Shown here piece by piece: positions 1 to 64,000 of a stretch of DNA of 64,000 bases (the stretch's first letter is position 1; every line of letters starts with the position of its first letter). The position numbers were made by a program, and so were the translations under genes. This DNA comes from Winogradskyella sp. KYW1333 (GTDB lineage Bacteria; Bacteroidota; Bacteroidia; Flavobacteriales; Flavobacteriaceae). Where the stretch lies: assembly GCF_003335675.1 (NCBI RefSeq), contig NZ_QPHL01000015.1, positions 186,001 through 250,000 of the forward strand. Reading direction: 5' to 3'. Under the pieces are notes generated by a model. The model was not told the DNA's origin, searched no databases, and worked only from the letters and a program-made list of their open reading frames with translations.

Positions 1-1
1 C

Positions 2-547
2 ATTAAAAGATATATTGGTAAGCTAATTTATAGAAGTAATAACGTTGTAAATAATTTAAATCATTTAAAGTATGATAATGACTGGGATTTTATACCAGAT
101 GGGTTTTTTTACTTGGAGCAATTCAAGTTAAAAATTAATCTCTACAAGTGTTCTAATTTGTTAAATGATGAGGAAAGAGAACATCAAAAAGATCTTTGGA
201 AATCTGAGCTGGTTAAGTTTGACTTTGAAAAGACACTAAAGTCAACTTCCAATTTAAATTTAATAAAGAATAATTTAATTGAAAGTGATTGGGAATTTGA
301 TTGGTCTAGTGTTTCTTTTTCTGCAAGTTTTCACAACTACAGGATTAGCAGGGATAAAGGTAAAAAGCTAATTAGATTTTTTAAAAGTCAAATTATGCCT
401 GAAAAAGGTTGGGCTTCAGAAAGTATGGATGAAGAAAGAAAAAAATATTTGTCTTCACAGGAAGAAGATCAAAACTATGACAATCAAAATGATGATTATG
501 ACCCATACGGTGATACAGATTTAGGGAATCCTCACGGTTGGTGGTAA
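2..547 (+). CDS. Hypothetical protein, 5' end cut by window edge
   Basis: The reading frame is open from the first bases of the window to the stop at 547, so the start codon lies outside. A TTG at 113 could be read as a start, but about 37 further codons are open upstream of it. The visible part is about 181 residues. It is rich in Lys, Asn, Asp and Trp, with two aromatic segments around DWDF and DWEFDW, and ends in an acidic, Tyr-rich low-complexity tail finishing in GWW. There is no signal peptide, membrane segment or recognised motif. It lies 15 bp ahead of a second unknown gene on the same strand, so the two are probably co-transcribed. I do not recognise the family. Confidence 0.6.
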   Translation: MKRYIGKLIYRSNNVVNNLNHLKYDNDWDFIPDGFFYLEQFKLKINLYKCSNLLNDEEREHQKDLWKSELVKFDFEKTLKSTSNLNLIKNNLIESDWEFDWSSVSFSASFHNYRISRDKGKKLIRFFKSQIMPEKGWASESMDEERKKYLSSQEEDQNYDNQNDDYDPYGDTDLGNPHGWW

Positions 548-562
548 TTTTAAAAAATAAAA

Positions 563-1219
563 ATGTGGTCCTATTTAATAAATAGCATTGAACTTTACTC
601 AAACCATAAAAGCTTTAGCTTACATGTTGACACCATAAGAAACTTGTGGTTACTACTCCATTTTAAAGACCTTGAGATTAAGAGTAAGACCATCTATTAT
701 CAAGTAGATAATGGCATCAGACAGCGCAAAAATACCAAACACCCCATTAGGAAGATGCATAAGGTGCATAAAAACACAGCTGAGCTAATGAAATATCTTA
801 GTAATAAACCTTATAAAATTATAAAATTAGAATTGGAATTTACAAATGGGTGGAAGATTAAACAACGGCCATGTATTGAGCTTGGGTTTTACACTAATTC
901 AACTAAGGAAAGAGACGAGCTTATTAATAGACTTTTAAATATTGCCGGGCAAGGACCAATAGATGTGTCAAAACTTGAAATTAATTTTTCATACTACTTT
1001 AAATCTGAGTTAGAGTTGGTTAAGATTAATATTGATGATTTACCTAGCCCAGATGAATTTTGGTCTGAGGAACAACTAGCGCAATGGAAAAAAGATTATG
1101 AAGTTGTTGAGCGCTTAAATGAAGAACAGCAAACTGACCCACCTTTTTACATAGCAGATGATAAATTGGAAATAAAAAAGAACTTACCAAACTGGGATAG
1201 TAATAGTGGACCTTTTTAA
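563..1219 (+). CDS. Hypothetical protein (218 aa)
   Basis: A complete 218-residue frame starting with ATG 15 bp after the preceding unknown gene. The protein is soluble-looking, basic in its first third and acidic near the C-terminus (DDLPSPDEFWSEEQ around residues 158-171). No catalytic or binding motif is evident and I do not recognise the family. The position, next to tRNA-His with no conserved neighbours, is typical of variable DNA beside a tRNA gene, but no integrase or attachment duplication is visible in the window. The real gene call rests on length, ATG start and tight spacing to its neighbour. Confidence 0.6.
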   Translation: MWSYLINSIELYSNHKSFSLHVDTIRNLWLLLHFKDLEIKSKTIYYQVDNGIRQRKNTKHPIRKMHKVHKNTAELMKYLSNKPYKIIKLELEFTNGWKIKQRPCIELGFYTNSTKERDELINRLLNIAGQGPIDVSKLEINFSYYFKSELELVKINIDDLPSPDEFWSEEQLAQWKKDYEVVERLNEEQQTDPPFYIADDKLEIKKNLPNWDSNSGPF

Positions 1220-1334
1220 AACTTCACAAAGTTATGATGCTATTACAAAGAGACAAAATCCAATGTCTATTTACTGCCAGCAAAGTGGCAGTGAACGTGT
1301 TTTTTTTGGTAAATTTGGGGTAGTCTTAAGGAAC

Positions 1335-1363
1335 AAAAAAAGCCCTTCGTTTCCGAAAGGCTT
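1335..1363 (-). terminator. Rho-independent terminator after tRNA-His
   Basis: Read on the minus strand, a 10-bp stem (AAGCCTTTCG pairing with CGAAGGGCTT, one G-T pair) closes a GAAA tetraloop and is followed by a run of T. It sits just downstream of the minus-strand tRNA-His, so it is the expected 3' end of that transcript. Confidence 0.85.
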
Positions 1364-1373
1364 GGTCTTTTTG

Positions 1374-1448
1374 GGTGGAAGATCGGTCTCGAACCGACGA
1401 CCTCCTGAACCACAATCAGGCGCTCTAACCAACTGAGCTACAACCACC
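1374..1448 (-). tRNA. tRNA-His (GTG)
   Basis: The minus strand folds as a tRNA: T8-A9, a GCTC/GAGC D-stem, anticodon stem CCTGA/TCAGG around a loop with GTG in the anticodon position, T-arm GTCGG-TTCGAGA-CCGAT, and C as discriminator base. The extra G at -1 opposite C73 is the hallmark of histidine tRNA. Acceptor positions 5-68 and 6-67 read as T-T oppositions, which is unusual, but the rest of the fold is sound. CCA is not fully encoded. A terminator follows. Confidence 0.9.
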
Positions 1449-1508
1449 ATTTTAAATTGGACTGCAAATGTAAATTATTTACAATTTTCTACAAAGTGTT
1501 TTCGTTAC

Positions 1509-2228
1509 TTATTTTAGGTCGAAAAGAGATTCTACAGCAGGATATCGCTCTACTGTGAAGCCTTCACCATATTCAGTACCAACCAATCTACCAAGATTTC
1601 TGGCTCTATATTTTATACTGTCTGTAAAATTTTTACTAGAAATGGGTGTCTCTGGTTCATTATTATTAGGATCATAAAACTGAGTTTTATAAGCTAAAAC
1701 AGCTTCCATTTTTTTGTCCATAAAACCGGAAACGTCTACAACAACATCTGGTAGAATATCCTGCCACTGCATATAATGATAGACAGCTTTTGGTCTCCAA
1801 GCATCTTGTACCGTATTATCCTTGTCAATAGTTTCTATTTTTCTTAATCCACTTAAAAAACAAGAGTCACTGACCAGCTTACTTCCTTTCCCATGATCAA
1901 TATGCCTATCCTCTATCGCATTGCAAATGACAATTTCAGGCTTGTAAAAGCGTATCATTTTTATTATTTCTAATTGATGTGATTTGTCATTAACAAAAAA
2001 TCCATCTGCAAACTGCATATTATATCTGCTCTTAACACCAAGAATCTTGGCCGCATTAAAAGATTCTTCATCACGTGTTTCAGCTGTCCCTCTCGTTCCT
2101 AGTTCACCGCGAGTTAAATCAATTATACCAATTTTTTTTCCATTGGAAACCTCTTTAGCGAGTGTTGCGCCACAACCTAATTCAACGTCATCTGGATGTG
2201 CTCCAATGGCTAAAATGTCTAATTTCAT
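1509..2228 (-). CDS. bshB1: Bacillithiol biosynthesis deacetylase BshB1
   Basis: A 239-residue LmbE/PIG-L family zinc hydrolase. The metal motif AHPDD is at residues 10-14 and a second His/Asp site, EDRHIDH, near residues 106-112. The length and the sequence (for example GIIDLTRGELGTRGT) match BshB1, which removes the acetyl group from GlcNAc-malate, the second step in making bacillithiol, the low-molecular-weight thiol of many Bacteroidota and Firmicutes. It is cytoplasmic, with no signal peptide, which separates it from the large secreted PIG-L protein at 19852. It is divergent from the SLC13 transporter and lies alone between that gene and tRNA-His. The ATG start directly precedes the MKLDILAIGAHPDD beginning expected of the family. 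Confidence 0.92.
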   Translation of the reverse strand: MKLDILAIGAHPDDVELGCGATLAKEVSNGKKIGIIDLTRGELGTRGTAETRDEESFNAAKILGVKSRYNMQFADGFFVNDKSHQLEIIKMIRFYKPEIVICNAIEDRHIDHGKGSKLVSDSCFLSGLRKIETIDKDNTVQDAWRPKAVYHYMQWQDILPDVVVDVSGFMDKKMEAVLAYKTQFYDPNNNEPETPISSKNFTDSIKYRARNLGRLVGTEYGEGFTVERYPAVESLFDLK

Positions 2229-2448
2229 TTAATTTTACTTTTCTGTGATATCAAAAATATTAAAAAGTAGATAGATTATCATTTACTTTCTATTTCGCAA
2301 ACGTTATCGGTTTAAAATAAAGCCATTTTAGCATTAAAAAAATGAGCTAAGTTGAAAAATCCATAATAATATAAAAGTATGACATTCGTCATAAATATTG
2401 GCTTTTAATGCCACTAACTTTATACCATAATTAGAGATAGAAACGTAT

Positions 2449-4287
2449 ATGAGCCTAATGCTTATAATTTTAATCATTACCATCGCCTTATTTATTTGGG
2501 GCAAATTCACACCAGATATTATTGCACTGATTTCAATGTTAAGTTTATTTCTATTCGGAATACTAACATTAGATGAAACATTAAGTGGTTTTAGCAATCC
2601 AACGGTGATTATGATTGCTGCCTTATTTATAATTGGTGAGGGCCTATCTCAAACAGGATGGACAGCAATGGCTGGAGAAAAATTTATAAAACTAGCAGGT
2701 AAAAGTTCAACAAAACTATTGTTGATTACTACTTTAGGTTCTGGCCTTTTGTCTGGTGTAGTGAGTAATACAGGTACTGTTGCTACTCTTATGCCAGTGA
2801 CTATTTCTTCTGCTTGGAGTATAGGAACCTTACCATCTAAGATGTTAATGCCTGTAGCTTTTGGATCAAACACAGGAGGACTATTAACCTTAACAGGTAC
2901 ACCTCCTAATATTATTGTAAACAATACTATGTTAGAGAGTGGCTTAGAAGGATTTTCATTTTTTGAATTTGCTTTAATTGGATTGCCTTTACTTTTATTA
3001 GCATTATTGTACTTCAGATTTATTGGCTACAAACTCTTACCAAATAATAAAACAAACAATAAACCGGTCGATATAAGTACAACACTGCATAAATGGATTG
3101 AAGCTTATAAAGTCAACGATGATTACTATAGATTAAGGGTACGTTCAGTTTCTCCTCTTTTAGACACCAGATTAGGTGAATGGGACTTTGAGAAGAATCA
3201 CAATGTATCTATCCTTAGAATAAAAAGAAGACACCCAAATCGATTAAAAGGGAATGACCCATTTATAGAATTTCCTGAAAATGATACAGTATTTAAATAT
3301 CACGATATTATTACCGTAAAAGGTGATACACAAGCTATTAATGCCTTAATGATTAAATTTAGATTAGGTCTACTTCCATTAGAGCCAGTTGCTGACGAGT
3401 TGAGAAACAATCTTATTAACCAAGAGGTAGGTATGGCTGAAATTTTAGTTACTCCTAAATCTGTTCTAGTTGGCAGAAAAATTAGAATTGGTAGATTCTT
3501 TAAACGGTTTGGAGTTCAACTAATGGCTACATCTAGAAACAATAAACCATTTACAGAAAGAGAAGTTAGGGTTAAGGCAGGAGATGCATTCTTAATTAGA
3601 GGTATATGGAGTGATATTGAACAATTAAAAGTACACCATGAAAATCTTGTGATATGTGGCAGTCCAGAGGGTATGTCTAAAAGAGTTACCAATCTTACGT
3701 ATAGATCATATATCGCGTTATTCGCTCTAATCTTAATGATTATACTATTGGTATTTAAAGTTGTTCCTGGCGCCGTAGCTGCATTGATTTCGGCAGGTAT
3801 TATACTCATTACAGGTTGTGTACCAATAACTAAAGCCTACAATGGTATAAGTTGGATAAGTGTTGTAATGATTGCAGCAATGATTCCAATGGGAATTGCT
3901 TTACAAAAAACGGGTACTGCTCAACTCATTGCACAAGGACTTGTGAGTACACTTGGTAGCTTAGATCCTATTGTACTATTAGCAGGAGTATTCTTATTAA
4001 CTACTGGATTTAGTCAAGTCATTAACAATTCTGCTACAGCAGTACTTATGGCTCCCATAGTCATTATTGCAGCTAACACATTAAGCTTATCTGCGGCTCC
4101 ATTTATGATTGCAGTTGCCATTAGTGCGTCAACAGCATTTTTAACACCTGTAGGTACAACAACAAATGCTATGGTTATGACATCAGGTGGTTACAAGTTT
4201 ATAGATTATGTAAGAGTGGGTGCTCCTTTGCTCCTACTGTTTTTAATATCAACATTATTATTAGTACCATTAATTTGGCCATTTTAA
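2449..4287 (+). CDS. SLC13-family anion permease with TrkA-C domains
   Basis: A 612-residue membrane transporter of the DASS/SLC13 (CitMHS-like) type. Membrane segments occupy roughly residues 1-200 and 410-612, with the paired helical-hairpin motifs SNTGT (about 106) and NNSATAV, and the TGTPPN and TPVGTTTN loops of this family. Between the halves, about residues 215-395, lie two soluble TrkA-C (RCK_C) domains, the usual arrangement in bacterial members. It is probably a sodium-coupled importer of sulfate or di/tricarboxylates; sequence alone does not fix the substrate. It ends 26 bp before pckA, so a role in C4-dicarboxylate uptake feeding gluconeogenesis is an attractive inference. A possible -7 element, TAACTTTA, lies at 2415-2422. 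Confidence 0.85.
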   Translation: MSLMLIILIITIALFIWGKFTPDIIALISMLSLFLFGILTLDETLSGFSNPTVIMIAALFIIGEGLSQTGWTAMAGEKFIKLAGKSSTKLLLITTLGSGLLSGVVSNTGTVATLMPVTISSAWSIGTLPSKMLMPVAFGSNTGGLLTLTGTPPNIIVNNTMLESGLEGFSFFEFALIGLPLLLLALLYFRFIGYKLLPNNKTNNKPVDISTTLHKWIEAYKVNDDYYRLRVRSVSPLLDTRLGEWDFEKNHNVSILRIKRRHPNRLKGNDPFIEFPENDTVFKYHDIITVKGDTQAINALMIKFRLGLLPLEPVADELRNNLINQEVGMAEILVTPKSVLVGRKIRIGRFFKRFGVQLMATSRNNKPFTEREVRVKAGDAFLIRGIWSDIEQLKVHHENLVICGSPEGMSKRVTNLTYRSYIALFALILMIILLVFKVVPGAVAALISAGIILITGCVPITKAYNGISWISVVMIAAMIPMGIALQKTGTAQLIAQGLVSTLGSLDPIVLLAGVFLLTTGFSQVINNSATAVLMAPIVIIAANTLSLSAAPFMIAVAISASTAFLTPVGTTTNAMVMTSGGYKFIDYVRVGAPLLLLFLISTLLLVPLIWPF

Positions 4288-4313
4288 AGAACGTCAAAAT
4301 AAATTTTTAACTC

Positions 4314-5951
4314 ATGGAAACATTATTAAAAGATCAAACAGTGAAGACAAGAGACCTTACAAAGTATGGTGTTAGAGATGCTAAAGTTCATTGGAATTTA
4401 TCGCCAGAAAAATTACAAGCCATTACCGTTGAAAGAGGTATGGGAAAAGAGACAGCAAATGGTACATTAGCCATTAATACTGGAAAATTCACAGGACGCT
4501 CACCTCAAGATAGATTTTTGGTTAAAGATGATTACACTAAAGATAGAGTATGGTGGGGAAAAACAAATAAAGGAATTTCTCCCGAGAACTTTGATTTTTT
4601 ACAAGGTGAGATTGAAAAATATCTTAGTGGCAAAGAAATTTTTGCTCGTGACGGATATGTTTGTGCTGATCCAAAATACAGATTAAACGTTAGAACTATA
4701 ACTGAGTATCCTTGGTCTAATATGTTTATTTATAACATGTTCTTAAGACCTTCAGAAGAAGAATTAGAAAATTTTGAAGAAGAATGGCTGGTACTTTGTG
4801 CGCCTGGCTATGAATGTCCTGAGCCTGCTAAATATGGTTTAAGACAAGGTAATTTCTCTATACTTAATTTCACTAAGAAAATTGCCTTAGTTGGTGGTTC
4901 TGCTTACACAGGTGAAATGAAAAAAGGTATATTCTCTGCTCTAAATATGATATTACCAGTCGACAAAAACGTATTGCCAATGCATTGTTCGGCAAATGTT
5001 GGGGATGATGGAGATACTGCAATTTTCTTTGGTTTATCTGGCACTGGTAAAACAACACTTTCAGCGGATCCTGAACGTAAATTAATAGGTGATGACGAGC
5101 ATGGTTGGACAGCAGAAAATAGAATCTTCAATTTTGAAGGTGGATGTTATGCTAAAACTATTGACCTTACTGAAGAAAAAGAGCCAGACATTTATAGAGC
5201 CATAAAGCCTGGAGCAATTCTAGAAAATGTGATTTTTGATGAAAATAACAACGTGGATTATTTTGATAGTAGCATTACACAGAATACGCGTGTAAGTTAT
5301 CCTATCTATCATATTGATGACATTCAAACTCCATCATATGCTGATAATCCTAAGAACATATTTTTCTTAACATGTGATGCATTTGGTGTATTACCTCCTG
5401 TATCTAAATTAACTCCTGGACAAGCAGCTTACCATTTCATATCTGGTTATACTGCTAAAGTTGCTGGTACAGAAGCTGGTATTACAGAACCTGTTCCCTC
5501 ATTCTCAGCATGTTTTGGTGAGCCATTTATGCCGTTACACCCAACTAAATATGCAGAAATGTTAAGCAAGAAAATGCAAGAAGCTGGTGTAAACGTATGG
5601 TTAGTCAATACTGGCTGGAGTGGCGGTCCTTATGGAGTTGGATCTCGTATTAAGCTTAAATATACAAGAGCTATGATTACCGCCATATTAAATGGAGATT
5701 TAGACAACGTTGATTTTGAACAACATCCAATATTTGGATTAAATATGCCTAAGTATTGTCCTAACGTTCCAACAGAAATGTTAGACCCTATGAATACTTG
5801 GTTACAAAAAGGTGCATACATTAGTAAAGCAATTCAATTGGCGCATTCATTCCACTTGAATTTCGAAAAATTTGCTAGTGAAGCTTCAGATCAGATTATA
5901 GAAGGCGGTCCATTAATTGATGAACACCATCACTTAGGCGACCATGTTTAA
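4314..5951 (+). CDS. pckA: Phosphoenolpyruvate carboxykinase (ATP)
   Basis: A 545-residue ATP-type PEPCK, which converts oxaloacetate and ATP to PEP, CO2 and ADP at the start of gluconeogenesis. The kinase-1a P-loop GLSGTGKTT is at residues 240-248, the metal-binding GDDEHGW at 259-265, and the substrate-binding TGRSPQDRF at 60-68. Length is normal and no key residue is missing. The ATG start is 26 bp after the SLC13 transporter stop and no terminator separates them, so the two genes may share a transcript. A strong hairpin terminator follows immediately. Having this enzyme next to a carboxylate-type transporter suits a heterotroph growing on amino acids and organic acids. Confidence 0.96.
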   Translation: METLLKDQTVKTRDLTKYGVRDAKVHWNLSPEKLQAITVERGMGKETANGTLAINTGKFTGRSPQDRFLVKDDYTKDRVWWGKTNKGISPENFDFLQGEIEKYLSGKEIFARDGYVCADPKYRLNVRTITEYPWSNMFIYNMFLRPSEEELENFEEEWLVLCAPGYECPEPAKYGLRQGNFSILNFTKKIALVGGSAYTGEMKKGIFSALNMILPVDKNVLPMHCSANVGDDGDTAIFFGLSGTGKTTLSADPERKLIGDDEHGWTAENRIFNFEGGCYAKTIDLTEEKEPDIYRAIKPGAILENVIFDENNNVDYFDSSITQNTRVSYPIYHIDDIQTPSYADNPKNIFFLTCDAFGVLPPVSKLTPGQAAYHFISGYTAKVAGTEAGITEPVPSFSACFGEPFMPLHPTKYAEMLSKKMQEAGVNVWLVNTGWSGGPYGVGSRIKLKYTRAMITAILNGDLDNVDFEQHPIFGLNMPKYCPNVPTEMLDPMNTWLQKGAYISKAIQLAHSFHLNFEKFASEASDQIIEGGPLIDEHHHLGDHV

Positions 5952-5966
5952 AAATTCCGTGATTAG

Positions 5967-5990
5967 AAAGAGCCCAGAAATGGGCTCTTT
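5967..5990 (+). terminator. Terminator after pckA
   Basis: A perfect 10-bp stem, AAAGAGCCCA with TGGGCTCTTT, closes a GAAA loop 15 bp after the pckA stop. The run of T is short (three, within the stem end). Confidence 0.8.
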
Positions 5991-6005
5991 CATATTAATT
6001 TTAAG

Positions 6006-6695
6006 ATGAGATACATAATATTTGCCATTTTAATTACCGCCTTTCAGTTTATCTCTTATTCCCAAACCTCTACAGAAGATTATTTAGGCTCTTGGTATAC
6101 TTACGGTAGTAACCACAGGTTGAATGAAAGATTTAGTATAAATCCATATGCAGAACTTCGTTTTTACGAAGCTTCTTCAAACTATAATTTGGCATTTGTT
6201 TCTATCCGAGGTAATTATCATTTTAAGAAAAATCAAAGCATAGGGTTTGGATATGCCTACCTAAATATAGACACATTATTTGAGTTTGACGAAGAACCTA
6301 ATGTACATGAACATAGACTTTTCCAACAGTACACAAAATATCATAGATTAAATACACTAAAGCTCTCGCATCGAGGTCGATTGGAACAACGATTTCAATA
6401 TTTCACATCTAATTCAGAATTGCAAAATCGATTCAGATATAAAATACAGGCTAGGTATGATATCAATAAAACCTTGTTTTTAGTAGTATCAGAAGAACCT
6501 TTTGTGAACTTTCAAGATCAGGTATTTCACGAAAATAGATTCTACACTGGCTTAGGTATAAATTTTCTCAAAAACTCACAATTACAAATTGGTTATTTAA
6601 AGCAACATATCCGAAAAAATAATCTAAATCGAATTCAGATGGGTATAAGTATACAAACTGATGCCAGAAAACAAAATACTATAGTACATCTATAG
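6006..6695 (+). CDS. DUF2490 outer-membrane beta-barrel protein
   Basis: A 229-residue protein with an N-terminal signal peptide (hydrophobic residues 3-18, cleavage near YSQ-T). The rest is a run of alternating amphipathic strands with many aromatic ends (WYTYGSNHRLNERFSINPYAE, SIGFGYAYLNI, FYTGLGINF), typical of the DUF2490 barrel family common in Bacteroidota. The function of the family is unknown. It follows the pckA terminator and its 3' end overlaps the convergent PLP enzyme by 17 bp, which is tight but leaves both genes intact. Confidence 0.75.
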   Translation: MRYIIFAILITAFQFISYSQTSTEDYLGSWYTYGSNHRLNERFSINPYAELRFYEASSNYNLAFVSIRGNYHFKKNQSIGFGYAYLNIDTLFEFDEEPNVHEHRLFQQYTKYHRLNTLKLSHRGRLEQRFQYFTSNSELQNRFRYKIQARYDINKTLFLVVSEEPFVNFQDQVFHENRFYTGLGINFLKNSQLQIGYLKQHIRKNNLNRIQMGISIQTDARKQNTIVHL

Positions 6696-7821
6696 CATTA
6701 TTTATATCGCGCTTTATGTCCTTAATATTTTCTATTCCTACTGAAAAACGAATCAATTGATCACTAATTCCCACCTTGTCACGCTCCTCTTGAGTTAATA
6801 AGGCGTGTGAAGTTAAATGAGGAGAAATAACAGTACTTTCGATACCTGCCAAACTCATTGATGATTTAATTAATTTAAGTTGTTTTTGAAATTTAATAGA
6901 ATCTAAATCTTGAGTCAATTCAAAAGAAAGCATCGCCCCAAATCCCTTCATTTGGCTCTTTGCCAATTTATATTCTGGATGAGATTTTAAACCTGGGTAA
7001 TATACTTTTGAAACCTTTGGATGTTTATTTAACCATTTAGCTAATTTCATTGCGTTCTTAGTTTGTTCTTTAACTCTCAATCCCAGAGTTTTCATACTTC
7101 GTTCTAGCATCCAAACCGTCATATCACTAAGATTTCCTCCTAGATTCTTACCAACATTCCAAATACGTTCAATATGTTCGGTTGTACTTGCAACTGCACC
7201 TGCACAAATATCACTATGACCACCAAAATATTTTGTTGCAGAATGCATAACCATATCAATTCCAAAATCAATTGGGTTTTGATTTACAGGTGATGCAAAT
7301 GTATTGTCCATAGATGTTAGAATACCTTTAGTTTTTCCAAGCTTAGCTATAGCCTTCATATCTGTTATGGTCATTAAAGGATTAGATGGTGTTTCAATAT
7401 GAATCAATTTTGTGTTTGGTTTAATTGAATTTTCAAAATCATTCACCGTATAACCATTGGTAAAAGTAAATTCAATACCATATTTAGGAAACTCCTCCTT
7501 TATAAAATTAACTGTACCACCATAAAGGGTATTTTGAACCACAAGATGATCACCTTTTTGAAGAAATGCGAGGAACATTGTACTAATAGCAGCCATTCCT
7601 GACCCAAAAATCATTGCAGCTTCTGTATGCTCTAAAGCAGCTATTTTTTTTGATAAATATTCTTGATTTGGTGTGTTAAAATATCTTGGATAGCGTTTTA
7701 TCTCAACATCCAAAAATTCATATGACGAACTTAAATACATTGGTGATACTGCACCCTTAAATTGTTCATCTTTTACTTCACCCACATGTATGCAAATTGT
7801 ATTTAATCCTAGTTTTTTCAT
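6679..7821 (-). CDS. Cys/Met-metabolism PLP-dependent enzyme (gamma-synthase/lyase type)
   Basis: A 380-residue fold-type I PLP enzyme of the cystathionine gamma-synthase / cystathionine gamma-lyase / methionine gamma-lyase family. The PLP lysine is K197 in HSATKYFGGHSD, the pyridine-nitrogen Asp is D172 in MDNTFASP, the phosphate-binding loop is SGMAAIS (74-80), and Y100 lies in TLYGG. The members cannot be told apart safely by eye. The start ATG gives the usual MKKLGLNT beginning. The gene is convergent with and overlaps the DUF2490 gene, and lies 40 bp downstream of blh on the same strand, so it may be read from the same transcript, though a metabolic link is not obvious. Confidence 0.85.
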   Translation of the reverse strand: MKKLGLNTICIHVGEVKDEQFKGAVSPMYLSSSYEFLDVEIKRYPRYFNTPNQEYLSKKIAALEHTEAAMIFGSGMAAISTMFLAFLQKGDHLVVQNTLYGGTVNFIKEEFPKYGIEFTFTNGYTVNDFENSIKPNTKLIHIETPSNPLMTITDMKAIAKLGKTKGILTSMDNTFASPVNQNPIDFGIDMVMHSATKYFGGHSDICAGAVASTTEHIERIWNVGKNLGGNLSDMTVWMLERSMKTLGLRVKEQTKNAMKLAKWLNKHPKVSKVYYPGLKSHPEYKLAKSQMKGFGAMLSFELTQDLDSIKFQKQLKLIKSSMSLAGIESTVISPHLTSHALLTQEERDKVGISDQLIRFSVGIENIKDIKRDINNAIDVL

Positions 7822-7862
7822 AGCATAAAAATAATAGATTAATACTTAATCACTATAATATT

Positions 7863-8735
7863 TTAATTCTTATTGAGATAATACATCACAATGACATGCG
7901 GTATTGTAATAGCCGCTAAAAAGGCAAAAAATAAAGTAATAAATCGGATGTCAAAACTTTCGGAAATATAAAATACTATTACCAATCCAACTAATGAAAT
8001 CAACCAATAAATAACAGAAGACTTAATATAACTAATTAAGTTACTTGCATTAAATTTACCATGTAGCGATTGTATTTGATCTTTTAAAGATGGTAGTGAA
8101 TGCCATACAATAAAATATATGGCAAAAGCCCATAATAACGAAGCCAGCTTAAATAATAAAGCGAAAAGTAAGATCAAAAATACTTCCCTAAAAAAATCAA
8201 CGTCTTTTTTAAAATTGGACAGGCTTATATATCCAAAAATACAAGTCATTATAAATCCAATTACGAGAAATACCAGATAGTAATATTTTGAGAAAGAAAA
8301 TCCTGTTAACTCTAAAATGATTGAGTCAGTTGCTTCATAATTAAAATAGAAAAGAAGACCAAATATTAATATACCATATCCGGCATAAAGAAATTGATTA
8401 ATTCGAGTAGAACTTTCTAATTGACTACTAAAATGTTGTTCACCAAAATGATAACAACTAAAAGCTATAAAAATCAATAAGGCCGAAAGTGGTAATTTTA
8501 TGAACACAAAACATGTAATTAGAACTAATAAAACATAAAATAACAGGTATCTCGTTATATGATTTGAGGATCCTTTATTTAAAAATCTTATTAAAGCTAT
8601 ATCATTAGATCCATGAAAAATACCAACCGTTAAAATTAAAATATAGGCAAAATATGATTCATAAGTGTCTTGTAATCTTTGAGTTAACCATAGTAAAAAG
8701 ACTGTAATAAACAAATTATAATTTGACAATTTCAT
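7863..8735 (-). CDS. blh: Brp/Blh-type beta-carotene 15,15'-dioxygenase
   Basis: A 290-residue integral membrane protein with about seven to eight helices. It has the histidine pattern of the Brp/Blh family: H41 in FHGSNDIALIR, H96 and H101 in CYHFGEQHF, H212 in WHSLPSL and H280 in PHVIVMYYL; conserved His residues in this family bind the catalytic iron. Blh cleaves beta-carotene into two retinal molecules. The gene is divergent from the proteorhodopsin gene, with about 104 bp between the start codons, which is the classical pairing: Blh supplies the chromophore. A TACCTTTA element on the minus strand (8740-8747) may be its -7 box. No carotenoid biosynthesis gene lies in this window, so beta-carotene must come from elsewhere in the genome. 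Confidence 0.93.
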   Translation of the reverse strand: MKLSNYNLFITVFLLWLTQRLQDTYESYFAYILILTVGIFHGSNDIALIRFLNKGSSNHITRYLLFYVLLVLITCFVFIKLPLSALLIFIAFSCYHFGEQHFSSQLESSTRINQFLYAGYGILIFGLLFYFNYEATDSIILELTGFSFSKYYYLVFLVIGFIMTCIFGYISLSNFKKDVDFFREVFLILLFALLFKLASLLWAFAIYFIVWHSLPSLKDQIQSLHGKFNASNLISYIKSSVIYWLISLVGLVIVFYISESFDIRFITLFFAFLAAITIPHVIVMYYLNKN

Positions 8736-8810
8736 AATGTAAAGGTATGTTTTTTTGATTATTCTTAAATTTTTTATTAAAATTTTACAGAATTATTGTT
8801 TACGTTTTTA

Positions 8811-8818
8811 TATTTTTG
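8811..8818 (+). promoter_or_regulatory. -7 element of the proteorhodopsin promoter
   Basis: TATTTTTG fits the Bacteroidota -7 consensus TAnnTTTG and sits 21 bp before the proteorhodopsin ATG. A good TTG at the ideal 19-bp distance is missing; the nearest TTG (8796-8798) is only 12 bp away, so the -33 part is uncertain. Confidence 0.5.
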
Positions 8819-8839
8819 TTTCAACAAAATTAAATAAAC

Positions 8840-9580
8840 ATGAAAATACTAACCATTTTATTAGCTGATGTAAGCAAAATTGCTACTGATGACTATGTAG
8901 GCTTTACGTTCTTTGTTGGATGTATGGCTATGATGGCCGCTTCGGCCTTTTTCTTTTTATCAATGAATTCATTTGATAAGAAATGGAGAACTTCAATCCT
9001 TGTATCAGGATTGATTACATTTATTGCAGCTGTGCACTATTGGTACATGCGAGACTATTGGGCTGCTGTTGGAGAATCTCCAACTTTCTTTAGGTATGTT
9101 GATTGGGTCTTAACCGTTCCATTGATGTGCGTTGAATTTTATTTAATCCTAAAAGTAGCAGGGGCTAAAAAGGCCATGATGTGGAAACTAATTTTCCTAT
9201 CAGTTGTAATGTTAGTTACGGGCTATTTTGGTGAAGCAGTTTACACCACAGGTAACGGACCTGCAGTATGGGGTTTAATTTCTGGACTAGCTTATTTTGC
9301 TATTGCATATATGATATGGTTCGGAGAAGCAAAACAACTTGCGGAACAAGCGGGTGGTGCTGTATTAAAAGCACATAAAACGCTATGCTGGTTCGTACTC
9401 GTCGGTTGGGCTATTTATCCTTTAGGATATATGGCTGGTACTGAAGGATGGTACGATGGTATTGCTAATTTAGGACTGAATATGGATGTCATCTACAACA
9501 TTGGAGATGCAGTAAATAAGATAGGTTTTGGTCTTGTTGTTTACGGTGCGGCCGTTGCAGCATCTTCTGACGAAGCATAA
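8840..9580 (+). CDS. Proteorhodopsin, green-tuned light-driven proton pump
   Basis: A 246-residue seven-helix microbial rhodopsin. The helix-C motif is R85-Y-V-D88-W..T92..E99, the DTE set of proton pumps (acceptor D88, donor E99), so it is not an NDQ-type sodium pump. H66 in AAVHYWYM is the His that partners the counter-ion in proteorhodopsins, and K227 in DAVNKIGFG is the Schiff-base lysine for retinal. The spectral tuning position (105 in the reference protein) is M96, which in flavobacterial proteins goes with green absorption. The N-terminus MKILTILLADVSK may be a cleaved leader. Divergent blh provides retinal. A strong terminator follows, so it is transcribed alone. Confidence 0.98.
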   Translation: MKILTILLADVSKIATDDYVGFTFFVGCMAMMAASAFFFLSMNSFDKKWRTSILVSGLITFIAAVHYWYMRDYWAAVGESPTFFRYVDWVLTVPLMCVEFYLILKVAGAKKAMMWKLIFLSVVMLVTGYFGEAVYTTGNGPAVWGLISGLAYFAIAYMIWFGEAKQLAEQAGGAVLKAHKTLCWFVLVGWAIYPLGYMAGTEGWYDGIANLGLNMDVIYNIGDAVNKIGFGLVVYGAAVAASSDEA

Positions 9581-9598
9581 CTTATCATCACATAAAAG

Positions 9599-9629
9599 AA
9601 AAAACCTCCTGTATCAAGGGGGTTTTTTT
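9599..9629 (+). terminator. Terminator after proteorhodopsin
   Basis: AACCTCCT pairs with AGGGGGTT (one T-G pair) around the loop GTATCA, followed by seven T, 20 bp after the stop codon. The next 213 bp, to 9843, hold no gene that I can see. Confidence 0.88.
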
Positions 9630-9843
9630 ATTTTAGATTGTTAACATCGATTTTTTTCTAGATGATTATATCATTAGTTTTAAAGTGAGTCAAGTAAAAA
9701 ATCCATATACATCTTTTACAAATTTAGATAGCTATACCTGTCACATTAAGAACGGAATGATAATACATCTTTCATTAAGCAAACTAACTGTTTTATCTTT
9801 TGAAAGGAATAAATTGATTAGGGTTTGAAACGAATTGTTACAA

Positions 9844-9945
9844 CTAGTCTATTTTATTGTAGGCACGGATCATTAAAATTGCCCATATCACTACTAATAC
9901 AGAAACAATTATAGAAAACCAAAAAACTATATCATTTGCTTCCAT
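9844..9945 (-). CDS. 33-residue single-span membrane peptide
   Basis: A short frame starting with ATG at 9945 and ending with TAG at 9844. It encodes a short acidic start (MEAND), one hydrophobic helix (about residues 6-27: IVFWFSIIVSVLVVIW) and a polar tail ending RAYNKID. It overlaps the end of the 62-residue membrane gene upstream by 14 bp, which suggests translational coupling. It is too short for homology calls by eye and I do not recognise it. Its position downstream of ccsBA recalls the small accessory peptides found with respiratory complexes, but that is inference. Confidence 0.5.
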   Translation of the reverse strand: MEANDIVFWFSIIVSVLVVIWAILMIRAYNKID

Positions 9946-10120
9946 TCTGTATTAATTTTAAATAAATCATAACACCGAGTAATGTTGGTGCCCAAAGACC
10001 AATAAACAAACCATGCATTTGGTCTCCATTAAGAAATAAATATTCTGACACTAGAATTATCAACGCACATAATGCTAACATCAAAACGTTTGCGAAACCT
10101 AATTTTTTGAAGAATTTCAT
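9932..10120 (-). CDS. 62-residue two-span membrane protein
   Basis: A small protein beginning MKFFKKLGF, with two hydrophobic helices at about residues 9-28 (VLMLALCALIILVSEYLF) and 36-56 (HGLFIGLWAPTLLGVMIYLK), joined by a short loop NGDQ. No recognised family. It lies 75 bp downstream of ccsBA on the same strand, beyond a weak hairpin, and overlaps a 33-residue membrane peptide at its 3' end. The ATG start and the coupled downstream frame support a real gene; function unknown. Confidence 0.6.
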   Translation of the reverse strand: MKFFKKLGFANVLMLALCALIILVSEYLFLNGDQMHGLFIGLWAPTLLGVMIYLKLIQNGSK

Positions 10121-10158
10121 TTATACGACCGGGTTTAAAGCCTCAAGTTAATAAAAAT

Positions 10159-10190
10159 ACTTTTCGAATCTATTTTTTTGTGCGAAAAGT
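10159..10190 (-). terminator. Weak hairpin after ccsBA
   Basis: ACTTTTCG and CGAAAAGT form an 8-bp inverted repeat with a 16-nt loop, followed on the minus strand by TATTTTTATT. It lies directly after the ccsBA stop. The long loop makes it at best a partial terminator. Confidence 0.4.
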
Positions 10191-10195
10191 TAAGC

Positions 10196-13100
10196 TTATT
10201 TATAGTAAGTCTTATATTTTCTGAAGGCAAAATATGCTAGAACTGCAATGACGATTAACGTAATTGCTATAAATTGAAAACTCAATATTTGATCACCACT
10301 TGCATAGGCATGTAAACCAGATAAATAGAAATTAACACCAAAATAGGTCATTAAAATACTTCCAAAAGCTAACACGGACATCAAGTTATAAAGCCAAAGA
10401 CCTCGCAAACCTGGTACTAGTCGCATATGAATTACAAATGCATATATCATTATACTAATTAATGCCCAAGTTTCTTTTGGATCCCAGCCCCAGTAACGTC
10501 CCCAACTTTCATTAGCCCACATTCCACCAAGGAAGTTACCGATAGTTAACATTACCAATCCAACAGTAAGTGCTAATTCATTGATAATGGTTAGCTCTTT
10601 AATATTAATATCCATTCTCGCTTTATTCTCCTTATTGGTGAGAATCATCAGTAATAGTGCAACCAACCCTAATATCATACCAATTGCAAATGGTCCATAA
10701 CTAGCTACAATAACTGATACATGTATCATTAACCAATAGCCTTTTAAAACTGGCTGTAGATTGGCTATCGCAGGATCCATCCAATTCCAATGTGCCACCA
10801 TTAGAATCATGGAACATACAAATGCAGATGAGGCAATAGTTAAATTACTCTTACGGCCGAATAATAATCCAAACAGCATTACCGACCAAGCCACATAAAT
10901 CATGGATTCATAAGCATCACTCCAAGGTGCATGACCAGACAAGTACCAACGCATTCCTAAACCAGCTACGTGAAGCGCAAACAAGAAAATAATAATACCT
11001 AATAAAGTCTTTATAGCTATGTCTATCCACTTGCTTCGATATTTGAATATCTGGACAATAATAAGAATAAATAAGATGGTACTGGCATACATATACCAAC
11101 TAAAAAGCCTTTTGAAGATATCGTATTTGTTATACATTATCTCGGCTTCAATTTTTTCATCAGGTAGCATTACTGAAGCACCAAACTTTTGTTGTGTCTT
11201 TTTTATACCGGTTAATAATTCTTCGGCTTTTGAAAAATCATTATTCAATTTTCCATTATTTAAGGTTACCAAATAAGCACTAAACCCATTGTTTATAAAA
11301 TTACCATAAAGTGAGTCCTTAATCTTATCACGATAATTACCTTCTCGAAAATCTAAAGAAGAAATCCATGTATTATTTTCATCTTCTGGTACAGGAAAAA
11401 TCTTAATGGATCTTCCTTCAATTGCATCAGACAGTAATCCCAACCTACCATAGGCTTCTTTCACTTCTTTTTGAAACCCATTTGGCACCTGGGCTTTGTA
11501 GGCCTCCTCAATATATGGTCCCAGTTTGTTGCGTCCGTCTGGTGTGAAAAAGTCTAGAAGACTAACATATTTTTCACTGTAATCCACATCTATGATGGTT
11601 CTTATCGAATCCGCCTTACGGGGTTTCAAGTAAATAATAGGGACATTGTACCACAGTAATGGACTTTCTTGAATAGATAGAAATACTTGAGTAGCCGTAA
11701 AGTCTTCATAGGTTTCTTTCTTACTCAGTTTTCTCAACATTTCAGAAGCGTAGGTATGCATAGGCATCATTCTACCACTATAATCCTGAATTACCATTTT
11801 TGCAAACTCCTCAGTATGAGCCTCAGGTGTAATATTTGCTTTTAAAATAGAATCAATTTGGGTTTTAGTTGGTCTTAATCCCACTGAATGATCATGTCCA
11901 TCATTCTCGGAATGCTCTTGAGAAAAACCAGAAATACTAAACATTAAAACCAACATGGTTAGTAATTTAGCCTTCTTCGTTTTTAATTTTTCTAATCGTT
12001 TTCTTAGTTTGTCAAAACGCGTATGTCTAGCAAACATAATAGCCAATAAACCAAAATATAACAATAGGTAACCCGCATAAGTTAAATAGGTTCCCCATTG
12101 ATCGTAATTAACTGAAAGAATCGTTCCTTTTTCATCAGGATCAAAACTTGCTTGAAAAAATCTATAACCTCTGTGATCTAATATATTGTTCATGTAAATG
12201 TGATAATCAAAATCACCTTTTTCAGAATCCAATACCGTTACCTTGCTCTCATAGGAAGAATAGGCATTTTCGGTTCCTGGATATTTTTCGGCTATAAAAT
12301 CATTTAGTTTTACCTGAAATGGCAAACTCAATACTTTAGAACCATATTGCAAGGTCATTTCCATACCGCCAACTTCAAACTCTTCAAATCCATTGTAATT
12401 GCCTTGACCTCCTAAAAGCCCAACTTTCTTGGTCTCACCATTAGCTGTAACATTCAAAAGAATTCCATCAGTATCATTCTTTAAAATCTGGGATTTTTTT
12501 ACAACACTAAACTCACCTTTAATTATTGGCTTTGGAAATACCATTTGCATATTTCCAATTATATATCTAGATCTTAAATTTAATAGCTGCAAACTATCTT
12601 TTACTAGTTCCCCCCCTGTCATAGTTGCCATGGTTAAATACTCACCTTCATATGGAGAGTTAATAAAAAGACCATCGTCAGTTTCTGTAATGTTTATTGC
12701 ACCCTCTTGATAATTATTAAGGCTAATTAAAACGTTATGTAGATTTGCAATATCACCATCCTTGAGAAAATGGTTATGTGGCTGTCCTCCACCTGCTTCG
12801 ACAATTTTTAAATATCGCTCACCATTATCGTTAGGAATAATATCCTTTTCTGCACCTTTAATAAACTCGTCTAGGGTTATAACTACTTTTGTTCCTCCAT
12901 AATCGTAAGTTTCACTAAAATCATTGTTTAATCGTGGTGAAAAATCTACCTCTTCTTCAATATTACGTTGCTGAAGCTGGCCATTTATTTGAAAATCACC
13001 GACAATTCTACCCTTGATATAAGTTTTTTGAGATAAAAATTCACTCTCAGTGGCACCTTCTCTAATGGACATCATACCCTCATAACCAATATAGCGCGTT

Positions 13101-13423
13101 ACAAAGGCACCTACTAAAATAAAAATAAAGGAAAGGTGCAAAACTAGAGTAGCCCATTTTTCCTTTTTATGTAGTTTGAACCGAAAAATATTCCCAACAA
13201 AATTTATAACAAAAAATATCATTATAGCTTCAAACCACCGGGCATTATAGATTAATTGTCTTGTGTAAGGCGTTGGTGAAGTATCCATATTTCTATCTAG
13301 GATAGTACCTATTGCCATAGCAAGAGCAAAAACAATAAATAGAACAGCAGTAAGTCTTGTGGAAAAAAGGAAATTAAATATCTTCTTTTGCATAGTTTTT
13401 GGCTTGTTTTTAAGCACGTGCAA
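10196..13423 (-). CDS. ccsBA: Fused cytochrome c biogenesis protein CcsBA (ResB-ResC)
   Basis: A 1075-residue membrane protein joining CcsB/ResB (N-terminal half, early helices around residues 16-36 and 50-70, then a large periplasmic domain) to CcsA/ResC (C-terminal helices). The haem-handling WWD-type motif WGRYWGWDPKETW is at residues 974-986. System II cytochrome c synthetases of this kind export haem and attach it to CXXCH apocytochromes outside the membrane; the fused form is usual in Bacteroidota and epsilon-proteobacteria. Near the middle, after the ResB part, a short hydrophobic stretch (MLVLMFSISGFSQ) looks like a signal peptide and is followed by a His/Asp-rich segment. The start could be the second Met at residue 11 (MQKKIFNFLFS), which matches the usual beginning better. 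Confidence 0.93.
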   Translation of the reverse strand: MHVLKNKPKTMQKKIFNFLFSTRLTAVLFIVFALAMAIGTILDRNMDTSPTPYTRQLIYNARWFEAIMIFFVINFVGNIFRFKLHKKEKWATLVLHLSFIFILVGAFVTRYIGYEGMMSIREGATESEFLSQKTYIKGRIVGDFQINGQLQQRNIEEEVDFSPRLNNDFSETYDYGGTKVVITLDEFIKGAEKDIIPNDNGERYLKIVEAGGGQPHNHFLKDGDIANLHNVLISLNNYQEGAINITETDDGLFINSPYEGEYLTMATMTGGELVKDSLQLLNLRSRYIIGNMQMVFPKPIIKGEFSVVKKSQILKNDTDGILLNVTANGETKKVGLLGGQGNYNGFEEFEVGGMEMTLQYGSKVLSLPFQVKLNDFIAEKYPGTENAYSSYESKVTVLDSEKGDFDYHIYMNNILDHRGYRFFQASFDPDEKGTILSVNYDQWGTYLTYAGYLLLYFGLLAIMFARHTRFDKLRKRLEKLKTKKAKLLTMLVLMFSISGFSQEHSENDGHDHSVGLRPTKTQIDSILKANITPEAHTEEFAKMVIQDYSGRMMPMHTYASEMLRKLSKKETYEDFTATQVFLSIQESPLLWYNVPIIYLKPRKADSIRTIIDVDYSEKYVSLLDFFTPDGRNKLGPYIEEAYKAQVPNGFQKEVKEAYGRLGLLSDAIEGRSIKIFPVPEDENNTWISSLDFREGNYRDKIKDSLYGNFINNGFSAYLVTLNNGKLNNDFSKAEELLTGIKKTQQKFGASVMLPDEKIEAEIMYNKYDIFKRLFSWYMYASTILFILIIVQIFKYRSKWIDIAIKTLLGIIIFLFALHVAGLGMRWYLSGHAPWSDAYESMIYVAWSVMLFGLLFGRKSNLTIASSAFVCSMILMVAHWNWMDPAIANLQPVLKGYWLMIHVSVIVASYGPFAIGMILGLVALLLMILTNKENKARMDINIKELTIINELALTVGLVMLTIGNFLGGMWANESWGRYWGWDPKETWALISIMIYAFVIHMRLVPGLRGLWLYNLMSVLAFGSILMTYFGVNFYLSGLHAYASGDQILSFQFIAITLIVIAVLAYFAFRKYKTYYK

Positions 13424-13537
13424 AGATAGTGCTTTTTAAGGATTAATTTATGCCTTTAATCCGTACAAATGATGTTAAAATTACTTACGCTTATTTTGAT
13501 GATTTCAATAGGTTATTTTGTTCTTCTATTAGTGTTT

Positions 13538-13927
13538 TTAAATCAGAAAGAAGCTCAATATCTTTAAATATATAAATGTGCCCATTTTACGAGCTCTCCT
13601 TTTCGCATTTTGTGTATAATCACCCTTAAACAACTCATCAATAGTTTGAGACCAGTAATTTAACCATATACCAAAATGCAGTTCTGTAATGGAATTATTA
13701 TGAGCTTTATCAACCTTAATATGAGCCACTAAGGGATCGCTAGTAAATTTTGTTTTAAGAAACAAGCCGGATTCCCAAAAATCAGTTAGATATTTTAAAT
13801 GTGCATCCCAATCGTTGATACTATCGTTGAAAAAAGGCCCTAGCGTATTATCCTTTCTAACTTTGGAGTAGAAATTTTTCACCAAAAGATGAATATCGTA
13901 TCTATTTTGAATATCTTTTTTAACCAT
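13538..13927 (-). CDS. Group III truncated haemoglobin
   Basis: A small globin, about 129 residues from the chosen ATG at 13927 (MVKKDIQNRYDIHLLVKNFY), which matches the typical beginning of group III truncated haemoglobins; an upstream ATG at 13960 would add 11 residues. Family marks include NFYSKVRKD, LGPFF, the W-E-S-G-L-F region, and HFGIWLNYW, whose His is the likely proximal haem ligand. Group III globins bind oxygen or NO and probably act in NO or peroxide detoxification. It lies upstream of ccsBA on the same strand with a 114-bp gap, and its 5' end faces the DUF2520 gene. Confidence 0.85.
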   Translation of the reverse strand: MVKKDIQNRYDIHLLVKNFYSKVRKDNTLGPFFNDSINDWDAHLKYLTDFWESGLFLKTKFTSDPLVAHIKVDKAHNNSITELHFGIWLNYWSQTIDELFKGDYTQNAKRRARKMGTFIYLKILSFFLI

Positions 13928-13997
13928 AATTCTCAAAGTTATCTTATTTGTATTAATCATATCAGTAGAGATTGGTAAAACTTAGTATTTTTACAAC

Positions 13998-14759
13998 ATG
14001 TTATCAGTAATTTTAATTGGTGCTGGCAATGTGGCCTCACATTTATTCAATGCTATCAAAAAATCAGAATCAGCATCCATTATACAATGGTATAACAGAA
14101 CTATTGATACCATTAAGCCTTTTCAAAACGATGTTGATATTACAGATGATTTAAGTACTTTAAAAGAGGCTGACATATACATCATGGCAGTTAGTGATGA
14201 TAGCATAGCAGAATTATCTAATGCATTACCTTTTAGTAATAGACTTGTTGCACATACCTCTGGTAGTGTTTCTATTCACCAATTAGACAAAAAACACAAA
14301 CGAGCTGTATTTTATCCATTACAAACTTTCACTAAAGGAGCAACGATAGATTTTAGCGAAGTACCAATTTGTATTGAATGCTTGGAAAAAGAAAATTTAC
14401 AAGTGTTAAAATCATTGGCAGAAGTATTAGGCTGTAAATTTTATAAAATAAACACAGAACAGAGACAAACACTTCATCTTTCTGCAGTATACGTAAATAA
14501 TTTTGTGAACCAATTATATAGAATTGCACACGAAATCAGTGATGCTAAAAGCATTAATTTTGATATCTTGAAGCCATTAATAATGGAGACTGCTCGTAAA
14601 GTACAAGATATGTCACCATACATGGCGCAAACAGGACCAGCAAAGCGAAATGATAAAAAAACCATAAAAAGACATCTTAAACAAATAGAAAGCGAAGAAC
14701 ATAAGGCAATTTATCAAATGCTTACTAATTCTATTAAAAAAACACATGGAAAAAGATAA
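13998..14759 (+). CDS. DUF2520 / Rossmann-fold oxidoreductase-like protein
   Basis: A 253-residue protein with an N-terminal NAD(P)-binding fold (IGAGNVASHLF at residues 6-16, similar to the ProC / 6-phosphogluconate dehydrogenase group) and a C-terminal all-helical DUF2520 domain with the typical HLSAVYVNNFVNQLY segment and GPAKRND. The substrate is unknown. Its last 14 bp overlap the KdsC-like phosphatase gene, so the two are coupled; this pairing is common in flavobacteria. It begins a run of tightly spaced plus-strand genes to 17132. The start codon is only 38 bp from the divergent globin start. Confidence 0.85.
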   Translation: MLSVILIGAGNVASHLFNAIKKSESASIIQWYNRTIDTIKPFQNDVDITDDLSTLKEADIYIMAVSDDSIAELSNALPFSNRLVAHTSGSVSIHQLDKKHKRAVFYPLQTFTKGATIDFSEVPICIECLEKENLQVLKSLAEVLGCKFYKINTEQRQTLHLSAVYVNNFVNQLYRIAHEISDAKSINFDILKPLIMETARKVQDMSPYMAQTGPAKRNDKKTIKRHLKQIESEEHKAIYQMLTNSIKKTHGKR

Positions 14760-15279
14760 AAGCTACAAAGAATACCTACAGCACATAACCACCTTTATTT
14801 TTGACGTTGACGGTGTACTTACCGATGGCACCATCACTGTTACAACTGAAGGAGAAATGTTGCGTAAAATGAGCATTAAGGATGGTTTTGCCCTAAAAAC
14901 TGCTGTAGATGCAGGATTTAATGTCTGTATTATTTCAGGTGGCTCTAATGAAGGCGTTAGAAAAAGATTAAGAGGATTAGGCATTACCAATATTTACCTC
15001 GGAGCACATAATAAAATTGAGCAACTAGATGAATATTTAGAAATTTATAATATAAAATCAGAGTCCGTGTTATATATGGGAGATGATATTCCAGATTTCC
15101 CAGTTATGAAGCTGGTGGGTTTACCATGTTGTCCACAAGATGCAGTACCTGAAATTAAGGCAATTTGCAACTATATATCTCACAAAAATGGTGGAAATGG
15201 TGCTGTGCGCGATGTAATTGAACAGGTTTTAAAAGTGCATGGCAAATGGAATGGTAATTTTGATGCTAAATACGACTAA
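14746..15279 (+). CDS. KdsC-like HAD phosphatase
   Basis: A 177-residue C0-type HAD hydrolase with no cap domain. Motif I is DVDGVLTDG (around residues 20-28), motif II the ISGG Ser near residue 64, and motif IV MGDDIPDFPVM. Length and motifs match 3-deoxy-D-manno-octulosonate 8-phosphate phosphatase, which makes KDO for the lipopolysaccharide core; related phosphatases act on other sugar acids, so the substrate is inferred. The ATG lies inside the end of the DUF2520 gene. The following membrane protein starts 4 bp after its stop. Confidence 0.85.
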   Translation: MEKDKSYKEYLQHITTFIFDVDGVLTDGTITVTTEGEMLRKMSIKDGFALKTAVDAGFNVCIISGGSNEGVRKRLRGLGITNIYLGAHNKIEQLDEYLEIYNIKSESVLYMGDDIPDFPVMKLVGLPCCPQDAVPEIKAICNYISHKNGGNGAVRDVIEQVLKVHGKWNGNFDAKYD

Positions 15280-15283
15280 CTTA

Positions 15284-15598
15284 ATGAAAAGAAAAAGCAG
15301 ACGACATAGTACAGGATTTGGATACATAGGTTTTGGTAATAATCAGACTACATTTAACCAAAAGACTAGCACACCGTTTTCTGTATATAAAGAAAAGTTA
15401 GACTTAGAGGCCCATCTGCACTATGAAATGCATTTTATGCATAAAAACCTTACTAAGGAATACAAACAAAAAATAAAAGATAAAATAAGAAGACAAGAGC
15501 GTAAGCTTTTGATTAGAACCTCAGTCATCAGTCTGTTTGTATTCATGGGTGTTGCATATTTCGCCTATTACCTTATCAATCAAATATTATCCCATTAA
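15284..15598 (+). CDS. Small basic protein with one C-terminal membrane helix
   Basis: About 104 residues from the ATG at 15284, which I prefer to an upstream frame start at 15239 because that one lies inside the KdsC-like gene. The N-terminal 75 residues are polar and basic with an amphipathic helical stretch (KEYKQKIKDKIRRQERK); residues about 80-100 form a single hydrophobic helix. I do not recognise a characterised family. It sits between the KdsC-like phosphatase and a UbiA prenyltransferase with 4-8 bp gaps, so it is in the same operon. Confidence 0.7.
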   Translation: MKRKSRRHSTGFGYIGFGNNQTTFNQKTSTPFSVYKEKLDLEAHLHYEMHFMHKNLTKEYKQKIKDKIRRQERKLLIRTSVISLFVFMGVAYFAYYLINQILSH

Positions 15599-15606
15599 AC
15601 CTTAGA

Positions 15607-16533
15607 ATGATTCATTATTTAAAATTAATTCGTTGGCAAAACTTATTAATAATTGTATTTGTACAATATTTACTAAAATATGCCCTTCTAGTTCCCTTTA
15701 AAGATAAATATGGCGTATTTACTGCCCTTAACAATTTTGAGTTCTTCATTCTTGTACTTTCAACAGTCTGTATTGCTAGCGCAGGATATATTATAAATGA
15801 TATCTATGATATTGAAACAGATAAAATCAACAAGCCCAAACGGTTAATAATAAATAAACACATTTCAGAAAAAATGGGCTTTAACCTCTTTATAGTCCTC
15901 AATATAATTGGTGTGGGACTTGGTTTTTATTTATCTAATAGTATAGGTAAATCGACCTTCTTCGTCCTTTTTGTAGTAGTCTCTGCTTTATTATATCTGT
16001 ACGCTACCGCCCTCAAACAAATAATGATAGTTGGTAACATTATTATTTCTCTAGTTGTGGCATTGAGCATATTAATGGTAGGTATTTTTGAACTCTTACC
16101 AGTAATGGCAGAAATAAACAAATCCGCTCAACAGACATTCCTTGACATTATTTTAGATTATGCAGTGTTTGCATTTTTAATTAATCTCGTAAGAGAAATT
16201 ATTAAGGATATTGAAGACATTGATGGAGATTATAATGCTGGTATAGAAACTCTCCCCGTTGTTATTGGTAGAGATAGAGCTAATAGTGTCGCATTTTTAG
16301 TTTCACTCCTGCCTATAATCGCTGTAATATATTATGTAATAACATACTTATTTAAGCAACAATTGGTAGTTGCTTACTTTTTAGTATTTGTGGTTGGACC
16401 TCTTATATATGCAACTATCAAGATCTTTAATGCCGAGCAAAAATCAGATTATAGGCATATAAGTCATGTCCTTAAAGTTGTTATGCTAACCGGAATGCTT
16501 TCTATTTTAATGTACCAATTAATCTTAAAGTAA
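15607..16533 (+). CDS. UbiA-family prenyltransferase
   Basis: A 308-residue membrane enzyme with about eight to nine helices. The first Asp-rich motif, NDIYDIETDKINKPKR, begins at N64 and the second, DIEDIDGDYNAG, lies around residues 201-212; both bind the magnesium-prenyl diphosphate. The family attaches prenyl chains to aromatic rings or polar acceptors. Bacteroidota members in this context are often labelled geranylgeranylglycerol-phosphate geranylgeranyltransferase-like, but the acceptor cannot be told from sequence; menaquinone or a lipid are possible. It starts 8 bp after the small membrane protein and ends 5 bp before maf. Confidence 0.85.
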   Translation: MIHYLKLIRWQNLLIIVFVQYLLKYALLVPFKDKYGVFTALNNFEFFILVLSTVCIASAGYIINDIYDIETDKINKPKRLIINKHISEKMGFNLFIVLNIIGVGLGFYLSNSIGKSTFFVLFVVVSALLYLYATALKQIMIVGNIIISLVVALSILMVGIFELLPVMAEINKSAQQTFLDIILDYAVFAFLINLVREIIKDIEDIDGDYNAGIETLPVVIGRDRANSVAFLVSLLPIIAVIYYVITYLFKQQLVVAYFLVFVVGPLIYATIKIFNAEQKSDYRHISHVLKVVMLTGMLSILMYQLILK

Positions 16534-16538
16534 GTACA

Positions 16539-17132
16539 ATGCTAAAAGACAAATTGAAGGGTTATAATATCATCCTTGCTTCTGGTTCTCCAAGACGTCA
16601 TGCGTTTTTAAAAGCTATGGATATTGATTTTAAAATTAAATTACACCCTGTAGAAGAAATATATCCAGATAATTTAAAAGCAAATGAAATCACTGATTAT
16701 CTGGCGAAATTAAAATCACAACCGTTTATAAATGAATTGAAAGCAAATGACATTCTAATAACAAGTGATACCATTGTTTGGCTAGAGGGTAAACCGATTG
16801 AAAAACCAAAAGATGAGCGTCATGCTTTTGATATGATCAAATCTATGAGCAACAAAACACACGATGTTATTACCTCTATTTGTTTTACTCAAAAAGAATC
16901 ACAGAAAATTATTCACACGACTACCAAGGTAACTTTTAGAGCTCTTGAAGACAAAGAAATTTGGTACTACATAAAGAAATTTAAGCCCTTCGATAAAGCA
17001 GGTGCTTATGGTATACAGGAATGGATAGGATCTGTAGGCATAACCAATATTGAAGGTTCTTATAATAACGTTGTTGGCCTTCCCACACATTTACTTTATG
17101 AAACGTTAAATAGCATTGCTATGGAAGACTAG
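16539..17132 (+). CDS. maf: Maf-family nucleotide pyrophosphatase
   Basis: A 197-residue protein with the Maf signature ASGSPRR at residues 14-20, SDTIVWLEGKPIEKP, and KAGAYGIQEWIG. Maf proteins hydrolyse non-canonical or excess nucleoside triphosphates (dTTP, UTP or CTP depending on subfamily) and affect septation when overexpressed. Length is normal. It ends the tightly packed gene run that starts at 13998. The promoter of the next gene lies inside its last codons. Confidence 0.92.
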   Translation: MLKDKLKGYNIILASGSPRRHAFLKAMDIDFKIKLHPVEEIYPDNLKANEITDYLAKLKSQPFINELKANDILITSDTIVWLEGKPIEKPKDERHAFDMIKSMSNKTHDVITSICFTQKESQKIIHTTTKVTFRALEDKEIWYYIKKFKPFDKAGAYGIQEWIGSVGITNIEGSYNNVVGLPTHLLYETLNSIAMED

Positions 17133-17145
17133 GATTGTAACTTTG
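17116..17145 (+). promoter_or_regulatory. Bacteroidota-type promoter for the 17163 lipoprotein
   Basis: TTG at 17116-17118, exactly 19 bp, then TAACTTTG at 17138-17145: a full match to TTG-N19-TAnnTTTG. It overlaps the 3' end of maf. The expected start of transcription, near 17152, gives a leader of only about 11 nt. Confidence 0.75.
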
Positions 17146-17162
17146 TAAAAAAACAATACCTT

Positions 17163-18089
17163 ATGAAAAGATTAGTCTTTTTGTTGCCTATCATATATCT
17201 CTCTGTTTGCATTTCATGTGAGGAGAAAGAAACAAAAATCACTGATGAGATATCAGTTTATGAAACCGTAGATAATCTCCCTCAACTAAAAACAAAGCTT
17301 TCTTCTTCATTTAAAAATTACTGGTATGATGGTGATGCAGAAATAACCTCATATAAATTAGAGCAGGCACGCTATGGTGAAATTAGAGAAGGTAGTGCAG
17401 TTATGGTATTTGTTACTGAAGATTTTTTACCTGATTTACAGGTGAAAGCTGACAATTACAGCAAATCAAATATTCCCGTTTTAAAACTAAATGCCACAAA
17501 AAAATTTAATACTGGTGTATATCCTTATTCAATAATGCAAAGCACATTTTATCCAGTTACAAATAACAATCATGCCTTAAAAGTCACAGCATCAGTACAA
17601 GATTGGTGTGGCCATGTTTATGCCCAACTAAATAATAGAGAAAAATTTGAATTAATATCTCATTCGTATTTTCAAGAAGAAGCAGATCAAAACTATAAAT
17701 TAAGTAAAACTTGGACTGAAAACGAACTATGGGTCAAATTAAGAATTGATCCGAAAAGCTTGCCAATAGGAGATTTAGATATTATTCCATCCTTAGAATT
17801 TACGAGATTAAAGCACCAAAAAATTAAAGCCTATAAAGCCTACGCAGTATTAAAGGATGGAATGTATATGTTGTCTTACCCAAACCTCAATAGAACCCTT
17901 AAAATCAATTTTGAAAATAGTTTTCCGTATCAAATAAATGGTTGGGAAGAAACTACAGTAAGTGGCTATGGTTCTGAGTCTAAAACACTAACAACAAAAG
18001 CTACCAAGCTTGAAACAATTAAATCCGCTTATTGGAACAAGAACAGTACTGCTGATACTGGGTTGAGAAAAACCTTGAAATTAAAATAG
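17163..18089 (+). CDS. Lipoprotein of unknown function
   Basis: A 308-residue protein with a lipoprotein signal: basic start (MKR), hydrophobic stretch, and lipobox around CIS-C19, followed by an acidic, polar start of the mature protein (EEKETKITDE). The rest is probably beta-rich and globular (for example DWCGHVYAQLNNREKFELI). It has its own promoter inside the end of maf. The same neighbour of maf in flavobacterial genomes is sometimes labelled a Maf septum inhibitor, which looks like an annotation carried over from the neighbour; no Maf motif is present here. Function unknown; a location in the cell envelope is likely. Confidence 0.8.
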   Translation: MKRLVFLLPIIYLSVCISCEEKETKITDEISVYETVDNLPQLKTKLSSSFKNYWYDGDAEITSYKLEQARYGEIREGSAVMVFVTEDFLPDLQVKADNYSKSNIPVLKLNATKKFNTGVYPYSIMQSTFYPVTNNNHALKVTASVQDWCGHVYAQLNNREKFELISHSYFQEEADQNYKLSKTWTENELWVKLRIDPKSLPIGDLDIIPSLEFTRLKHQKIKAYKAYAVLKDGMYMLSYPNLNRTLKINFENSFPYQINGWEETTVSGYGSESKTLTTKATKLETIKSAYWNKNSTADTGLRKTLKLK

Positions 18090-18128
18090 AATTAGGGCTA
18101 TATTTGTTTAAGACAAATTTGCTTTAAT

Positions 18129-18662
18129 ATGTTAGATTTTTATTATACCTGTAAATCTGAAATAATTTATACTGTGGTGTTATTGCTGATACTATTAATT
18201 ATCAGAGCAATAATTATACTAACAGTTAAGAAAATTGGCAAAAAGAGTGGCACTTCTGAAGCACGAGCAATTTTAATGGGCCGTTATGTAACGGTAACAT
18301 TGATTCTTATTGCTTTATTAATAGAAGCCTTTATCCTAGGTGCAGATACCCAAGATATCACCTTGTTATTTTCTTCTGTTTTTGCAGTTATTGGTATTGC
18401 CCTATTCGCAATTTGGTCCATACTAAGCAACGTAACATCTGGAGTTATAATGTTCTTTTCCTTTCCTTACAAAGTTGGAGACAAAATAAAAATTCACGAT
18501 AAAGATTATCCGGTAGAAGCCATCATAGAAGACATAAGAGCTTTCCAATTAATTTTGAGAGAAGACAATGGAAACCTAGTTACATATCCAAATAACCTAA
18601 TCCTTCAGAAGGCGGTAACTTTAGTTCAAAAAGACGCCTTGGATGATACTAGTATACTTTAA
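18129..18662 (+). CDS. Small mechanosensitive ion channel (MscS domain)
   Basis: A 177-residue protein with three N-terminal membrane helices (about residues 10-32, 55-75 and 78-115) and a short MscS beta domain (YKVGDKIKIHDKDYPVEAIIEDIRAFQLILREDNG). The third helix, AVIGIALFAIWSILSNVTSGVIMF, is the pore-lining helix of the family. It lacks the long C-terminal alpha/beta vestibule of E. coli MscS, so it is a minimal type. It probably opens on membrane tension to release solutes. It lies 3 bp before corA and is very likely co-transcribed with it. Confidence 0.85.
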   Translation: MLDFYYTCKSEIIYTVVLLLILLIIRAIIILTVKKIGKKSGTSEARAILMGRYVTVTLILIALLIEAFILGADTQDITLLFSSVFAVIGIALFAIWSILSNVTSGVIMFFSFPYKVGDKIKIHDKDYPVEAIIEDIRAFQLILREDNGNLVTYPNNLILQKAVTLVQKDALDDTSIL

Positions 18663-18665
18663 ATC

Positions 18666-19733
18666 ATGACTAAAAAACGCACCCAAAAGTATCAAAAACA
18701 AATTGGGCAAATTCCTGGAACCTTAGTCTATACAGGCGAAAAATCCGATAAGAAATTCAATGTTCAATGTTTTGATTACACAAAGGATAATATTGAAGAA
18801 TCTATACTGCTTTATATTGAAGAGGCAATTAATTATAAAGAAACAGAATCTGTAACCTGGATAAATATAGAAGGCTTAAAATATACTGATGAAATTGAAA
18901 ATATTGGTAGGCAATATGGGTTGCATCCCTTGGTATTAGAAGATATCGTTAATACCACCCAACGCCCTAAAATTGATGAATATGAAAATTACATATTCAT
19001 AGTACTAAAAATGCTCTATTATAATAAAGACGAAAATATTGTTATTGAACAAGTAAGTTTTGTTTTAGGTGAAAACTACGTATTGACTTTTCAAGAATCA
19101 GAAGGTGATGTCTTCGGTTCTATTAGAGATAGATTAAGATTAAATCGAGGTCGTATCAGAGGAATGAAATCTGATTATTTACTTTATGCTCTTATCGATG
19201 CAGTTGTAGACAACTATTTCACGATTATTGAAACCTTAGGCAATAAAATAGAAGATTTAGAAACTGATTTATTTACCGGAACTGTACGAGAAGATATTAA
19301 TATTGAAGTACAACAATTAAAGCGAGAAATCCTTAAAGTAAGACGAGCTATTTTTCCACTTCGTGAAATAATAAATCGAATTGAAAAAGGTGATTACCCG
19401 TTTATTTTCAAACGCACAATTACCTATTTTAGAGATATTTACGATCATTTAGTTCAAGTAACAGAAAATCTAGACATATATCGAGAAATGATCTGGAGTT
19501 TAATGGATATGTACATGACTACCATTAGTAATAAGATGAATGAAGTCATGAAATTACTTACCATTATTGCTACCATTTTTATTCCTCTAACTTTTATTGC
19601 AGGAATTTATGGAATGAATTTCGAAAACATTCCTGAATTGCATTATAAATACAGCTATTATATTCTTTGGGGAATAATGATTATGATATTTCTAGGTATG
19701 ATTTATTATTTTAAGAAAAAGAAATGGCTGTAG
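18666..19733 (+). CDS. corA: Magnesium/cobalt transporter CorA
   Basis: A 355-residue CorA. The N-terminal two thirds are a soluble alpha/beta and coiled-helix domain; the two C-terminal helices follow the signature YGMNF (about residue 318) with the GMN motif that forms the pore mouth selecting hydrated Mg2+. The tail is basic (KKKKW), as expected for the cytoplasmic C-terminus. Length is normal. It follows the small MscS gene by 3 bp. The 118-bp gap to the next gene has a -7-like element (TACCTTTG, 19820-19827) for that gene. Confidence 0.93.
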   Translation: MTKKRTQKYQKQIGQIPGTLVYTGEKSDKKFNVQCFDYTKDNIEESILLYIEEAINYKETESVTWINIEGLKYTDEIENIGRQYGLHPLVLEDIVNTTQRPKIDEYENYIFIVLKMLYYNKDENIVIEQVSFVLGENYVLTFQESEGDVFGSIRDRLRLNRGRIRGMKSDYLLYALIDAVVDNYFTIIETLGNKIEDLETDLFTGTVREDINIEVQQLKREILKVRRAIFPLREIINRIEKGDYPFIFKRTITYFRDIYDHLVQVTENLDIYREMIWSLMDMYMTTISNKMNEVMKLLTIIATIFIPLTFIAGIYGMNFENIPELHYKYSYYILWGIMIMIFLGMIYYFKKKKWL

Positions 19734-19851
19734 TAAATTCAAAATCCTTTACCTAATTCATCAAATAAACCATACCGTTAAATAAATCTAAAATCACAAT
19801 CTTCACCTATTATCTTTTTTACCTTTGGTGGTGTAACTAACTTCTTTATTC

Positions 19852-22371
19852 ATGAGACAATTTGTACTTTGTCTATTGGTTCTATTAAGCACAATAGTAT
19901 CTATTCAAGCACAGCAACCTAAAAAACTTAATGCATCAGAGATTTATGAGGCCGTCCAGAAGCTTAATGTCTTGGCATCGGTTTTGTACATCGCTGCGCA
20001 TCCAGATGATGAAAATACCCGACTAATTTCGTACATGGCAAACCATGTAAAAGCCAGAACTGCTTACCTTTCATTAACTCGAGGTGATGGCGGGCAAAAT
20101 TTAATTGGCCCAGAAATTAGAGAATTACTTGGTGTTATAAGAACACAAGAGCTTTTAGCAGCTAGAAGCGTTGATGGTGGTGAACAACGTTTTACTAGAG
20201 CAAATGATTTTGGCTATTCAAAGCATCCAGATGAGACATTAAAAATATGGGATAAGGATAAGGTTTTGTCTGATGTGATATGGGCTATTAGAACGTTTAA
20301 ACCAGATGTCATCATAAATCGATTCGATCACAGAACACCAGGAAGAACCCATGGCCATCACACGAGTTCTGCCATGCTAAGTATAGAGGCTTTTGATCTT
20401 GCAAACGATAAAACAAAATACTCTTCCCATCTTAATTTAACTGATACATGGCAACCTAAGAGGTTATTTTTTAATACGTCTTGGTGGTTTTATGGTAGTC
20501 AAGAGAACTTCGAAAAGGCAGACAAGAGTAACATGATAAATTTTGATGTTGGAGTATATTATCCTACCAAGGGTCTGTCTAATAATGAAGTCGCAGCTAT
20601 TGCTAGTAGCCAACATTTATGCCAAGGTTTTGGGCGTCTATCTCAACGCGGTACGCAACAAGAATATATTGAATTTCTGAAGGGCAAACCTTTAGATGGT
20701 AGTAATGATTTATTCTCAGGGATAGATACATCTTGGAACCGTATTGAAGGAGGAGAAGCAATTGGTACTATTTTAAAGGATATCGAAAATAGTTTCGATT
20801 TTATGAACCCTTCTACTCACCTTCCAAAACTTATTGAAGGATATAAATTAATACAAAATCTGCCGAACGACCATTGGAAATCTGTTAAAACAAAAGAAAT
20901 TCTTCAAATCATTGAGGCGTGCACAGGATTATATATTGAAGTATCTGCAAACTCGCCACAAGCTGCGCCAAATTCATTGATTGGTTTACGCATGGAAGTT
21001 CTTAACCGTAGTAATGTTAATATAGAATTGGCATCATACAATATTTCCACAATGACTGAAGGCGTGTCAAAATCACTCTCAATGCTTCCTAATCAAAAAC
21101 TTAATTTTCTTGAAGATGTCATTATACCTGAGGATTTAAATTATACCACTCCATACTGGCTAAATAAAAAAAATGACATTGGAATCTACCATGTAGAAAA
21201 GCAAGAATTAATTGGTCTACCTGAAACACCAAGGGGTATTTCTGTAGATTTTAACTTAATTATGGCCAAAACACCAATAACAATAACCAAACCAGTAATT
21301 TATAGATACTCAAGACCTGATAAAGGCGAATTATACCGGCCTTTTGAAATTATTCCTCAAGTCTCTGGAAGCATAAGTGATAAGGTTTTTATTTTTGAAA
21401 ATGACCAACAAAAAGAAATTGAAATAACTGTAAAAGCTGGTAAAGAAAATATTGAGGGTTATGTACAAATGGCACATCCTAATGATTGGAACGTCTACCC
21501 ACAAAAACAAAAAATTCAGATTGAAAATAAAGGCGACATTCAAAAAGTTGTGTTTACTGTAATACCGCCAAAGAACCAAAGCGAGGGATTGATCACTCCT
21601 ATAATAAACATTGACGGTGAATACTACACAGACGAATTAATAGAGATAGATTATGACCATATTCCGTTTCAAACTGTTTTAATGCCAAGCGTAAGTAAGG
21701 TTGTAAGACTTGATATTGATAAAAGAGGAAATAATATTGGTTACATAGAAGGTGCAGGTGATGTGGTGCCAGAAAGCCTAAGACAGATTGGTTACAATGT
21801 AACAATTATTAAACCTGACCAAATAGCACCTAAAAATTTATCAAATTTTGATGCTATCGTTGTTGGTATACGCGCCTACAACATCTTAGACGAACTCAAA
21901 TTCAAACAAAGATTTTTATTAGATTATGTGAAGGAAGGTGGCAACTTAGTGGTTCAATATAATACGAGTAGACAATTAAAAACCGAACAACTCGCACCGT
22001 ATGAGTTGAAGCTGTCACGAGATAGGGTTACAGATGAAAATGCAAATGTGAAAATTTTAAAACCTGAACATCCAATTCTTAACTTTCCAAATAAAATTAC
22101 CGCGGATGACTTCGATGGATGGGTACAAGAACGTGGTTTATACTTTCCTAATCAGTGGTCTGATGAATTTACACCACTCCTTGCAATGAATGATAGTGGA
22201 GAAAACTCTAAAAAGGGAAGTCTTATAGTAGCAAAATATGGGAAAGGAAATTATATCTATACTGGATTGAGTTTCTTTAGGGAGTTTCCCGCAGGAGTTC
22301 CTGGTGCATATAGACTATTCGCCAATTTATTATCTGCTGGAAAAGAAGATAAAACACAGCTCAAAAACTAG
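19852..22371 (+). CDS. Large secreted PIG-L family deacetylase
   Basis: An 839-residue protein with a Sec signal peptide (cleavage near IQA-Q at residues 18-21). The N-terminal LmbE/PIG-L domain has the zinc motif AHPDDE at residues 49-54 and HxxH-like GRTHGHHTSS near residue 164. The central part is beta-rich, and the C-terminal about 200 residues resemble a glutamine-amidotransferase-like fold (GYNVTIIKPDQ ... GGNLVVQYN ... KGNYIYTGLSFFREFPAG). PIG-L enzymes remove N-acetyl groups from amino sugars; the substrate of this large periplasmic form is not established. A 37-residue membrane peptide and an SSS symporter follow with gaps of 5 and 3 bp, which suggests that it acts on a substrate the symporter imports. 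Confidence 0.85.
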   Translation: MRQFVLCLLVLLSTIVSIQAQQPKKLNASEIYEAVQKLNVLASVLYIAAHPDDENTRLISYMANHVKARTAYLSLTRGDGGQNLIGPEIRELLGVIRTQELLAARSVDGGEQRFTRANDFGYSKHPDETLKIWDKDKVLSDVIWAIRTFKPDVIINRFDHRTPGRTHGHHTSSAMLSIEAFDLANDKTKYSSHLNLTDTWQPKRLFFNTSWWFYGSQENFEKADKSNMINFDVGVYYPTKGLSNNEVAAIASSQHLCQGFGRLSQRGTQQEYIEFLKGKPLDGSNDLFSGIDTSWNRIEGGEAIGTILKDIENSFDFMNPSTHLPKLIEGYKLIQNLPNDHWKSVKTKEILQIIEACTGLYIEVSANSPQAAPNSLIGLRMEVLNRSNVNIELASYNISTMTEGVSKSLSMLPNQKLNFLEDVIIPEDLNYTTPYWLNKKNDIGIYHVEKQELIGLPETPRGISVDFNLIMAKTPITITKPVIYRYSRPDKGELYRPFEIIPQVSGSISDKVFIFENDQQKEIEITVKAGKENIEGYVQMAHPNDWNVYPQKQKIQIENKGDIQKVVFTVIPPKNQSEGLITPIINIDGEYYTDELIEIDYDHIPFQTVLMPSVSKVVRLDIDKRGNNIGYIEGAGDVVPESLRQIGYNVTIIKPDQIAPKNLSNFDAIVVGIRAYNILDELKFKQRFLLDYVKEGGNLVVQYNTSRQLKTEQLAPYELKLSRDRVTDENANVKILKPEHPILNFPNKITADDFDGWVQERGLYFPNQWSDEFTPLLAMNDSGENSKKGSLIVAKYGKGNYIYTGLSFFREFPAGVPGAYRLFANLLSAGKEDKTQLKN

Positions 22372-22376
22372 TAAAA

Positions 22377-22490
22377 ATGGACAACCAACCAGAATCAAAA
22401 CAAAAATGGGATAAGATGTACACCATTATTTTGGTGGCTAATGCCATTTATATCATTCTTTTTTATTTCATAACCGTTTCATTCTCATAA
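22377..22490 (+). CDS. 37-residue single-span membrane peptide upstream of SSS symporter
   Basis: A short ATG frame 5 bp after the PIG-L gene and 3 bp before the symporter. It has a polar start (MDNQPESKQKWDKMY) and one hydrophobic helix (about residues 15-35: TIILVANAIYIILFYFITV). Short membrane peptides encoded directly before SSS transporters are known in other systems (YhdT before PanF, and DUF4212 proteins before acetate-type symporters), so a role as an accessory subunit is an inference from position and topology. It is too short to assign by sequence. Confidence 0.65.
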   Translation: MDNQPESKQKWDKMYTIILVANAIYIILFYFITVSFS

Positions 22491-22493
22491 CAT

Positions 22494-24320
22494 ATGCATC
22501 AAACGCTAGATTGGATAGATTGGACAGTATTACTCCTTACTTTATTGACCATAGTTGGCTATGGTACATGGAAAACAAGAGGAAGTAAAAATGTACAAGA
22601 TTACGTTAAAGGAGGAAATACTACTAAATGGTGGACTATTGGTCTATCAGTAATGGCAACACAGGCAAGTGCCATAACATTTTTATCAACTACGGGCCAG
22701 GCATTTTCTGATGGTATGGGATTCGTTCAATTCTATTTCGGGCTTCCGATTGCAATGGTGATTATTTGCATGGTATTTATCCCACTTTATCATAAGCTAA
22801 AAGTTTATACTGCCTATGAATTTTTAGAAAATAGATTCGATTTAAAAACTAGAAGCCTAACAGCTATACTATTTTTAATCCAACGTGGCCTAGCTGCAGG
22901 TATTACAATTTTTGCACCTGCAATTATTTTATCCGTGGTCTTAGATTGGAATATTGTAACTCTAAATATCGCAATTGGATTACTTGTAATTATTTATACT
23001 GTATCTGGTGGAACCAAGGCCGTTACGGTAACACAAAAGCAACAAATGTTCGTAATTTTTGCAGGTATGCTTGGGGCACTTTATGTTGTTATTGACCTAA
23101 TACCAGATGAAGTTTCATTTACAGAGGCTATTGATATTGCAGGTGCAACAGGCAAGATGGAAGTATTGGATTTTTCATTTGATCTAGAAAATCGATATAC
23201 CGTTTGGACCGGGTTAATCGGTGGTACTTTTTTAATGTTGTCTTATTTCGGTACGGATCAAAGCCAGGTACAACGTTATCTTTCAGGGAAATCCATGAAA
23301 GAAATGCAAATGGGCCTCTTGTTTAATGGGCTACTAAAAGTCCCTATGCAGTTTTTTATACTTTTAGTGGGAGTTATGGTTTTTGTGTTCTACCAGTTTA
23401 ATCCTGCACCATTAAACTTTATTGACGCTTCTACCCAAACGGTTTTGAATTCTAAATATGGAAATGAATATAGAATACTTCAGAAAAAACAATCTGAACT
23501 TTTTGACTCAAGAAAAAGTATCTCTTTAGAATTTGCCACTACTGAAAGTTCAAACAATGGAGCTAAAGAGAAACTTGCAGAACTAGATGCTATTGAAAAA
23601 ATATATAGATCTGAATCCAAATTCCTAATTAAAAAAGCAATAGACCCTGAATATACAAAAGAATATGAAGAATTAGAAAAAGAGGTTATTACATTACAAT
23701 CTGACACCTCTAATATTGTATTCAAAGAAAAATCATTAGCGCTTAAAAACCTTTACAGTGATGCTGCAAAGGACACCCAGACCAATGACAGAGACTATAT
23801 GTTCATACGTTTTATCCTAAATCACCTACCAGTTGGACTCGTTGGTTTATTAATTGCAGTTATACTATCTGCAGCAATGTCTTCGACTGCATCAGAAATT
23901 AATGCATTAGCAACGATTACCTCAATTGATTTATATGGCAGAAACCTAAAAGAAGATAAGGGTGAAGAACACATGGTAAAAATGACCAAATGGTTCACAT
24001 TGGGTTGGGGAATAGTCGCGATAATAATTGCATGTTTTGCAAATCTTGCAGAGAACCTAATTCAATTAGTGAATATCATAGGTTCCATTTTCTATGGTAA
24101 TGTTCTTGGTATATTCTTACTTGCATTTTTCTTTAAAAACATTAGAGGAAATGCTGTCTTTGTTGGCGCCTTGATTACTCAATTAGTTATAATAGCACTT
24201 TATTTTATGGATAATGAAGGCATAATTAATTTACCATATTTATGGTTAAATGTAATAGGTTGCATTGTGGTTATTATTATTGCGAATTTACTTCAAATAT
24301 TTACTAAAAATAAAGCATAA
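22494..24320 (+). CDS. Sodium/solute symporter (SSS family)
   Basis: A 608-residue transporter of the LeuT-fold SSS family. Helices run from residue 7 to about 310 and from about 430 to the end. Family marks are SVMATQASAITFLSTTGQ (about residues 52-69), TVSGGTKAVTVTQ and SAAMSSTASEINALATI. Between the two helical blocks is a charged insert of about 110 residues (roughly 315-425), rich in Lys, Glu and Ser and probably coiled-coil. The substrate is unknown; the upstream secreted PIG-L deacetylase suggests an amino sugar or a related compound. The start at CATATG is 3 bp after the small membrane peptide. Confidence 0.88.
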   Translation: MHQTLDWIDWTVLLLTLLTIVGYGTWKTRGSKNVQDYVKGGNTTKWWTIGLSVMATQASAITFLSTTGQAFSDGMGFVQFYFGLPIAMVIICMVFIPLYHKLKVYTAYEFLENRFDLKTRSLTAILFLIQRGLAAGITIFAPAIILSVVLDWNIVTLNIAIGLLVIIYTVSGGTKAVTVTQKQQMFVIFAGMLGALYVVIDLIPDEVSFTEAIDIAGATGKMEVLDFSFDLENRYTVWTGLIGGTFLMLSYFGTDQSQVQRYLSGKSMKEMQMGLLFNGLLKVPMQFFILLVGVMVFVFYQFNPAPLNFIDASTQTVLNSKYGNEYRILQKKQSELFDSRKSISLEFATTESSNNGAKEKLAELDAIEKIYRSESKFLIKKAIDPEYTKEYEELEKEVITLQSDTSNIVFKEKSLALKNLYSDAAKDTQTNDRDYMFIRFILNHLPVGLVGLLIAVILSAAMSSTASEINALATITSIDLYGRNLKEDKGEEHMVKMTKWFTLGWGIVAIIIACFANLAENLIQLVNIIGSIFYGNVLGIFLLAFFFKNIRGNAVFVGALITQLVIIALYFMDNEGIINLPYLWLNVIGCIVVIIIANLLQIFTKNKA

Positions 24321-24322
24321 AA

Positions 24323-24346
24323 AACGCGACTCAAATGAGTCGCGTT
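24323..24346. terminator. Bidirectional hairpin between symporter and DUF2911 gene
   Basis: AACGCGACTCA and TGAGTCGCGTT form a perfect 11-bp inverted repeat between two convergent genes, 2 bp after the symporter stop. The A-run before it serves as a T-run for minus-strand transcription; the plus side has little T. Confidence 0.75.
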
Positions 24347-24368
24347 GTATGATATTATTTATCAATTT

Positions 24369-25214
24369 TTACAGAGCACCCCATTCTTTAAGGGACTCCT
24401 TGTTCATTTTTACATAATCTGCATTACCTGCTGCTTCTGCACCAGCTAATGATTTCTTTGCTGTTTCAATGGCTTTTTTCTTATCGCCTAGTTTAGCGTA
24501 TAACAAAGACTGTTGTCTTAATTGCCAAAAACCAGGGTTTTCAATCATAGACATAGCCTTATCCATCCATATTTGAGCTTTATCTAAATCTTTTCCTTCA
24601 GTGAGATTGTATACCGCTGCAGAATAATAATCTCCTGCACCAGGACCAGCCATTGTTTTTTCAATTGACGCTGAAACCTTATCATCTGTCGGCACCTTAA
24701 CTTTAACACCAACATATGTGTTTTCCCAAATGAAACCTATTTGAGCAGAGTTACTTTTAAGGTCATCTATAGAAATAGTCCAAGTTTCAACAGCCATAGG
24801 CATTTCATAAGTATTTACTGTGGTCTTGGCTGCCACTTTAGAGTCGTCCCATTCCCTAGGTGTACCCCAATTTTGAATATCAGAATAAAATATTACATCC
24901 CAAGAACTTTCGCCTGGTATAACAAATATTGCATAAGAACCTGCTTTTAATGTAGTTCCGTCTACGACTACATCATCACTGAATGTAACCATTGTGTTTT
25001 TATTAGCTCCAGTGCGCCACATCTTGCCATAAGGTACTAAATCACCAAATATTTTACGACCTTTCATACTGGGTCTAGAATACTCAAGTGTTACGTCAGT
25101 TAAACCAACTTTTTGTTCAATTTTTGTGAATGGACTTGGTTGGGGTGTTTCAATTTGCGCATCTACTGAAAACAATAGCGTTACAGCAAATACAAATAGT
25201 ACTAATTTTTTCAT
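24369..25214 (-). CDS. DUF2911 periplasmic protein with TPR-like C-terminus
   Basis: A 281-residue protein with a signal peptide (cleavage near VDAQ, residue 20). Residues about 25-180 form the DUF2911 domain (QKVGLTDVTLEYSRPSMKGRKIFG ... GKMWRTGANKNT ... GSYAIFVIPGE), a beta-rich family common in Bacteroidota with no established role. Residues about 195-275 look like helical repeats (AQIWMDKAMSMIENPGFWQLRQQSLLYAKLGDKKKAI). It is convergent with the SSS symporter and shares the hairpin between them. It is divergent from the arsenic operon, with 178 bp between the starts. Confidence 0.88.
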   Translation of the reverse strand: MKKLVLFVFAVTLLFSVDAQIETPQPSPFTKIEQKVGLTDVTLEYSRPSMKGRKIFGDLVPYGKMWRTGANKNTMVTFSDDVVVDGTTLKAGSYAIFVIPGESSWDVIFYSDIQNWGTPREWDDSKVAAKTTVNTYEMPMAVETWTISIDDLKSNSAQIGFIWENTYVGVKVKVPTDDKVSASIEKTMAGPGAGDYYSAAVYNLTEGKDLDKAQIWMDKAMSMIENPGFWQLRQQSLLYAKLGDKKKAIETAKKSLAGAEAAGNADYVKMNKESLKEWGAL

Positions 25215-25357
25215 TTAATTTGGATTTAATATTTGAATTATAAGACTATATAAAATTACGACTTAACCACAGTGCTAAATGTTAATAATAACTTAAAAAG
25301 CCAATTTGAAGAATAACTACAATTTTCCTAAATAAATCATTAGCATATCAATTATTA

Positions 25358-25373
25358 ATCGTAATATTGCAAT
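25358..25373 (+). promoter_or_regulatory. Probable ArsR operator / -7 region
   Basis: ATCGTAATATTGCAAT is an imperfect dyad centred on AATATT, 19 bp before the arsR ATG. It overlaps TAATATTG (25362-25369), a 7/8 match to the -7 consensus, so a bound repressor would block transcription. Autorepression is the rule for ArsR proteins; this particular site is inferred. Confidence 0.45.
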
Positions 25374-25392
25374 AAACGAATTAAAAGGATAT

Positions 25393-25719
25393 ATGGGAGT
25401 CACAAAATCAGAAATATTTACTGATGCTCAAAACAAAATTGCTACCCTTGCAAAGGCATTTGCCCATCCGGCTAGAGTTGCCATACTTCATCAATTATTT
25501 AAATCAGAAACCTGTATTTGTGGTGATTTGGTGCACGAAATTGGGTTGGCACAAGCTACGATCTCACAGCATTTAAAAGAACTTAAAAATCTTGGGTTAA
25601 TAAAAGGTAACATTGAAGGTACAAGTGTTTGCTACTGCATAAATGAAAAAAAATGGCAGGAAATGAAACAACTCCTAACCACTTTTTTTAACCAAGAAAT
25701 CAAATTAAATTGTTGTTAA
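25393..25719 (+). CDS. arsR: ArsR-family metalloregulator
   Basis: A 108-residue winged-helix regulator. The metal-sensing Cys pair is C41 and C43 in ETCICGDLV, within the first recognition region, and the DNA-binding helix is QATISQHLKELKNLGLI. A further CC pair ends the protein (residues 107-108). ArsR represses its own operon and releases it on binding As(III). It is the first gene of arsR - DUF6428 - arsenate reductase-like - ACR3, with gaps of 5 to 18 bp. A candidate operator overlaps the -7 region upstream. Confidence 0.92.
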   Translation: MGVTKSEIFTDAQNKIATLAKAFAHPARVAILHQLFKSETCICGDLVHEIGLAQATISQHLKELKNLGLIKGNIEGTSVCYCINEKKWQEMKQLLTTFFNQEIKLNCC

Positions 25720-25732
25720 AACATATAGAATC

Positions 25733-26212
25733 ATGACCTTATTAGAAATTAAACAAAAACTAAGATTCTTAGAAACTATAGGATTTGAGTTTCCAAATGG
25801 AGAATTAGTACCAAAACATTTTCATGTAACAGAAGTAGGTAAAATAAATAAACTCTTTATAGATTGTGGTGGAACCATAAGAAATGAGGAGGTAATTAAT
25901 TTTCAATTATGGGATGCCAATGATTACGATCATAGACTTCATCCTGAAAAACTATTGAATATCATTGAACTTTCTGAATCAAAACTTAATTTAAATGAAG
26001 ACCTTCCGGTAGAAGTTGAATACCAAGGGGACACAATTGGTAAGTATAATTTAGATTTTGACGGTAAACATTTCTTGCTAAGCTCAAAACGCACCGATTG
26101 TTTGGCTAAAGACAATTGCGGTATTCCTGAAAAGGCATTAAAACCTAGGGTTAAACTTTCAGAATTACAGAACACAACAGCATGTTGTTCGCCAGATTCA
26201 GGCTGTTGCTAA
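25733..26212 (+). CDS. DUF6428-type ars operon protein with Cys-rich tail
   Basis: A 159-residue soluble protein, second gene of the arsenic operon. The body contains VPKHFHVTEVGKINKLFIDCGG, a repeated feature of the DUF6428 family found in Bacteroidota ars operons, with an HFHVTE segment that could bind metal. The C-terminus has a Cys cluster, ACCSPDSGCC, suited to holding As(III) or another soft metal. The function is not established; binding or delivery of arsenite to the efflux pump is inferred from place and Cys content. Confidence 0.8.
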   Translation: MTLLEIKQKLRFLETIGFEFPNGELVPKHFHVTEVGKINKLFIDCGGTIRNEEVINFQLWDANDYDHRLHPEKLLNIIELSESKLNLNEDLPVEVEYQGDTIGKYNLDFDGKHFLLSSKRTDCLAKDNCGIPEKALKPRVKLSELQNTTACCSPDSGCC

Positions 26213-26230
26213 TATTATTAAAATCAATCC

Positions 26231-26845
26231 ATGTTATATAAAACCATCGAAGACACCTTAAACAGTTTAGATGTCTCAACTATTTCTGCCAAACGTAAAG
26301 AAATACTGCAACCTCTTACAGAGTATATTCAGAATAAAATCAATAACAATTCAGTTGTAAACCTAAATTTTATTTGTACGCATAATTCAAGACGGAGTCA
26401 TTTGTCTCAGATATGGGCCCAAACCATAGCACGATACTTTGATATTACTAATGTTTTTTGTTATTCAGGTGGAACTGAAGCTACTGCGTTATTCTCTTCT
26501 GCCGCCAAGGCACTCGAATCTTCTGGATTTAAAATTGACACATTATCTAAAGAATCAAATCCTGTCTATGCCATAAAATTTTCTGAGTTTGCACATCCTG
26601 TTATTGGATTTTCAAAAACTTACGATCACAGCTTTAACCCTTCTTCTCAATTTGCAGCGATTATGACTTGCTCAAGTGCAGACAAAGGCTGTCCTTTTAT
26701 TTCAGGTGCTGAAAAACGAATTCCAGTAACTTTCGAAGATCCTAAAGCATTTGACAATACACCTCAACAAGCCGAAAAATATAAAGAGCGTAGTATTCAA
26801 ATTGCAACGGAATTAAAGTATGTTTTCTCTAAACTAAAAAAATAG
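26231..26845 (+). CDS. Arsenate reductase-like low-molecular-weight phosphatase fold protein
   Basis: A 204-residue protein with the P-loop of low-molecular-weight tyrosine phosphatases and thioredoxin-type ArsC: CTHNSRRS (C-X5-R) near residues 49-56. It is larger than the 130-140 residues of classical ArsC, which is usual for the Bacteroidota ars-operon form. It probably reduces As(V) to As(III) for export by ACR3. Candidate resolving Cys residues lie in [11 protein letters not shown] near residues 146-156. It starts 18 bp after the DUF6428 gene and ends 5 bp before acr3. Confidence 0.85.
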
Positions 26846-26850
26846 ATACC

Positions 26851-27900
26851 ATGCCCAACATTAAAAAAAAGCTAAGCTTTTTAGATAGCTATTTAACACT
26901 ATGGATTTTTATGGCTATGGCAATTGGTGTTGCCATTGGTTATTTTATTCCATCATTCTCCAAATTAATTGACTCATACAGTACTGGCACAACCAATATA
27001 CCTATTGCAATTGGTCTAATATTAATGATGTATCCACCACTTGCAAAGGTTAATTACGCGTTATTACCAAAGGTATTTAAAGATGTCAGAATCTTATCAA
27101 TTTCCTTATTGTTGAATTGGATCATAGGTCCCATTTTAATGTTTTTTCTTGCCATAATATTTTTAAGGGACTACCCAGAATATATGGTAGGCCTAATATT
27201 AATAGGACTTGCAAGATGTATCGCCATGGTATTAGTTTGGAATGACTTAGCAGAAGGCAGCAATGAATATGGTGCTGGTCTAGTTGCACTAAATAGCATA
27301 TTTCAGGTTTTTGCCTATAGCTTTTACGCTTATATTTTTATAACTATTCTTCCACCTTATTTTGGGTTTGATGGTGCAATTGTAGATATATCAATTGCCA
27401 CAATTGCAGAGAGTGTTGCCCTTTATTTAGGCATACCATTTGTACTTGGAATCTTGTCTCGTTTAATATTAGTAAAACTCAAAGGTGAAGACTGGTATAC
27501 CAACAAATTTATACCAACCATCTCACCGCTAACACTTATAGCATTACTATTCACCATAATTGTTATGTTTTCTTTAAAAGGAGAACTTATTGTAGAAATA
27601 CCAATGGATGTCTTGGTTATAGCCATTCCACTACTGATTTATTTCGCCTTGATGTTTATTGTTGGATTTTTCGTCAGTAAATCGATGGGTGCCAGCTACG
27701 ATAAAAATGTTGCCATTTCATTCACAGCCTCGGGAAATAATTTTGAGCTTGCTATTGCTGTAGCCATTGCTGTATTTGGTTTAAATTCAGGACAAGCCTT
27801 TGCAGGTGTCATTGGACCTTTAGTAGAAGTACCAGCTCTTATTTTACTCGTAAGAGTTGCATTTTGGTTACGTAATAAATACTACCAAGCCAGTACTTGA
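26851..27900 (+). CDS. arsB: ACR3-family arsenite efflux permease
   Basis: A 349-residue membrane protein with about ten helices. It has the ACR3 signatures [17 protein letters not shown] (with the conserved Cys of helix IV) and [20 protein letters not shown]. It expels arsenite using the proton gradient. Length is normal. It is the last gene of the ars operon; the next gene, a TetR regulator, has its own upstream region with repeated elements. ACR3 differs from ArsB in sequence, and the symbol arsB here follows common annotation practice. Confidence 0.92.
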
Positions 27901-27912
27901 TTTACTCATGAT

Positions 27913-27964
27913 GTTAAACTTTGTTTAACGTTTATTAATTATCGTTAAACATTCTGTAACTTTA
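27913..27964 (+). promoter_or_regulatory. Operator/promoter of photolyase operon I: GTTTAAC-N14-GTTAAAC
   Basis: Three copies of a 7-bp half-site lie before the TetR gene: GTTAAAC (27913-27919), GTTTAAC (27923-27929) and GTTAAAC (27944-27950). The first two form a 7-3-7 inverted repeat, the last two a 7-14-7 inverted repeat. TAACTTTA (27957-27964) fits 7/8 of the -7 consensus. The 7-14-7 arrangement recurs before the second photolyase operon at 37416-37443 with a -7-like element at nearly the same distance (6 versus 5 bp), so it is very likely the binding site of a shared regulator. Confidence 0.65.
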
Positions 27965-27982
27965 CATTGTAAATGAAAAACA

Positions 27983-28639
27983 ATGGCAAAGAAAAAATCA
28001 GTTACAGAATCCGATATCATCATATCATACATGGACCATGTGCTAACCTATGGCGAGCAACCCAAGTCGATCTATGCGTTTGCTAAAACTAACAATTTTG
28101 AAGAGCAAAAGTTTTATGAATATTTTAATTCATTCGAGACTTTAGAGCAATGTGTGTTTAAAGTGTTTTTTGATAACGCACATGAGGTTTTAGAAAAAAG
28201 CGAAGACTACCTAACATTTGATTCCAGAAATAAATTATTAAGTTTTTATTATACCTTTTTTGAAATTCTAACGGCTAATAGAAGCTACGTTGTTAATGTT
28301 TTAGACGATTGTAAAAACCAATTAAAAACTGTTAAAGTATTGGCAAGGCTAAAGCAAAGATTTACAAGCTATATTGAGCATCTAAACATTAACATATTTG
28401 AAATAAACCACGAGAAGTTGGATAAAATCCAAAATAAAAGCATCAAAGAAACGGCTTGGTTACAATTGTTAGTTACAATGAAATTCTGGCTAGACGATAC
28501 GTCTTCTGAATTTGAAAAAACTGATCTATTCATTGAGAAATCTGTGAAAGCAAGTTTTGATTTTATAGACACAACCTCTTTCAAAAGTCTTATAGATTTA
28601 GGTAAGTTTTTGTATAAAGAAAAAATGCACGCCAATTAA
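27983..28639 (+). CDS. TetR-like transcriptional regulator
   Basis: A 218-residue helical protein with a TetR-type N-terminal DNA-binding region (residues about 8-60: SDIIISYMDHVL ... SIYAFAKTNNFEEQKFYEYFNSFETL), in which the recognition helix region ends with the typical FYEYF. The C-terminal domain is helical and unassigned. It is the first gene of photolyase operon I and its stop directly precedes the ABC1 kinase ATG (0-bp gap). It is the best candidate in the window for the factor that binds the GTTTAAC half-sites upstream of itself and at 37416, though a MerR/CarH-type light regulator encoded elsewhere would be an alternative. Confidence 0.75.
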   Translation: MAKKKSVTESDIIISYMDHVLTYGEQPKSIYAFAKTNNFEEQKFYEYFNSFETLEQCVFKVFFDNAHEVLEKSEDYLTFDSRNKLLSFYYTFFEILTANRSYVVNVLDDCKNQLKTVKVLARLKQRFTSYIEHLNINIFEINHEKLDKIQNKSIKETAWLQLLVTMKFWLDDTSSEFEKTDLFIEKSVKASFDFIDTTSFKSLIDLGKFLYKEKMHAN

Positions 28640-29950
28640 ATGAAGACCATAGATAGCATACCGATTACAAAAATTTCAAGAGCCTCAAAACTCGTTTCAA
28701 CTGGCGCAAAGGTTGGTGTTAATTATCTCAAGTATTATGGAGATAAAATCGTTAATCCTAAAGAAGACGCCAAAGAACGTCTTAATCAGAATAATGCGGA
28801 TGATATATATGACAGCCTTAAAAAATTAAAAGGAAGCGCACTTAAAGTGGCTCAAATGCTAAGTATGGAAAAGAGCATATTACCTCAAGCTTATGTTGAG
28901 AGGTTTTCTTTATCACAATTTTCTGTACCTCCACTTTCGCCACCATTGGTTATAAAAACCTTTAAAAAATATTTCGGAAAACATCCCGAAGAACTATATG
29001 ATACTTTCAACGCAACTTCAGTCAATGCTGCAAGCATTGGGCAAGTCCATATTGCAGATAAGAATGGGAGAAAATTTGCTGTGAAAATCCAATATCCTGG
29101 AGTTGCGGAGAGTATCACCTCTGATTTGGCGCTGGTTAAACCTATAGCCATAAAAATGTTTAATATAAAAGGAAAGGATTCTGATAAATATTTCAAAGAG
29201 GTTAAAAATAAACTTATTGAAGAAACCAATTATCTTCTTGAGTTAAATCAGAGTAATGAAGTGGTGGAAGCTTGCAAGCATATCCCAAATCTAAAATTTC
29301 CACAATATTATGAGAGTTTATCATCAGAAAGAATCATTACAATGGATTATATGGAAGGTAAACACCTTTCAGAATTTGCAACTGATAATAATGACCAAGA
29401 ATTGTCTAATAAATTAGGTCAAGCACTTTGGGATTTCTACATGTATCAAATTCATATTTTGAAGAAGGTCCATGCGGATCCACATCCGGGGAATTTCTTA
29501 ATATCAGAAGAAGGTCATTTAATTGCGCTAGATTTTGGATGTATGAAAGCTATACCAGATGAGTTTTATAAACCCTATTTTGAATTAGCTCAAAAGAAAT
29601 GTATTGACAACCCTAAAGCTTTTACTGAGAAAATGTACGAGCTCGAGATTTTAAGACATGACGATTCAAAACAAGAAATAGACTTCTTTACTTCCATGTT
29701 TCATGAACTATTAAGCCTATTCACCCAACCTTTTCATAATGAAACTTTTGATTTTTCAGATCCTGAGTTTTTCAATAAAGTTGGTGAAATTGGACAGAAA
29801 TATTCAAAAAGTACTGAACTACGCAATATGAATGGTAACAGAGGTTCAACTCACTTTATATACATCAACAGAACATTTTTCGGTTTATATAACTTAATGT
29901 TTGATCTCAAAGCTGAGAATATTAAAATCAACAATTTCATAAACCTATAA
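28640..29950 (+). CDS. ABC1/UbiB-family atypical kinase
   Basis: A 436-residue ABC1 (ADCK/UbiB) protein. The KxGQ-like segment reads LKGSALKVAQMLSME (about residues 56-70), the Ala-rich nucleotide loop is NAASIGQVH, the lysine is in FAVKIQYPG, the catalytic loop has DPHPGNF and the metal site LDFG. There is no C-terminal membrane anchor like that of UbiB. Relatives support quinone or other isoprenoid lipid metabolism, but the substrate is unknown in most. It is second in operon I, directly after the TetR gene, and one base before the flavin reductase. Co-occurrence with photolyase genes is seen in other marine bacteria, which suggests a role in photo-oxidative stress. Confidence 0.88.
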   Translation: MKTIDSIPITKISRASKLVSTGAKVGVNYLKYYGDKIVNPKEDAKERLNQNNADDIYDSLKKLKGSALKVAQMLSMEKSILPQAYVERFSLSQFSVPPLSPPLVIKTFKKYFGKHPEELYDTFNATSVNAASIGQVHIADKNGRKFAVKIQYPGVAESITSDLALVKPIAIKMFNIKGKDSDKYFKEVKNKLIEETNYLLELNQSNEVVEACKHIPNLKFPQYYESLSSERIITMDYMEGKHLSEFATDNNDQELSNKLGQALWDFYMYQIHILKKVHADPHPGNFLISEEGHLIALDFGCMKAIPDEFYKPYFELAQKKCIDNPKAFTEKMYELEILRHDDSKQEIDFFTSMFHELLSLFTQPFHNETFDFSDPEFFNKVGEIGQKYSKSTELRNMNGNRGSTHFIYINRTFFGLYNLMFDLKAENIKINNFINL

Positions 29951-29951
29951 G

Positions 29952-30590
29952 ATGGCTAAATTCAGTTTAGATGATATCAACCAAATGCACCATTTATATA
30001 GGATTAACTTAATAAATAGTTGTTCTGGGTACAAATCTGCAAACCTCATTGGCACAAAGGATAGTGCCGGTACGAGTAATGTTGCTGTATTCAGTTCCAT
30101 AACACATTTAGGCTCCAATCCTGGCTTATTAGGTTTTTTTTTAAGACCTACCACTGTTATTCGTAATACCTATGATAATATCAAAACGACAGGTAAATAT
30201 ACGCTAAACCATATCCATGAAGGCATTTTAGAAGATGCTCATCATACATCTGCAAAGTATGATTCGTCTATATCAGAATTTGATGTAACGTCCTTAATTG
30301 AAGAATTTAAGGACGATTTTATTGCACCATTTGTAAAAGGATGCCCTATTCAATTGGCTATGAGCTATGTTGAAGAGTATCCCATAAAAGCGAATAACAC
30401 AATTTTACTTATTGGGCAAATTGAAAAACTTTATGTTCCTGATAACTTGCTAGAAAATGATGGTTTTATTAATTTATCAAAGGGTAAAGTAGCGACCATT
30501 AACGGACTAGATGGTTATGCAGTGCCAAAATTAAAAAAACGATTAGAATACCAACGACCAAAGCCAGAATTTGCAATAATCAATGACTAA
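29952..30590 (+). CDS. Flavin reductase-like protein
   Basis: A 212-residue protein of the flavin-reductase-like FMN-binding split barrel (SCSGYKSANLIGTKDSAG, SNVAVFSSITHLGSNPGLLGF, followed by the family's RNTYDNIKTTGKYTLN). It probably binds FMN and reduces flavin with NAD(P)H or uses it in another reduction. In operon I it lies 1 bp after the ABC1 kinase, and its stop overlaps the ATG of the SDR gene (TAATG). Supply of reduced flavin to the downstream FAD photolyases is a possible but unproven link. Confidence 0.85.
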   Translation: MAKFSLDDINQMHHLYRINLINSCSGYKSANLIGTKDSAGTSNVAVFSSITHLGSNPGLLGFFLRPTTVIRNTYDNIKTTGKYTLNHIHEGILEDAHHTSAKYDSSISEFDVTSLIEEFKDDFIAPFVKGCPIQLAMSYVEEYPIKANNTILLIGQIEKLYVPDNLLENDGFINLSKGKVATINGLDGYAVPKLKKRLEYQRPKPEFAIIND

Positions 30591-32011
30591 TGCGAATATT
30601 AATTACAGGTACAACAGGCTATATAGCCAAAAGACTAGCTTTACAGTTACTAGAAGATAAGCACGAACTTATTTGCTGTGTCCGTGATACTAATCGTATT
30701 CCAGATGAAATAGCTGAGCATCCTCTGTGCTCTTTTATAAAAATAGATTTTCTAAGTCCAGAACCCAACAAAGTTCCAATAAATATTGAGGTTGCCTATT
30801 ACCTAATTCATTCCATGGCCACTGACGCGGATGATTTTGAATCCTTAGAACGTCGGTGTGCACAAAATTTTAAAAATCTTGTTGAGGCCACCCAATGTAA
30901 GCAAGTTATTTATCTGAGCGGTATTGTTAATGATCATTCGTTATCAAAACATCTAAAATCTAGATTACAGGTAGAAGAAACCCTTAAATCAGAGAAATAT
31001 GCGCTAACAACATTCAGAGCAGGTATTATTGTTGGTAGCGGAAGTGCTTCTTTTGAAATTATACGAGACATCGTTGAAAAACTCCCGGTGATGATTACAC
31101 CAAAATGGCTAAATACCAAAACACAGCCTTTAGGCATTAGAGATGTCCTAACCTATTTATCAGGTGCGCTAGAAAAAGAAGCGCTTTACAATAGCTCTTA
31201 TGATATTTTCGGACCTGAAATACTGACCTATAAGGAAATGTTATTACAGTTTGCTGAAGTAAGAGGACTAAAACGATATATTTATACTTTACCAGTTTTG
31301 ACACCAAAACTCTCTTCTTACTGGCTTTATTTTGTAACTTCAACATCGTTTCAATTAGCTCAAGCATTAGTAGATAGTATGAAGGTTGAAGTCATTGGTA
31401 AACCAAGTGATATCAATAATCATATTAGGATCCAACCCATGACCTATAAAAAGGCTGTAGAGTTGGCGTTTCAGCGGATTCAACAAAATTCTGTGATCTC
31501 TAGTTGGAAAGATGCCGTAAGTAGTGGAGTTTTTAAAGACCAACTATCTAAACATATAGAGCTACCACAATATGGCTGTTTTAAGGATATTCGCTCCAAG
31601 ACGATTATCGATGAAGAATTTACACTGAATCAGATTTGGGGAATTGGTGGTCGAAATGGCTGGTATAGTTTCAACGGTTTATGGAAGATCAGGGGTTACG
31701 TCGATAAATTATTTGGCGGTGTAGGATTACGGCGAGGTAGAACACATGACACGTATCTAGAAGCTGGTGACCCACTTGATTTCTGGCGTGTACTTTTTGC
31801 TGATAAAAAAGATAAAAGACTTCTTTTATTTGCTGAAATGAAACTGCCAGGTGAGGCCTGGTTAGAATTTAAAATTGTAAAAGATAGGTTATATCAACGT
31901 GCTGTTTTTAGACCAAAAGGTGTTTGGGGAAGATTGTATTGGTACATGATTTCACCCTTACATGCTTTTGTATTTGAAGGAATGATTAACGCCTTAGTTA
32001 AACCAAAATGA
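30590..32011 (+). CDS. SDR / NAD(P)-binding protein with DUF2867 C-terminus
   Basis: A 473-residue two-domain protein. Residues 1 to about 300 form an atypical short-chain dehydrogenase fold with [13 protein letters not shown] (residues 4-16) for NAD(P) binding and the YLIHSMA and YLSGIV strands of the NmrA/complex-I-39-kDa-like group. Residues about 325-473 are DUF2867 ([24 protein letters not shown] ... GGVGLRRGR ... DFWRV), a lipid-binding-like domain. Substrate unknown. Its stop overlaps the start of the DUF2256 gene (ATGA). This fused form is regularly found beside photolyase genes. Confidence 0.88.
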
Positions 32012-32154
32012 AAGGTGTTAAAAAACAACATCTACCAGAAAAAATATGTCCTGTTTGCGAGCGACAATTTACTTGGCGCAAAAAATGGGAAAAATACTGG
32101 GAAAACGTAAAATATTGCAGTGAAAAATGCAGAAGACAGAAAAATATAGCATAG
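32008..32154 (+). CDS. DUF2256 zinc-ribbon-like small protein
   Basis: A 48-residue basic protein with two Cys pairs, CPVC (residues 14-17) and CSEKC (37-41), separated by an aromatic-basic segment with three Trp. This is the DUF2256 pattern, a small zinc-binding protein of unknown role that nearly always lies beside photolyase or cryptochrome genes. The ATG overlaps the stop of the SDR gene and its 3' end overlaps the cryptochrome DASH gene by 28 bp, so all three are translationally coupled. Confidence 0.88.
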
Positions 32155-33434
32155 TTTGGTTTAGAAATGACCTTAGAATAGCAGATAATGCTGTGTTGAC
32201 TAAAGCCAGTGAACAAGCGGACAAGGTTATTGGACTTTATTGTTTTGATCCAAGGCATTTTGATAAGAACAGATTTGGTTTTAAAAAGATCGAAAAATAC
32301 CGTACTGGGTTTTTAATTGAATCAATTCATAATCTTAAAGCCCAACTCGATGCACTAAATATAGACTTACTCGTCTACCATGACTTGCCAGAAAACGTGA
32401 TTCCAAAAATTTGTGAGGCAAATCAAATAACTGATATCTACCTTCAAAAGGAATGGACCCAAGAGGAAGTTGATACAGAAAATACTGTGAAAGCTCAAAC
32501 TACAGATGTCAACTGGCATCACATTTATAACCAGTTTTTATATCACCCTGAGGATATCAATTTTGATGTTTCTAAAACACCTCAAGTTTTTACAGTTTTT
32601 AGAAAGAAACTAGAAAAATATATAGATATACGAGAGGAATCGTCAACAACAAAACTAAGCCAATTTAATAGGATTGAAAATAATACCAGCATACCAAAAT
32701 TATCAGATTTAAGTTTTGTAGACTTTAAATCCCATCCTAATTCTGCCTTTCCTTTTAAAGGTGGCGAAACAGAAGCTATAAATCGACTTAACGATTACTT
32801 CTTTAAAACTAAGAAACTAGGATTTTATAAGAAAACCAGAAATGGTTTAGCTGGTGTTGATTATAGTTCTAAGTTTTCACCTTGGCTGGCCAATGGTTGT
32901 ATTTCTGCACGAACCATCTATTGGAAGATTAAACAGTTTGAAAAAGAACATTTTAAAAACCAATCGACCTACTGGCTCATTTTTGAGTTGATTTGGCGTG
33001 ACTATTTTAAATATGTGTCGCTAAAATATGGTAACCAAATCTTTAAATTAGAAGGCATACTTCAAAAAGATTATGAATGGTCTAAAAATCAAAACCAATT
33101 ACAAAAATGGATAAATGGTGAAACACAATCTGACTTTGTAAATGCCAATATGATTGAATTAAAGGAAACGGGTTGGATGAGTAATAGGGGACGACAAAAT
33201 GTAGCCTCTTATTTCGCTAAAGAACTAGAATTAGATTGGCGTATAGGTGCTTCTTATTTTGAGTCTTTGCTCTTAGATTATGACGTACATAGCAATTATG
33301 GTAATTGGATGTATGTCGCAGGTGTGGGTAATGATCCGAGGGACAGAAAGTTTAATGTACAACTGCAAGCAGAGCGCTATGATGCTAGCGGAAAATTTAG
33401 ACGAATTTGGTTACAACCTAGTTTGTTTATATAA
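32127..33434 (+). CDS. DASH-family cryptochrome
   Basis: A 435-residue photolyase/cryptochrome protein. The N-terminal alpha/beta antenna domain begins [16 protein letters not shown]; the C-terminal FAD domain carries [34 protein letters not shown] and [17 protein letters not shown], all diagnostic of the DASH group. DASH proteins repair cyclobutane dimers mainly in single-stranded DNA and may also signal; their usual antenna is methenyl-tetrahydrofolate. Length is normal for bacterial DASH. First photolyase paralogue of operon I, overlapping DUF2256. Confidence 0.92.
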
Positions 33435-33491
33435 AAAAACCAAATCATCCAAATGACTAAATGATGTGTAAATAATTAAAAAGAACTAAAA

Positions 33492-34403
33492 ATGGTTTTA
33501 CTAAATAAAATATATCCAGTTTTTCTATCAGAGAATACCAAAAAGCGAATTGAGAAAGTTATTCTATATGTAGCTTTGTTGGGCTTCTTTATCCATTTGG
33601 CTCTTATCTTTCTGTCAAAATTTAATATTATTAATTTTCATTTAGAATCAGAATTATTTAAAAATCCTATTTCAGCCATCTACACACCATTTTCATTTAT
33701 TTTAATTTATGAGGTATATCTCTTAATCTATTATTTACCAAAATCCTTTACCACATACATAACCAAACAATATGAGATTATCACGCTAATAATCATACGA
33801 AAGTTATTTAAAGATTTATCAGGACTTCAACTGACGTCAAATTGGTTTGAGATAAAAGATGATTTACAGTTTACATATGATATTTTGGCGTCCATTGTTC
33901 TATTTTATTTAATATTTCAATTTCAAAAACAAGGAAAACGCAAAAACAACCAACCCAAGATTGATGTGCCAAAAATTGAAAGATTTATAAATCGAAAAAA
34001 AATATTAGCAGTTTTTTTGGTTCCAACATTTTTCATAATGGCATTAATTACATTCTCAAGTTGGTTAGATAGTATTTCATTTACGACAGAAGGTTTAACA
34101 AGTTTTGAAACAATTAATAACCTATTTTTTGACGAGTTCTTTACCGTTTTAATTTTAGTGGATGTTGTTTTATTACTGATCTCTTTCTTTTATACAGACA
34201 AGTTCCACAAAATAATAAGAAACTCAGGTTTTATAGTTTCCACTATTTTAATTCGGTTATCCTTTGGAGTGAGTGGTTTGGTAAGTACGGTTTTAATAAT
34301 ATCTGCTGTATTGTTTGGATTGGCAATTATTCTAATTCATAACAAGTTTGAAACCAACAATTCATCTAGTAATAAACCTACAATAAAATTCAAGAGACTA
34401 TGA
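33492..34403 (+). CDS. Multi-span membrane protein of the photolyase cluster, function unknown
   Basis: A 303-residue protein with about six hydrophobic helices: two near residues 23-45 and 62-84, one near 130-145, one at about 170-190 and two or three at 215-283. Between the early helices and the later group lie charged cytoplasmic loops (QKQGKRKNNQPKIDVPKIERF). I recognise no catalytic or transport motif. It sits between the DASH cryptochrome (57-bp gap) and the FeS-type photolyase homologue (4-bp ATGA overlap), so it is co-translated with a photolyase. A possible light- or stress-linked membrane sensor or channel is speculation. Confidence 0.75.
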   Translation: MVLLNKIYPVFLSENTKKRIEKVILYVALLGFFIHLALIFLSKFNIINFHLESELFKNPISAIYTPFSFILIYEVYLLIYYLPKSFTTYITKQYEIITLIIIRKLFKDLSGLQLTSNWFEIKDDLQFTYDILASIVLFYLIFQFQKQGKRKNNQPKIDVPKIERFINRKKILAVFLVPTFFIMALITFSSWLDSISFTTEGLTSFETINNLFFDEFFTVLILVDVVLLLISFFYTDKFHKIIRNSGFIVSTILIRLSFGVSGLVSTVLIISAVLFGLAIILIHNKFETNNSSSNKPTIKFKRL

Positions 34404-35872
34404 CAGCAGATGCAGTACTCCTATTCCCACATCAGCTATTTAAGGATACACCAATTCTAAACTTAAATTGTGATGTTTATTTGGTTGAAGAGTTTTTGTT
34501 TTTTTCGCATTACAAATTCCACAAGCAAAAAATTGCATTTCACAGGGCATCAATGAAAGCTTATGCAGACTTTTTAAAAGACAAGGGGCTTTCAGTAAAT
34601 TATATTGAGGCTACGTCAGAGACATCTGATGTCAGAGAATTGATTCCTGAATTAATTCATAAAGGTCTCGAAACGCTTCATATAATTGACCCATCCGATA
34701 ACTGGTTAGAGAAACATATAAAATCTGTTTCTGAATCAATAGCTGTAGAATGGTACGAGAGTCCTTTATTTATAAACACCAAGGAAGAATTGAGTTCTTT
34801 CTTTAAACCTTCAAAAAAAAAATTTTTTCAAACCTCGTTTTACAAGCAACAACGTAAAGATCGAGACATACTCATGGTTAATGACCAACCAGAAGGCGGA
34901 AAACTAACCTATGACTCTGAAAATCGCAAGAAATATCCCAAGGATAAAACACCACCAAGTATTCAGTTTCCTGATATATCAAAATATCACAATGAAGCAA
35001 TTTCTTATGTAGAGAAAAACTTTGATTCCCACTATGGTGAATTGAATGATTTTATTAATTATCCTATGGATTTTAAATCAGCTGAACAATGGTTACAACA
35101 ATTTTTTGAGTATCGATTTCACGAGTTTGGCGCTTATGAAGATGCCATTGTTAAAGAAGAACATTTTTTAAATCACAGCTTGCTTTCGCCATTAATCAAT
35201 GTAGGTCTATTGCATCCATTAGATGTCATAGATAAAGCGATTGATTATGCCAGGTCCAATGATGTGCCTATAAATTCAACAGAAGGCTTTGTGCGCCAGA
35301 TTTTAGGTTGGCGTGAATTTATTCGTGGCGTTTACCAAGTAAAGGGTACTGAAGAACGTACTAAAAACTTTTGGAATTTCAATAGAAAAATTCCTAAGTC
35401 CTTTTATGATGGTACAACTGGCATACAACCTATTGACGATGTTATAAAGAAAGTAAACAAAACCGCTTATGCACATCACATAGAACGCCTTATGATACTC
35501 GGCAATTTTATGGTATTGTGCGAGTTCCATCCAGATGAAGTGTACGAATGGTTTATGGAGTTATTTATTGATGCTTACGATTGGGTTATGGTACCAAACG
35601 TTTACGGTATGAGCTTGTATGCAGATGGTGGACTCATGTCTACCAAACCCTACATAAGCAGTAGCAACTACATTATGAAAATGAGCAACTATTCTAAAGG
35701 TGCTTGGCAAGCAACTTGGGATGGGCTCTTTTGGACTTTTATGGATAAACATCGTGAATTCTTTTTAAGCAATCCTAGGTTAGGGATGTTAATCAGAACA
35801 TTCGATAAAATGAAACAAGAAACTAGGGAAAAGCACTTTAAAAATGCTGAATCTTTCTTATCACAATTGTAA
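34400..35872 (+). CDS. FeS-BCP/CryPro-type photolyase homologue without the Cys ligand pair
   Basis: A 490-residue protein of the prokaryotic (6-4) photolyase group (PhrB/FeS-BCP, CryPro). Marks are LLFPHQLF at the start, VRQILGWREFIRG, IERLMILGNFM, DAYDWVMVPNVYGMS and GGLMSTKPYISSSNYIMKM. Classical members carry a [4Fe-4S] cluster, two ligands of which are the Cys pair in a YCxxC segment just after this last motif. Here the segment reads NYSKGAWQ (residues 430-437), so the pair is absent and the cluster is probably missing. FAD-binding features remain. It overlaps the membrane-protein gene by 4 bp and directly abuts the next photolyase. Repair of (6-4) photoproducts or light sensing are both possible. 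Confidence 0.85.
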   Translation: MTADAVLLFPHQLFKDTPILNLNCDVYLVEEFLFFSHYKFHKQKIAFHRASMKAYADFLKDKGLSVNYIEATSETSDVRELIPELIHKGLETLHIIDPSDNWLEKHIKSVSESIAVEWYESPLFINTKEELSSFFKPSKKKFFQTSFYKQQRKDRDILMVNDQPEGGKLTYDSENRKKYPKDKTPPSIQFPDISKYHNEAISYVEKNFDSHYGELNDFINYPMDFKSAEQWLQQFFEYRFHEFGAYEDAIVKEEHFLNHSLLSPLINVGLLHPLDVIDKAIDYARSNDVPINSTEGFVRQILGWREFIRGVYQVKGTEERTKNFWNFNRKIPKSFYDGTTGIQPIDDVIKKVNKTAYAHHIERLMILGNFMVLCEFHPDEVYEWFMELFIDAYDWVMVPNVYGMSLYADGGLMSTKPYISSSNYIMKMSNYSKGAWQATWDGLFWTFMDKHREFFLSNPRLGMLIRTFDKMKQETREKHFKNAESFLSQL

Positions 35873-37363
35873 ATGGCAAGCAAAAAACGGATAAATGTAG
35901 TTTGGTTAAAGCGTGATTTGAGACTTCAAGATAACGAAGCCATTTCCAATGCCTTAAAAAGTGGCAAACCTACTCTTCTACTCTATGTCTTTGAGCATAT
36001 TCTATTAAATGATGGGCATTACAGTGAACGACACTTTAACTTTATAAAGGAATCAATTAGAGATATCAATGAACAACTTAAGCTATATAATACCAAGGTT
36101 TTAGTAGTTATAAATGATATACAGAGCACTTTCAATATCATACAAGAATTCTATAAAATTGATACTATATATTCTCATGTTGAAACCGGGTTACTCATAA
36201 CCTATAACAGAGATAAAGAAATTACACGTTACTGCAGAAATAACCTTATAGAGTGGATTGAATCTAAAAATAATGGTGTTGAACGAGGTTTGGTAAATCG
36301 CGATAATTGGTTTGAAAACTGGGAAAGCTACATGTATCAACCACAAGAGGTATTTCAACCAAAGGAGAGTCAATTGTTATTTATTGATAAGATTCTAGAA
36401 TTAGAAAGTGTATTAAAAGAGACTGATTTAAGTACACCTAAAGACACACCATTTCAAAAAGGCGGAAGTACAATAGCCTGGAAATATGCTAATTCTTTCT
36501 TTGAGGACAGGCATGAAGATTACATGTTCAATATTTCTAAACCTGAAGCATCAAGAAGTAGTTGTAGTAGATTATCACCTTACATTGCATGGGGAAATGT
36601 TTCTATTCGCCAAATATTTCAAAAAGGTCAAGAACTAAAAAATAAGACTTCAGATAAACGCCATATTGGTGCCTTTTTATCACGATTACGCTGGCAAGCA
36701 CATTTTATTCAGAAGTTTGAAATGGAACACACCATGGAAAATGCCAGTGTAAACAAAGGCTATCATAAACTTAAGAAAAGTATATCAGAAGACTACCAAA
36801 AGGCTTGGCGTGAAGGGCAAACTGGTTTTCCACTAGTAGATGCAAGTATGCGCTGTCTAGTAGAAACGGGTTATATTAATTTTAGGATGCGTGCTATGCT
36901 GGTGTCATTCTTTACGCATATATTATGGCAACCTTGGCAAGATGCTACGGAACATTTATCACAGCAATTTTTAGATTTCGAGCCAGGGATTCACTTTCCG
37001 CAACTGCAAATGCAAGCAGGTGAAACTGGTATAAATAATCTCAGAATTTATAATCCAACCGTTAATAGCCTGAAACACGATCCAGATGCTCTTTTCATCA
37101 AAAAATGGGTCCCTGAACTTACCCATTTAGATATACCTTTTATACATGAGCCTTATCTTATGACAGAGTTAGAACAAGGCTTATATTATTTTAAATTGGG
37201 CAAAGATTATCCAAATCCTATTGTCGATATTAAGGAAAATCGAAAGCGTGCCAGTGAAATTCTCTGGAATATGAAAGAAGATCCGGAAGTAGTGAAAGAA
37301 AGTTTTCGCATTTTAAAACGACATACTCTACAAGACAGAAATCGAATGCTTCGTAATGAGTAA
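35873..37363 (+). CDS. Cryptochrome/photolyase family protein, third paralogue
   Basis: A 496-residue photolyase-fold protein. The antenna domain begins [17 protein letters not shown] and the FAD domain contains [62 protein letters not shown] and [17 protein letters not shown]. It is longer than class I enzymes and has the [11 protein letters not shown] variant that marks a separate Bacteroidota/proteobacterial group; whether it repairs CPDs or acts as a photoreceptor is not settled by sequence. It starts directly after the stop of the FeS-type homologue, and is the last gene of operon I. Confidence 0.85.
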
Positions 37364-37415
37364 TTTCAAAAAAAAGCAGTCATATTCCTACAATCATAAT
37401 TCTCTGTTAATTTTT

Positions 37416-37456
37416 GTTTAACTATTTATTATAAAAGTTAAACATTTGTATATTTA
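37416..37456 (+). promoter_or_regulatory. Operator/promoter of photolyase operon II: GTTTAAC-N14-GTTAAAC
   Basis: GTTTAAC (37416-37422) and GTTAAAC (37437-37443) are an inverted pair with a 14-nt spacer, the same spacing as at 27923-27950. TATATTTA (37449-37456) fits 7/8 of the -7 consensus and begins 6 nt after the last half-site, against 7 nt in the other promoter. The start codon of the first gene is at 37464, so the leader would be very short. Confidence 0.65.
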
Positions 37457-37463
37457 CATAGAT

Positions 37464-37895
37464 ATGATTCTTAATACGACACATTATAACTTTGACCATA
37501 AACAGATTATCGCTGATTTAGTAGGAGGTTCCTTTAGTTTGGTACAGAAATTGAAAATGAAAGGTATAGGCTCAAAACGCATGATTATTGATGAAGTTAG
37601 CCCTAATATGCAGACTATGATGAATAGGGTTTCTGATATTAATTATGCAAATATAGAGCTCAGACCAAAAGGTATTTTAGTAATGATTAACCAAGGTTTA
37701 AAAAACTTTACATGGATTATACCATACTATCAGTTAGTTATTTATAAGGTAAATGGTTCTAGTTTGCATGCTCAGGGTCGTTTTATCCATTTTAGAAATA
37801 GCAAAACTTTCAAGGAGAACAAAAAATTCTTTGATAAGCTATTAGATGAGAAAGTAAAGTATGATATGCAATATGCGATACCTGAATTTATATGA
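37464..37895 (+). CDS. Conserved hypothetical protein of the photolyase cluster (143 aa)
   Basis: About 143 residues from the ATG at 37464; a TTG at 37446 would add six residues but lies in the promoter region. The protein is soluble-looking, with an N-terminal helical part (FDHKQIIADLVGGSFSLVQKLK) and a beta-rich C-terminal half (ILVMINQGLKNFTWIIPYYQLVIYK ... GRFIHFRN) that recalls a PH-like fold. No known motif. It is the first gene of operon II, directly behind the shared operator, and overlaps the DUF2805 gene by 4 bp. Function unknown. Confidence 0.75.
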   Translation: MILNTTHYNFDHKQIIADLVGGSFSLVQKLKMKGIGSKRMIIDEVSPNMQTMMNRVSDINYANIELRPKGILVMINQGLKNFTWIIPYYQLVIYKVNGSSLHAQGRFIHFRNSKTFKENKKFFDKLLDEKVKYDMQYAIPEFI

Positions 37896-38164
37896 ATTTA
37901 GAACTAAAGGATATTGATCGCATAATTGAAATGGCTTGGGAAGACAGAACACCTTTTGAAGCAATTACATTTCAGTTTGGTTTAAAAGAGCAAGAAGTCA
38001 TTGAGCTGATGCGCAAAGAAATGAAACCTAGCAGTTTCAGAATGTGGAGAGAACGAGTTCAAGGAAGAGCAACCAAACACAGTAAAAAAAGAACGTTTGA
38101 CAAAGGCAGATTTAAATGTTCGCGTCAAAGAACAATAACAAATAACTCTATTTCAAAACGTTAA
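37892..38164 (+). CDS. TIGR03643 / DUF2805 small protein
   Basis: A 90-residue basic protein. The first 70 residues (LKDIDRIIEMAWEDRTPFEAI, GLKEQEVIELMRKEMKPSSFRMWRERVQGR) match the TIGR03643/DUF2805 family, a helix-turn-helix-like small protein that regularly accompanies photolyase genes, as DUF2256 does. The C-terminal tail is basic and of low complexity. It could bind nucleic acid, but this has not been shown. ATGA overlap with the preceding gene shows coupling. Confidence 0.85.
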   Translation: MNLELKDIDRIIEMAWEDRTPFEAITFQFGLKEQEVIELMRKEMKPSSFRMWRERVQGRATKHSKKRTFDKGRFKCSRQRTITNNSISKR

Positions 38165-38219
38165 CACGTGCTTTGATTTAAGCTTGGAGTACTTAAAGAC
38201 AGCACATAAAAAAGATGCT

Positions 38220-38912
38220 ATGAACACAGAAGCAATTTCCAAAACAAATGGTCACAAACTTAATGGATTTACCCATGAAGATATTGGAGACGACCATTTA
38301 TTCACAAGTTTAGAGACACCAATGAAAGCTAATGCTTTCGATATGTCTAACCACGAGAAGAAAAATCGAATTTCCATATTATTTTCAGAAATAATGGATG
38401 TTTTAGGTTTAGATTTAACGGACGATTCATTAAAAGGCACACCAGACCGTGTAGCAAAAATGTATGTTGAAGAAATATTTTCAGGTTTAGATCCTGAGAA
38501 TAAGCCAAAAGTAGCTTTGTTTGACAACAAATACCAGTACAATCAAATGCTAGTTGAAAAAAACATTACGTTTTATTCAAACTGTGAGCATCATTTTGTA
38601 CCAATAATTGGAAAGGCACATATAGCATACAAGTCTTCAGGTAAGGTTATTGGATTGTCCAAATTAAATCGTATAGTACAGTACTATGCTAAACGTCCGC
38701 AAGTTCAAGAGCGATTAACTAATCAAATTGCCAACGAACTAAAAACAGTTTTAGAAACAGAAGATGTGGCGGTTATAATTGACGCCAAACATCTTTGTGT
38801 TTCATCAAGAGGTGTTAAAGATGATACATCTGCGACAGTAACGACTTATTATGGTGGAGAGTTTAATACACCAGAGAAAATTTCAGAATTACAAAATTAC
38901 ATAAACAATTAG
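38220..38912 (+). CDS. folE: GTP cyclohydrolase I
   Basis: About 230 residues from the ATG at 38220; an in-frame TTG at 38184 would add 12. The zinc and substrate motifs are NCEHHFVPI, with Cys and His ligands, GLSKLNRIVQYYAKRPQVQERLTNQI and HLCVSSRGV, all complete. FolE turns GTP into 7,8-dihydroneopterin triphosphate, the first step of folate and pterin synthesis. An N-terminal extension of about 50 polar residues precedes the catalytic core. Its place among photolyase genes suggests supply of the folate antenna (MTHF) used by DASH and class I enzymes, or of a pterin; this is inference from context. Confidence 0.93.
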   Translation: MNTEAISKTNGHKLNGFTHEDIGDDHLFTSLETPMKANAFDMSNHEKKNRISILFSEIMDVLGLDLTDDSLKGTPDRVAKMYVEEIFSGLDPENKPKVALFDNKYQYNQMLVEKNITFYSNCEHHFVPIIGKAHIAYKSSGKVIGLSKLNRIVQYYAKRPQVQERLTNQIANELKTVLETEDVAVIIDAKHLCVSSRGVKDDTSATVTTYYGGEFNTPEKISELQNYINN

Positions 38913-38914
38913 CT

Positions 38915-39142
38915 ATGGATATTTTAGAAAGAGCAACAGAATTTGAAAACAGAAAGTTTTCTTTTAAGACAACAAGTGATAGAATTTTAGCAGCTAGAGA
39001 AGCCAAAGAAATCATCCTAGGTGTTAATGAAGTATACAAGCAGAAAAAAGACGCAAAACTTATGGAATTAATGAAGCGTTTAACTGTTATAAAACAAAAA
39101 ATAGAAAAACGACTAAAAGGTCGTCCCCTAACCGCAGCGTAA
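38915..39142 (+). CDS. Small helical conserved hypothetical protein (75 aa)
   Basis: A 75-residue, highly charged protein that looks wholly alpha-helical (FSFKTTSDRILAAREAKEII, LMELMKRLTVIKQKIEKRLKG). It starts 2 bp after folE and ends 3 bp before the SDR gene. No known motif. The frame is supported by an ATG start and continuous spacing within the operon. Function unknown. Confidence 0.7.
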   Translation: MDILERATEFENRKFSFKTTSDRILAAREAKEIILGVNEVYKQKKDAKLMELMKRLTVIKQKIEKRLKGRPLTAA

Positions 39143-39145
39143 GCA

Positions 39146-39832
39146 ATGAGCAGATTAATAGTGATTGGAGGAAGCAAAGGTATAGGCAATGCAATTGTCT
39201 CGTCTTTGCTTTCTTCTTATGATGAAATAGTAAACATCAGTAGAACCGAACCGATACAAACGGCAGGTAATTTAACGCATTACAATTGCGATATATTAAA
39301 TGACGAATTACCAGAAATAGATTCTGCTGACGGCCTAGTGTATTGTCCTGGAAGTATCAACCTTAAACCCATAAACCGTTTAAGTATTGATGATTTTAAA
39401 AATGATTTTGACATAAACGTTCTGGGAGCAGTAAAGGCAATTCAAAAGTATTTGCCAGCACTTAAAAACGGAAACAAACCGTCAGTAGTATTATTTAGTA
39501 CTGTGGCAGCTAAATTAGGAATGCCATTTCATGCTAGTGTAGCGGCTTCAAAATCAGCAGTAGAAGGACTTACCAAATCACTTGGAGCCGAATTAGCACC
39601 TACAATACGGGTTAATGCAATAGCGCCAACGGTAACTGATACAGATTTGGCTTCGAAGCTATTGCGTAATGAACGAATGATAGAAAACATGAATGAGCGT
39701 CATCCGCTTAAAAAATATTTACAACCACAAGAAGTGGCTGATATGGCTGCATTTTTATTATCTGATAAGGCCGCGTCTTTATCAGGACAAATTTTTGAAA
39801 TGGATTGCGGAATAGTAAGTTTTAAACTTTAA
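39146..39832 (+). CDS. Short-chain dehydrogenase-like protein lacking the catalytic Tyr
   Basis: A 228-residue SDR fold. The cofactor loop is GGSKGIG (residues 8-14), N91 lies in DINVLGAV and S118 in LFSTVAA. The classical YxxxK site reads V132-A-A-S-K136, so the catalytic Tyr is Val, while Lys is kept. The rest (GLTKSLGAELAPTIRVNAIAPT) is typical. It may have lost dehydrogenase activity, use another residue, or serve as a binding protein. It lies in operon II between the 75-residue protein and glutathione peroxidase, with 3-4 bp gaps. Confidence 0.85.
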   Translation: MSRLIVIGGSKGIGNAIVSSLLSSYDEIVNISRTEPIQTAGNLTHYNCDILNDELPEIDSADGLVYCPGSINLKPINRLSIDDFKNDFDINVLGAVKAIQKYLPALKNGNKPSVVLFSTVAAKLGMPFHASVAASKSAVEGLTKSLGAELAPTIRVNAIAPTVTDTDLASKLLRNERMIENMNERHPLKKYLQPQEVADMAAFLLSDKAASLSGQIFEMDCGIVSFKL

Positions 39833-39836
39833 AAAA

Positions 39837-40376
39837 ATGAACCCATTAAAAGCCTTTGTTAGCACACTAACAGGAACTGAAAGTGATGTTGTTGAAAATG
39901 CAACAAAATCGATCTATGATATTGAAATAAACAGTTTAATCGGTAATCCTATAAATCTATCAGAGTTTAAAGGAAAGAAATTATTATTTGTAAATGTTGC
40001 TTCTAAATGCGGATTTACCCCACAATATAAAGAACTTCAAGAGTTAAGCGATTACTACAAAAATCAATTGGTAGTTATTGGTGTGCCTTGCAACCAGTTT
40101 GGGAGGCAAGAACCCGGCAATTCAGACCAAATTCAGGAGTTTTGCCAAGTCAATTATGGTGTTTCGTTCTTAATTACAGAAAAGATTGACGTAAAAGGTT
40201 CTAACCAGCACCGACTCTATGCTTGGCTAACAAAAAAGTATATAAATGGTAGACAAAACTCTTCAGTGAAATGGAATTTCCAGAAATATCTAGTTGACGA
40301 AAACGGTGAGTTTCTAGATTACTTTTATTCTATTACCAAACCGTTTAACGATAGAATCCTAAAATATTTAAAATAA
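39837..40376 (+). CDS. Glutathione peroxidase-like (Cys) peroxidase
   Basis: A 179-residue thioredoxin-fold peroxidase. The peroxidatic residue is C58 in NVASKCGFTPQ (Cys, not selenocysteine); the Gln is in CNQFGRQEPG, which also holds a second Cys suitable as resolving residue, and the Trp/Asn pair is in VKWNFQKYLVD. Such non-seleno enzymes usually take electrons from thioredoxin and reduce lipid or organic hydroperoxides. The first 25 residues are an extra N-terminal segment with no clear signal peptide. Its place in the photolyase operon fits a role against light-driven peroxidation. Confidence 0.92.
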   Translation: MNPLKAFVSTLTGTESDVVENATKSIYDIEINSLIGNPINLSEFKGKKLLFVNVASKCGFTPQYKELQELSDYYKNQLVVIGVPCNQFGRQEPGNSDQIQEFCQVNYGVSFLITEKIDVKGSNQHRLYAWLTKKYINGRQNSSVKWNFQKYLVDENGEFLDYFYSITKPFNDRILKYLK

Positions 40377-40382
40377 TCTATT

Positions 40383-40553
40383 ATGTTCGGTTTATTCAAG
40401 AAAACGACAAAATTGGAGAAATTGCAAAAGCAGTATGAGAAATTAATGGCAGATTGGCACAAACTATCTACGACTAACCGTACGGAAAGTGATAAAAAAT
40501 ATGCCGAGGCACAGAAAATACTGGACCAGATAGAAGTTTTGAAACCAGAATAG
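40383..40553 (+). CDS. Lacal_2735-type small helical protein
   Basis: A 56-residue protein beginning MFGLFKKTTKLEKLQKQYEK and continuing as one or two charged helices with an SDKKYAEAQKIL segment. It fits the small Lacal_2735-like family of flavobacteria, which has no known function. The ATG is 6 bp after the peroxidase stop and the stop is 2 bp before TspO. It was recognised by reading the gap between the two larger genes. Confidence 0.8.
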   Translation: MFGLFKKTTKLEKLQKQYEKLMADWHKLSTTNRTESDKKYAEAQKILDQIEVLKPE

Positions 40554-40555
40554 GT

Positions 40556-41020
40556 TTGAAGCAAATCCATTATATCATATTATTTTTAATTCTCAATTTT
40601 GTTGGACTAGCACTCGGCAATTTCTTTATGGGAGATGGCCCCAATGGCATATGGTATAACAGCCTTAATAAAGCATCTTGGACACCACCAGGTTGGGTTT
40701 TTCGTGTTGTTTGGACACTAATAATGATATGTTTTTCCATTTACCTGTCATTTTTATTTTCTCTAAGAAAATCCAAATACGTTACAACCATATACGGCAT
40801 CGCTTTATTACTTAATATAAGTTGGAATTATTTGTTCTTTAACCAGCATTTTACAAGTATTGCGCTATATAATCTCATTGCATTAGCTTTGGTTATCATA
40901 TACTTATTTATAAGTTTTGGTGATGATGAATTAAGCAAAATGAGATATCTGCTAGTGCCATATATATTATGGCTGTGTATTGCAATATCTCTAAACGGCT
41001 ATGTTGTTTTGAATAACTAG
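40556..41020 (+). CDS. tspO: TspO/MBR-family membrane protein
   Basis: A 154-residue five-helix protein. The family signature is WYNSLNKASWTPPGWVFRVVWTLIM, followed by NISWNYLFF. TspO proteins bind porphyrins and can degrade them in light, and in other bacteria they link tetrapyrrole level or stress to gene expression. The only start that keeps the first helix is the TTG at 40556; the next in-frame Met would cut it away. It lies 2 bp after the Lacal_2735 gene and 2 bp before the SRPBCC gene. TspO with photolyases and a peroxidase fits a photo-oxidative stress regulon. Confidence 0.9.
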   Translation: MKQIHYIILFLILNFVGLALGNFFMGDGPNGIWYNSLNKASWTPPGWVFRVVWTLIMICFSIYLSFLFSLRKSKYVTTIYGIALLLNISWNYLFFNQHFTSIALYNLIALALVIIYLFISFGDDELSKMRYLLVPYILWLCIAISLNGYVVLNN

Positions 41021-41022
41021 AA

Positions 41023-41484
41023 ATGAAAATATTTACCCTACATAAAAAACAAAAATTACCTATTTCATTAGATGAAGCATGGGCTTTTTTGTGTAATCCT
41101 GCAAATCTCTCAAAGTTGACACCTCAAGAAATGAATATGAAAATTATTTCTGGTGCTGATAGACCAATGTATGCTGGTCAAGTAATACAATATAGTGTAA
41201 GACCAATACCAGGATTTAGAACTCAATGGGTGAGCGAAATCACTCAATACAAGGACAAAACGTATTTTATTGATCTCCAATTGTATGGCCCTTATGCCTT
41301 TTGGCACCACAAACATTTTGTACATAAAATAGAAGGTGGTGTAGAAATGGAAGATATTATTGACTATAAAGTTCCTTTTGGAATACTTGGCAGGCTTTTG
41401 CATCCGGTTTTGGTGAAACCAAAACTTGAAGGTATTTTTAACTACAGAAAAGAACAACTCGAACAACTTTTCGGAACCTATTAA
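41023..41484 (+). CDS. SRPBCC-fold ligand-binding protein
   Basis: A 153-residue START-like/SRPBCC protein (LPISLDEAWAFLCNPANLSKLTPQEM ... FRTQWVSEITQYKDKTYFIDLQLYGPYAFWHHKHFVH). The family forms a deep cavity for hydrophobic ligands; members of this type, sometimes labelled cell-division-inhibitor-like, commonly lie next to photolyase genes. No catalytic residue is evident. Gaps to TspO and the photolyase are 2 bp each. Confidence 0.85.
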   Translation: MKIFTLHKKQKLPISLDEAWAFLCNPANLSKLTPQEMNMKIISGADRPMYAGQVIQYSVRPIPGFRTQWVSEITQYKDKTYFIDLQLYGPYAFWHHKHFVHKIEGGVEMEDIIDYKVPFGILGRLLHPVLVKPKLEGIFNYRKEQLEQLFGTY

Positions 41485-41486
41485 CA

Positions 41487-42791
41487 ATGCAAACACCTTT
41501 AAGTATATTTTGGTTTAGACGAGATCTTAGATTAGACGATAATATTGGTTTATATAATGCCTTAAAAAGTGGGCAAAATGTTTTACCAATTTTTATTTTC
41601 GATTCTGAAATTTTAGAAAAATTACCGAGAGATGATGCTCGTGTCACTTTTATACATGATACACTTCAAAGCATAAGAGAAAAACTTCAGAGTGATTTTG
41701 GGAGTAGTATTGCGATCTTTCATGGTAAACCAATTGATATTTATAAAAATCTGATTAAAGAATATAACATAACAGAAGTATTCACCAATCACGATTATGA
41801 ACCCTACGCAACGGAAAGAGATACTCAATTAAAAACACTTTTAGAATCAGAAAATATTGCCTTCAATACGTTTAAAGACCAAGTCATATTTGAAAAGGAC
41901 GAGGTCGTTAAAAAAGACGGAAATCCTTATGTAGTCTACACACCTTACATGAGAACCTGGAAGGAAAAATTTAAAACTATCAACTTTAAATTTTGTCCGT
42001 CTAAGAAAGAACTAAACAATTGTGTAAAAAACATCAACCTTCCGAATTTAAGTTTAGAAGATATAGGATTTACAAGATCCAATCAACCTATTAAACCTTA
42101 TGAGGTTACTCCAAGGTTAATCCAAGAATATGAAGCTACTAGAAACTTTCCGGCTAAAGATACAACATCACGTTTAGGACCTCATCTAAGATTCGGTACT
42201 GTGAGTATCAGAAAAATGGTTGACAAAGCCATACAAGAAAAGAACGAAATATTTTGGCAAGAGCTTATCTGGCGCGAATTTTTTATGCAAATTCTATGGC
42301 ATTTTCCTCATACAAAAGATCAGTCTTTTAAACCTAAATACGATAGGATTGAATGGCGAAATGATGAAGATGAATTCAAATTATGGTGCCAAGGTAAAAC
42401 AGGCTATCCATTGGTTGATGCAGGTATGCGACAATTGAATGAAACTGGATTTATGCACAATCGCGTTCGTATGCTGGTTGGTAGTTTTTTGTGTAAACAC
42501 CTACTTATTGATTGGCGTTGGGGCGAAGCTTATTTTGCAGAGAAGTTACACGATTATGAAATGGCAAGCAATGTTGGTAATTGGCAGTGGGTAGCTGGTT
42601 CTGGTGTAGATGCAGCGCCTTATTTTAGAATATTTAATCCTACGTCACAAATTCAAAAATTCGATAAGAATTTAGAATACATAAAAAAATGGGTGCCAGA
42701 ATTTCAGGAACTCATATATTCAGAAAAAATGGTAGAGCATAAAATGGCAAGAGAACGCTGCTTAACTACTTATAAAGCCGCATTGAATTAA
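41487..42791 (+). CDS. phrB: Class I deoxyribodipyrimidine (CPD) photolyase
   Basis: A 434-residue photolyase with the antenna domain start IFWFRRDLRLDDNIGL and the FAD/DNA domain motifs TSRLGPHLRFGTVSIR, FWQELIWREFFMQIL, GYPLVDAGMRQLNETGFMHNRVRML, WRWGEAYFAEKLHDYEMASNVGNWQWVAGSGVDAAPYFRIFNP. These match class I CPD photolyase closely. It splits cyclobutane pyrimidine dimers using blue light and reduced FAD. It is the last gene of operon II and is followed by a palindrome and a terminator. Confidence 0.95.
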   Translation: MQTPLSIFWFRRDLRLDDNIGLYNALKSGQNVLPIFIFDSEILEKLPRDDARVTFIHDTLQSIREKLQSDFGSSIAIFHGKPIDIYKNLIKEYNITEVFTNHDYEPYATERDTQLKTLLESENIAFNTFKDQVIFEKDEVVKKDGNPYVVYTPYMRTWKEKFKTINFKFCPSKKELNNCVKNINLPNLSLEDIGFTRSNQPIKPYEVTPRLIQEYEATRNFPAKDTTSRLGPHLRFGTVSIRKMVDKAIQEKNEIFWQELIWREFFMQILWHFPHTKDQSFKPKYDRIEWRNDEDEFKLWCQGKTGYPLVDAGMRQLNETGFMHNRVRMLVGSFLCKHLLIDWRWGEAYFAEKLHDYEMASNVGNWQWVAGSGVDAAPYFRIFNPTSQIQKFDKNLEYIKKWVPEFQELIYSEKMVEHKMARERCLTTYKAALN

Positions 42792-42872
42792 CATAAAAAC
42801 TGTATTAATCTAAATAAATTAACTTTTTTTTGAATTTTTAGACAATAAATAAAAAATAGATGCGTTATGCTA

Positions 42873-42894
42873 TTCAAGACGTTAACGTCTTGAA
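42873..42894. repeat. Perfect 22-bp palindrome
   Basis: The half TTCAAGACGTT is followed directly by its reverse complement AACGTCTTGAA with no spacer. It lies about 80 bp after phrB and before its terminator. With no loop it is less likely to be a terminator than a protein-binding site or a cruciform. Confidence 0.7.
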
Positions 42895-42922
42895 CTGAAA
42901 ATAACCATTTCAAAAACAATTT

Positions 42923-42950
42923 AAAAGCTCTGATGTGCCTCAGAGCTTTT
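42923..42950 (+). terminator. Terminator of photolyase operon II
   Basis: AAAAGCTCTGA pairs perfectly with TCAGAGCTTTT around the loop TGTGCC. It works for plus-strand transcripts leaving phrB; the T-run is only four, inside the stem. Confidence 0.8.
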
Positions 42951-42962
42951 GCTTTATTCAAA

Positions 42963-42990
42963 AAAAGCTCCAAGTCATCTTGAAGCTTTT
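42963..42990 (-). terminator. Terminator of murA
   Basis: On the minus strand AAAAGCTTCAAG and CTTGGAGCTTTT pair with one mismatch around the loop ATGA, followed by a T-run. It lies 25 bp after the murA stop. Both this and the operon II terminator share the AAAAGCT core. Confidence 0.8.
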
Positions 42991-43014
42991 AATTTCATGT
43001 ATTTCTGATTAATA

Positions 43015-44331
43015 TCAATTACCTGGTAGACGTTCTATTTTAGCTCCAATAGCTCTTAAGCGTTGGTCTATATTTTCGTAACCACGATCAATTTGTTCTA
43101 TATTATGAATTACAGATGTTCCTTTTGCTGAAAGTGCTGCGATAAGCAAAGAAATACCAGCCCTAATATCTGGCGAGGTCATTGTTGTTGCTTTTAGGGT
43201 AGATTTAAAATCGTGCCCTATAACTGTAGCTCTATGTGGATCACAAAGAATAATCTTTGAACCCATATCTATCAATTTATCTACGAAGAACAAACGACTC
43301 TCAAACATTTTTTGATGTACCAACACCTCTCCTCTGGCCTGTGTTGCTATTACCAAAACGATACTTAATAGATCTGGTGTAAACCCTGGCCAAGGCGCAT
43401 CTGCAATGGTTAATATAGAGCCATCAATATAATTCTGTATTTGATAACCATCCTTGTGTGCAGGAATATGAATATCATCCCCTTGCTGTTCTACCGTAAT
43501 ACCAAGTTTTCTAAACACATTAGGTATCTGCCCTAAATCATCCCAACTTACATTTTTTATAGTAAGCTCGCTTTTTGTCATTGCTGCTAAACCAATCCAG
43601 CTACCAATTTCAATCATGTCTGGTAGCATGGTATGCTCAGTACCTCCCAAATTATCAACACCATCAATAACTAGCATATTAGATCCTATGCCAGAAATCT
43701 TAGCACCCATTCGGTTGAGCATTCTACACAGTTGTTGCAAGTAAGGTTCACAAGCTGCGTTGTAGATGGTAGTTTTACCTTCAGCTAATACTGCAGCCAT
43801 TACTATATTGGCTGTTCCTGTTACAGAAGCTTCATCCAAAAGCATAAAGGTACCTTTTAAACGTTCTGCTTCTACACCATAAAAATGATCTTCGCGATTA
43901 TATCTAAACTTAGCACCAAGATTAATAAAGCCTTCAAAATGCGTATCAAGACGTCTACGTCCAATTTTATCTCCACCTGGTTTAGGAATATATCCTTTAC
44001 CAAACCGCGCTAATAATGGTCCAACAATCATAATTGAACCTCTTAGACCTCTACCTTCAACTTTAAACTCGTCTGACTCTAGATATTCTAAATTTATATG
44101 CTCTGCCTTGAACTTATAGGTATTGGCATCTAATTTATTAACGGCAACACCCAAATTACCAAGAAGTGTAATTAGCTTATTGACATCAACAATATCCGGA
44201 ATGTTCTTAATTGTTACTTCTTCTGGTGTTAGGAGCACAGCACAAAGAATCTGCAATGCTTCATTTTTAGCACCTTGTGGCTTAATAGAACCCTTGAGTT
44301 GGTGGCCACCTTCTATTTTAAATGTACTCAT
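43015..44331 (-). CDS. murA: UDP-N-acetylglucosamine 1-carboxyvinyltransferase MurA (Asp variant)
   Basis: A 438-residue enolpyruvyl transferase that adds the enolpyruvyl group of PEP to UDP-GlcNAc, the first committed step of peptidoglycan synthesis. K22-N23 of the PEP site and the loop PKPGGDKIGRRRLDTH are clear. In E. coli this loop carries Cys115, the residue fosfomycin alkylates; here the position is D121. The same Cys-to-Asp change is known in Mycobacterium and Chlamydia and gives fosfomycin insensitivity; it is common in Bacteroidota. It lies 5 bp downstream of the DUF4290 gene and shares its transcript. Confidence 0.96.
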   Translation of the reverse strand: MSTFKIEGGHQLKGSIKPQGAKNEALQILCAVLLTPEEVTIKNIPDIVDVNKLITLLGNLGVAVNKLDANTYKFKAEHINLEYLESDEFKVEGRGLRGSIMIVGPLLARFGKGYIPKPGGDKIGRRRLDTHFEGFINLGAKFRYNREDHFYGVEAERLKGTFMLLDEASVTGTANIVMAAVLAEGKTTIYNAACEPYLQQLCRMLNRMGAKISGIGSNMLVIDGVDNLGGTEHTMLPDMIEIGSWIGLAAMTKSELTIKNVSWDDLGQIPNVFRKLGITVEQQGDDIHIPAHKDGYQIQNYIDGSILTIADAPWPGFTPDLLSIVLVIATQARGEVLVHQKMFESRLFFVDKLIDMGSKIILCDPHRATVIGHDFKSTLKATTMTSPDIRAGISLLIAALSAKGTSVIHNIEQIDRGYENIDQRLRAIGAKIERLPGN

Positions 44332-44336
44332 ACGTT

Positions 44337-44978
44337 TTAGTAACGTTTTCTATTGCTAGAATATTTCTTTTTGGATTTTTTACCACCTTTGTTGCTATAC
44401 TTGGTTTTTGTGCGCAATAGGCTTGAAGAATCGCTCAAATCCTCTTCACTATTTCTAAGATCAATCTCACCGTTAGACAATTCAAATAAATGCTCGAAAA
44501 TCACTGTATCTTCAACACTATCTTTGTTCCAATTGAGATAGCACTTCTTCATGTGATTTGCAATGGTATAAACCAAAGCTTCTTTCATTTCACCAGTTTC
44601 CCATGTAAGTGCAACATCAATCATAGTTTTAATATTGTTTCCGTAAAAACGATACTTAGGATGATTTTGAGGATAGTTTAAAGGGTCTGGTCTAGAGGTT
44701 AATTCCTCTTTAGATGGCATATCGTAAGGAGAATCAGCATCTAATTCAAAGTCGGCCATAATAAAAAGCTGATCCCATAATTTATGTTGAAAATCTGGCA
44801 CATCTCTTAAATGTGGCTGTAGATTTCCCATAACAGAAATAATGGCTTTTGCTAATTTGTTTCGCTCTTCTTTGGTTTCACGCGTTTTGGCATGATTGAT
44901 CATCTTCTGCAAATGACGTCCATATTCTGGTATTATCAAATGCTCGCGTTCTGTGTTGTATTCTAAATCGTCTATCAA
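44337..44978 (-). CDS. DUF4290 domain protein
   Basis: A 213-residue soluble protein with the DUF4290 beginning DDLEYNTEREHLIIPEYGRHLQKM. It is mostly helical; the last 25 residues are a basic, Ser/Lys-rich tail (KYSNKGGKKSKKKYSSNRKR) that could contact nucleic acid. The family is restricted to Bacteroidota and always near murA, but its function is unknown. Genes are 5 bp apart, so the pair is one operon. Confidence 0.88.
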   Translation of the reverse strand: MIDDLEYNTEREHLIIPEYGRHLQKMINHAKTRETKEERNKLAKAIISVMGNLQPHLRDVPDFQHKLWDQLFIMADFELDADSPYDMPSKEELTSRPDPLNYPQNHPKYRFYGNNIKTMIDVALTWETGEMKEALVYTIANHMKKCYLNWNKDSVEDTVIFEHLFELSNGEIDLRNSEEDLSDSSSLLRTKTKYSNKGGKKSKKKYSSNRKRY

Positions 44979-45069
44979 AATTATTAAAATGTGTAGTAAA
45001 CAAAATTAAAAACCCGCAGTCTTTAGGTTTTCTTGCAAAGTACAAAAAATAATGAAGCCTAAAAGAAAT

Positions 45070-45363
45070 TTAAAGGGAAATTACTCCTTCAATTTTTTCT
45101 GCTACTTCTCGGTATTTAGCTATTACTGTATCTGGGTTTTTCATGCGTACGTTAATTGATATACTAGTATACTTACCATTTTTTGAAGCTCTGGTATTTA
45201 TAACCGCTCCTAAATGATTAAAAAGCCCCTTAAGATTATCTATCTTTTCTGTTTCAGAAATAACAATAAACTTATATAAATAGGTCGTTGGCCACAAGGC
45301 TGTGTCTTGCAGTTGTATTTTTAGTTTGCTGTAAAACTCTTCCGATTTTTTAGCGTCGCTCAT
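45070..45363 (-). CDS. DUF493 family protein
   Basis: A 97-residue small alpha/beta protein of the DUF493 family (YbeD-like): YSKLKIQLQDTALWPTTYLYKFIV and GKYTSISINVRMKNPDTVIAKYREVAEKIEGV. The fold resembles an ACT-like regulatory domain; function unproven. It is divergent from the ATPase gene. Confidence 0.88.
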   Translation of the reverse strand: MSDAKKSEEFYSKLKIQLQDTALWPTTYLYKFIVISETEKIDNLKGLFNHLGAVINTRASKNGKYTSISINVRMKNPDTVIAKYREVAEKIEGVISL

Positions 45364-45454
45364 ATCAATATTGTTCAGTTACAAAGATAAGCTTATCCAT
45401 GCATTTTTCTGTCTAATTTTTTATCACGAATTTTACTGCAAAAATATTGTCAAT

Positions 45455-45997
45455 TTGAATCCAAAGAAAATTGTAATTACTGGTGGTCCTGGGACAGGTA
45501 AATCCTCCATAATAAATCATCTAAAGTCCAAAGGTTTTCTTTGTTACGAAGAAATTTCTCGACAGGTTACCTTACAAGCCAGAAAAGACGGTATAGAGCA
45601 ACTTTTTTTAACGAAGCCACTACTGTTTAGTAAAAAGCTTTTAGAAGGCAGGAAACAACAGTATTTAAACGCCACTCAAGAATCTGAGAATGTGGTTTTC
45701 TTAGACAGAGGGTTACCTGACGTTTTGGCGTATATGGATTTTATTGGTGATGATTACCCAAACCAATTCATCGAGACCTGTGCAACACACCAATACGAAT
45801 ATGTTTTTGTATTGGCACCGTGGCAAGAAATATTTACGAGCGACAGTGAACGCTATGAAAATTTTGAGCAAGCGATTGAAATTCACCATAACTTATTAAA
45901 AACTTATATGCGATTTGGGTATCAACTTATTGATGTACCCTTCGAAACCATAGAAAAACGTTCAGATTTTGTTCTAGAGGTCTTAAATTTGCAATAA
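45455..45997 (+). CDS. P-loop ATPase / kinase-like protein
   Basis: About 180 residues from the TTG at 45455, chosen because the P-loop protein proper begins here (LNPKKIVITGGPGTGKSSI); a TTG at 45371 would add 28 residues with no family support and lies against the divergent gene. Walker A is GGPGTGKSS, and FLDRGLPDVLAYMDF provides a DRG motif like that of NadR/AAA_28 nucleotide kinases. The substrate is unknown. It overlaps recQ by one base (TAATG). Confidence 0.8.
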   Translation: MNPKKIVITGGPGTGKSSIINHLKSKGFLCYEEISRQVTLQARKDGIEQLFLTKPLLFSKKLLEGRKQQYLNATQESENVVFLDRGLPDVLAYMDFIGDDYPNQFIETCATHQYEYVFVLAPWQEIFTSDSERYENFEQAIEIHHNLLKTYMRFGYQLIDVPFETIEKRSDFVLEVLNLQ

Positions 45998-47892
45998 TGC
46001 ATCCAATTGAAGTTTTAGAGCGCTACTGGAATTATACCTCCTTTAGACCATTGCAAGAAGACATTATTAATTCTGTTCTTGAAAATGAAGATACCTTTAC
46101 CCTATTGCCAACAGGTGGTGGTAAATCCATTTGCTTTCAAGTACCAGCGCTTATTAAAGAGGGTATTTGTATTGTGGTATCGCCCTTAATTGCCTTAATG
46201 AAAGATCAGGTGACATCACTAAAACGCAAAGGTATAAAAGCCATAGCCTTAACTTCAGGTATCTCTTATAGTGAGTTAGATACACTTTTAGACAACTGCA
46301 TTTATGGTAATTATAAATTCTTGTACCTATCACCAGAGCGCTTACAACAGCCATTAATAAAAGAGCGTATCGCCCAAATGAAAGTTAATCTTATTGCAGT
46401 TGATGAGGCGCATTGTATTAGCCAATGGGGACATGATTTTAGACCAGCATATAGCAACATTAGACAATTAAGGGACATACATCCTCATGTGAATTGTATA
46501 GCGCTAACGGCTACGGCTAAGCATAATATTGTAGATGATATTATTGACAACTTAGATTTTGTGGCTCCAAAGATTTTTAAGGCTTCATTTAGTAGACCTA
46601 ATATTGGTTATCATGTCATTCATACCGACGATAAACTCTATAAGCTAGAACATTTATTGACCAAACATTCTGGTTCCTCAATTATTTATGTGAGAAATCG
46701 TCGTGCTACAAAAGATATCCATAATTATCTGGGTACCAGAGGATTTTCTACAACCTTTTACCATGGTGGCATCACCAATAAAGAAAAACAAGACCGTTTG
46801 CAGCAATGGACCGATGGTAATAAAGAAATAATCATTGCCACAACTGCTTTTGGAATGGGGATCGATAAAGCTAATGTGAAAACAGTAATACATTTCAATT
46901 TACCAGAAAGTTTAGAAAGTTATTATCAAGAGGCAGGTCGCGCAGGTCGCGATGGAAATGATGCTTATTCATTTATTCTAAAACAGCATATAGACGAAGA
47001 TCATCTTAAAAGTCAATTTTTGAGCACCTTGCCTTCGATTGACTATATAAAATTAGTCTATAACAAGCTCTGCAACTATTTTCAAGTGTCTTATGGTGAA
47101 GGTGAAAACAGTCAGCATCAGCTTGATTTTAAATCCTTTTGCAATACCTATAAGCTCAACGCAAGTATGACCTATAATGTGTTGTTGGCATTAGATAGGA
47201 ATGGAATTATAGCCTTAACGCAACACTTTAATTTTAGAACCAAGATTCAGTTTATAGTCTCAAATGACCTTTTGTTTAAATACCTAGAGAAACATTTGGA
47301 TCTCAATACCTTGGTTAAGGCACTTTTAAGAACCTATGGTGGTATTTTTGATTATGATACCAAAGTAAATCTCAACTTGGTAATCAGCAAATCCAATCTC
47401 TCAGAAAACAAGGTTATAGAACAACTAAAACTATTAGAAAAAGACAATATCATTAAGCTTCAAATTGCCAATACGGATTCTGAAATAATATTTTTACAAC
47501 CACGTGAAGATGAAATTACTATTAATCCTATTGCTAAAACCATAGAGCATCAACATCAACTGAAACATCAGCAGATCGAGGCTGTAATAGCGTATATTAA
47601 TAATGACTCACAATGCAAAAGCAAAAAGTTATTAGGGTATTTTGGTGAAACTGTTTCAGAAGATTGTGGTAAATGCTCGGTGTGTTTGGCGAGTCAATCT
47701 GTACCCAATGCATCTGAAACCAAAACCCTTTCAGCACGAATATTGAAAGCCTTAGAGCAAGAAGATTTAAATTCGCGCCAATTATTAAATCAATTGAAAT
47801 GTACGGAAATGCTACTTGTAAAAAGCCTTTCGGAATTAGTGGAAATCAATAAAATAGAAATAACAGCAACAAATACCTACAAAAAATTATGA
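45997..47892 (+). CDS. recQ: ATP-dependent DNA helicase RecQ
   Basis: A 631-residue RecQ-type helicase. Motif I is LLPTGGGKS, the DEAH box AVDEAHCISQWGHDFR, and motif VI is QEAGRAGRDG. A zinc-binding RQC part has Cys at CKSKKLLGYFGE, DCGKC and SVC. There is no clear C-terminal HRDC domain, so this is the short form. It unwinds forks and recombination intermediates. It is in an operon with the upstream ATPase and with fmt, which it overlaps by 4 bp. Confidence 0.93.
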   Translation: MHPIEVLERYWNYTSFRPLQEDIINSVLENEDTFTLLPTGGGKSICFQVPALIKEGICIVVSPLIALMKDQVTSLKRKGIKAIALTSGISYSELDTLLDNCIYGNYKFLYLSPERLQQPLIKERIAQMKVNLIAVDEAHCISQWGHDFRPAYSNIRQLRDIHPHVNCIALTATAKHNIVDDIIDNLDFVAPKIFKASFSRPNIGYHVIHTDDKLYKLEHLLTKHSGSSIIYVRNRRATKDIHNYLGTRGFSTTFYHGGITNKEKQDRLQQWTDGNKEIIIATTAFGMGIDKANVKTVIHFNLPESLESYYQEAGRAGRDGNDAYSFILKQHIDEDHLKSQFLSTLPSIDYIKLVYNKLCNYFQVSYGEGENSQHQLDFKSFCNTYKLNASMTYNVLLALDRNGIIALTQHFNFRTKIQFIVSNDLLFKYLEKHLDLNTLVKALLRTYGGIFDYDTKVNLNLVISKSNLSENKVIEQLKLLEKDNIIKLQIANTDSEIIFLQPREDEITINPIAKTIEHQHQLKHQQIEAVIAYINNDSQCKSKKLLGYFGETVSEDCGKCSVCLASQSVPNASETKTLSARILKALEQEDLNSRQLLNQLKCTEMLLVKSLSELVEINKIEITATNTYKKL

Positions 47893-48848
47893 CTACTAAG
47901 CGAGATATGAGAATTGTATTTATGGGCACACCAGATTTTGCCGTGGCAACACTAAAATCGCTCTTAGACCATAATTATAATATTGTTGGTATTATCACAG
48001 CTCCAGACAAACCTGCGGGTCGTGGTAGAAAATTAAGAGCCTCGGCAGTAAAGCAGTTTGCCTTAGAGCATAATTTAAACATATTACAGCCAATAAATCT
48101 TAAGGCTGAATCCTTTATTGAAGAGCTTGAGAGCTTAAAGGCCAACCTTCAAATTATAGTAGCGTTTAGAATGTTGCCAAAAGTGGTTTGGCAAATGCCA
48201 CAATACGGTACTTTTAATCTTCACGCATCCTTACTACCTCAATACAGAGGTGCTGCGCCTATTCATTGGGCTATCATTAATGGTGAAACCGAAACTGGTG
48301 TAACCACCTTTTTTATTGATGAGAAAATTGACACTGGTGCAATTATTATGTCCCAAAGCACATCTATAGGACATGACACAACTGTTGGTGAACTTCATGA
48401 TGACTTAATGGTACTTGGTAGTGAATTAGTTATTAAAACCGTAGAACAGATTGAAGCGGATAATGTTTCAACGACCGTACAACCAAAATCAGGCGATTTA
48501 AAAACAGCCTATAAACTCAATCGTGATAATTGTAAAATTGATTGGACAGAACGTTTAGATACCATTTATAATAAAATAAGAGGGTTAAATCCATTTCCTG
48601 CCGCATGGTGCTTTTTAGACAATGATGAAGACGAACCGTTAACGGTAAAGTTATTTGCTGTTGAAAAGAAAGCAGAATATCATAATCTTAAAGCAGGCCA
48701 TCTCCTTATTAATAAGGATCATTTAGAAGTGGCATGCAAAGACGGTTATGTAATTATTAAGGAAATACAGCTTCCTGGAAAGCGAAAAATGGACGTAAAA
48801 TCACTTTTAAACGGATTTAAGTTTACTGAAACCGCAAAACTTCTCTAA
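47889..48848 (+). CDS. fmt: Methionyl-tRNA formyltransferase
   Basis: A 319-residue enzyme that formylates initiator Met-tRNA. The catalytic triad region is HASLLPQYRGAAPIHWAI, and the C-terminal OB-like domain begins near residue 210. The usual N-terminus (MRIVFMGTPDFA) matches the second Met, at 47907, while the ATG at 47889 overlaps recQ (ATGA); either start is possible. Confidence 0.95.
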   Translation: MTTKRDMRIVFMGTPDFAVATLKSLLDHNYNIVGIITAPDKPAGRGRKLRASAVKQFALEHNLNILQPINLKAESFIEELESLKANLQIIVAFRMLPKVVWQMPQYGTFNLHASLLPQYRGAAPIHWAIINGETETGVTTFFIDEKIDTGAIIMSQSTSIGHDTTVGELHDDLMVLGSELVIKTVEQIEADNVSTTVQPKSGDLKTAYKLNRDNCKIDWTERLDTIYNKIRGLNPFPAAWCFLDNDEDEPLTVKLFAVEKKAEYHNLKAGHLLINKDHLEVACKDGYVIIKEIQLPGKRKMDVKSLLNGFKFTETAKLL

Positions 48849-48950
48849 GCCCTTATTATCATTGACCTTGGGAAAATCAGACAAAATGCATCGCTTTATT
48901 AACAAAAGACTCAACTTATTAACAAAATCGCTGCTTTCCCTTGCTATTAC

Positions 48951-48980
48951 TTGCGTAGCTTAATTTTACTTATAAATTTG
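48951..48980 (+). promoter_or_regulatory. Promoter of the HU gene
   Basis: TTG (48951-48953), 19 bp, then TAAATTTG (48973-48980): a full match to the Bacteroidota consensus TTG-N19-TAnnTTTG. The expected start near 48987 gives a 57-nt leader. Confidence 0.8.
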
Positions 48981-49043
48981 TGTAAGGATTTTTAACAACT
49001 ATTATTAAAAACCGAATTTTTAACAATTTAAATTTAAAATTTT

Positions 49044-49316
49044 ATGAACAAAACAGATTTAATCAATGGTATGGCAGAAAATGCTGGTATCACTAAGGCT
49101 GCTGCTAAGAAAGCATTAGACTCGTTATTAATTGATATCGAAGGATCTTTACAAAAAGGTAACAGAGTTTCTTTAGTTGGTTTTGGTTCTTGGTCAGTAT
49201 CTAGAAGAGCTGCGAGAGACGGAAGAAACCCACAGACTGGTAAAACAATCAAAATAAAAGCTAAAAATGTAGTAAAATTTAAGGCAGGATCTGACTTAAA
49301 TAGCGCTGTAAACTAA
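49044..49316 (+). CDS. HU-family nucleoid protein
   Basis: A 90-residue HU/IHF-type protein. It has the N-terminal helices MNKTDLINGMAENAGITKAA, the dimer core GNRVSLVGFGSWSVSRRAARDGRNPQTG and a basic beta-arm. It bends and compacts DNA as a dimer. It has a consensus promoter with a 57-nt leader, and a strong terminator follows, so it is a single-gene unit, as usual for abundant nucleoid proteins. Confidence 0.95.
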   Translation: MNKTDLINGMAENAGITKAAAKKALDSLLIDIEGSLQKGNRVSLVGFGSWSVSRRAARDGRNPQTGKTIKIKAKNVVKFKAGSDLNSAVN

Positions 49317-49335
49317 GATATTTTTATTTTACATA

Positions 49336-49366
49336 AAAAGCCCGCTTAATGAGCGGGTTTTTTTTT
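49336..49366 (+). terminator. Terminator after HU gene
   Basis: CCCGCT and AGCGGG pair around TAATG, extended by A-T and one G-T pair, and are followed by nine T. It lies about 20 bp after the HU stop. Confidence 0.88.
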
Positions 49367-49451
49367 GCCTTAAGTTTAAAAGAGCTAAAGTTGTGTATTT
49401 CAAAAAAATAACCTAGATTTAGTTAACCTTTGTACGCTTACAATCAAAATT

Positions 49452-50003
49452 ATGAAACCCGAAAAAGGCAATTTACTTATTGCAGAGCCATCCATAATCG
49501 GAGATATTTCATTTAACCGTGCCGTGATTCTATTAGCAGATCACAACGCACTTGGTTCAGTGGGTTTTATCTTAAATAAACCTTTAGAATATAACCTTAA
49601 GGATTTAATTGAAGGCACAGAATCTGACTTTACCATCTATAATGGCGGACCTGTAGAACAAGACAATCTTTATTTTATTCATAAATCACCTGGTCTTATA
49701 CCTAATAGTGTTGAAATCTCAAATGGTATTTTTTGGGGAGGTGATTTTAGTGTGGTTTTAGACCTTATTAATTCTGATAAAATCTCTAAAGATGATATTA
49801 GGTTTTTTCTTGGCTATTCGGGTTGGGCAGAAGAGCAACTAGATAATGAGCTAGAGTCTAATGCTTGGCTGGTTTTGGAGAACGTGTACGATAACCAGAT
49901 TATCTCTAAAAGTTGTACAACCTTCTGGCGTGAAAAAATGTTAGAATTAGGTGGCGATTATAGCATTTGGTCTAATGCACCAGAAAATCCGAGTTATAAT
50001 TAA
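49452..50003 (+). CDS. YqgE/AlgH family protein
   Basis: A 183-residue protein of the UPF0301 (YqgE/AlgH) family: PSIIGDISFNRAVILLADHN, GSVGFILNKPLE, YNGGPVEQDNLYFIH and FLGYSGWAEEQLDNELESNAWLV. The family has a known fold but no agreed function; the name AlgH comes from alginate regulation in Pseudomonas. Its 3' end overlaps the convergent class IV aminotransferase gene by 4 bp. Confidence 0.92.
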   Translation: MKPEKGNLLIAEPSIIGDISFNRAVILLADHNALGSVGFILNKPLEYNLKDLIEGTESDFTIYNGGPVEQDNLYFIHKSPGLIPNSVEISNGIFWGGDFSVVLDLINSDKISKDDIRFFLGYSGWAEEQLDNELESNAWLVLENVYDNQIISKSCTTFWREKMLELGGDYSIWSNAPENPSYN

Positions 50004-50848
50004 AGCAACCTTATCTTTGCATTAATCTTTGTTATAACCGACTTGGCGAATTCAGTGCCATAGTCCTTCTTGCGATATTTCGAAATAGGCTGAATACCAA
50101 CTATTACATTGGTAATAAACAGTTCATCTGCTTTTTGAAGTTCAAAGGGCGATATAGACGCTTCCTCAATGATAAGGTTCACATCTTTACGCAATACCTC
50201 CAAAACCTGCTGGCGCATAATACCTTTTAAACAACCATCTTCCAATGGTGGGGTTTTTACACAGTCGCCTTTTACCAAAAATAGATTACCGTTTAATGCT
50301 TCAATAACACTTTTATCAGTATTGAGCACCAAACAATTGTTCAGGTCATTTTCTTTAGCATAAATGCTACCAATAACCTGTATGGCTTTATTATTGGATT
50401 TTAAACCAGATAATAAACCAGGTGCCATATAGAAATCTTTGTATAGATCTACTTCATAAAACGCGTCATCAATAGTATAGAACGGATTGGGATGTGGCTC
50501 TGCAACAATATTGTAATTAATGCTCGCATCTTCACCAGGTAAATACTTACCGCCTTCACCTCTATCTACATTAAGGCGCACACGCGCAACACTATTGCTT
50601 AAGTCGTTAGCTTCAATAGTTTTAAGGATTTCTTCTTCTAGAAATTCCATGGTAAAATTCATAGGAATATCCATTCGCATAATACGCATGGATGCCATGA
50701 GTCTAAAGTAATGATCTTCCCAAAAGAAGATTTTACTGTTTACCACTTTAAGCGTTTCAAAAAGTGCATCACCGTACTTGTAGCCTCTATTCTCAGAAGT
50801 TAATTTAGAGTTCGTTGCCTCTACAAGATTACCGTTAAAATTTACCAT
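50000..50848 (-). CDS. Class IV aminotransferase (PabC-like)
   Basis: A 282-residue fold-type IV PLP enzyme: RGYKYGDALFETLKV near the start, ARVRLNVDRGEGGKY and SGLKSNNKAIQV, where the Lys is the likely PLP residue, then CLKGIMRQQVLEV. The group contains aminodeoxychorismate lyase (PabC) and branched-chain or D-amino-acid aminotransferases; the protein is most like PabC-type sequences in Bacteroidota, but I cannot separate them by eye. The start ATG is preceded directly by a T-run hairpin, discussed separately. Confidence 0.85.
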   Translation of the reverse strand: MVNFNGNLVEATNSKLTSENRGYKYGDALFETLKVVNSKIFFWEDHYFRLMASMRIMRMDIPMNFTMEFLEEEILKTIEANDLSNSVARVRLNVDRGEGGKYLPGEDASINYNIVAEPHPNPFYTIDDAFYEVDLYKDFYMAPGLLSGLKSNNKAIQVIGSIYAKENDLNNCLVLNTDKSVIEALNGNLFLVKGDCVKTPPLEDGCLKGIMRQQVLEVLRKDVNLIIEEASISPFELQKADELFITNVIVGIQPISKYRKKDYGTEFAKSVITKINAKIRLL

Positions 50849-50886
50849 AAAAAAATGTCCCGATTTATGTTGTAAAAAATCGAGAC
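50849..50886 (-). terminator. Hairpin with T-run directly before the class IV aminotransferase start
   Basis: On the minus strand GTCTCGATTT and AAATCGGGAC pair with one mismatch, with a 10-nt loop, followed by A then T7 that ends at the ATG of the aminotransferase gene. It looks like a terminator of the START-like gene or an attenuator for the next gene. Confidence 0.65.
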
Positions 50887-50915
50887 AAAGATATAATAGA
50901 ATAGTTAGTTACGTG

Positions 50916-51308
50916 TTAAGCAGAACCTAAAACTTGTTTCAGGCTAGAGATTTGATTTTCCCATAGCATTTTAGCTTCCTCTACCTCATCATCTTCAGCA
51001 AAATCCGTTACCATAAGAGACACGTCTTTTGTGATCTCATCTACCTGTATGCGCAATTCAAAGTAATAGCTTGCACCATCTTCATCATCCTCTAGCCAAC
51101 GGAACTTAATACGCTCACTACTTTTTTTGCTTAGTAATTTTGCTTGCTCTTCAGAACCGTCCCAAATAAAGGTGAATAATTCACCACGTGAATTTACGTT
51201 GTCTGCAAACCACTCCGAAAGTCCAGAAGGTGTAGATATGTATTGGTATAATAATGAAGGAGATGCCTGAATTACAAACTCCATTTCAAATTTTTCTTTA
51301 TCGTCCAT
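50916..51308 (-). CDS. START-like domain protein
   Basis: A 130-residue SRPBCC-fold protein of the Bacteroidota START-like family: FVIQASPSLLYQYISTPSGLSEWFADNVNSRGE, and FTFIWDGSEEQAKLL. It probably binds a hydrophobic ligand; no enzyme activity is established. It lies 67 bp upstream of the class IV aminotransferase on the same strand. Confidence 0.88.
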   Translation of the reverse strand: MDDKEKFEMEFVIQASPSLLYQYISTPSGLSEWFADNVNSRGELFTFIWDGSEEQAKLLSKKSSERIKFRWLEDDEDGASYYFELRIQVDEITKDVSLMVTDFAEDDEVEEAKMLWENQISSLKQVLGSA

Positions 51309-51394
51309 TTACTGTAAGTATTATGTGCTCAATATATACAATTATGGTGCAATTCAAAACTTTATTATAAAATTATTTTTTTAGAATGATTGGT

Positions 51395-51424
51395 TTGTTG
51401 TCGTTGAATTTGTTTTTATATTTG
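51395..51424 (+). promoter_or_regulatory. Promoter of tRNA-Met
   Basis: TTG (51395-51397), 19 bp, then TATATTTG (51417-51424): a perfect Bacteroidota promoter. Transcription would start near 51431, just ahead of the tRNA. Confidence 0.85.
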
Positions 51425-51437
51425 CACCCGCAATAAT

Positions 51438-51511
51438 GGCGAGGTAGCTCAGTTGGTTAGAGCGTCGGATTCATAACCCGGAGGTCTCGAGTTCAAATCT
51501 CGATCTCGCTA
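51438..51511 (+). tRNA. tRNA-Met (CAT)
   Basis: A 74-nt cloverleaf: acceptor GGCGAGG/TCTCGCT (two G-T pairs), T8-A9, D-stem GCTC/GAGC, anticodon CAT in loop TTCATAA, T-arm TCGAG-TTCAAAT-CTCGA, discriminator A; no encoded CCA. The G-T pair at 1-72 could recall an initiator, but the three G-C pairs of an initiator anticodon stem are not there, so it is probably the elongator. Confidence 0.92.
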
Positions 51512-51518
51512 CAGCAGT

Positions 51519-51552
51519 AAAAACCCAGTACTGATAAGTACAGGGTTTTTTT
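51519..51552 (+). terminator. Terminator after tRNA-Met
   Basis: AAACCC and GTACT pair with AGTAC and GGGTTT (one A-A mismatch) around GATA, followed by T7. Just downstream of the tRNA. Confidence 0.85.
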
Positions 51553-51563
51553 ATGCGTCAAAC

Positions 51564-51710
51564 GTAAAGCTTGCTTTTAAGTGCAGGCGCATAAAAAAAG
51601 ACTATCAAAACGGAGTTTTATGGGTTTTTACTATTGTACAACTCCTAAACGCAGATTCAATAAATCTCTACAAATGTAAAGCTTGCTTTTAAGTGCAGGC
51701 GCATAAAAAA
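51564..51710 (+). repeat. 35-bp direct repeat, two copies (51564-51598 and 51676-51710)
   Basis: Two identical 35-bp copies, beginning GTAAAGCTTGC and ending GCATAAAAAA, lie 77 bp apart in the gene-free 51553-51900 region after tRNA-Met. No coding frame or hairpin of note spans them. The rest of this interval holds no gene that I can see. Confidence 0.85.
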
Positions 51711-51900
51711 CCATGTTTTAATCCCAACTATACGATAGGCTGTAAAAGCAAAGAAAATACTTACAATAACAATACGTAACCCTACGCATATTTAAATAAA
51801 ATTACATCCTGTAGTTATACCCTAAATTAAAAAGAGTAGCAACTAAGAGTAGGAATTTTTCTATCTTAACTGTTCTATTAAAAAAAGCAATATAAATTTT

Positions 51901-52326
51901 ATGAAAACACTTATCAAAACCATCAAACTTTTATGCCTCATGCCCCTACTTCTCGCCATACAATGTGACGACGATGTCACAGAAGAAACCTATTATATTG
52001 AAGGCAAATGGCTTTTGGCCAATGCTGGCGGCAGTGAATTACCACCAAACACTATGTACGAGTTTAAAGACGGATTGCGCTACATCTACTACTGCGGAGA
52101 CGATGAAACCACTAATTGTGATGATGCCTACTGGAGTGCTCTCGAAACAAGCGAGGCCATACCCAATCCTGATACCTTTTCATTTGAACCTAATGTATTA
52201 ATTATTGATGGCGATATGCTCTTTAATATTGAGTTTGATTGCAATGGCGATGTTGTTAACGTCATATTTCCCGATAGTGTGTGGCAGTGGTGGCGCATTG
52301 GTACCTCACCAACAGACTGTGAGTAA
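51901..52326 (+). CDS. Putative lipoprotein (141 aa)
   Basis: A 141-residue protein with a lipoprotein-type signal: MKTLIKTIKLL, hydrophobic run, and lipobox LAIQ-C23 followed by DDD. The mature part is acidic with several Cys and Trp (GKWLLANAGGSELPPNTMYEF, FPDSVWQWWRI), suggesting a small lipocalin-like beta fold with disulfides. No known family. It has its own terminator. Confidence 0.75.
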   Translation: MKTLIKTIKLLCLMPLLLAIQCDDDVTEETYYIEGKWLLANAGGSELPPNTMYEFKDGLRYIYYCGDDETTNCDDAYWSALETSEAIPNPDTFSFEPNVLIIDGDMLFNIEFDCNGDVVNVIFPDSVWQWWRIGTSPTDCE

Positions 52327-52339
52327 TATGTAATATAAT

Positions 52340-52362
52340 AAAGACCCTAAATTTGGGTCTTT
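52340..52362 (+). terminator. Terminator after the 51901 lipoprotein
   Basis: AAAGACCC and GGGTCTTT pair around a TAAATTT loop, 13 bp after the stop. Confidence 0.75.
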
Positions 52363-52428
52363 ACTTTATATTCTATAGTTTTAATACTACCATTGTCCTA
52401 TTTTAGTATATAAACAAAAAACAGCTTA

Positions 52429-52899
52429 ATGAAATATCTATTCTTACTCCTTATCAGCACATTCATTTTTAATGTTGCTACCGCTCAAACCAATGCCATA
52501 AAAATCACCAACCTCAACACTAATAAAGAAAAAATTATTAAAGAAAATAAAAGAATAAAACTTAGAACCCTTGACGGCCAAAAATTTAAAGGCCGTTTTA
52601 GAGTAGTCAATACCAATACCATTATTTTTGATGACATAAATATAGACTTAGCTGATATTGATGCATTAAAACGTAATCCCCTCTTAATCTCTATAATTGG
52701 CCCTTCATTTTTTATTTATCTTGGCGCTATAACGGTTGGCTTTAGCGTTATAGCTGGTGTATTCGCAGATGCGTCTGCACTTTGGTTTGTGATTCCCGGA
52801 AGTGCTCTGCTCTATGCAGGATTAAACTCACCAAATTTCAATAAAAATCATAAACGCGATAAGGGCTGGAAATTTGAGATTGTTACCTTAACGGATTAA
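52429..52899 (+). CDS. Putative envelope protein with signal peptide and two membrane helices
   Basis: A 156-residue protein: signal peptide (residues 1-20, ATAQ), a small domain of about 60 residues with an LRTLDGQKFKGRFRVVNTNTIIFDD beta pattern, then two hydrophobic helices (about 85-110 and 112-130) and a basic tail. Short strands around GQKFKGRF and TIIFDDINI recall SH3-like or Sm-like surface domains. Function unknown. Confidence 0.7.
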   Translation: MKYLFLLLISTFIFNVATAQTNAIKITNLNTNKEKIIKENKRIKLRTLDGQKFKGRFRVVNTNTIIFDDINIDLADIDALKRNPLLISIIGPSFFIYLGAITVGFSVIAGVFADASALWFVIPGSALLYAGLNSPNFNKNHKRDKGWKFEIVTLTD

Positions 52900-52916
52900 C
52901 GGCCTACCTATAATAG

Positions 52917-53858
52917 TTACTCTTGCATTCGGGATAGCTCAGCTTCTGTTGCGATGTATCCAAAACCGGCCCAATTACCATTGGCCATTAAATGCTTATA
53001 CATGGCCATTGCCGTTTCTAACTGATCATTATACTGATGCCAATGTGCTATGCCATAATGTACAGCTTCTTTTGATCCGCCCGAGGTATTGGCATCTAAA
53101 TCATTATCCAATAAGTCACCTTTGTAATACAGCAATAGCATATGGTATGCCTTGTTTTCAATAATGTTCATCTCAAATGTTATGGGTTCGAGCAATGCAT
53201 TAGCCTCCTCTGCACGATCTAAGCGTTGTAATATCATATACAACCAATGCAGGGAAGCTACGCGCATATCGTCATTGGTAGAGGCTCGTAAACAATTCTC
53301 AAAATTGGTTAAGGCATTGGTCCAATCGGCCTTTAGATAATACGCCAAACCTAAATGATAATAGATATTGGTATGTAGTGATGATACTGGTATATTAAGT
53401 GCATTAGGCATACCATCAGGTTCAATAGGATCTGGCTTTCCTTTTATAAGTGCAACAGCCGTTTCTAAATCGGTAATTGCCAAATCTACTTGGCGCGTGG
53501 TTACATATCTATGACCTCGATGACGATATAGACGTGCATCATAAGGGAATTTTTCAATGCCCTCTGTAAAAATACCAATGGCTTTTTGGTAATCACCCAA
53601 ATAGGCAATGCGTCTACCCAGCCAGATGATAAAATCCGCATTCATAGGATTACTATTATAAGTATCTAATGCCTTAAGGTATTTAGCAACTTTGGCAGAG
53701 TTCTTACCCACCAATTGCGGGCTAACTAACGGCTTCATTAAAAAGGATTGCCCTTGTAAAGTATCAATCTTAACACTATCTAAGGGTATAGACTTCCAAG
53801 ACCCTTGGCAATTAAGGAATAAACTTAGTAATACTAACATAAGGACGCGTTGATACAT
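52917..53858 (-). CDS. TPR-repeat lipoprotein
   Basis: A 313-residue protein with an N-terminal lipobox (FLN-C18) and TPR-type helical repeats: AYLGDYQKAIGIFTEGIEKFPYDARLYRHRGHRYVTTRQVDLAITDLETAV, and YYLKADWTNALTNFENCLRAS. TPR proteins mediate protein-protein contacts, here probably at the periplasmic face of a membrane. The start is the ATG at 53858. Neighbours give no clue to partners. Confidence 0.85.
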   Translation of the reverse strand: MYQRVLMLVLLSLFLNCQGSWKSIPLDSVKIDTLQGQSFLMKPLVSPQLVGKNSAKVAKYLKALDTYNSNPMNADFIIWLGRRIAYLGDYQKAIGIFTEGIEKFPYDARLYRHRGHRYVTTRQVDLAITDLETAVALIKGKPDPIEPDGMPNALNIPVSSLHTNIYYHLGLAYYLKADWTNALTNFENCLRASTNDDMRVASLHWLYMILQRLDRAEEANALLEPITFEMNIIENKAYHMLLLYYKGDLLDNDLDANTSGGSKEAVHYGIAHWHQYNDQLETAMAMYKHLMANGNWAGFGYIATEAELSRMQE

Positions 53859-53897
53859 TGTATTTTAGAATTTACAGTTAGAATAAAGTTATGAAAA

Positions 53898-54179
53898 TTA
53901 CTCTGCATAACTAATCCTGTCCCTTATCCCACCACTTGCTCTGTGGATAACAACATCTGCTTTTTTACGTTTGGCCAAGGTTTTAGCTTTGCGTATTGCA
54001 GTGCTTTGTTTTCTGTGTTTAGAGGTAATGCGCTTATTGCCTTCGCGTCGCACAGCCCAACCGTCTTCATAAGGGACGACGTGCTGGTTCCAGGTGCGTT
54101 TTGGGCCATGACCTAAGGCTTTCATAATGGTTTCTATGAGTTGGAGAATAGCATCTGCTAATGTGTTCTTTTTGGACAT
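53898..54179 (-). CDS. DUF2188 domain protein
   Basis: A 93-residue protein with a DUF2188 domain in its second half: HVVPYEDGWAVRREGNKRITS, then TAIRKAKTLAKRKKADVVIHR and GGIRDRISY. The N-terminal 28 residues are an extra polar helix. The family is a small beta-alpha-beta unit often found repeated; function unknown. Basic and possibly nucleic-acid-binding. Confidence 0.85.
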   Translation of the reverse strand: MSKKNTLADAILQLIETIMKALGHGPKRTWNQHVVPYEDGWAVRREGNKRITSKHRKQSTAIRKAKTLAKRKKADVVIHRASGGIRDRISYAE

Positions 54180-54385
54180 CAGATATCTTTGTAATTCTGT
54201 AAAGTTAAATATTCCCTTTTTATTAAAAATTCAAAAAAATAAAAGCAATAAAAGTTTTACTCAGATGCTAAAAGAGCATATGCTTTTTATTACTAAACAA
54301 TAATGCTAAATGGTTGCAAAAAAATTACTTCAATATTTGATTTTACATTGTGTACTAATACAAATCTTAATTCACAAAAAACATA

Positions 54386-54414
54386 AAAGAGGATAGATTT
54401 AATCTATCCTCTTT
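54386..54414. repeat. Perfect 14-bp hairpin, possible bidirectional terminator
   Basis: AAAGAGGATAGATT pairs with AATCTATCCTCTTT, with a single T between; a usable loop would open one or two pairs. T/A runs on both flanks are short. Confidence 0.55.
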
Positions 54415-54576
54415 ATTGGCGTGTTATCTAAATATTCTAAATATTTCGTTAGGGGAATATTTAGCTCATAAGGTTACACGAAAATAAAAAAAAGTTTACT
54501 TTCTACAAATTACACTTATGATTTTTCTTATTCTTTAACAAAAATGACATTTTATTAAAACTCAATATTGATAAAA

Positions 54577-54611
54577 AAAAAGGCACCATTGCTATTGAAT
54601 GGCGCCTTTTT
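54577..54611 (-). terminator. Terminator-like hairpin
   Basis: AAAAAGGC and CCATT pair with AATGG and GCCTTTTT (one mismatch) around a 7-nt loop. Nine A on the left give a T-run for minus-strand transcripts, and five T on the right serve the plus strand. Confidence 0.7.
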
Positions 54612-54868
54612 AACCTTATGATAGTAACACTTTAACCCGTTACTAAATCAAAAATAGTGAATTTAATTAATTATTAATGTAACATTTGTTACATAACACA
54701 GAAAATAATTTTAGAAATCTTACATTTATTAACCTCTCGAGGCGCTTATCAAATTAACTTATTAATAAGCAAATAACCAATTATTATAATTTTAAATCAC
54801 TGAGAATTGTATCTTCTAAATTGTTGAATTTAACTTCTAATACCTCTTAAACTAATAATAATTTATAA

Positions 54869-55078
54869 AATTATTTCATTTATGAAGCCCAAAAGTGCGA
54901 AGTATCTCTTGAGCTATACTGAAATAAGTATGGGCAAAAACTTTGGGGTTGTAAACTTGCTGTGGATATGTTCCATCTTAAAAAGGAAGACTTTATCAAA
55001 GAACTCGATGGAATAATAACCATTGGTGATTTTTACAGTAGAACTGATCAGGATGGAACTCACCTACTGTTTATATAA
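54869..55078 (+). pseudogene. DsrE/DsrF-like protein fragment with in-frame stop
   Basis: One frame reads a partial DsrE-like sequence: EAQKCEVSLEL, then a TGA at 54920-54922, then KYGQKLWGCKLAVDMFHL, KKEDFIKELDGIITIGDFY and a stop at 55076. The core matches the GCKxxxDMxxxKKEDF...IITIGDFY pattern of DsrE/DsrF-fold proteins. A start, the whole N-terminal half and continuity are missing, so this is a remnant. Assignment is by motif and not certain. Confidence 0.55.
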
Positions 55079-55171
55079 TTTAATACTTAGTAATAAGTTT
55101 TAATTAAGTTTAGACGTTATAGGCAATTGCAACAGAGGTTTTCATGACAGGAAACTTTTACCGCAAACCTA

Positions 55172-56173
55172 TTATCGCTTTCTACTGCGATCTGTACTAC
55201 AACGTCTACATCTTGAAAGATAGGTCACGGAAATCTCATACACACCATCTGTTCTTCCTATATTAGTAGTATTCATATCATAAGACAATCCAAATCGCAA
55301 TTCTTTGTACTCCAAGCCAAAAAAGGCATTTACAGAGGTTAATAAGTGGCTATTGTCATCATTCTTCGCAGGATTTGTAGACGCGGTAACGCCTATTAAA
55401 AAATCATTAAACTGAAACATAGAACCAATATCTAATCTATTATAAAGTCCTTGTTGCATGTAATTGGCCGTCATCATAATGCTGTAATTATTTAAAAACG
55501 GGAATCTGTAGTTACCATGTATCGAGAAGAAAATATCTAACGGCAGTTTTTCACCATCTACAAAAGAAATATTAGGTGTATTAAGGTGTTTTGCAGAAAA
55601 ACCAAACCAATACGTTCTGCCATTGAATTCTGTTTTTTCAAAAACAAAACCACCAGAAATATCTGCAAAAAACACATTCTCCACATTATTGCTCACTGGA
55701 TCTAAGGAAATAGGATTAATGACACCTGTATCTATATTGATCTGATCTGCCAAAGTGAGGCTTCTAAATCTAATATCCTTAAAGCCCATGCCTACCTCAA
55801 TTGCTGGTCTAAAAAACCATCCACCATTTAAATTAACACGATGTGCATAATTGGCATTGAGTTGATAGTAATTGTAGTTATTAAATGATTCGTGTTGCCA
55901 AAGGGCACTTATCCCTATTCCAAAGCCCATACTCGGACCATAATCAAAGGACTTATTAGCATAGGCATACTGCGTGTTAATCCTAAGGTTTAGATTTGGC
56001 CATTGTGTTCTACTCAATACACCTGCACTAATACGATCGCTATCCTCAAAGCCAGAAAACCCTGGATTTAGAGTTTCTTGTATGTAATTAGACTGCGTAA
56101 ATATAGGATCTTGTGCAGTTACTGACCAAACACAAAAAACAAGGGCAACGCAGGCTATATATCCAAACTTCAT
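55172..56173 (-). CDS. PorP/SprF-family type IX secretion helper protein
   Basis: About 333 residues from the ATG at 56173 (MKFGYIACVALVF), which gives a proper signal peptide; an ATG at 56197 would overlap the adhesin gene and spoil it. The mature protein begins QDPIFTQSNYIQETLNPGFSG and is a beta-barrel of the PorP/SprF family. Such outer-membrane proteins partner with a T9SS type B adhesin, as SprF does with SprB. It is immediately downstream (7 bp) of the giant adhesin gene, forming the usual pair. Confidence 0.92.
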   Translation of the reverse strand: MKFGYIACVALVFCVWSVTAQDPIFTQSNYIQETLNPGFSGFEDSDRISAGVLSRTQWPNLNLRINTQYAYANKSFDYGPSMGFGIGISALWQHESFNNYNYYQLNANYAHRVNLNGGWFFRPAIEVGMGFKDIRFRSLTLADQINIDTGVINPISLDPVSNNVENVFFADISGGFVFEKTEFNGRTYWFGFSAKHLNTPNISFVDGEKLPLDIFFSIHGNYRFPFLNNYSIMMTANYMQQGLYNRLDIGSMFQFNDFLIGVTASTNPAKNDDNSHLLTSVNAFFGLEYKELRFGLSYDMNTTNIGRTDGVYEISVTYLSRCRRCSTDRSRKR

Positions 56174-56180
56174 TTTTGTC

Positions 56181-59100
56181 TTATTTAATAAATACAAATA
56201 CGCCTTGTTTTTTGATTATATCACCATAGAAAGTCTTGGCGGTGAACATGTAATAATAATTGCCGTTTTCTACAGCTTCATCCTTAATCCTACCATTCCA
56301 TCCTCTAATATCATCACCAGACTCTGAATAGATTAAACTGCCCCAAGTATCAAAAATATTGAGTTCTAGAGAATTTAATCCTGTAAATTGTGGCCCAAAA
56401 TAATCATTTAGGCCATCTTCATTTGGTGTAAAGGCATCTGGCATTATTAGTTTATAACCCTTCTCAATATCAATTGTATAAATACGTTCGTATACACAAC
56501 CAAATGGATAAGTCACGGATTGTGTTACAATATAGCTTCCGACATTGAAATAGGTATGCACCGGATTTTCTTCAGCCGAAAAACTTCCGTCTCCAAAATC
56601 CCATAAAAAACTAACATAATCGCCAGTAGCAGTATTGGTAAATTCTATTGGATCTTGAATGGAATAAACACCAAAATTCAAGAACCCAAAGGAGGAGGTA
56701 TCAAAATCAGGGTCACCCAATTCTGGAAAATCAACATTCAAACTAAAATTAGCTGTACATCCTTGAGCATCTAATACTTCTAAGGTGACCAGACCTTCTT
56801 GATCTGTTATCATTAATTCGTTGTTTATTCCACTTGTTGTACCACTAGACCATGTATACTGAAATGGTGGTACACCCCCACTTGCCATTGCTACAAATGT
56901 CTGCACAACAGATTTGGTATCACAATCTATTTCACTTTGTGTTACCACATCTAGAACAAGGGGTTCAAAACGATAAATATCCCAACTACCTTCAATATTA
57001 CATCCATTTGCATCTGTAACTTCCACGCTGTAAGCTCCAGGTATTAGATTATCTAAATCCTCTGTAACTTCACCATTTGACCATACTGATGAGAATGGCG
57101 GCGTACCACCCTCAATTAACACGTTAATGCTTCCACTATTTGCGTTTTCACAGTCCAAAGCATCCGTTACAATAGCAGAAATCTGTAGAGGTAAAATATC
57201 ATATATAACGTAATCTTCTTCAATTATACAGGGTCTACCATCAGTAATAGTCACAGAATAAGTTCCGGGTGCTAAATTATTGCGTTCAACACCAGCTGTA
57301 GGATCATCTTCCCAAACTACTGAAATAGGATCTATACCCCCTTGTAAATTGAGTTGGATTTGTCCGTCATTTTCACCCACACAAGACATCTGATTAACCA
57401 TTGAATCAATTGTTAAAGGTTGATTATCTTCTATTTCAAAAGGGAATTCACTAACGCAATCTTGAGCATCTGTAATTGTTATTGTGTAAATACCAGGTGA
57501 TAAATTACTTTGAATATCTCCTGTACCAAAATTACTCCACTGCACATTATATGGTGGTGATCCACCAGTAATTCCGTTAATAGTAATTGTAGCATCATTA
57601 GTGCCTGAGCAGGGATCATTAGCCACTGTAGCATCAAGTAAAATTGGCGAATTAACCTCGACAACCACTTCAAAACTTTCGCCAATACAATCTCCCGTTA
57701 TTGGAGTAATTGTGTAAGTGGCAGTTGCTTCAATAGCTAAGGTGTTTACTAATGTTTGCTCAATCAATGAAACTGGGGTTAACTGCTCACTAATTCCAGA
57801 AATAGCTCCAACGGGTTCTACTACAGGCATAGGCCAAATATAGGTTGTATTCTCTGGTACTATATCACCATTTGATGCATCTGGTGTATAAGTAAAATTA
57901 CTATCACTACATATGGAAATTATAAAAGAACTATCTGAAATAAAGGGTACTGGAAAAACTGTAATTTCTGCAGGCTCTGAAATTGTCTCATTACATTGAT
58001 CTGTTGGAAATGTTATGATAACGTAATAGAATTTTGTACCAATTGATGCTGTTGAAGGTGTATAAGTGGCATTATTTGCACCAACAATTGGTGTTCCTGA
58101 AATATTATCATTTAACGTATTTTCATACCATTGATAATCGGGTAAACCGGATCCTTGAAAACTTACATTTAAATCATCTGGAACCTCATTTAAACACCAA
58201 TCATTAGATTCAGGTTGCGTTATAATAACTGGTGTAGATTCTATTATAATATCAAAATTTACAGGTGGACCTTGGCAACCATTATTCTCAGGTATTACAG
58301 TGTAGGTAAGTGTTATATCTGTATCTGTGTTGTTTTGAAGAATTTGTGCAGGAATTAAATCTGAATCACCAAAAGGTATATAATCTGTTAATCCAATTGG
58401 ATTGTTTGCATTCCAAGTATACGTTGTTCCTATCAGATTAGACTCAAGGCTAATTTCTGCAGAAATGGTATTAGAACAAATTGTTTGGTTTATATCTGTA
58501 TTTGTTACCTCTGGAACTTCTTTTACAGAGAAGACCTCTGTACTTGTTGAAGTACCACAACTAGTAGTAATTTCAAATGTTATTGTGTAATCTCCAACTG
58601 AGGTATAGGTTATAAGACCAGGATTTAACTGATCTGATGATGCAGGTATTCCTCCTGGAAATGACCAATTATAAATCGTTTCAGACTCTGGTGAACAGGC
58701 TGATATTGTTGCTACTGGATTTATTGAGGTTGGACCACATGAATCTGGAATACTAATTAAATTCGACTCTGGAGGTTGCTTTACTTCAATAATTTCAGTA
58801 GTTGAGTCATCGCCACAAGAATTTGTAACCGTCATGGTTATTTGATATAATCCTGCATTATTAAATTGAAATGAAGGATTTTCTGAAGTCTCGTCAGTTC
58901 CATTTGTAAAAGACCACGAAGGCACAGTACCACAAAAATCGCTAATGTAAATAATACTCCATAAATAAGTGTCATCACCACAAGTTTGTGATAAATCGGT
59001 TGTATTAGTTACATTCAGCTCAAAAGGTATACATCCTGTGTTGTTGTCTAATACAAAATTGGCTTCAAGTTGTGGGTTTATGCAAATAGTTTTTTGTACC

Positions 59101-60638
59101 GGAATGGAAACACCGCAGATGTTTGACTCTTGCAAGGTGACTGTATAATTGCCAGGGGCCGGATAAATATGTGAAGGGTTTTGAAGGTTTGAAGTAGTTC
59201 CATCTCCAAAATCCCATAAATGGTTTCCAACAGATAAGCAATTAGAACTAAATCCGCCAGTAGAATTATTTGTAAATTGAATTTGAGTATTTACACATCC
59301 TGGATTATTAAATTCAAAATCAACTACAGGTTGTTCTAAAACTATGATAGGACCGGCCGTCAGAATAGTTTCACCACAGGAGGTTTCTATGACCATTGTA
59401 ATTGTATAATTTGGCTCCGGGCAGTTCGATACCGTATATTCATGAGGTATAGGAAAAGGATCTGATAATTCAGGATTTGATGGGTCATAATTCACCGTAC
59501 CTGCTATAAGTTCGTCTTGAGAGATTTGAATTTCTGTTCCGTCGCCATAATCAATATTATATACTGTATCTGGAGGATTTAAACCCCAGGATCCTATAGC
59601 AAAGTCAATTTCATCAACTGGTACACAAAGACCAATTGTATTACCTGGTGATATAATTGCTCCAACAGGGTTGCTAGAATTTCTTACTAATATAGTTTTT
59701 GTTGCGTCACAACCCGAATCGCTATTTCCTGTAAAAGTCATAAAATATGATCCAATATCAGAATAAGTGTGTTCAATTGGAAAAGTAATATTAGACGCCG
59801 TATTACCATCTCCCCAATCTACATCATAGCTCATAATGCAACCTGTTGAAACTGATGTGTTACCAACATTAATAGTATAGGTAGGGTCAACCGTATTGTT
59901 TCCACAATTATCAAATGGTGTACCAAATCCTGCATTTAAATCCTCAAAACTCAAGTTTGGACGTTGTTGCAAATTTATTTGAGATGAGAATGTATTTGTA
60001 CATCCGCTATTATCTGTAACTGTTAATTCTACAGTGTAATTAGAAAATCCACAGCCTAAAGCATCAAAAATGTGCTCAGGGTTTTCATCTTGAGAAAAAT
60101 TCCCATCTCCAAATGACCAATTATATGAAAAGGGTTCGGCGCCACTAACACTTGATGTGAAAATAACAGTATCAGCAGAGCACCCCGTATCCGCATAAAT
60201 GAAAGTGACATTTGGTGGTTCTGCAACTGTAATTGTTGCTTGTCCATTAACTAATTGAATATCGTTATTGTTATCAGTTACTGAAATAAGTTCATAAACA
60301 AAATCACCAGAAATATTTGTATTTACATCAATTGAAACTGAGCTATCGTTACCATTTGTTGTAACCGATTGATCCAGGCCACCATTAACCGTATAAACAA
60401 ATGTGTAAGGTATATCACCTCCTAATCCTGTAAAGGTGATCTGTGGTAAAGGTGTTTCGTTTAAGCAAGCAGTGGCCGTTCCAGAGATCGTTGCACTAGG
60501 TGGCAAAGCAATGATTTCAGAAATATTAAGCCTGAATTCTGCGTCTGATATGACACGTCTAGCGAGATTAAAAGCCCCAATACATCCAAAAAGAAAGAGG
60601 AATGTTAGAGCGAGTAGGTTATATTTAATTTTAGGCAT
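56181..60638 (-). CDS. Large PKD/SprB-repeat adhesin with T9SS type B C-terminal domain
   Basis: A 1485-residue cell-surface protein. A signal peptide or anchor (LLALTFLFLFGC) is followed by several PKD-type domains with the WSFGDG or WDFGDG motif, Ig-like repeats, then at least three SprB-type repeats of about 75 residues (GGSPPYNVQWSNFG, GGIDPISVVWEDD, GGTPPFSSVWSNG, each ending in an ITDAQDC-like segment) and a final PKD domain (FLWDFGDGSFSAEENPVHTY). The C-terminus, MPDAFTPNEDGLNDYFGP ... IFDTWGSLIYSESG ... GNYYYMFTAK, is the gliding-motility-associated (CHU_C, T9SS type B) sorting domain. Several Cys pairs per repeat suggest disulfides. Likely adhesin or gliding-type surface protein, exported with the following PorP/SprF-like partner. 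Confidence 0.93.
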   Translation of the reverse strand: MPKIKYNLLALTFLFLFGCIGAFNLARRVISDAEFRLNISEIIALPPSATISGTATACLNETPLPQITFTGLGGDIPYTFVYTVNGGLDQSVTTNGNDSSVSIDVNTNISGDFVYELISVTDNNNDIQLVNGQATITVAEPPNVTFIYADTGCSADTVIFTSSVSGAEPFSYNWSFGDGNFSQDENPEHIFDALGCGFSNYTVELTVTDNSGCTNTFSSQINLQQRPNLSFEDLNAGFGTPFDNCGNNTVDPTYTINVGNTSVSTGCIMSYDVDWGDGNTASNITFPIEHTYSDIGSYFMTFTGNSDSGCDATKTILVRNSSNPVGAIISPGNTIGLCVPVDEIDFAIGSWGLNPPDTVYNIDYGDGTEIQISQDELIAGTVNYDPSNPELSDPFPIPHEYTVSNCPEPNYTITMVIETSCGETILTAGPIIVLEQPVVDFEFNNPGCVNTQIQFTNNSTGGFSSNCLSVGNHLWDFGDGTTSNLQNPSHIYPAPGNYTVTLQESNICGVSIPVQKTICINPQLEANFVLDNNTGCIPFELNVTNTTDLSQTCGDDTYLWSIIYISDFCGTVPSWSFTNGTDETSENPSFQFNNAGLYQITMTVTNSCGDDSTTEIIEVKQPPESNLISIPDSCGPTSINPVATISACSPESETIYNWSFPGGIPASSDQLNPGLITYTSVGDYTITFEITTSCGTSTSTEVFSVKEVPEVTNTDINQTICSNTISAEISLESNLIGTTYTWNANNPIGLTDYIPFGDSDLIPAQILQNNTDTDITLTYTVIPENNGCQGPPVNFDIIIESTPVIITQPESNDWCLNEVPDDLNVSFQGSGLPDYQWYENTLNDNISGTPIVGANNATYTPSTASIGTKFYYVIITFPTDQCNETISEPAEITVFPVPFISDSSFIISICSDSNFTYTPDASNGDIVPENTTYIWPMPVVEPVGAISGISEQLTPVSLIEQTLVNTLAIEATATYTITPITGDCIGESFEVVVEVNSPILLDATVANDPCSGTNDATITINGITGGSPPYNVQWSNFGTGDIQSNLSPGIYTITITDAQDCVSEFPFEIEDNQPLTIDSMVNQMSCVGENDGQIQLNLQGGIDPISVVWEDDPTAGVERNNLAPGTYSVTITDGRPCIIEEDYVIYDILPLQISAIVTDALDCENANSGSINVLIEGGTPPFSSVWSNGEVTEDLDNLIPGAYSVEVTDANGCNIEGSWDIYRFEPLVLDVVTQSEIDCDTKSVVQTFVAMASGGVPPFQYTWSSGTTSGINNELMITDQEGLVTLEVLDAQGCTANFSLNVDFPELGDPDFDTSSFGFLNFGVYSIQDPIEFTNTATGDYVSFLWDFGDGSFSAEENPVHTYFNVGSYIVTQSVTYPFGCVYERIYTIDIEKGYKLIMPDAFTPNEDGLNDYFGPQFTGLNSLELNIFDTWGSLIYSESGDDIRGWNGRIKDEAVENGNYYYMFTAKTFYGDIIKKQGVFVFIK

Positions 60639-60888
60639 AATACTTTAATAACGAACAATATGAAGCGCTTCAATGTACTTAAATTATGACAAAATGAGCA
60701 ATGCACAAGGTCTTTTTTCGATGATTATACGGATTTTACGATAACCAGACTAGCTAATTTTAGTTTTAAAACAGCATTAACTGAACTAGTATTCCAAAAT
60801 TTTTCCTTCATAAGAAATTATTAAAGCTATCTACAGTTGTAATTGTATTACTTAACTTTGCACGACAATAATACAATTGTTTTATAAG

Positions 60889-61290
60889 GTGAAAAAAGAA
60901 AAGAAACCAGATCAAGTTGTCTTTAATACTGAAACTGGACGTTATGAGGCAAATATAAAGCCTTATGCCACTGATTTGGTCGCGCCTGTTATCACATCAA
61001 CAGATTCCATTGCTTGGAAAACCAATAATATTAATAAGGTCAATAAGCATATACAGGCCAAGTACAATGAACTCAAATCTGAATATGATAAAATGATGGA
61101 ACAGTATGAGTATAACAATTTGGTATATAGTGCTTCCTTTAATTTTGAACCTGTGGTTGGTGAAAATTACCATCTTTATATTAGAGAAAATGACTCCACT
61201 TTCCTTTCAATAATTTCACCAGAAGAATGTAATTTTAACCATATTGGAAGTTTTTACCTAGATGCAGACGGTATCTGGCATAAAATATAA
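60889..61290 (+). CDS. DUF2452 protein
   Basis: About 133 residues from the GTG at 60889 (MKKEKKPDQVVFNTETGRYE), which fits the usual family start better than the TTG at 60877. It has the DUF2452 marks KPYATDLVAPVI, INKVNKHIQAKYNELKSEYDKMM, YSASFNFEPVVGENYHLY and SIISPEECNFNHIGSFYLD. Function unknown; the family is widespread in Bacteroidota. TAACTTTG at 60853-60860 could be its -7 element. Confidence 0.85.
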   Translation: MKKEKKPDQVVFNTETGRYEANIKPYATDLVAPVITSTDSIAWKTNNINKVNKHIQAKYNELKSEYDKMMEQYEYNNLVYSASFNFEPVVGENYHLYIRENDSTFLSIISPEECNFNHIGSFYLDADGIWHKI

Positions 61291-61499
61291 ATTTTATAAA
61301 ATCCTTATTAATTAGCTTCACATTTGTAGGTTTTTCTTGGTTTTTGATAATTATTCTCCCTTAAAACTCATGAAAATTAAATTATTGGAATTCATTTATT
61401 TACATTTTACGTATGCGTTTCATCGATTTTTTTTGCATTTTATAGATTTATATTCTATTATTGTATCAGATTTAGTCCCAAATCTAAATTTAACCGCTA

Positions 61500-64000
61500 A
61501 TGAACCGTATAGTTCTAAACTTGCTATGGGTATTCCTTGTCATTCTGACAATGCCTTATCATATCAAAGCGCAAGGCCCACCACCACCTGGTCCAGGGAC
61601 TGTATTAATACATTCCACTGATTTAGAAAGTGGCTTGGACGGCTGGAGTTCGGGGGGTGCGGATGCCTCAAGAGTTAATAACTCCACATGGTCGTACGAA
61701 GGTAATTACAGTCTCAGGGTAAGAGACGACGATGCCACAGGATCAGCTTCATCTTTTGACTCTCAGGCATTCGATTTGTCAGATTATGATAAAGTTGATT
61801 TTAAATTCTTCTTTGCTCCAAATAGTGTTGAAGACACAGAAGAATTCATGATTGAATATAGTGATGATAACGGTAGTACATGGACAACAGTACAGGTATT
61901 CGAAGGAGGTTCTATTAGCGCAAAAAGTGCTGATTTTGAAACGACATCTAGTCCCATTTTTTACTCTAAAATAGTAACTCTTAAAAGTAGTGAATACACA
62001 TTTCCAGCATCTACAATTTCTCGATTTAGAATACGATGTAATGCCAGTGCAAATGATGATGAAGTTTATATTGATAACATTACAATAAAAGGTACTATTT
62101 ATAATAGCCCAACCCATGGTCCCGGCGGTGTTACTTCAAATCTAGATTTATGGCTCAAAGCAAACATGATTGATGGTATTGAAGAGGATATAGACGGTGC
62201 TCTAGTTTCAGAATGGTTTGATAATGGTAAAGGAAACCATGCCTCTACAATGGTATCCGGATTAGAGCCCGTATATAGAGATAATTCTACTAATAACTTT
62301 AATTTTAACCCTGTTATTGAATTCGAAAATAATAACAACACTGCAAATCGTGATTTAACTTATATAATTAGCGATGGAAGTAGAGACGAATTAACAGGAA
62401 CAGGAGGTTTTAACAGTACTGATATGTTCGTTGTTATTATGCCAGATCCAACGATTACCACAAGCATGATCCCTTTAGATACCTTCACAAGTTCGGATCC
62501 TGTTGAAGATAATACACAAAACGAAGATGTTACGGGATTTGGTTATGGAAATTATACACAACGTTTTTCTGGAGAATATTTTACATATTGTATTGGCACA
62601 ACATCAGGAAGTAATGGCTATGGCAGATCTGACACCTCTGGAATAAATGATTACAATAAAATCGGAATTATCAATATAAGAGATAACGCTTCAGTAACTA
62701 ATATGGACATGTTTCTTAATAATAATTCTATAGCCAATACATCGAACGATTTACCAGATTTTGCGTCTATTAGTAATACCAGATACTGGTTAGGCCGAAG
62801 CCAGTACTGGAATGGTAGTTTTGATGGCAGAATTGCAGAGGTTATTACCTACTCTTCAACTCAAAATGACGGTGATGCCACTCAGGCCAGAAACAGAATT
62901 CAATCCTATCTAGCAATAAAATATGGTATTACGCTTGGTATTAATGGTACATCGCAAGACTATGTTAATAGTGACGGTACCGTAATTTGGGACCAATCTG
63001 AAGATGGTGGGGCCTATAATTATGATGTTGCCGGTATTGGCAGGGACGATGCCTCTGAATTAAACCAAAAACAATCCAGTAGTATAAATGATGCCGTTGA
63101 TGGTACAGGACCTATTGAAGGCATTCTAACCGTAGGGCTTACTGATATTTATGACACTAATAAAGAAAATAAAGATTTAAATGCAACGTCCTTAGAGGAT
63201 AAAGAATTCTTGGTATGGGCAAATGACGGTACTGACCTTGACCTAGCAGCCTCTACAATTACAGTAAATATGAGTGCAGGTTGTACACCTGCTTTAACAA
63301 CAAACGTATCATTTACAGCAATGCAACGTACGTGGAAGTTCAATGAAACCGGTGGCGATATACCAGAAGTCAAAATCAGTATCCCAGAAAATGCGATTAG
63401 AAATACAACACCTCCAGGACATTACTATATGTTTATTTCAGATACAGGTGTTTTTGATCCTACGGCAGATTATCGCGTTATGATATCTGATGGTAACGGC
63501 AACCTTGAAACCTCTTATGACTTCGATGGCACAAAATACGTCACCTTTGGCTATGCACCTCAAGTAATTGCTGAACGCTCTGTTTATTTTGACGGTACAG
63601 TGGACTATATTGATGTTGATGACCGATTAGATCTTAATCCTGCTGAGTTTACAATTTCTGCTTGGATTAAAAGAGATGCAGCTGATACCGGAACAGCTTC
63701 AATTGTTTCTAAACGAGACGTAATATTTACACAAGGGTATGATTTGAGAATATTAAACGACAACAGAATTGAAATTATTTGGAAAAATGGCTCTGATCAA
63801 AGTTTAATATCCAATACAAGTATTCCTGATGATGAGTGGCACGAAGTTGCCGCTATTTATGACGGCACTCGTATCTCATTATATATTGACGGTGTTGAAG
63901 ATAACTCTGGAAATTTGACAGCTCCAGTAGCTACGGACGAGAACTTCTATATTGCAGCAGCAGGTAAAAACGCGCCTACACAGTTCTTTAGAGGAAATAT
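61500..64000 (+). CDS. Secreted LamG-domain protein, 3' end cut by window edge
   Basis: An open frame from the ATG at 61500 runs past the right edge; about 833 codons are visible. The start has a signal peptide (MNRIVLNLLWVFLVIL ... IKAQG). Then comes a Pro-rich stretch, a beta-sandwich segment (residues about 45-200: LESGLDGWSS ... DNITIKG), a long central part with conserved GLTDIYDTNKEN and a DUF8202-like or alginate-lyase-like pattern (LDLWLKANMIDG ... YLAIKYGITLG ... VAGIGRDDASELNQKQS), and near the edge a LamG domain (SVYFDGTVDYIDVDDRLDLNPAEFTISAWI ... DDEWHEVAAIYDGTRISLYIDGV). The pattern, typical of Bacteroidota extracellular proteins, suggests a T9SS substrate; its sorting domain would be outside the window. 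Confidence 0.85.
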   Translation, partial: MNRIVLNLLWVFLVILTMPYHIKAQGPPPPGPGTVLIHSTDLESGLDGWSSGGADASRVNNSTWSYEGNYSLRVRDDDATGSASSFDSQAFDLSDYDKVDFKFFFAPNSVEDTEEFMIEYSDDNGSTWTTVQVFEGGSISAKSADFETTSSPIFYSKIVTLKSSEYTFPASTISRFRIRCNASANDDEVYIDNITIKGTIYNSPTHGPGGVTSNLDLWLKANMIDGIEEDIDGALVSEWFDNGKGNHASTMVSGLEPVYRDNSTNNFNFNPVIEFENNNNTANRDLTYIISDGSRDELTGTGGFNSTDMFVVIMPDPTITTSMIPLDTFTSSDPVEDNTQNEDVTGFGYGNYTQRFSGEYFTYCIGTTSGSNGYGRSDTSGINDYNKIGIINIRDNASVTNMDMFLNNNSIANTSNDLPDFASISNTRYWLGRSQYWNGSFDGRIAEVITYSSTQNDGDATQARNRIQSYLAIKYGITLGINGTSQDYVNSDGTVIWDQSEDGGAYNYDVAGIGRDDASELNQKQSSSINDAVDGTGPIEGILTVGLTDIYDTNKENKDLNATSLEDKEFLVWANDGTDLDLAASTITVNMSAGCTPALTTNVSFTAMQRTWKFNETGGDIPEVKISIPENAIRNTTPPGHYYMFISDTGVFDPTADYRVMISDGNGNLETSYDFDGTKYVTFGYAPQVIAERSVYFDGTVDYIDVDDRLDLNPAEFTISAWIKRDAADTGTASIVSKRDVIFTQGYDLRILNDNRIEIIWKNGSDQSLISNTSIPDDEWHEVAAIYDGTRISLYIDGVEDNSGNLTAPVATDENFYIAAAGKNAPTQFFRGN

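Follow-up and report, generated by a model that had tools for sequence, protein, structure and literature searches.

Two photolyase operons in a 64,000-nucleotide window of the Winogradskyella sp. KYW1333 genome (the whole stretch of DNA that we analyzed) are each preceded by the same putative operator, GTTTAAC-N14-GTTAAAC, and we think it probable that both sites serve one regulon under a CarH-like MerR protein, a B12-type repressor that would act in the dark and be relieved by light. Genome comparisons show this candidate operator, its layout, its targets, and its link to MerR; of two candidate regulators, the TetR-like protein encoded next to the first site and a B12-type light-sensing repressor whose gene lies by the carotenoid genes, conservation in relatives points to the latter.

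Putative operator sites at two photolyase promoters

Both dyads lie directly before the operons, as the initial annotation had claimed (Table 1). Its identical 14-nt spacer is identical in length, which is 14 at both sites, and not in sequence, which differs. The third half-site that it reported at the first promoter is present, and a degenerate version occurs at the second as well. The -7 consensus of Bacteroidota is TAnnTTTG, and a -7-like box does follow each dyad, at a distance of 6 nt (site 1) and 5 nt (site 2) rather than the 6 to 7 nt first given.

Table 1. Sites and genes of the two operons (coordinates are those of the window)
Feature	Coordinates	Strand	Remark
Third half-site GTTAAAC	27913..27919	+	10 bp upstream of first box of dyad 1
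Operator dyad 1 (putative), GTTTAAC-N14-GTTAAAC	27923..27950	+	Boxes 27923-27929 and 27944-27950; before operon 1
-7-like box TAACTTTA	27957..27964	+	TAnnTTTG type; begins 6 nt past second box of dyad 1
TetR-fold protein	27983..28639	+	First gene of operon 1; PF17931 TetR_C_23; weak COQ9 family (TIGR02396) match
ABC1/COQ8-like atypical kinase	28640..29950	+	Family match
Flavin reductase-like protein	29952..30590	+	Family match
SDR-DUF2867 protein	30590..32011	+	Family match
DASH cryptochrome	32127..33434	+	Family match
Putative membrane protein (by our judgment)	33492..34403	+	No family above cut-off; tblastn match in only 2/80 relatives' loci
Photolyase-related protein (DPRP)	34400..35872	+	PF04244
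Cryptochrome/photolyase	35873..37363	+	Family match
Degenerate third half-site GTTAATT	37406..37412	+	Same 10-bp offset as at site 1
Operator dyad 2 (putative), GTTTAAC-N14-GTTAAAC	37416..37443	+	Boxes 37416-37422 and 37437-37443; before operon 2
-7-like box TATATTTA	37449..37456	+	Begins 5 nt past second box of dyad 2
X37464, conserved, 143 aa	37464..37895	+	First gene of operon 2; no family matched
DUF2805 protein	37892..38164	+	TIGR03643
GTP cyclohydrolase I (folE)	38220..38912	+	Start chosen by judgment; ORF from 38184
Small 75-aa protein	38915..39142	+	ORF; similar 71-76-aa ORFs in this place in relatives' clusters (by eye)
Short-chain dehydrogenase	39146..39832	+	Family match
Glutathione peroxidase	39837..40376	+	Family match
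TspO/MBR protein	40556..41020	+	Family match
SRPBCC/polyketide-cyclase-like protein	41023..41484	+	Match under cut-off
Photolyase	41487..42791	+	Family match
Terminator-like hairpin	42922..42951	+	3' of operon 2

That chance would rarely place this layout twice was borne out: the window has two exact 7-14-7 matches, whereas 300 Markov-1 random windows averaged 0.0033. The whole 2.81-Mb genome also holds two, and one match to the reversed control pattern. With three mismatches allowed, the window showed no enrichment (4 found, 7.6 expected), and loose searches of the window or the genome at two to three mismatches did not rise above controls (94 matches versus 166 for the reversed control); we therefore give weight only to exact or near-exact matches and promoter-anchored scores. 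Five sites in the genome have one mismatch: one precedes a fasciclin gene, three fall within ORFs, and one is intergenic, with TAnnTTT absent at 5 to 6 bp. A sigma70 consensus scan was uninformative (68 found, 68.6 expected).

Because the GTTWAAC box is itself nearly palindromic, the inverted pair can also be read as boxes at -10, 0, and +21 (one and two helical turns). Of these readings of the putative operator, the inverted dyad is favored by the conserved flanks, TGTTTAAC ... GTTAAACA.

Conservation of the candidate operator in relatives

Conservation was scored over the 14 box positions in 80 loci of relatives picked solely by their TetR-like protein, one of which was too short for scoring upstream of TetR, and 70 of which have X37464. 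Since a second set (51 + 58 loci) includes loci fetched for having the dyad, the conservation counts come from the TetR-picked set. The expectation that the motif would recur before orthologous genes and be rare elsewhere was upheld: at least 12 of 14 positions matched upstream of TetR in 77 of 79 loci, upstream of the DUF2805/folE operon (X37464) in 68 of 70, and in 1 of 558 other upstream regions. Markov shuffles reached that threshold in 9/1,580 cases (TetR upstream) and 8/1,400 (X37464 upstream), and other spacer lengths in 65/1,580 and 39/1,400, respectively. GTTAA stands at offset -10 in 52/77 TetR and 40/68 X37464 promoters (background, 0.0035 per position), and TAnnTTT stands at +6 in 65/77 promoters orthologous to site 1.

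On this comparative evidence, the dyad is a conserved putative operator with a fixed layout, having a third box 10 bp upstream and a -7-like box about 6 bp downstream, and its conservation at both promoters lends good support to the earlier proposal that a single regulator serves the two operons. Totals of the 7-14-7 pattern over 397 genomes are weak evidence as such, because the control pattern matches many genomes too.

Candidate regulators

The initial annotation named the TetR-like protein as a possible regulator, binding both sites. Its gene directly follows site 1, the dyad precedes it in nearly all of the relatives scored (which were chosen by TetR), and the TetR fold is predicted well (pLDDT 86; Foldseek match to 3c07, E 1e-4). 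However, at an E value of ≤0.001 the protein matched only the C-terminal family PF17931; PF00440, which we take to be the N-terminal TetR DNA-binding domain, was not reported, and the helix at the HTH place is, in our judgment, rich in acidic residues. The ABC1/COQ8-like kinase neighbor and a sub-cut-off COQ9 match suggest a lipid or quinone role. That match (TIGR02396) scored 19 bits against a cut-off of 74.6 (E 8e-4), and of the 775 fold matches, the 50 that were listed include no COQ9 structure.

The other candidate raised at the outset, a CarH-like MerR factor encoded elsewhere, gained support from gene neighborhood, from the core sequence of the sites, from half-sites at the promoter of its gene, and from covariation. 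This 300-aa protein (G000:C6:20334-21233, outside the window) heads a merR-crtI-crtB-crtZ-like gene row. It was found with PF13411 (E 2e-15), and its residues 8 to 253 match CarH structures (E 5e-12); a search of the genome with the B12-binding family PF02310 reported three long ORFs only, MerR not among them. The adenosyl-cap motif Wx9EH is present in the MerR of 86/87 genomes and ExHxxG in that of 84/87 (EIHELG in the window's genome). The tail of the full motif, E/DxHx2G...x41 SxV/T x22-27 GG, is intact in 0/87, so the identity of the cofactor is uncertain, and the score against the NCBIfam CarH model NF052513 is 67 bits versus a curated cut-off of 400. An AlphaFold model of MerR with four Arenibacter sequences had a pLDDT of 46 and was not used.

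Among 41 merR loci taken from the MerR list irrespective of the site, 26 have a dyad (at least 13/14) at the merR-crtI junction, with a TAnnTTTG-like box inside it. The overall figure, 36/51, includes 10 further loci fetched because of the dyad; the remaining 15 of the 51 junctions lack it, that of the window's genome included (merR-crtI gap, 8 bp). Twelve of the 51 merR genomes (G180 and G267 among them) do not appear in the list of TetR matches, and nine of these have the crtI dyad; among TetR-less merR genomes not picked for the dyad, it occurs in 5/8. The promoter of merR itself carries TAnnTT[TC]GTTTA, with the half-site on the -7 box, in 44/51 cases, and the regions upstream of merR hold single half-sites with no 7-14-7 dyad. 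In four Arenibacter loci (two annotated), merR lies 240 to 290 bp upstream of the TetR gene, with the dyad between them or before merR, and G270 shows this arrangement as well. Outside the Flavobacteriaceae, the extended site occurs in 1/206 genomes, where a CarH-like merR flanks it on one side and an ECF sigma gene on the other. The half-sites hold the core TnnACA (as TAAACA or TAGACA), which the excerpted text of PMC9304148 gives as the core of CarH repeats.

The site also varies with the protein. At residue x of HT[IL]R-x-WE in the MerR recognition helix, 65 of 87 genomes have I, 21 have K, and 1 has V (the helix reads RIWEKRY in the window's genome and RKWE[ST]RY in K types). Exact GTCTAAY-N14-RTTAGAC occurs in 12/21 K genomes, being missing from the other 9, in 0/6 other divergent genomes, and in 1/27 genomes with a close MerR, where the copy is inside an ORF. 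The K-genome sites stand before TetR, ABC1, SDR-DUF2867, folE-operon, or merR genes in 11/13 instances. TAGACA is found ≤140 bp upstream of merR in 18/21 K versus 3/65 I genomes, and 11/21 K genomes have TAAACA near merR as well. The own-type dyad is absent before the TetR match in 3/11 I-type (G186, G212, and G337) and 2/8 K-type genomes (G073 and G226), and G311 (I type) and G288 (K type) have mixed boxes. K-type MerRs form one clade, and the covariation therefore represents one event, not 21.

The operator variant tracks MerR type, while TetR identity to the window overlaps between GTTTAAC dyads (45 to 57%) and GTCTAAY dyads (52 to 54%; partial genes). Four 99%-complete genomes (G118, G355, G286, and G238) have a TetR match and no MerR match, and the dyad is kept in none of them. 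An ABC1 neighbor of the TetR match was seen only in G118, where the pair persists without the dyad; the matches in G286 and G238 have only 41 and 44% identity and may be paralogs. Draft genomes without a MerR match (76 to 93% complete) still have the dyad in 4/5 cases, for which missing contigs may account. With dyads at crtI in TetR-less genomes and TetR retained without dyads, regulation by the TetR-like protein appears very unlikely.

A part played by the motif in promoters of an alternative sigma factor, instead of as an operator, would agree with its fixed distance to the -7-like box and with the ECF sigma gene that adjoins one distant copy. We give this reading hardly any credence: the motif has the form of a dyad, its position at crtI is on the -7 box rather than 6 bp upstream, and its boxes vary with the MerR recognition-helix residue.

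Discussion

Under regulation by the CarH-like MerR, an oligomer of this protein, probably with adenosylcobalamin, would in the dark occupy the TGTTTAAC/GTTAAACA pair, two inverted half-sites with the core TnnACA at a distance of 21 bp, and also the third box 10 bp upstream. At the photolyase operons it would sit on the DNA immediately before the -7 box, whereas at crtI (in relatives) and at merR, which would be self-repressing, it would cover the -7 box itself. Light would split the B12 bond, the oligomer would depart, and transcription of photolyase, pterin, carotenoid, and fasciclin genes would follow; dark repression and light relief of these genes are the prediction. We infer binding, repression over activation, and B12 and light as the signals.

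MerR might instead bind these sites and activate, or sense redox, cobalamin level, or singlet oxygen rather than light, which we consider unlikely. MerR proteins are capable of activation (PMC8156234, in excerpt), the boxes at the photolyase promoters are upstream of the -7 box with no conserved -33 element seen, and the B12 motif tail is not intact. Against this, the half-site on the -7 box at crtI and merR fits repression, the adenosyl-cap motif is retained in nearly all of the MerRs, and the CarH/LitR proteins described in the excerpted texts of PMC9304148 and PMC9758184 are repressors.

We speculate, as a possibility that we hold to be somewhat doubtful, that one CarH-like photoreceptor-repressor is a master light switch of the Flavobacteriaceae for carotenoids, photolyases, pterins, a COQ8-like quinone module, and, in some species, rhodopsin and retinal synthesis, its operator code having switched once by an Ile-to-Lys change in the recognition helix, with sites rewritten in parallel across the regulon. 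The altered B12 tail may mean changed cobalamin or cobalamin-light chemistry. These proposals bear on the light sensing by which marine flavobacteria would adjust their DNA repair, pigments, and rhodopsins, and they yield a candidate protein, a 28-bp site, and a target list in cultured Winogradskyella, Algibacter, and Arenibacter relatives, with the I/K difference as a predicted natural specificity switch. Among the literature matches listed, we found no paper on such a flavobacterial light regulator or operator.

The photolyase gene cluster is known to be enriched in proteorhodopsin-bearing Flavobacteriia (PMC5932025). The excerpted text of that paper describes no operator or regulator for it: MerR, cryptochrome, B12, and GTP cyclohydrolase are not mentioned there, and "regulator" occurs once, in a reference. 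MliR of Bizionia argentinensis, from the same bacterial family, is according to the excerpt of PMC9478572 a MerR-type protein of 109 residues with no effector domain, involved in iron homeostasis. We considered and rejected it as an earlier description of the 300-aa MerR; it is a different protein, equal in length to the other MerR_1 protein of the window's genome (109 aa).

In Pseudomonas, the class II LitR proteins PplR1/PmlR2 govern light-induced phrB, cryB, and folE through T(G/A)TACA-N12-TGTA(C/T)A; of the B12 domain, class II LitR has kept the four-helix part alone, and a LOV protein relieves PmlR2 (PMC9758184, in excerpt). Like that regulon, the one proposed here would combine photolyase-type genes with folE and pair its half-sites at a fixed spacing, but the half-sites are GTTTAAC/GTTAAAC and their pitch is 21 bp rather than 18 bp. 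Parallels also lie in CarH/class I LitR of Thermus, Bacillus megaterium, and Myxococcus, which share a MerR HTH with a B12-binding_2 domain, the Wx9EH and ExHxxG motifs, a gene adjoining crt genes, TnnACA half-sites, and sites overlapping carotenoid gene promoters (here in relatives). Unlike in those proteins, the SxV/T...GG tail is not intact here, and the tandem 11-bp direct repeats nnnnTnnACAn of CarH give way to half-sites in inverted orientation at 21 bp, with a further box at -10. Beyond the CarH/class I LitR pattern, the predicted targets here extend to photolyase, folE, TetR-ABC1, and fasciclin genes.

Conservation of the operator

Both dyads (GTTTAAC-N14-GTTAAAC) and the third half-site lie where the initial annotation had placed them, and its argument that such a 7-14-7 layout is improbable by chance held, with two exact copies in the window versus 0.0033 expected. 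The 2.81-Mb genome contains two exact copies and one of the reversed control pattern; loose, mismatch-tolerant matching was without power. The -7-like boxes following the second box are also present, but at distances of 6 and 5 nt rather than the 6 to 7 nt first described. The second promoter has a degenerate third box (GTTAATT) as well.

Coordinates of features (window positions unless a contig or locus is named)
Feature	Position	Remark
arsR-, arsC-, and acr3-like genes (named by reading)	25393-27900	directly upstream of site 1
Dyad, site 1	27923-27950	before operon 1
TetR-fold protein gene	27983-28639	heads operon 1
TetR_C_23 protein and adjoining ABC1/COQ8-like kinase	27983-29950	
Gene in operon 1	33492-34403	
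Degenerate third box	37406	second promoter
Dyad, site 2	37416-37443	before operon 2
X37464	37464-37895	143 aa; no family match; heads operon 2
merR (CarH-like protein, 300 aa)	G000:C6:20334-21233	outside the window
Two dyads, rhodopsin gene to blh	L345:1470-1531	G378:C1
Extended dyad, merR to ECF sigma gene	L348:1501-1534	G532

In an early search of 60 relatives, the extended site was found in 15, all from the same genus (control, 0). For the fair test, named loci were picked solely by their TetR-like protein, and the best 80 of 454 were used. At least 12 of the 14 box positions matched upstream of the TetR gene in 77 of 79 loci (39 perfect) and upstream of X37464 in 68 of 70 (24 perfect), versus 1 of 558 other upstream regions in the same loci, so that the motif is conserved at orthologous promoters and rare at other sites; neither of the outcomes that the initial annotation had named as refuting was seen. 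Markov shuffles matched in 9/1580 (TetR) and 8/1400 (X37464) cases, and twenty other spacer lengths in 65/1580 and 39/1400; one failing locus, L302, has a spacer of 15. The promoter alignment gave a consensus of approximately TGTTAAAATTTTGTTTAAC-N14-GTTAAACATTTTGTATCTTT, with a third box, GTTAA, at -10 in 52/77 TetR and 40/68 X37464 promoters (background, 0.0035 per position) and TAnnTTT at +6 in 65/77 and 54/68, respectively. TAnnTTTG is the promoter type of Bacteroidota.

Gene content of the operons

The first four genes of operon 1 encode the TetR-fold protein, an ABC1 kinase, a flavin reductase, and SDR-DUF2867; the last four encode a DASH cryptochrome, a protein without a family, a DPRP photolyase-related protein, and a cryptochrome/photolyase. 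Operon 2 opens with X37464, DUF2805, folE, a 75-aa protein, and an SDR, and its last four genes encode glutathione peroxidase, TspO, an SRPBCC-like protein, and photolyase. Passages of one paper describe a photolyase cluster as enriched in rhodopsin-bearing Flavobacteriia (PMC5932025).

Among the best 80 of 454 loci, the closest named relatives are Winogradskyella, with the W. vincentii TetR protein at 91%. X37464 is present in 70 of the 80 named loci and adjoins DUF2805/folE in relatives where these are annotated. The gene at 33492 has a tblastn match in just 2/80 and so may represent an insertion, specific to this lineage, in an operon that is otherwise stable. An acr3 match was found in only 16/80, some of the loci being short.

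The TetR-fold protein was modeled with a TetR fold (pLDDT, 86); its sole Pfam match is the C-terminal domain, and its match to TIGR02396 (COQ9; E = 8e-4) falls below the cut-off. Given the ABC1/COQ8-like kinase neighbor, a role in lipid or quinone metabolism is plausible. An ABC1 match occurs in 80/80 named loci. The TetR_C_23 protein and the kinase could possibly be a COQ9/COQ8-like pair within a light-stress operon.

Further targets of the dyad

In 20 regions fetched because they bear the site, we read its placement: between merR and crtI-crtB-like genes in 10 and before fasciclin genes in three (Pfam was run on L026, L034, and L043). Among 41 merR loci drawn from the MerR list, not for the site, 26 have a dyad of at least 13/14 between merR and crtI. 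This dyad encloses a TAnnTTTG-like box, and TAnnTT[TC]GTTTA lies some 20 to 25 nt upstream of the merR start in 44/51 loci. In the window's genome, merR and crtI-, crtB-, and crtZ-like genes are consecutive; the 8-bp merR-crtI gap contains no dyad, the merR promoter contains GTATTTTTGTTTAAAC, and a fasciclin gene is preceded by a one-mismatch site.

In four loci of a divergent clade (L212, L213, L216, and L219), merR is divergent from a fasciclin-domain or fasciclin-looking gene (by Pfam in L212); three have Lys and L219 has Ile in the MerR recognition helix. GTTTAAC-type sites likewise precede fasciclin genes.

In G378, a rhodopsin gene (PF01036) and the beta-carotene dioxygenase gene blh (PF15461) are separated by a gap taken up by two 7-14-7 dyads, and the same operator may govern rhodopsin and retinal synthesis in this species. 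The extended site occurs in 1/206 genomes outside the family, where it separates a CarH-like merR from an ECF sigma gene, versus 10/40 within it (control, 0).

Distribution of MerR and the TetR-fold protein

Ten merR loci were flagged as coming from genomes without a TetR match, and the list of TetR matches (E ≤ 1e-25) likewise lacks G180 and G267. The crtI dyad occurs in 9 of these 12 genomes; among the 8 that had been chosen on grounds other than the site, 5 have it. MerR at E ≤ 1e-15 is missing from 9 of 28 genomes with a TetR match: none of the four that are 99% complete has the dyad before the TetR match, one of them (G355) retaining its right half, and four of five draft genomes retain it. 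The TetR matches of G286 (41% identity) and G238 (44%) may be paralogs.

Covariation of MerR and the boxes

At the position between R and W in the MerR recognition helix, 65 of 87 genomes have Ile, 21 have Lys, and 1 has Val. GTCTAAY-N14-RTTAGAC, sought in 54 genomes, was found in 12/21 Lys genomes, in 0/6 divergent non-Lys genomes, and in 1/27 close-MerR genomes (residue read in part of the 27), there inside an ORF. The Lys genomes have 13 such sites in all: 11 precede TetR, ABC1, SDR-DUF2867, folE-operon, or merR genes, one is within an ORF, and one is beside mnmA. TAGACA lies ≤140 bp upstream of merR in 18/21 Lys versus 3/65 Ile genomes (Fisher, 1e-12, kinship not corrected for), and TAAACA in 11/21 and 52/65, respectively. 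Box type is not tracked by TetR identity.

In the tree, the 21 Lys proteins form one clade (98/92) beside two Ile-type proteins, those of G084, with GTTTAAC boxes, and G311, with mixed boxes; the covariation is therefore a single switch, at the branch of the residue change and not where the proteins differ most.

Comparison with known systems

No paper on a CarH/LitR regulon or a GTTTAAC operator in Flavobacteriia was found among the literature matches listed. The window's genome contains two proteins with MerR_1 matches, the CarH-like one and another of 109 aa, which is also the length of the iron regulator MliR (PMC9478572).

The layout of CarH-like merR and ECF sigma gene flanking the extended dyad of G532, from another family, resembles the LitR-LitS arrangement of Streptomyces. 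CarH structures are the best solved relatives of MerR (E = 5e-12, residues 8 to 253). Passages in PMC8156234 and PMC9304148 place TnnACA in CarH repeats and define CarH by Wx9EH plus a long B12 motif. TAAACA and TAGACA in the boxes here satisfy TnnACA, and MerR has Wx9EH in 86/87 genomes and ExHxxG in 84/87; however, the long motif including its tail occurs in 0/87, which places MerR outside CarH in the strict sense. We therefore call it CarH-like rather than CarH; it probably works like CarH.
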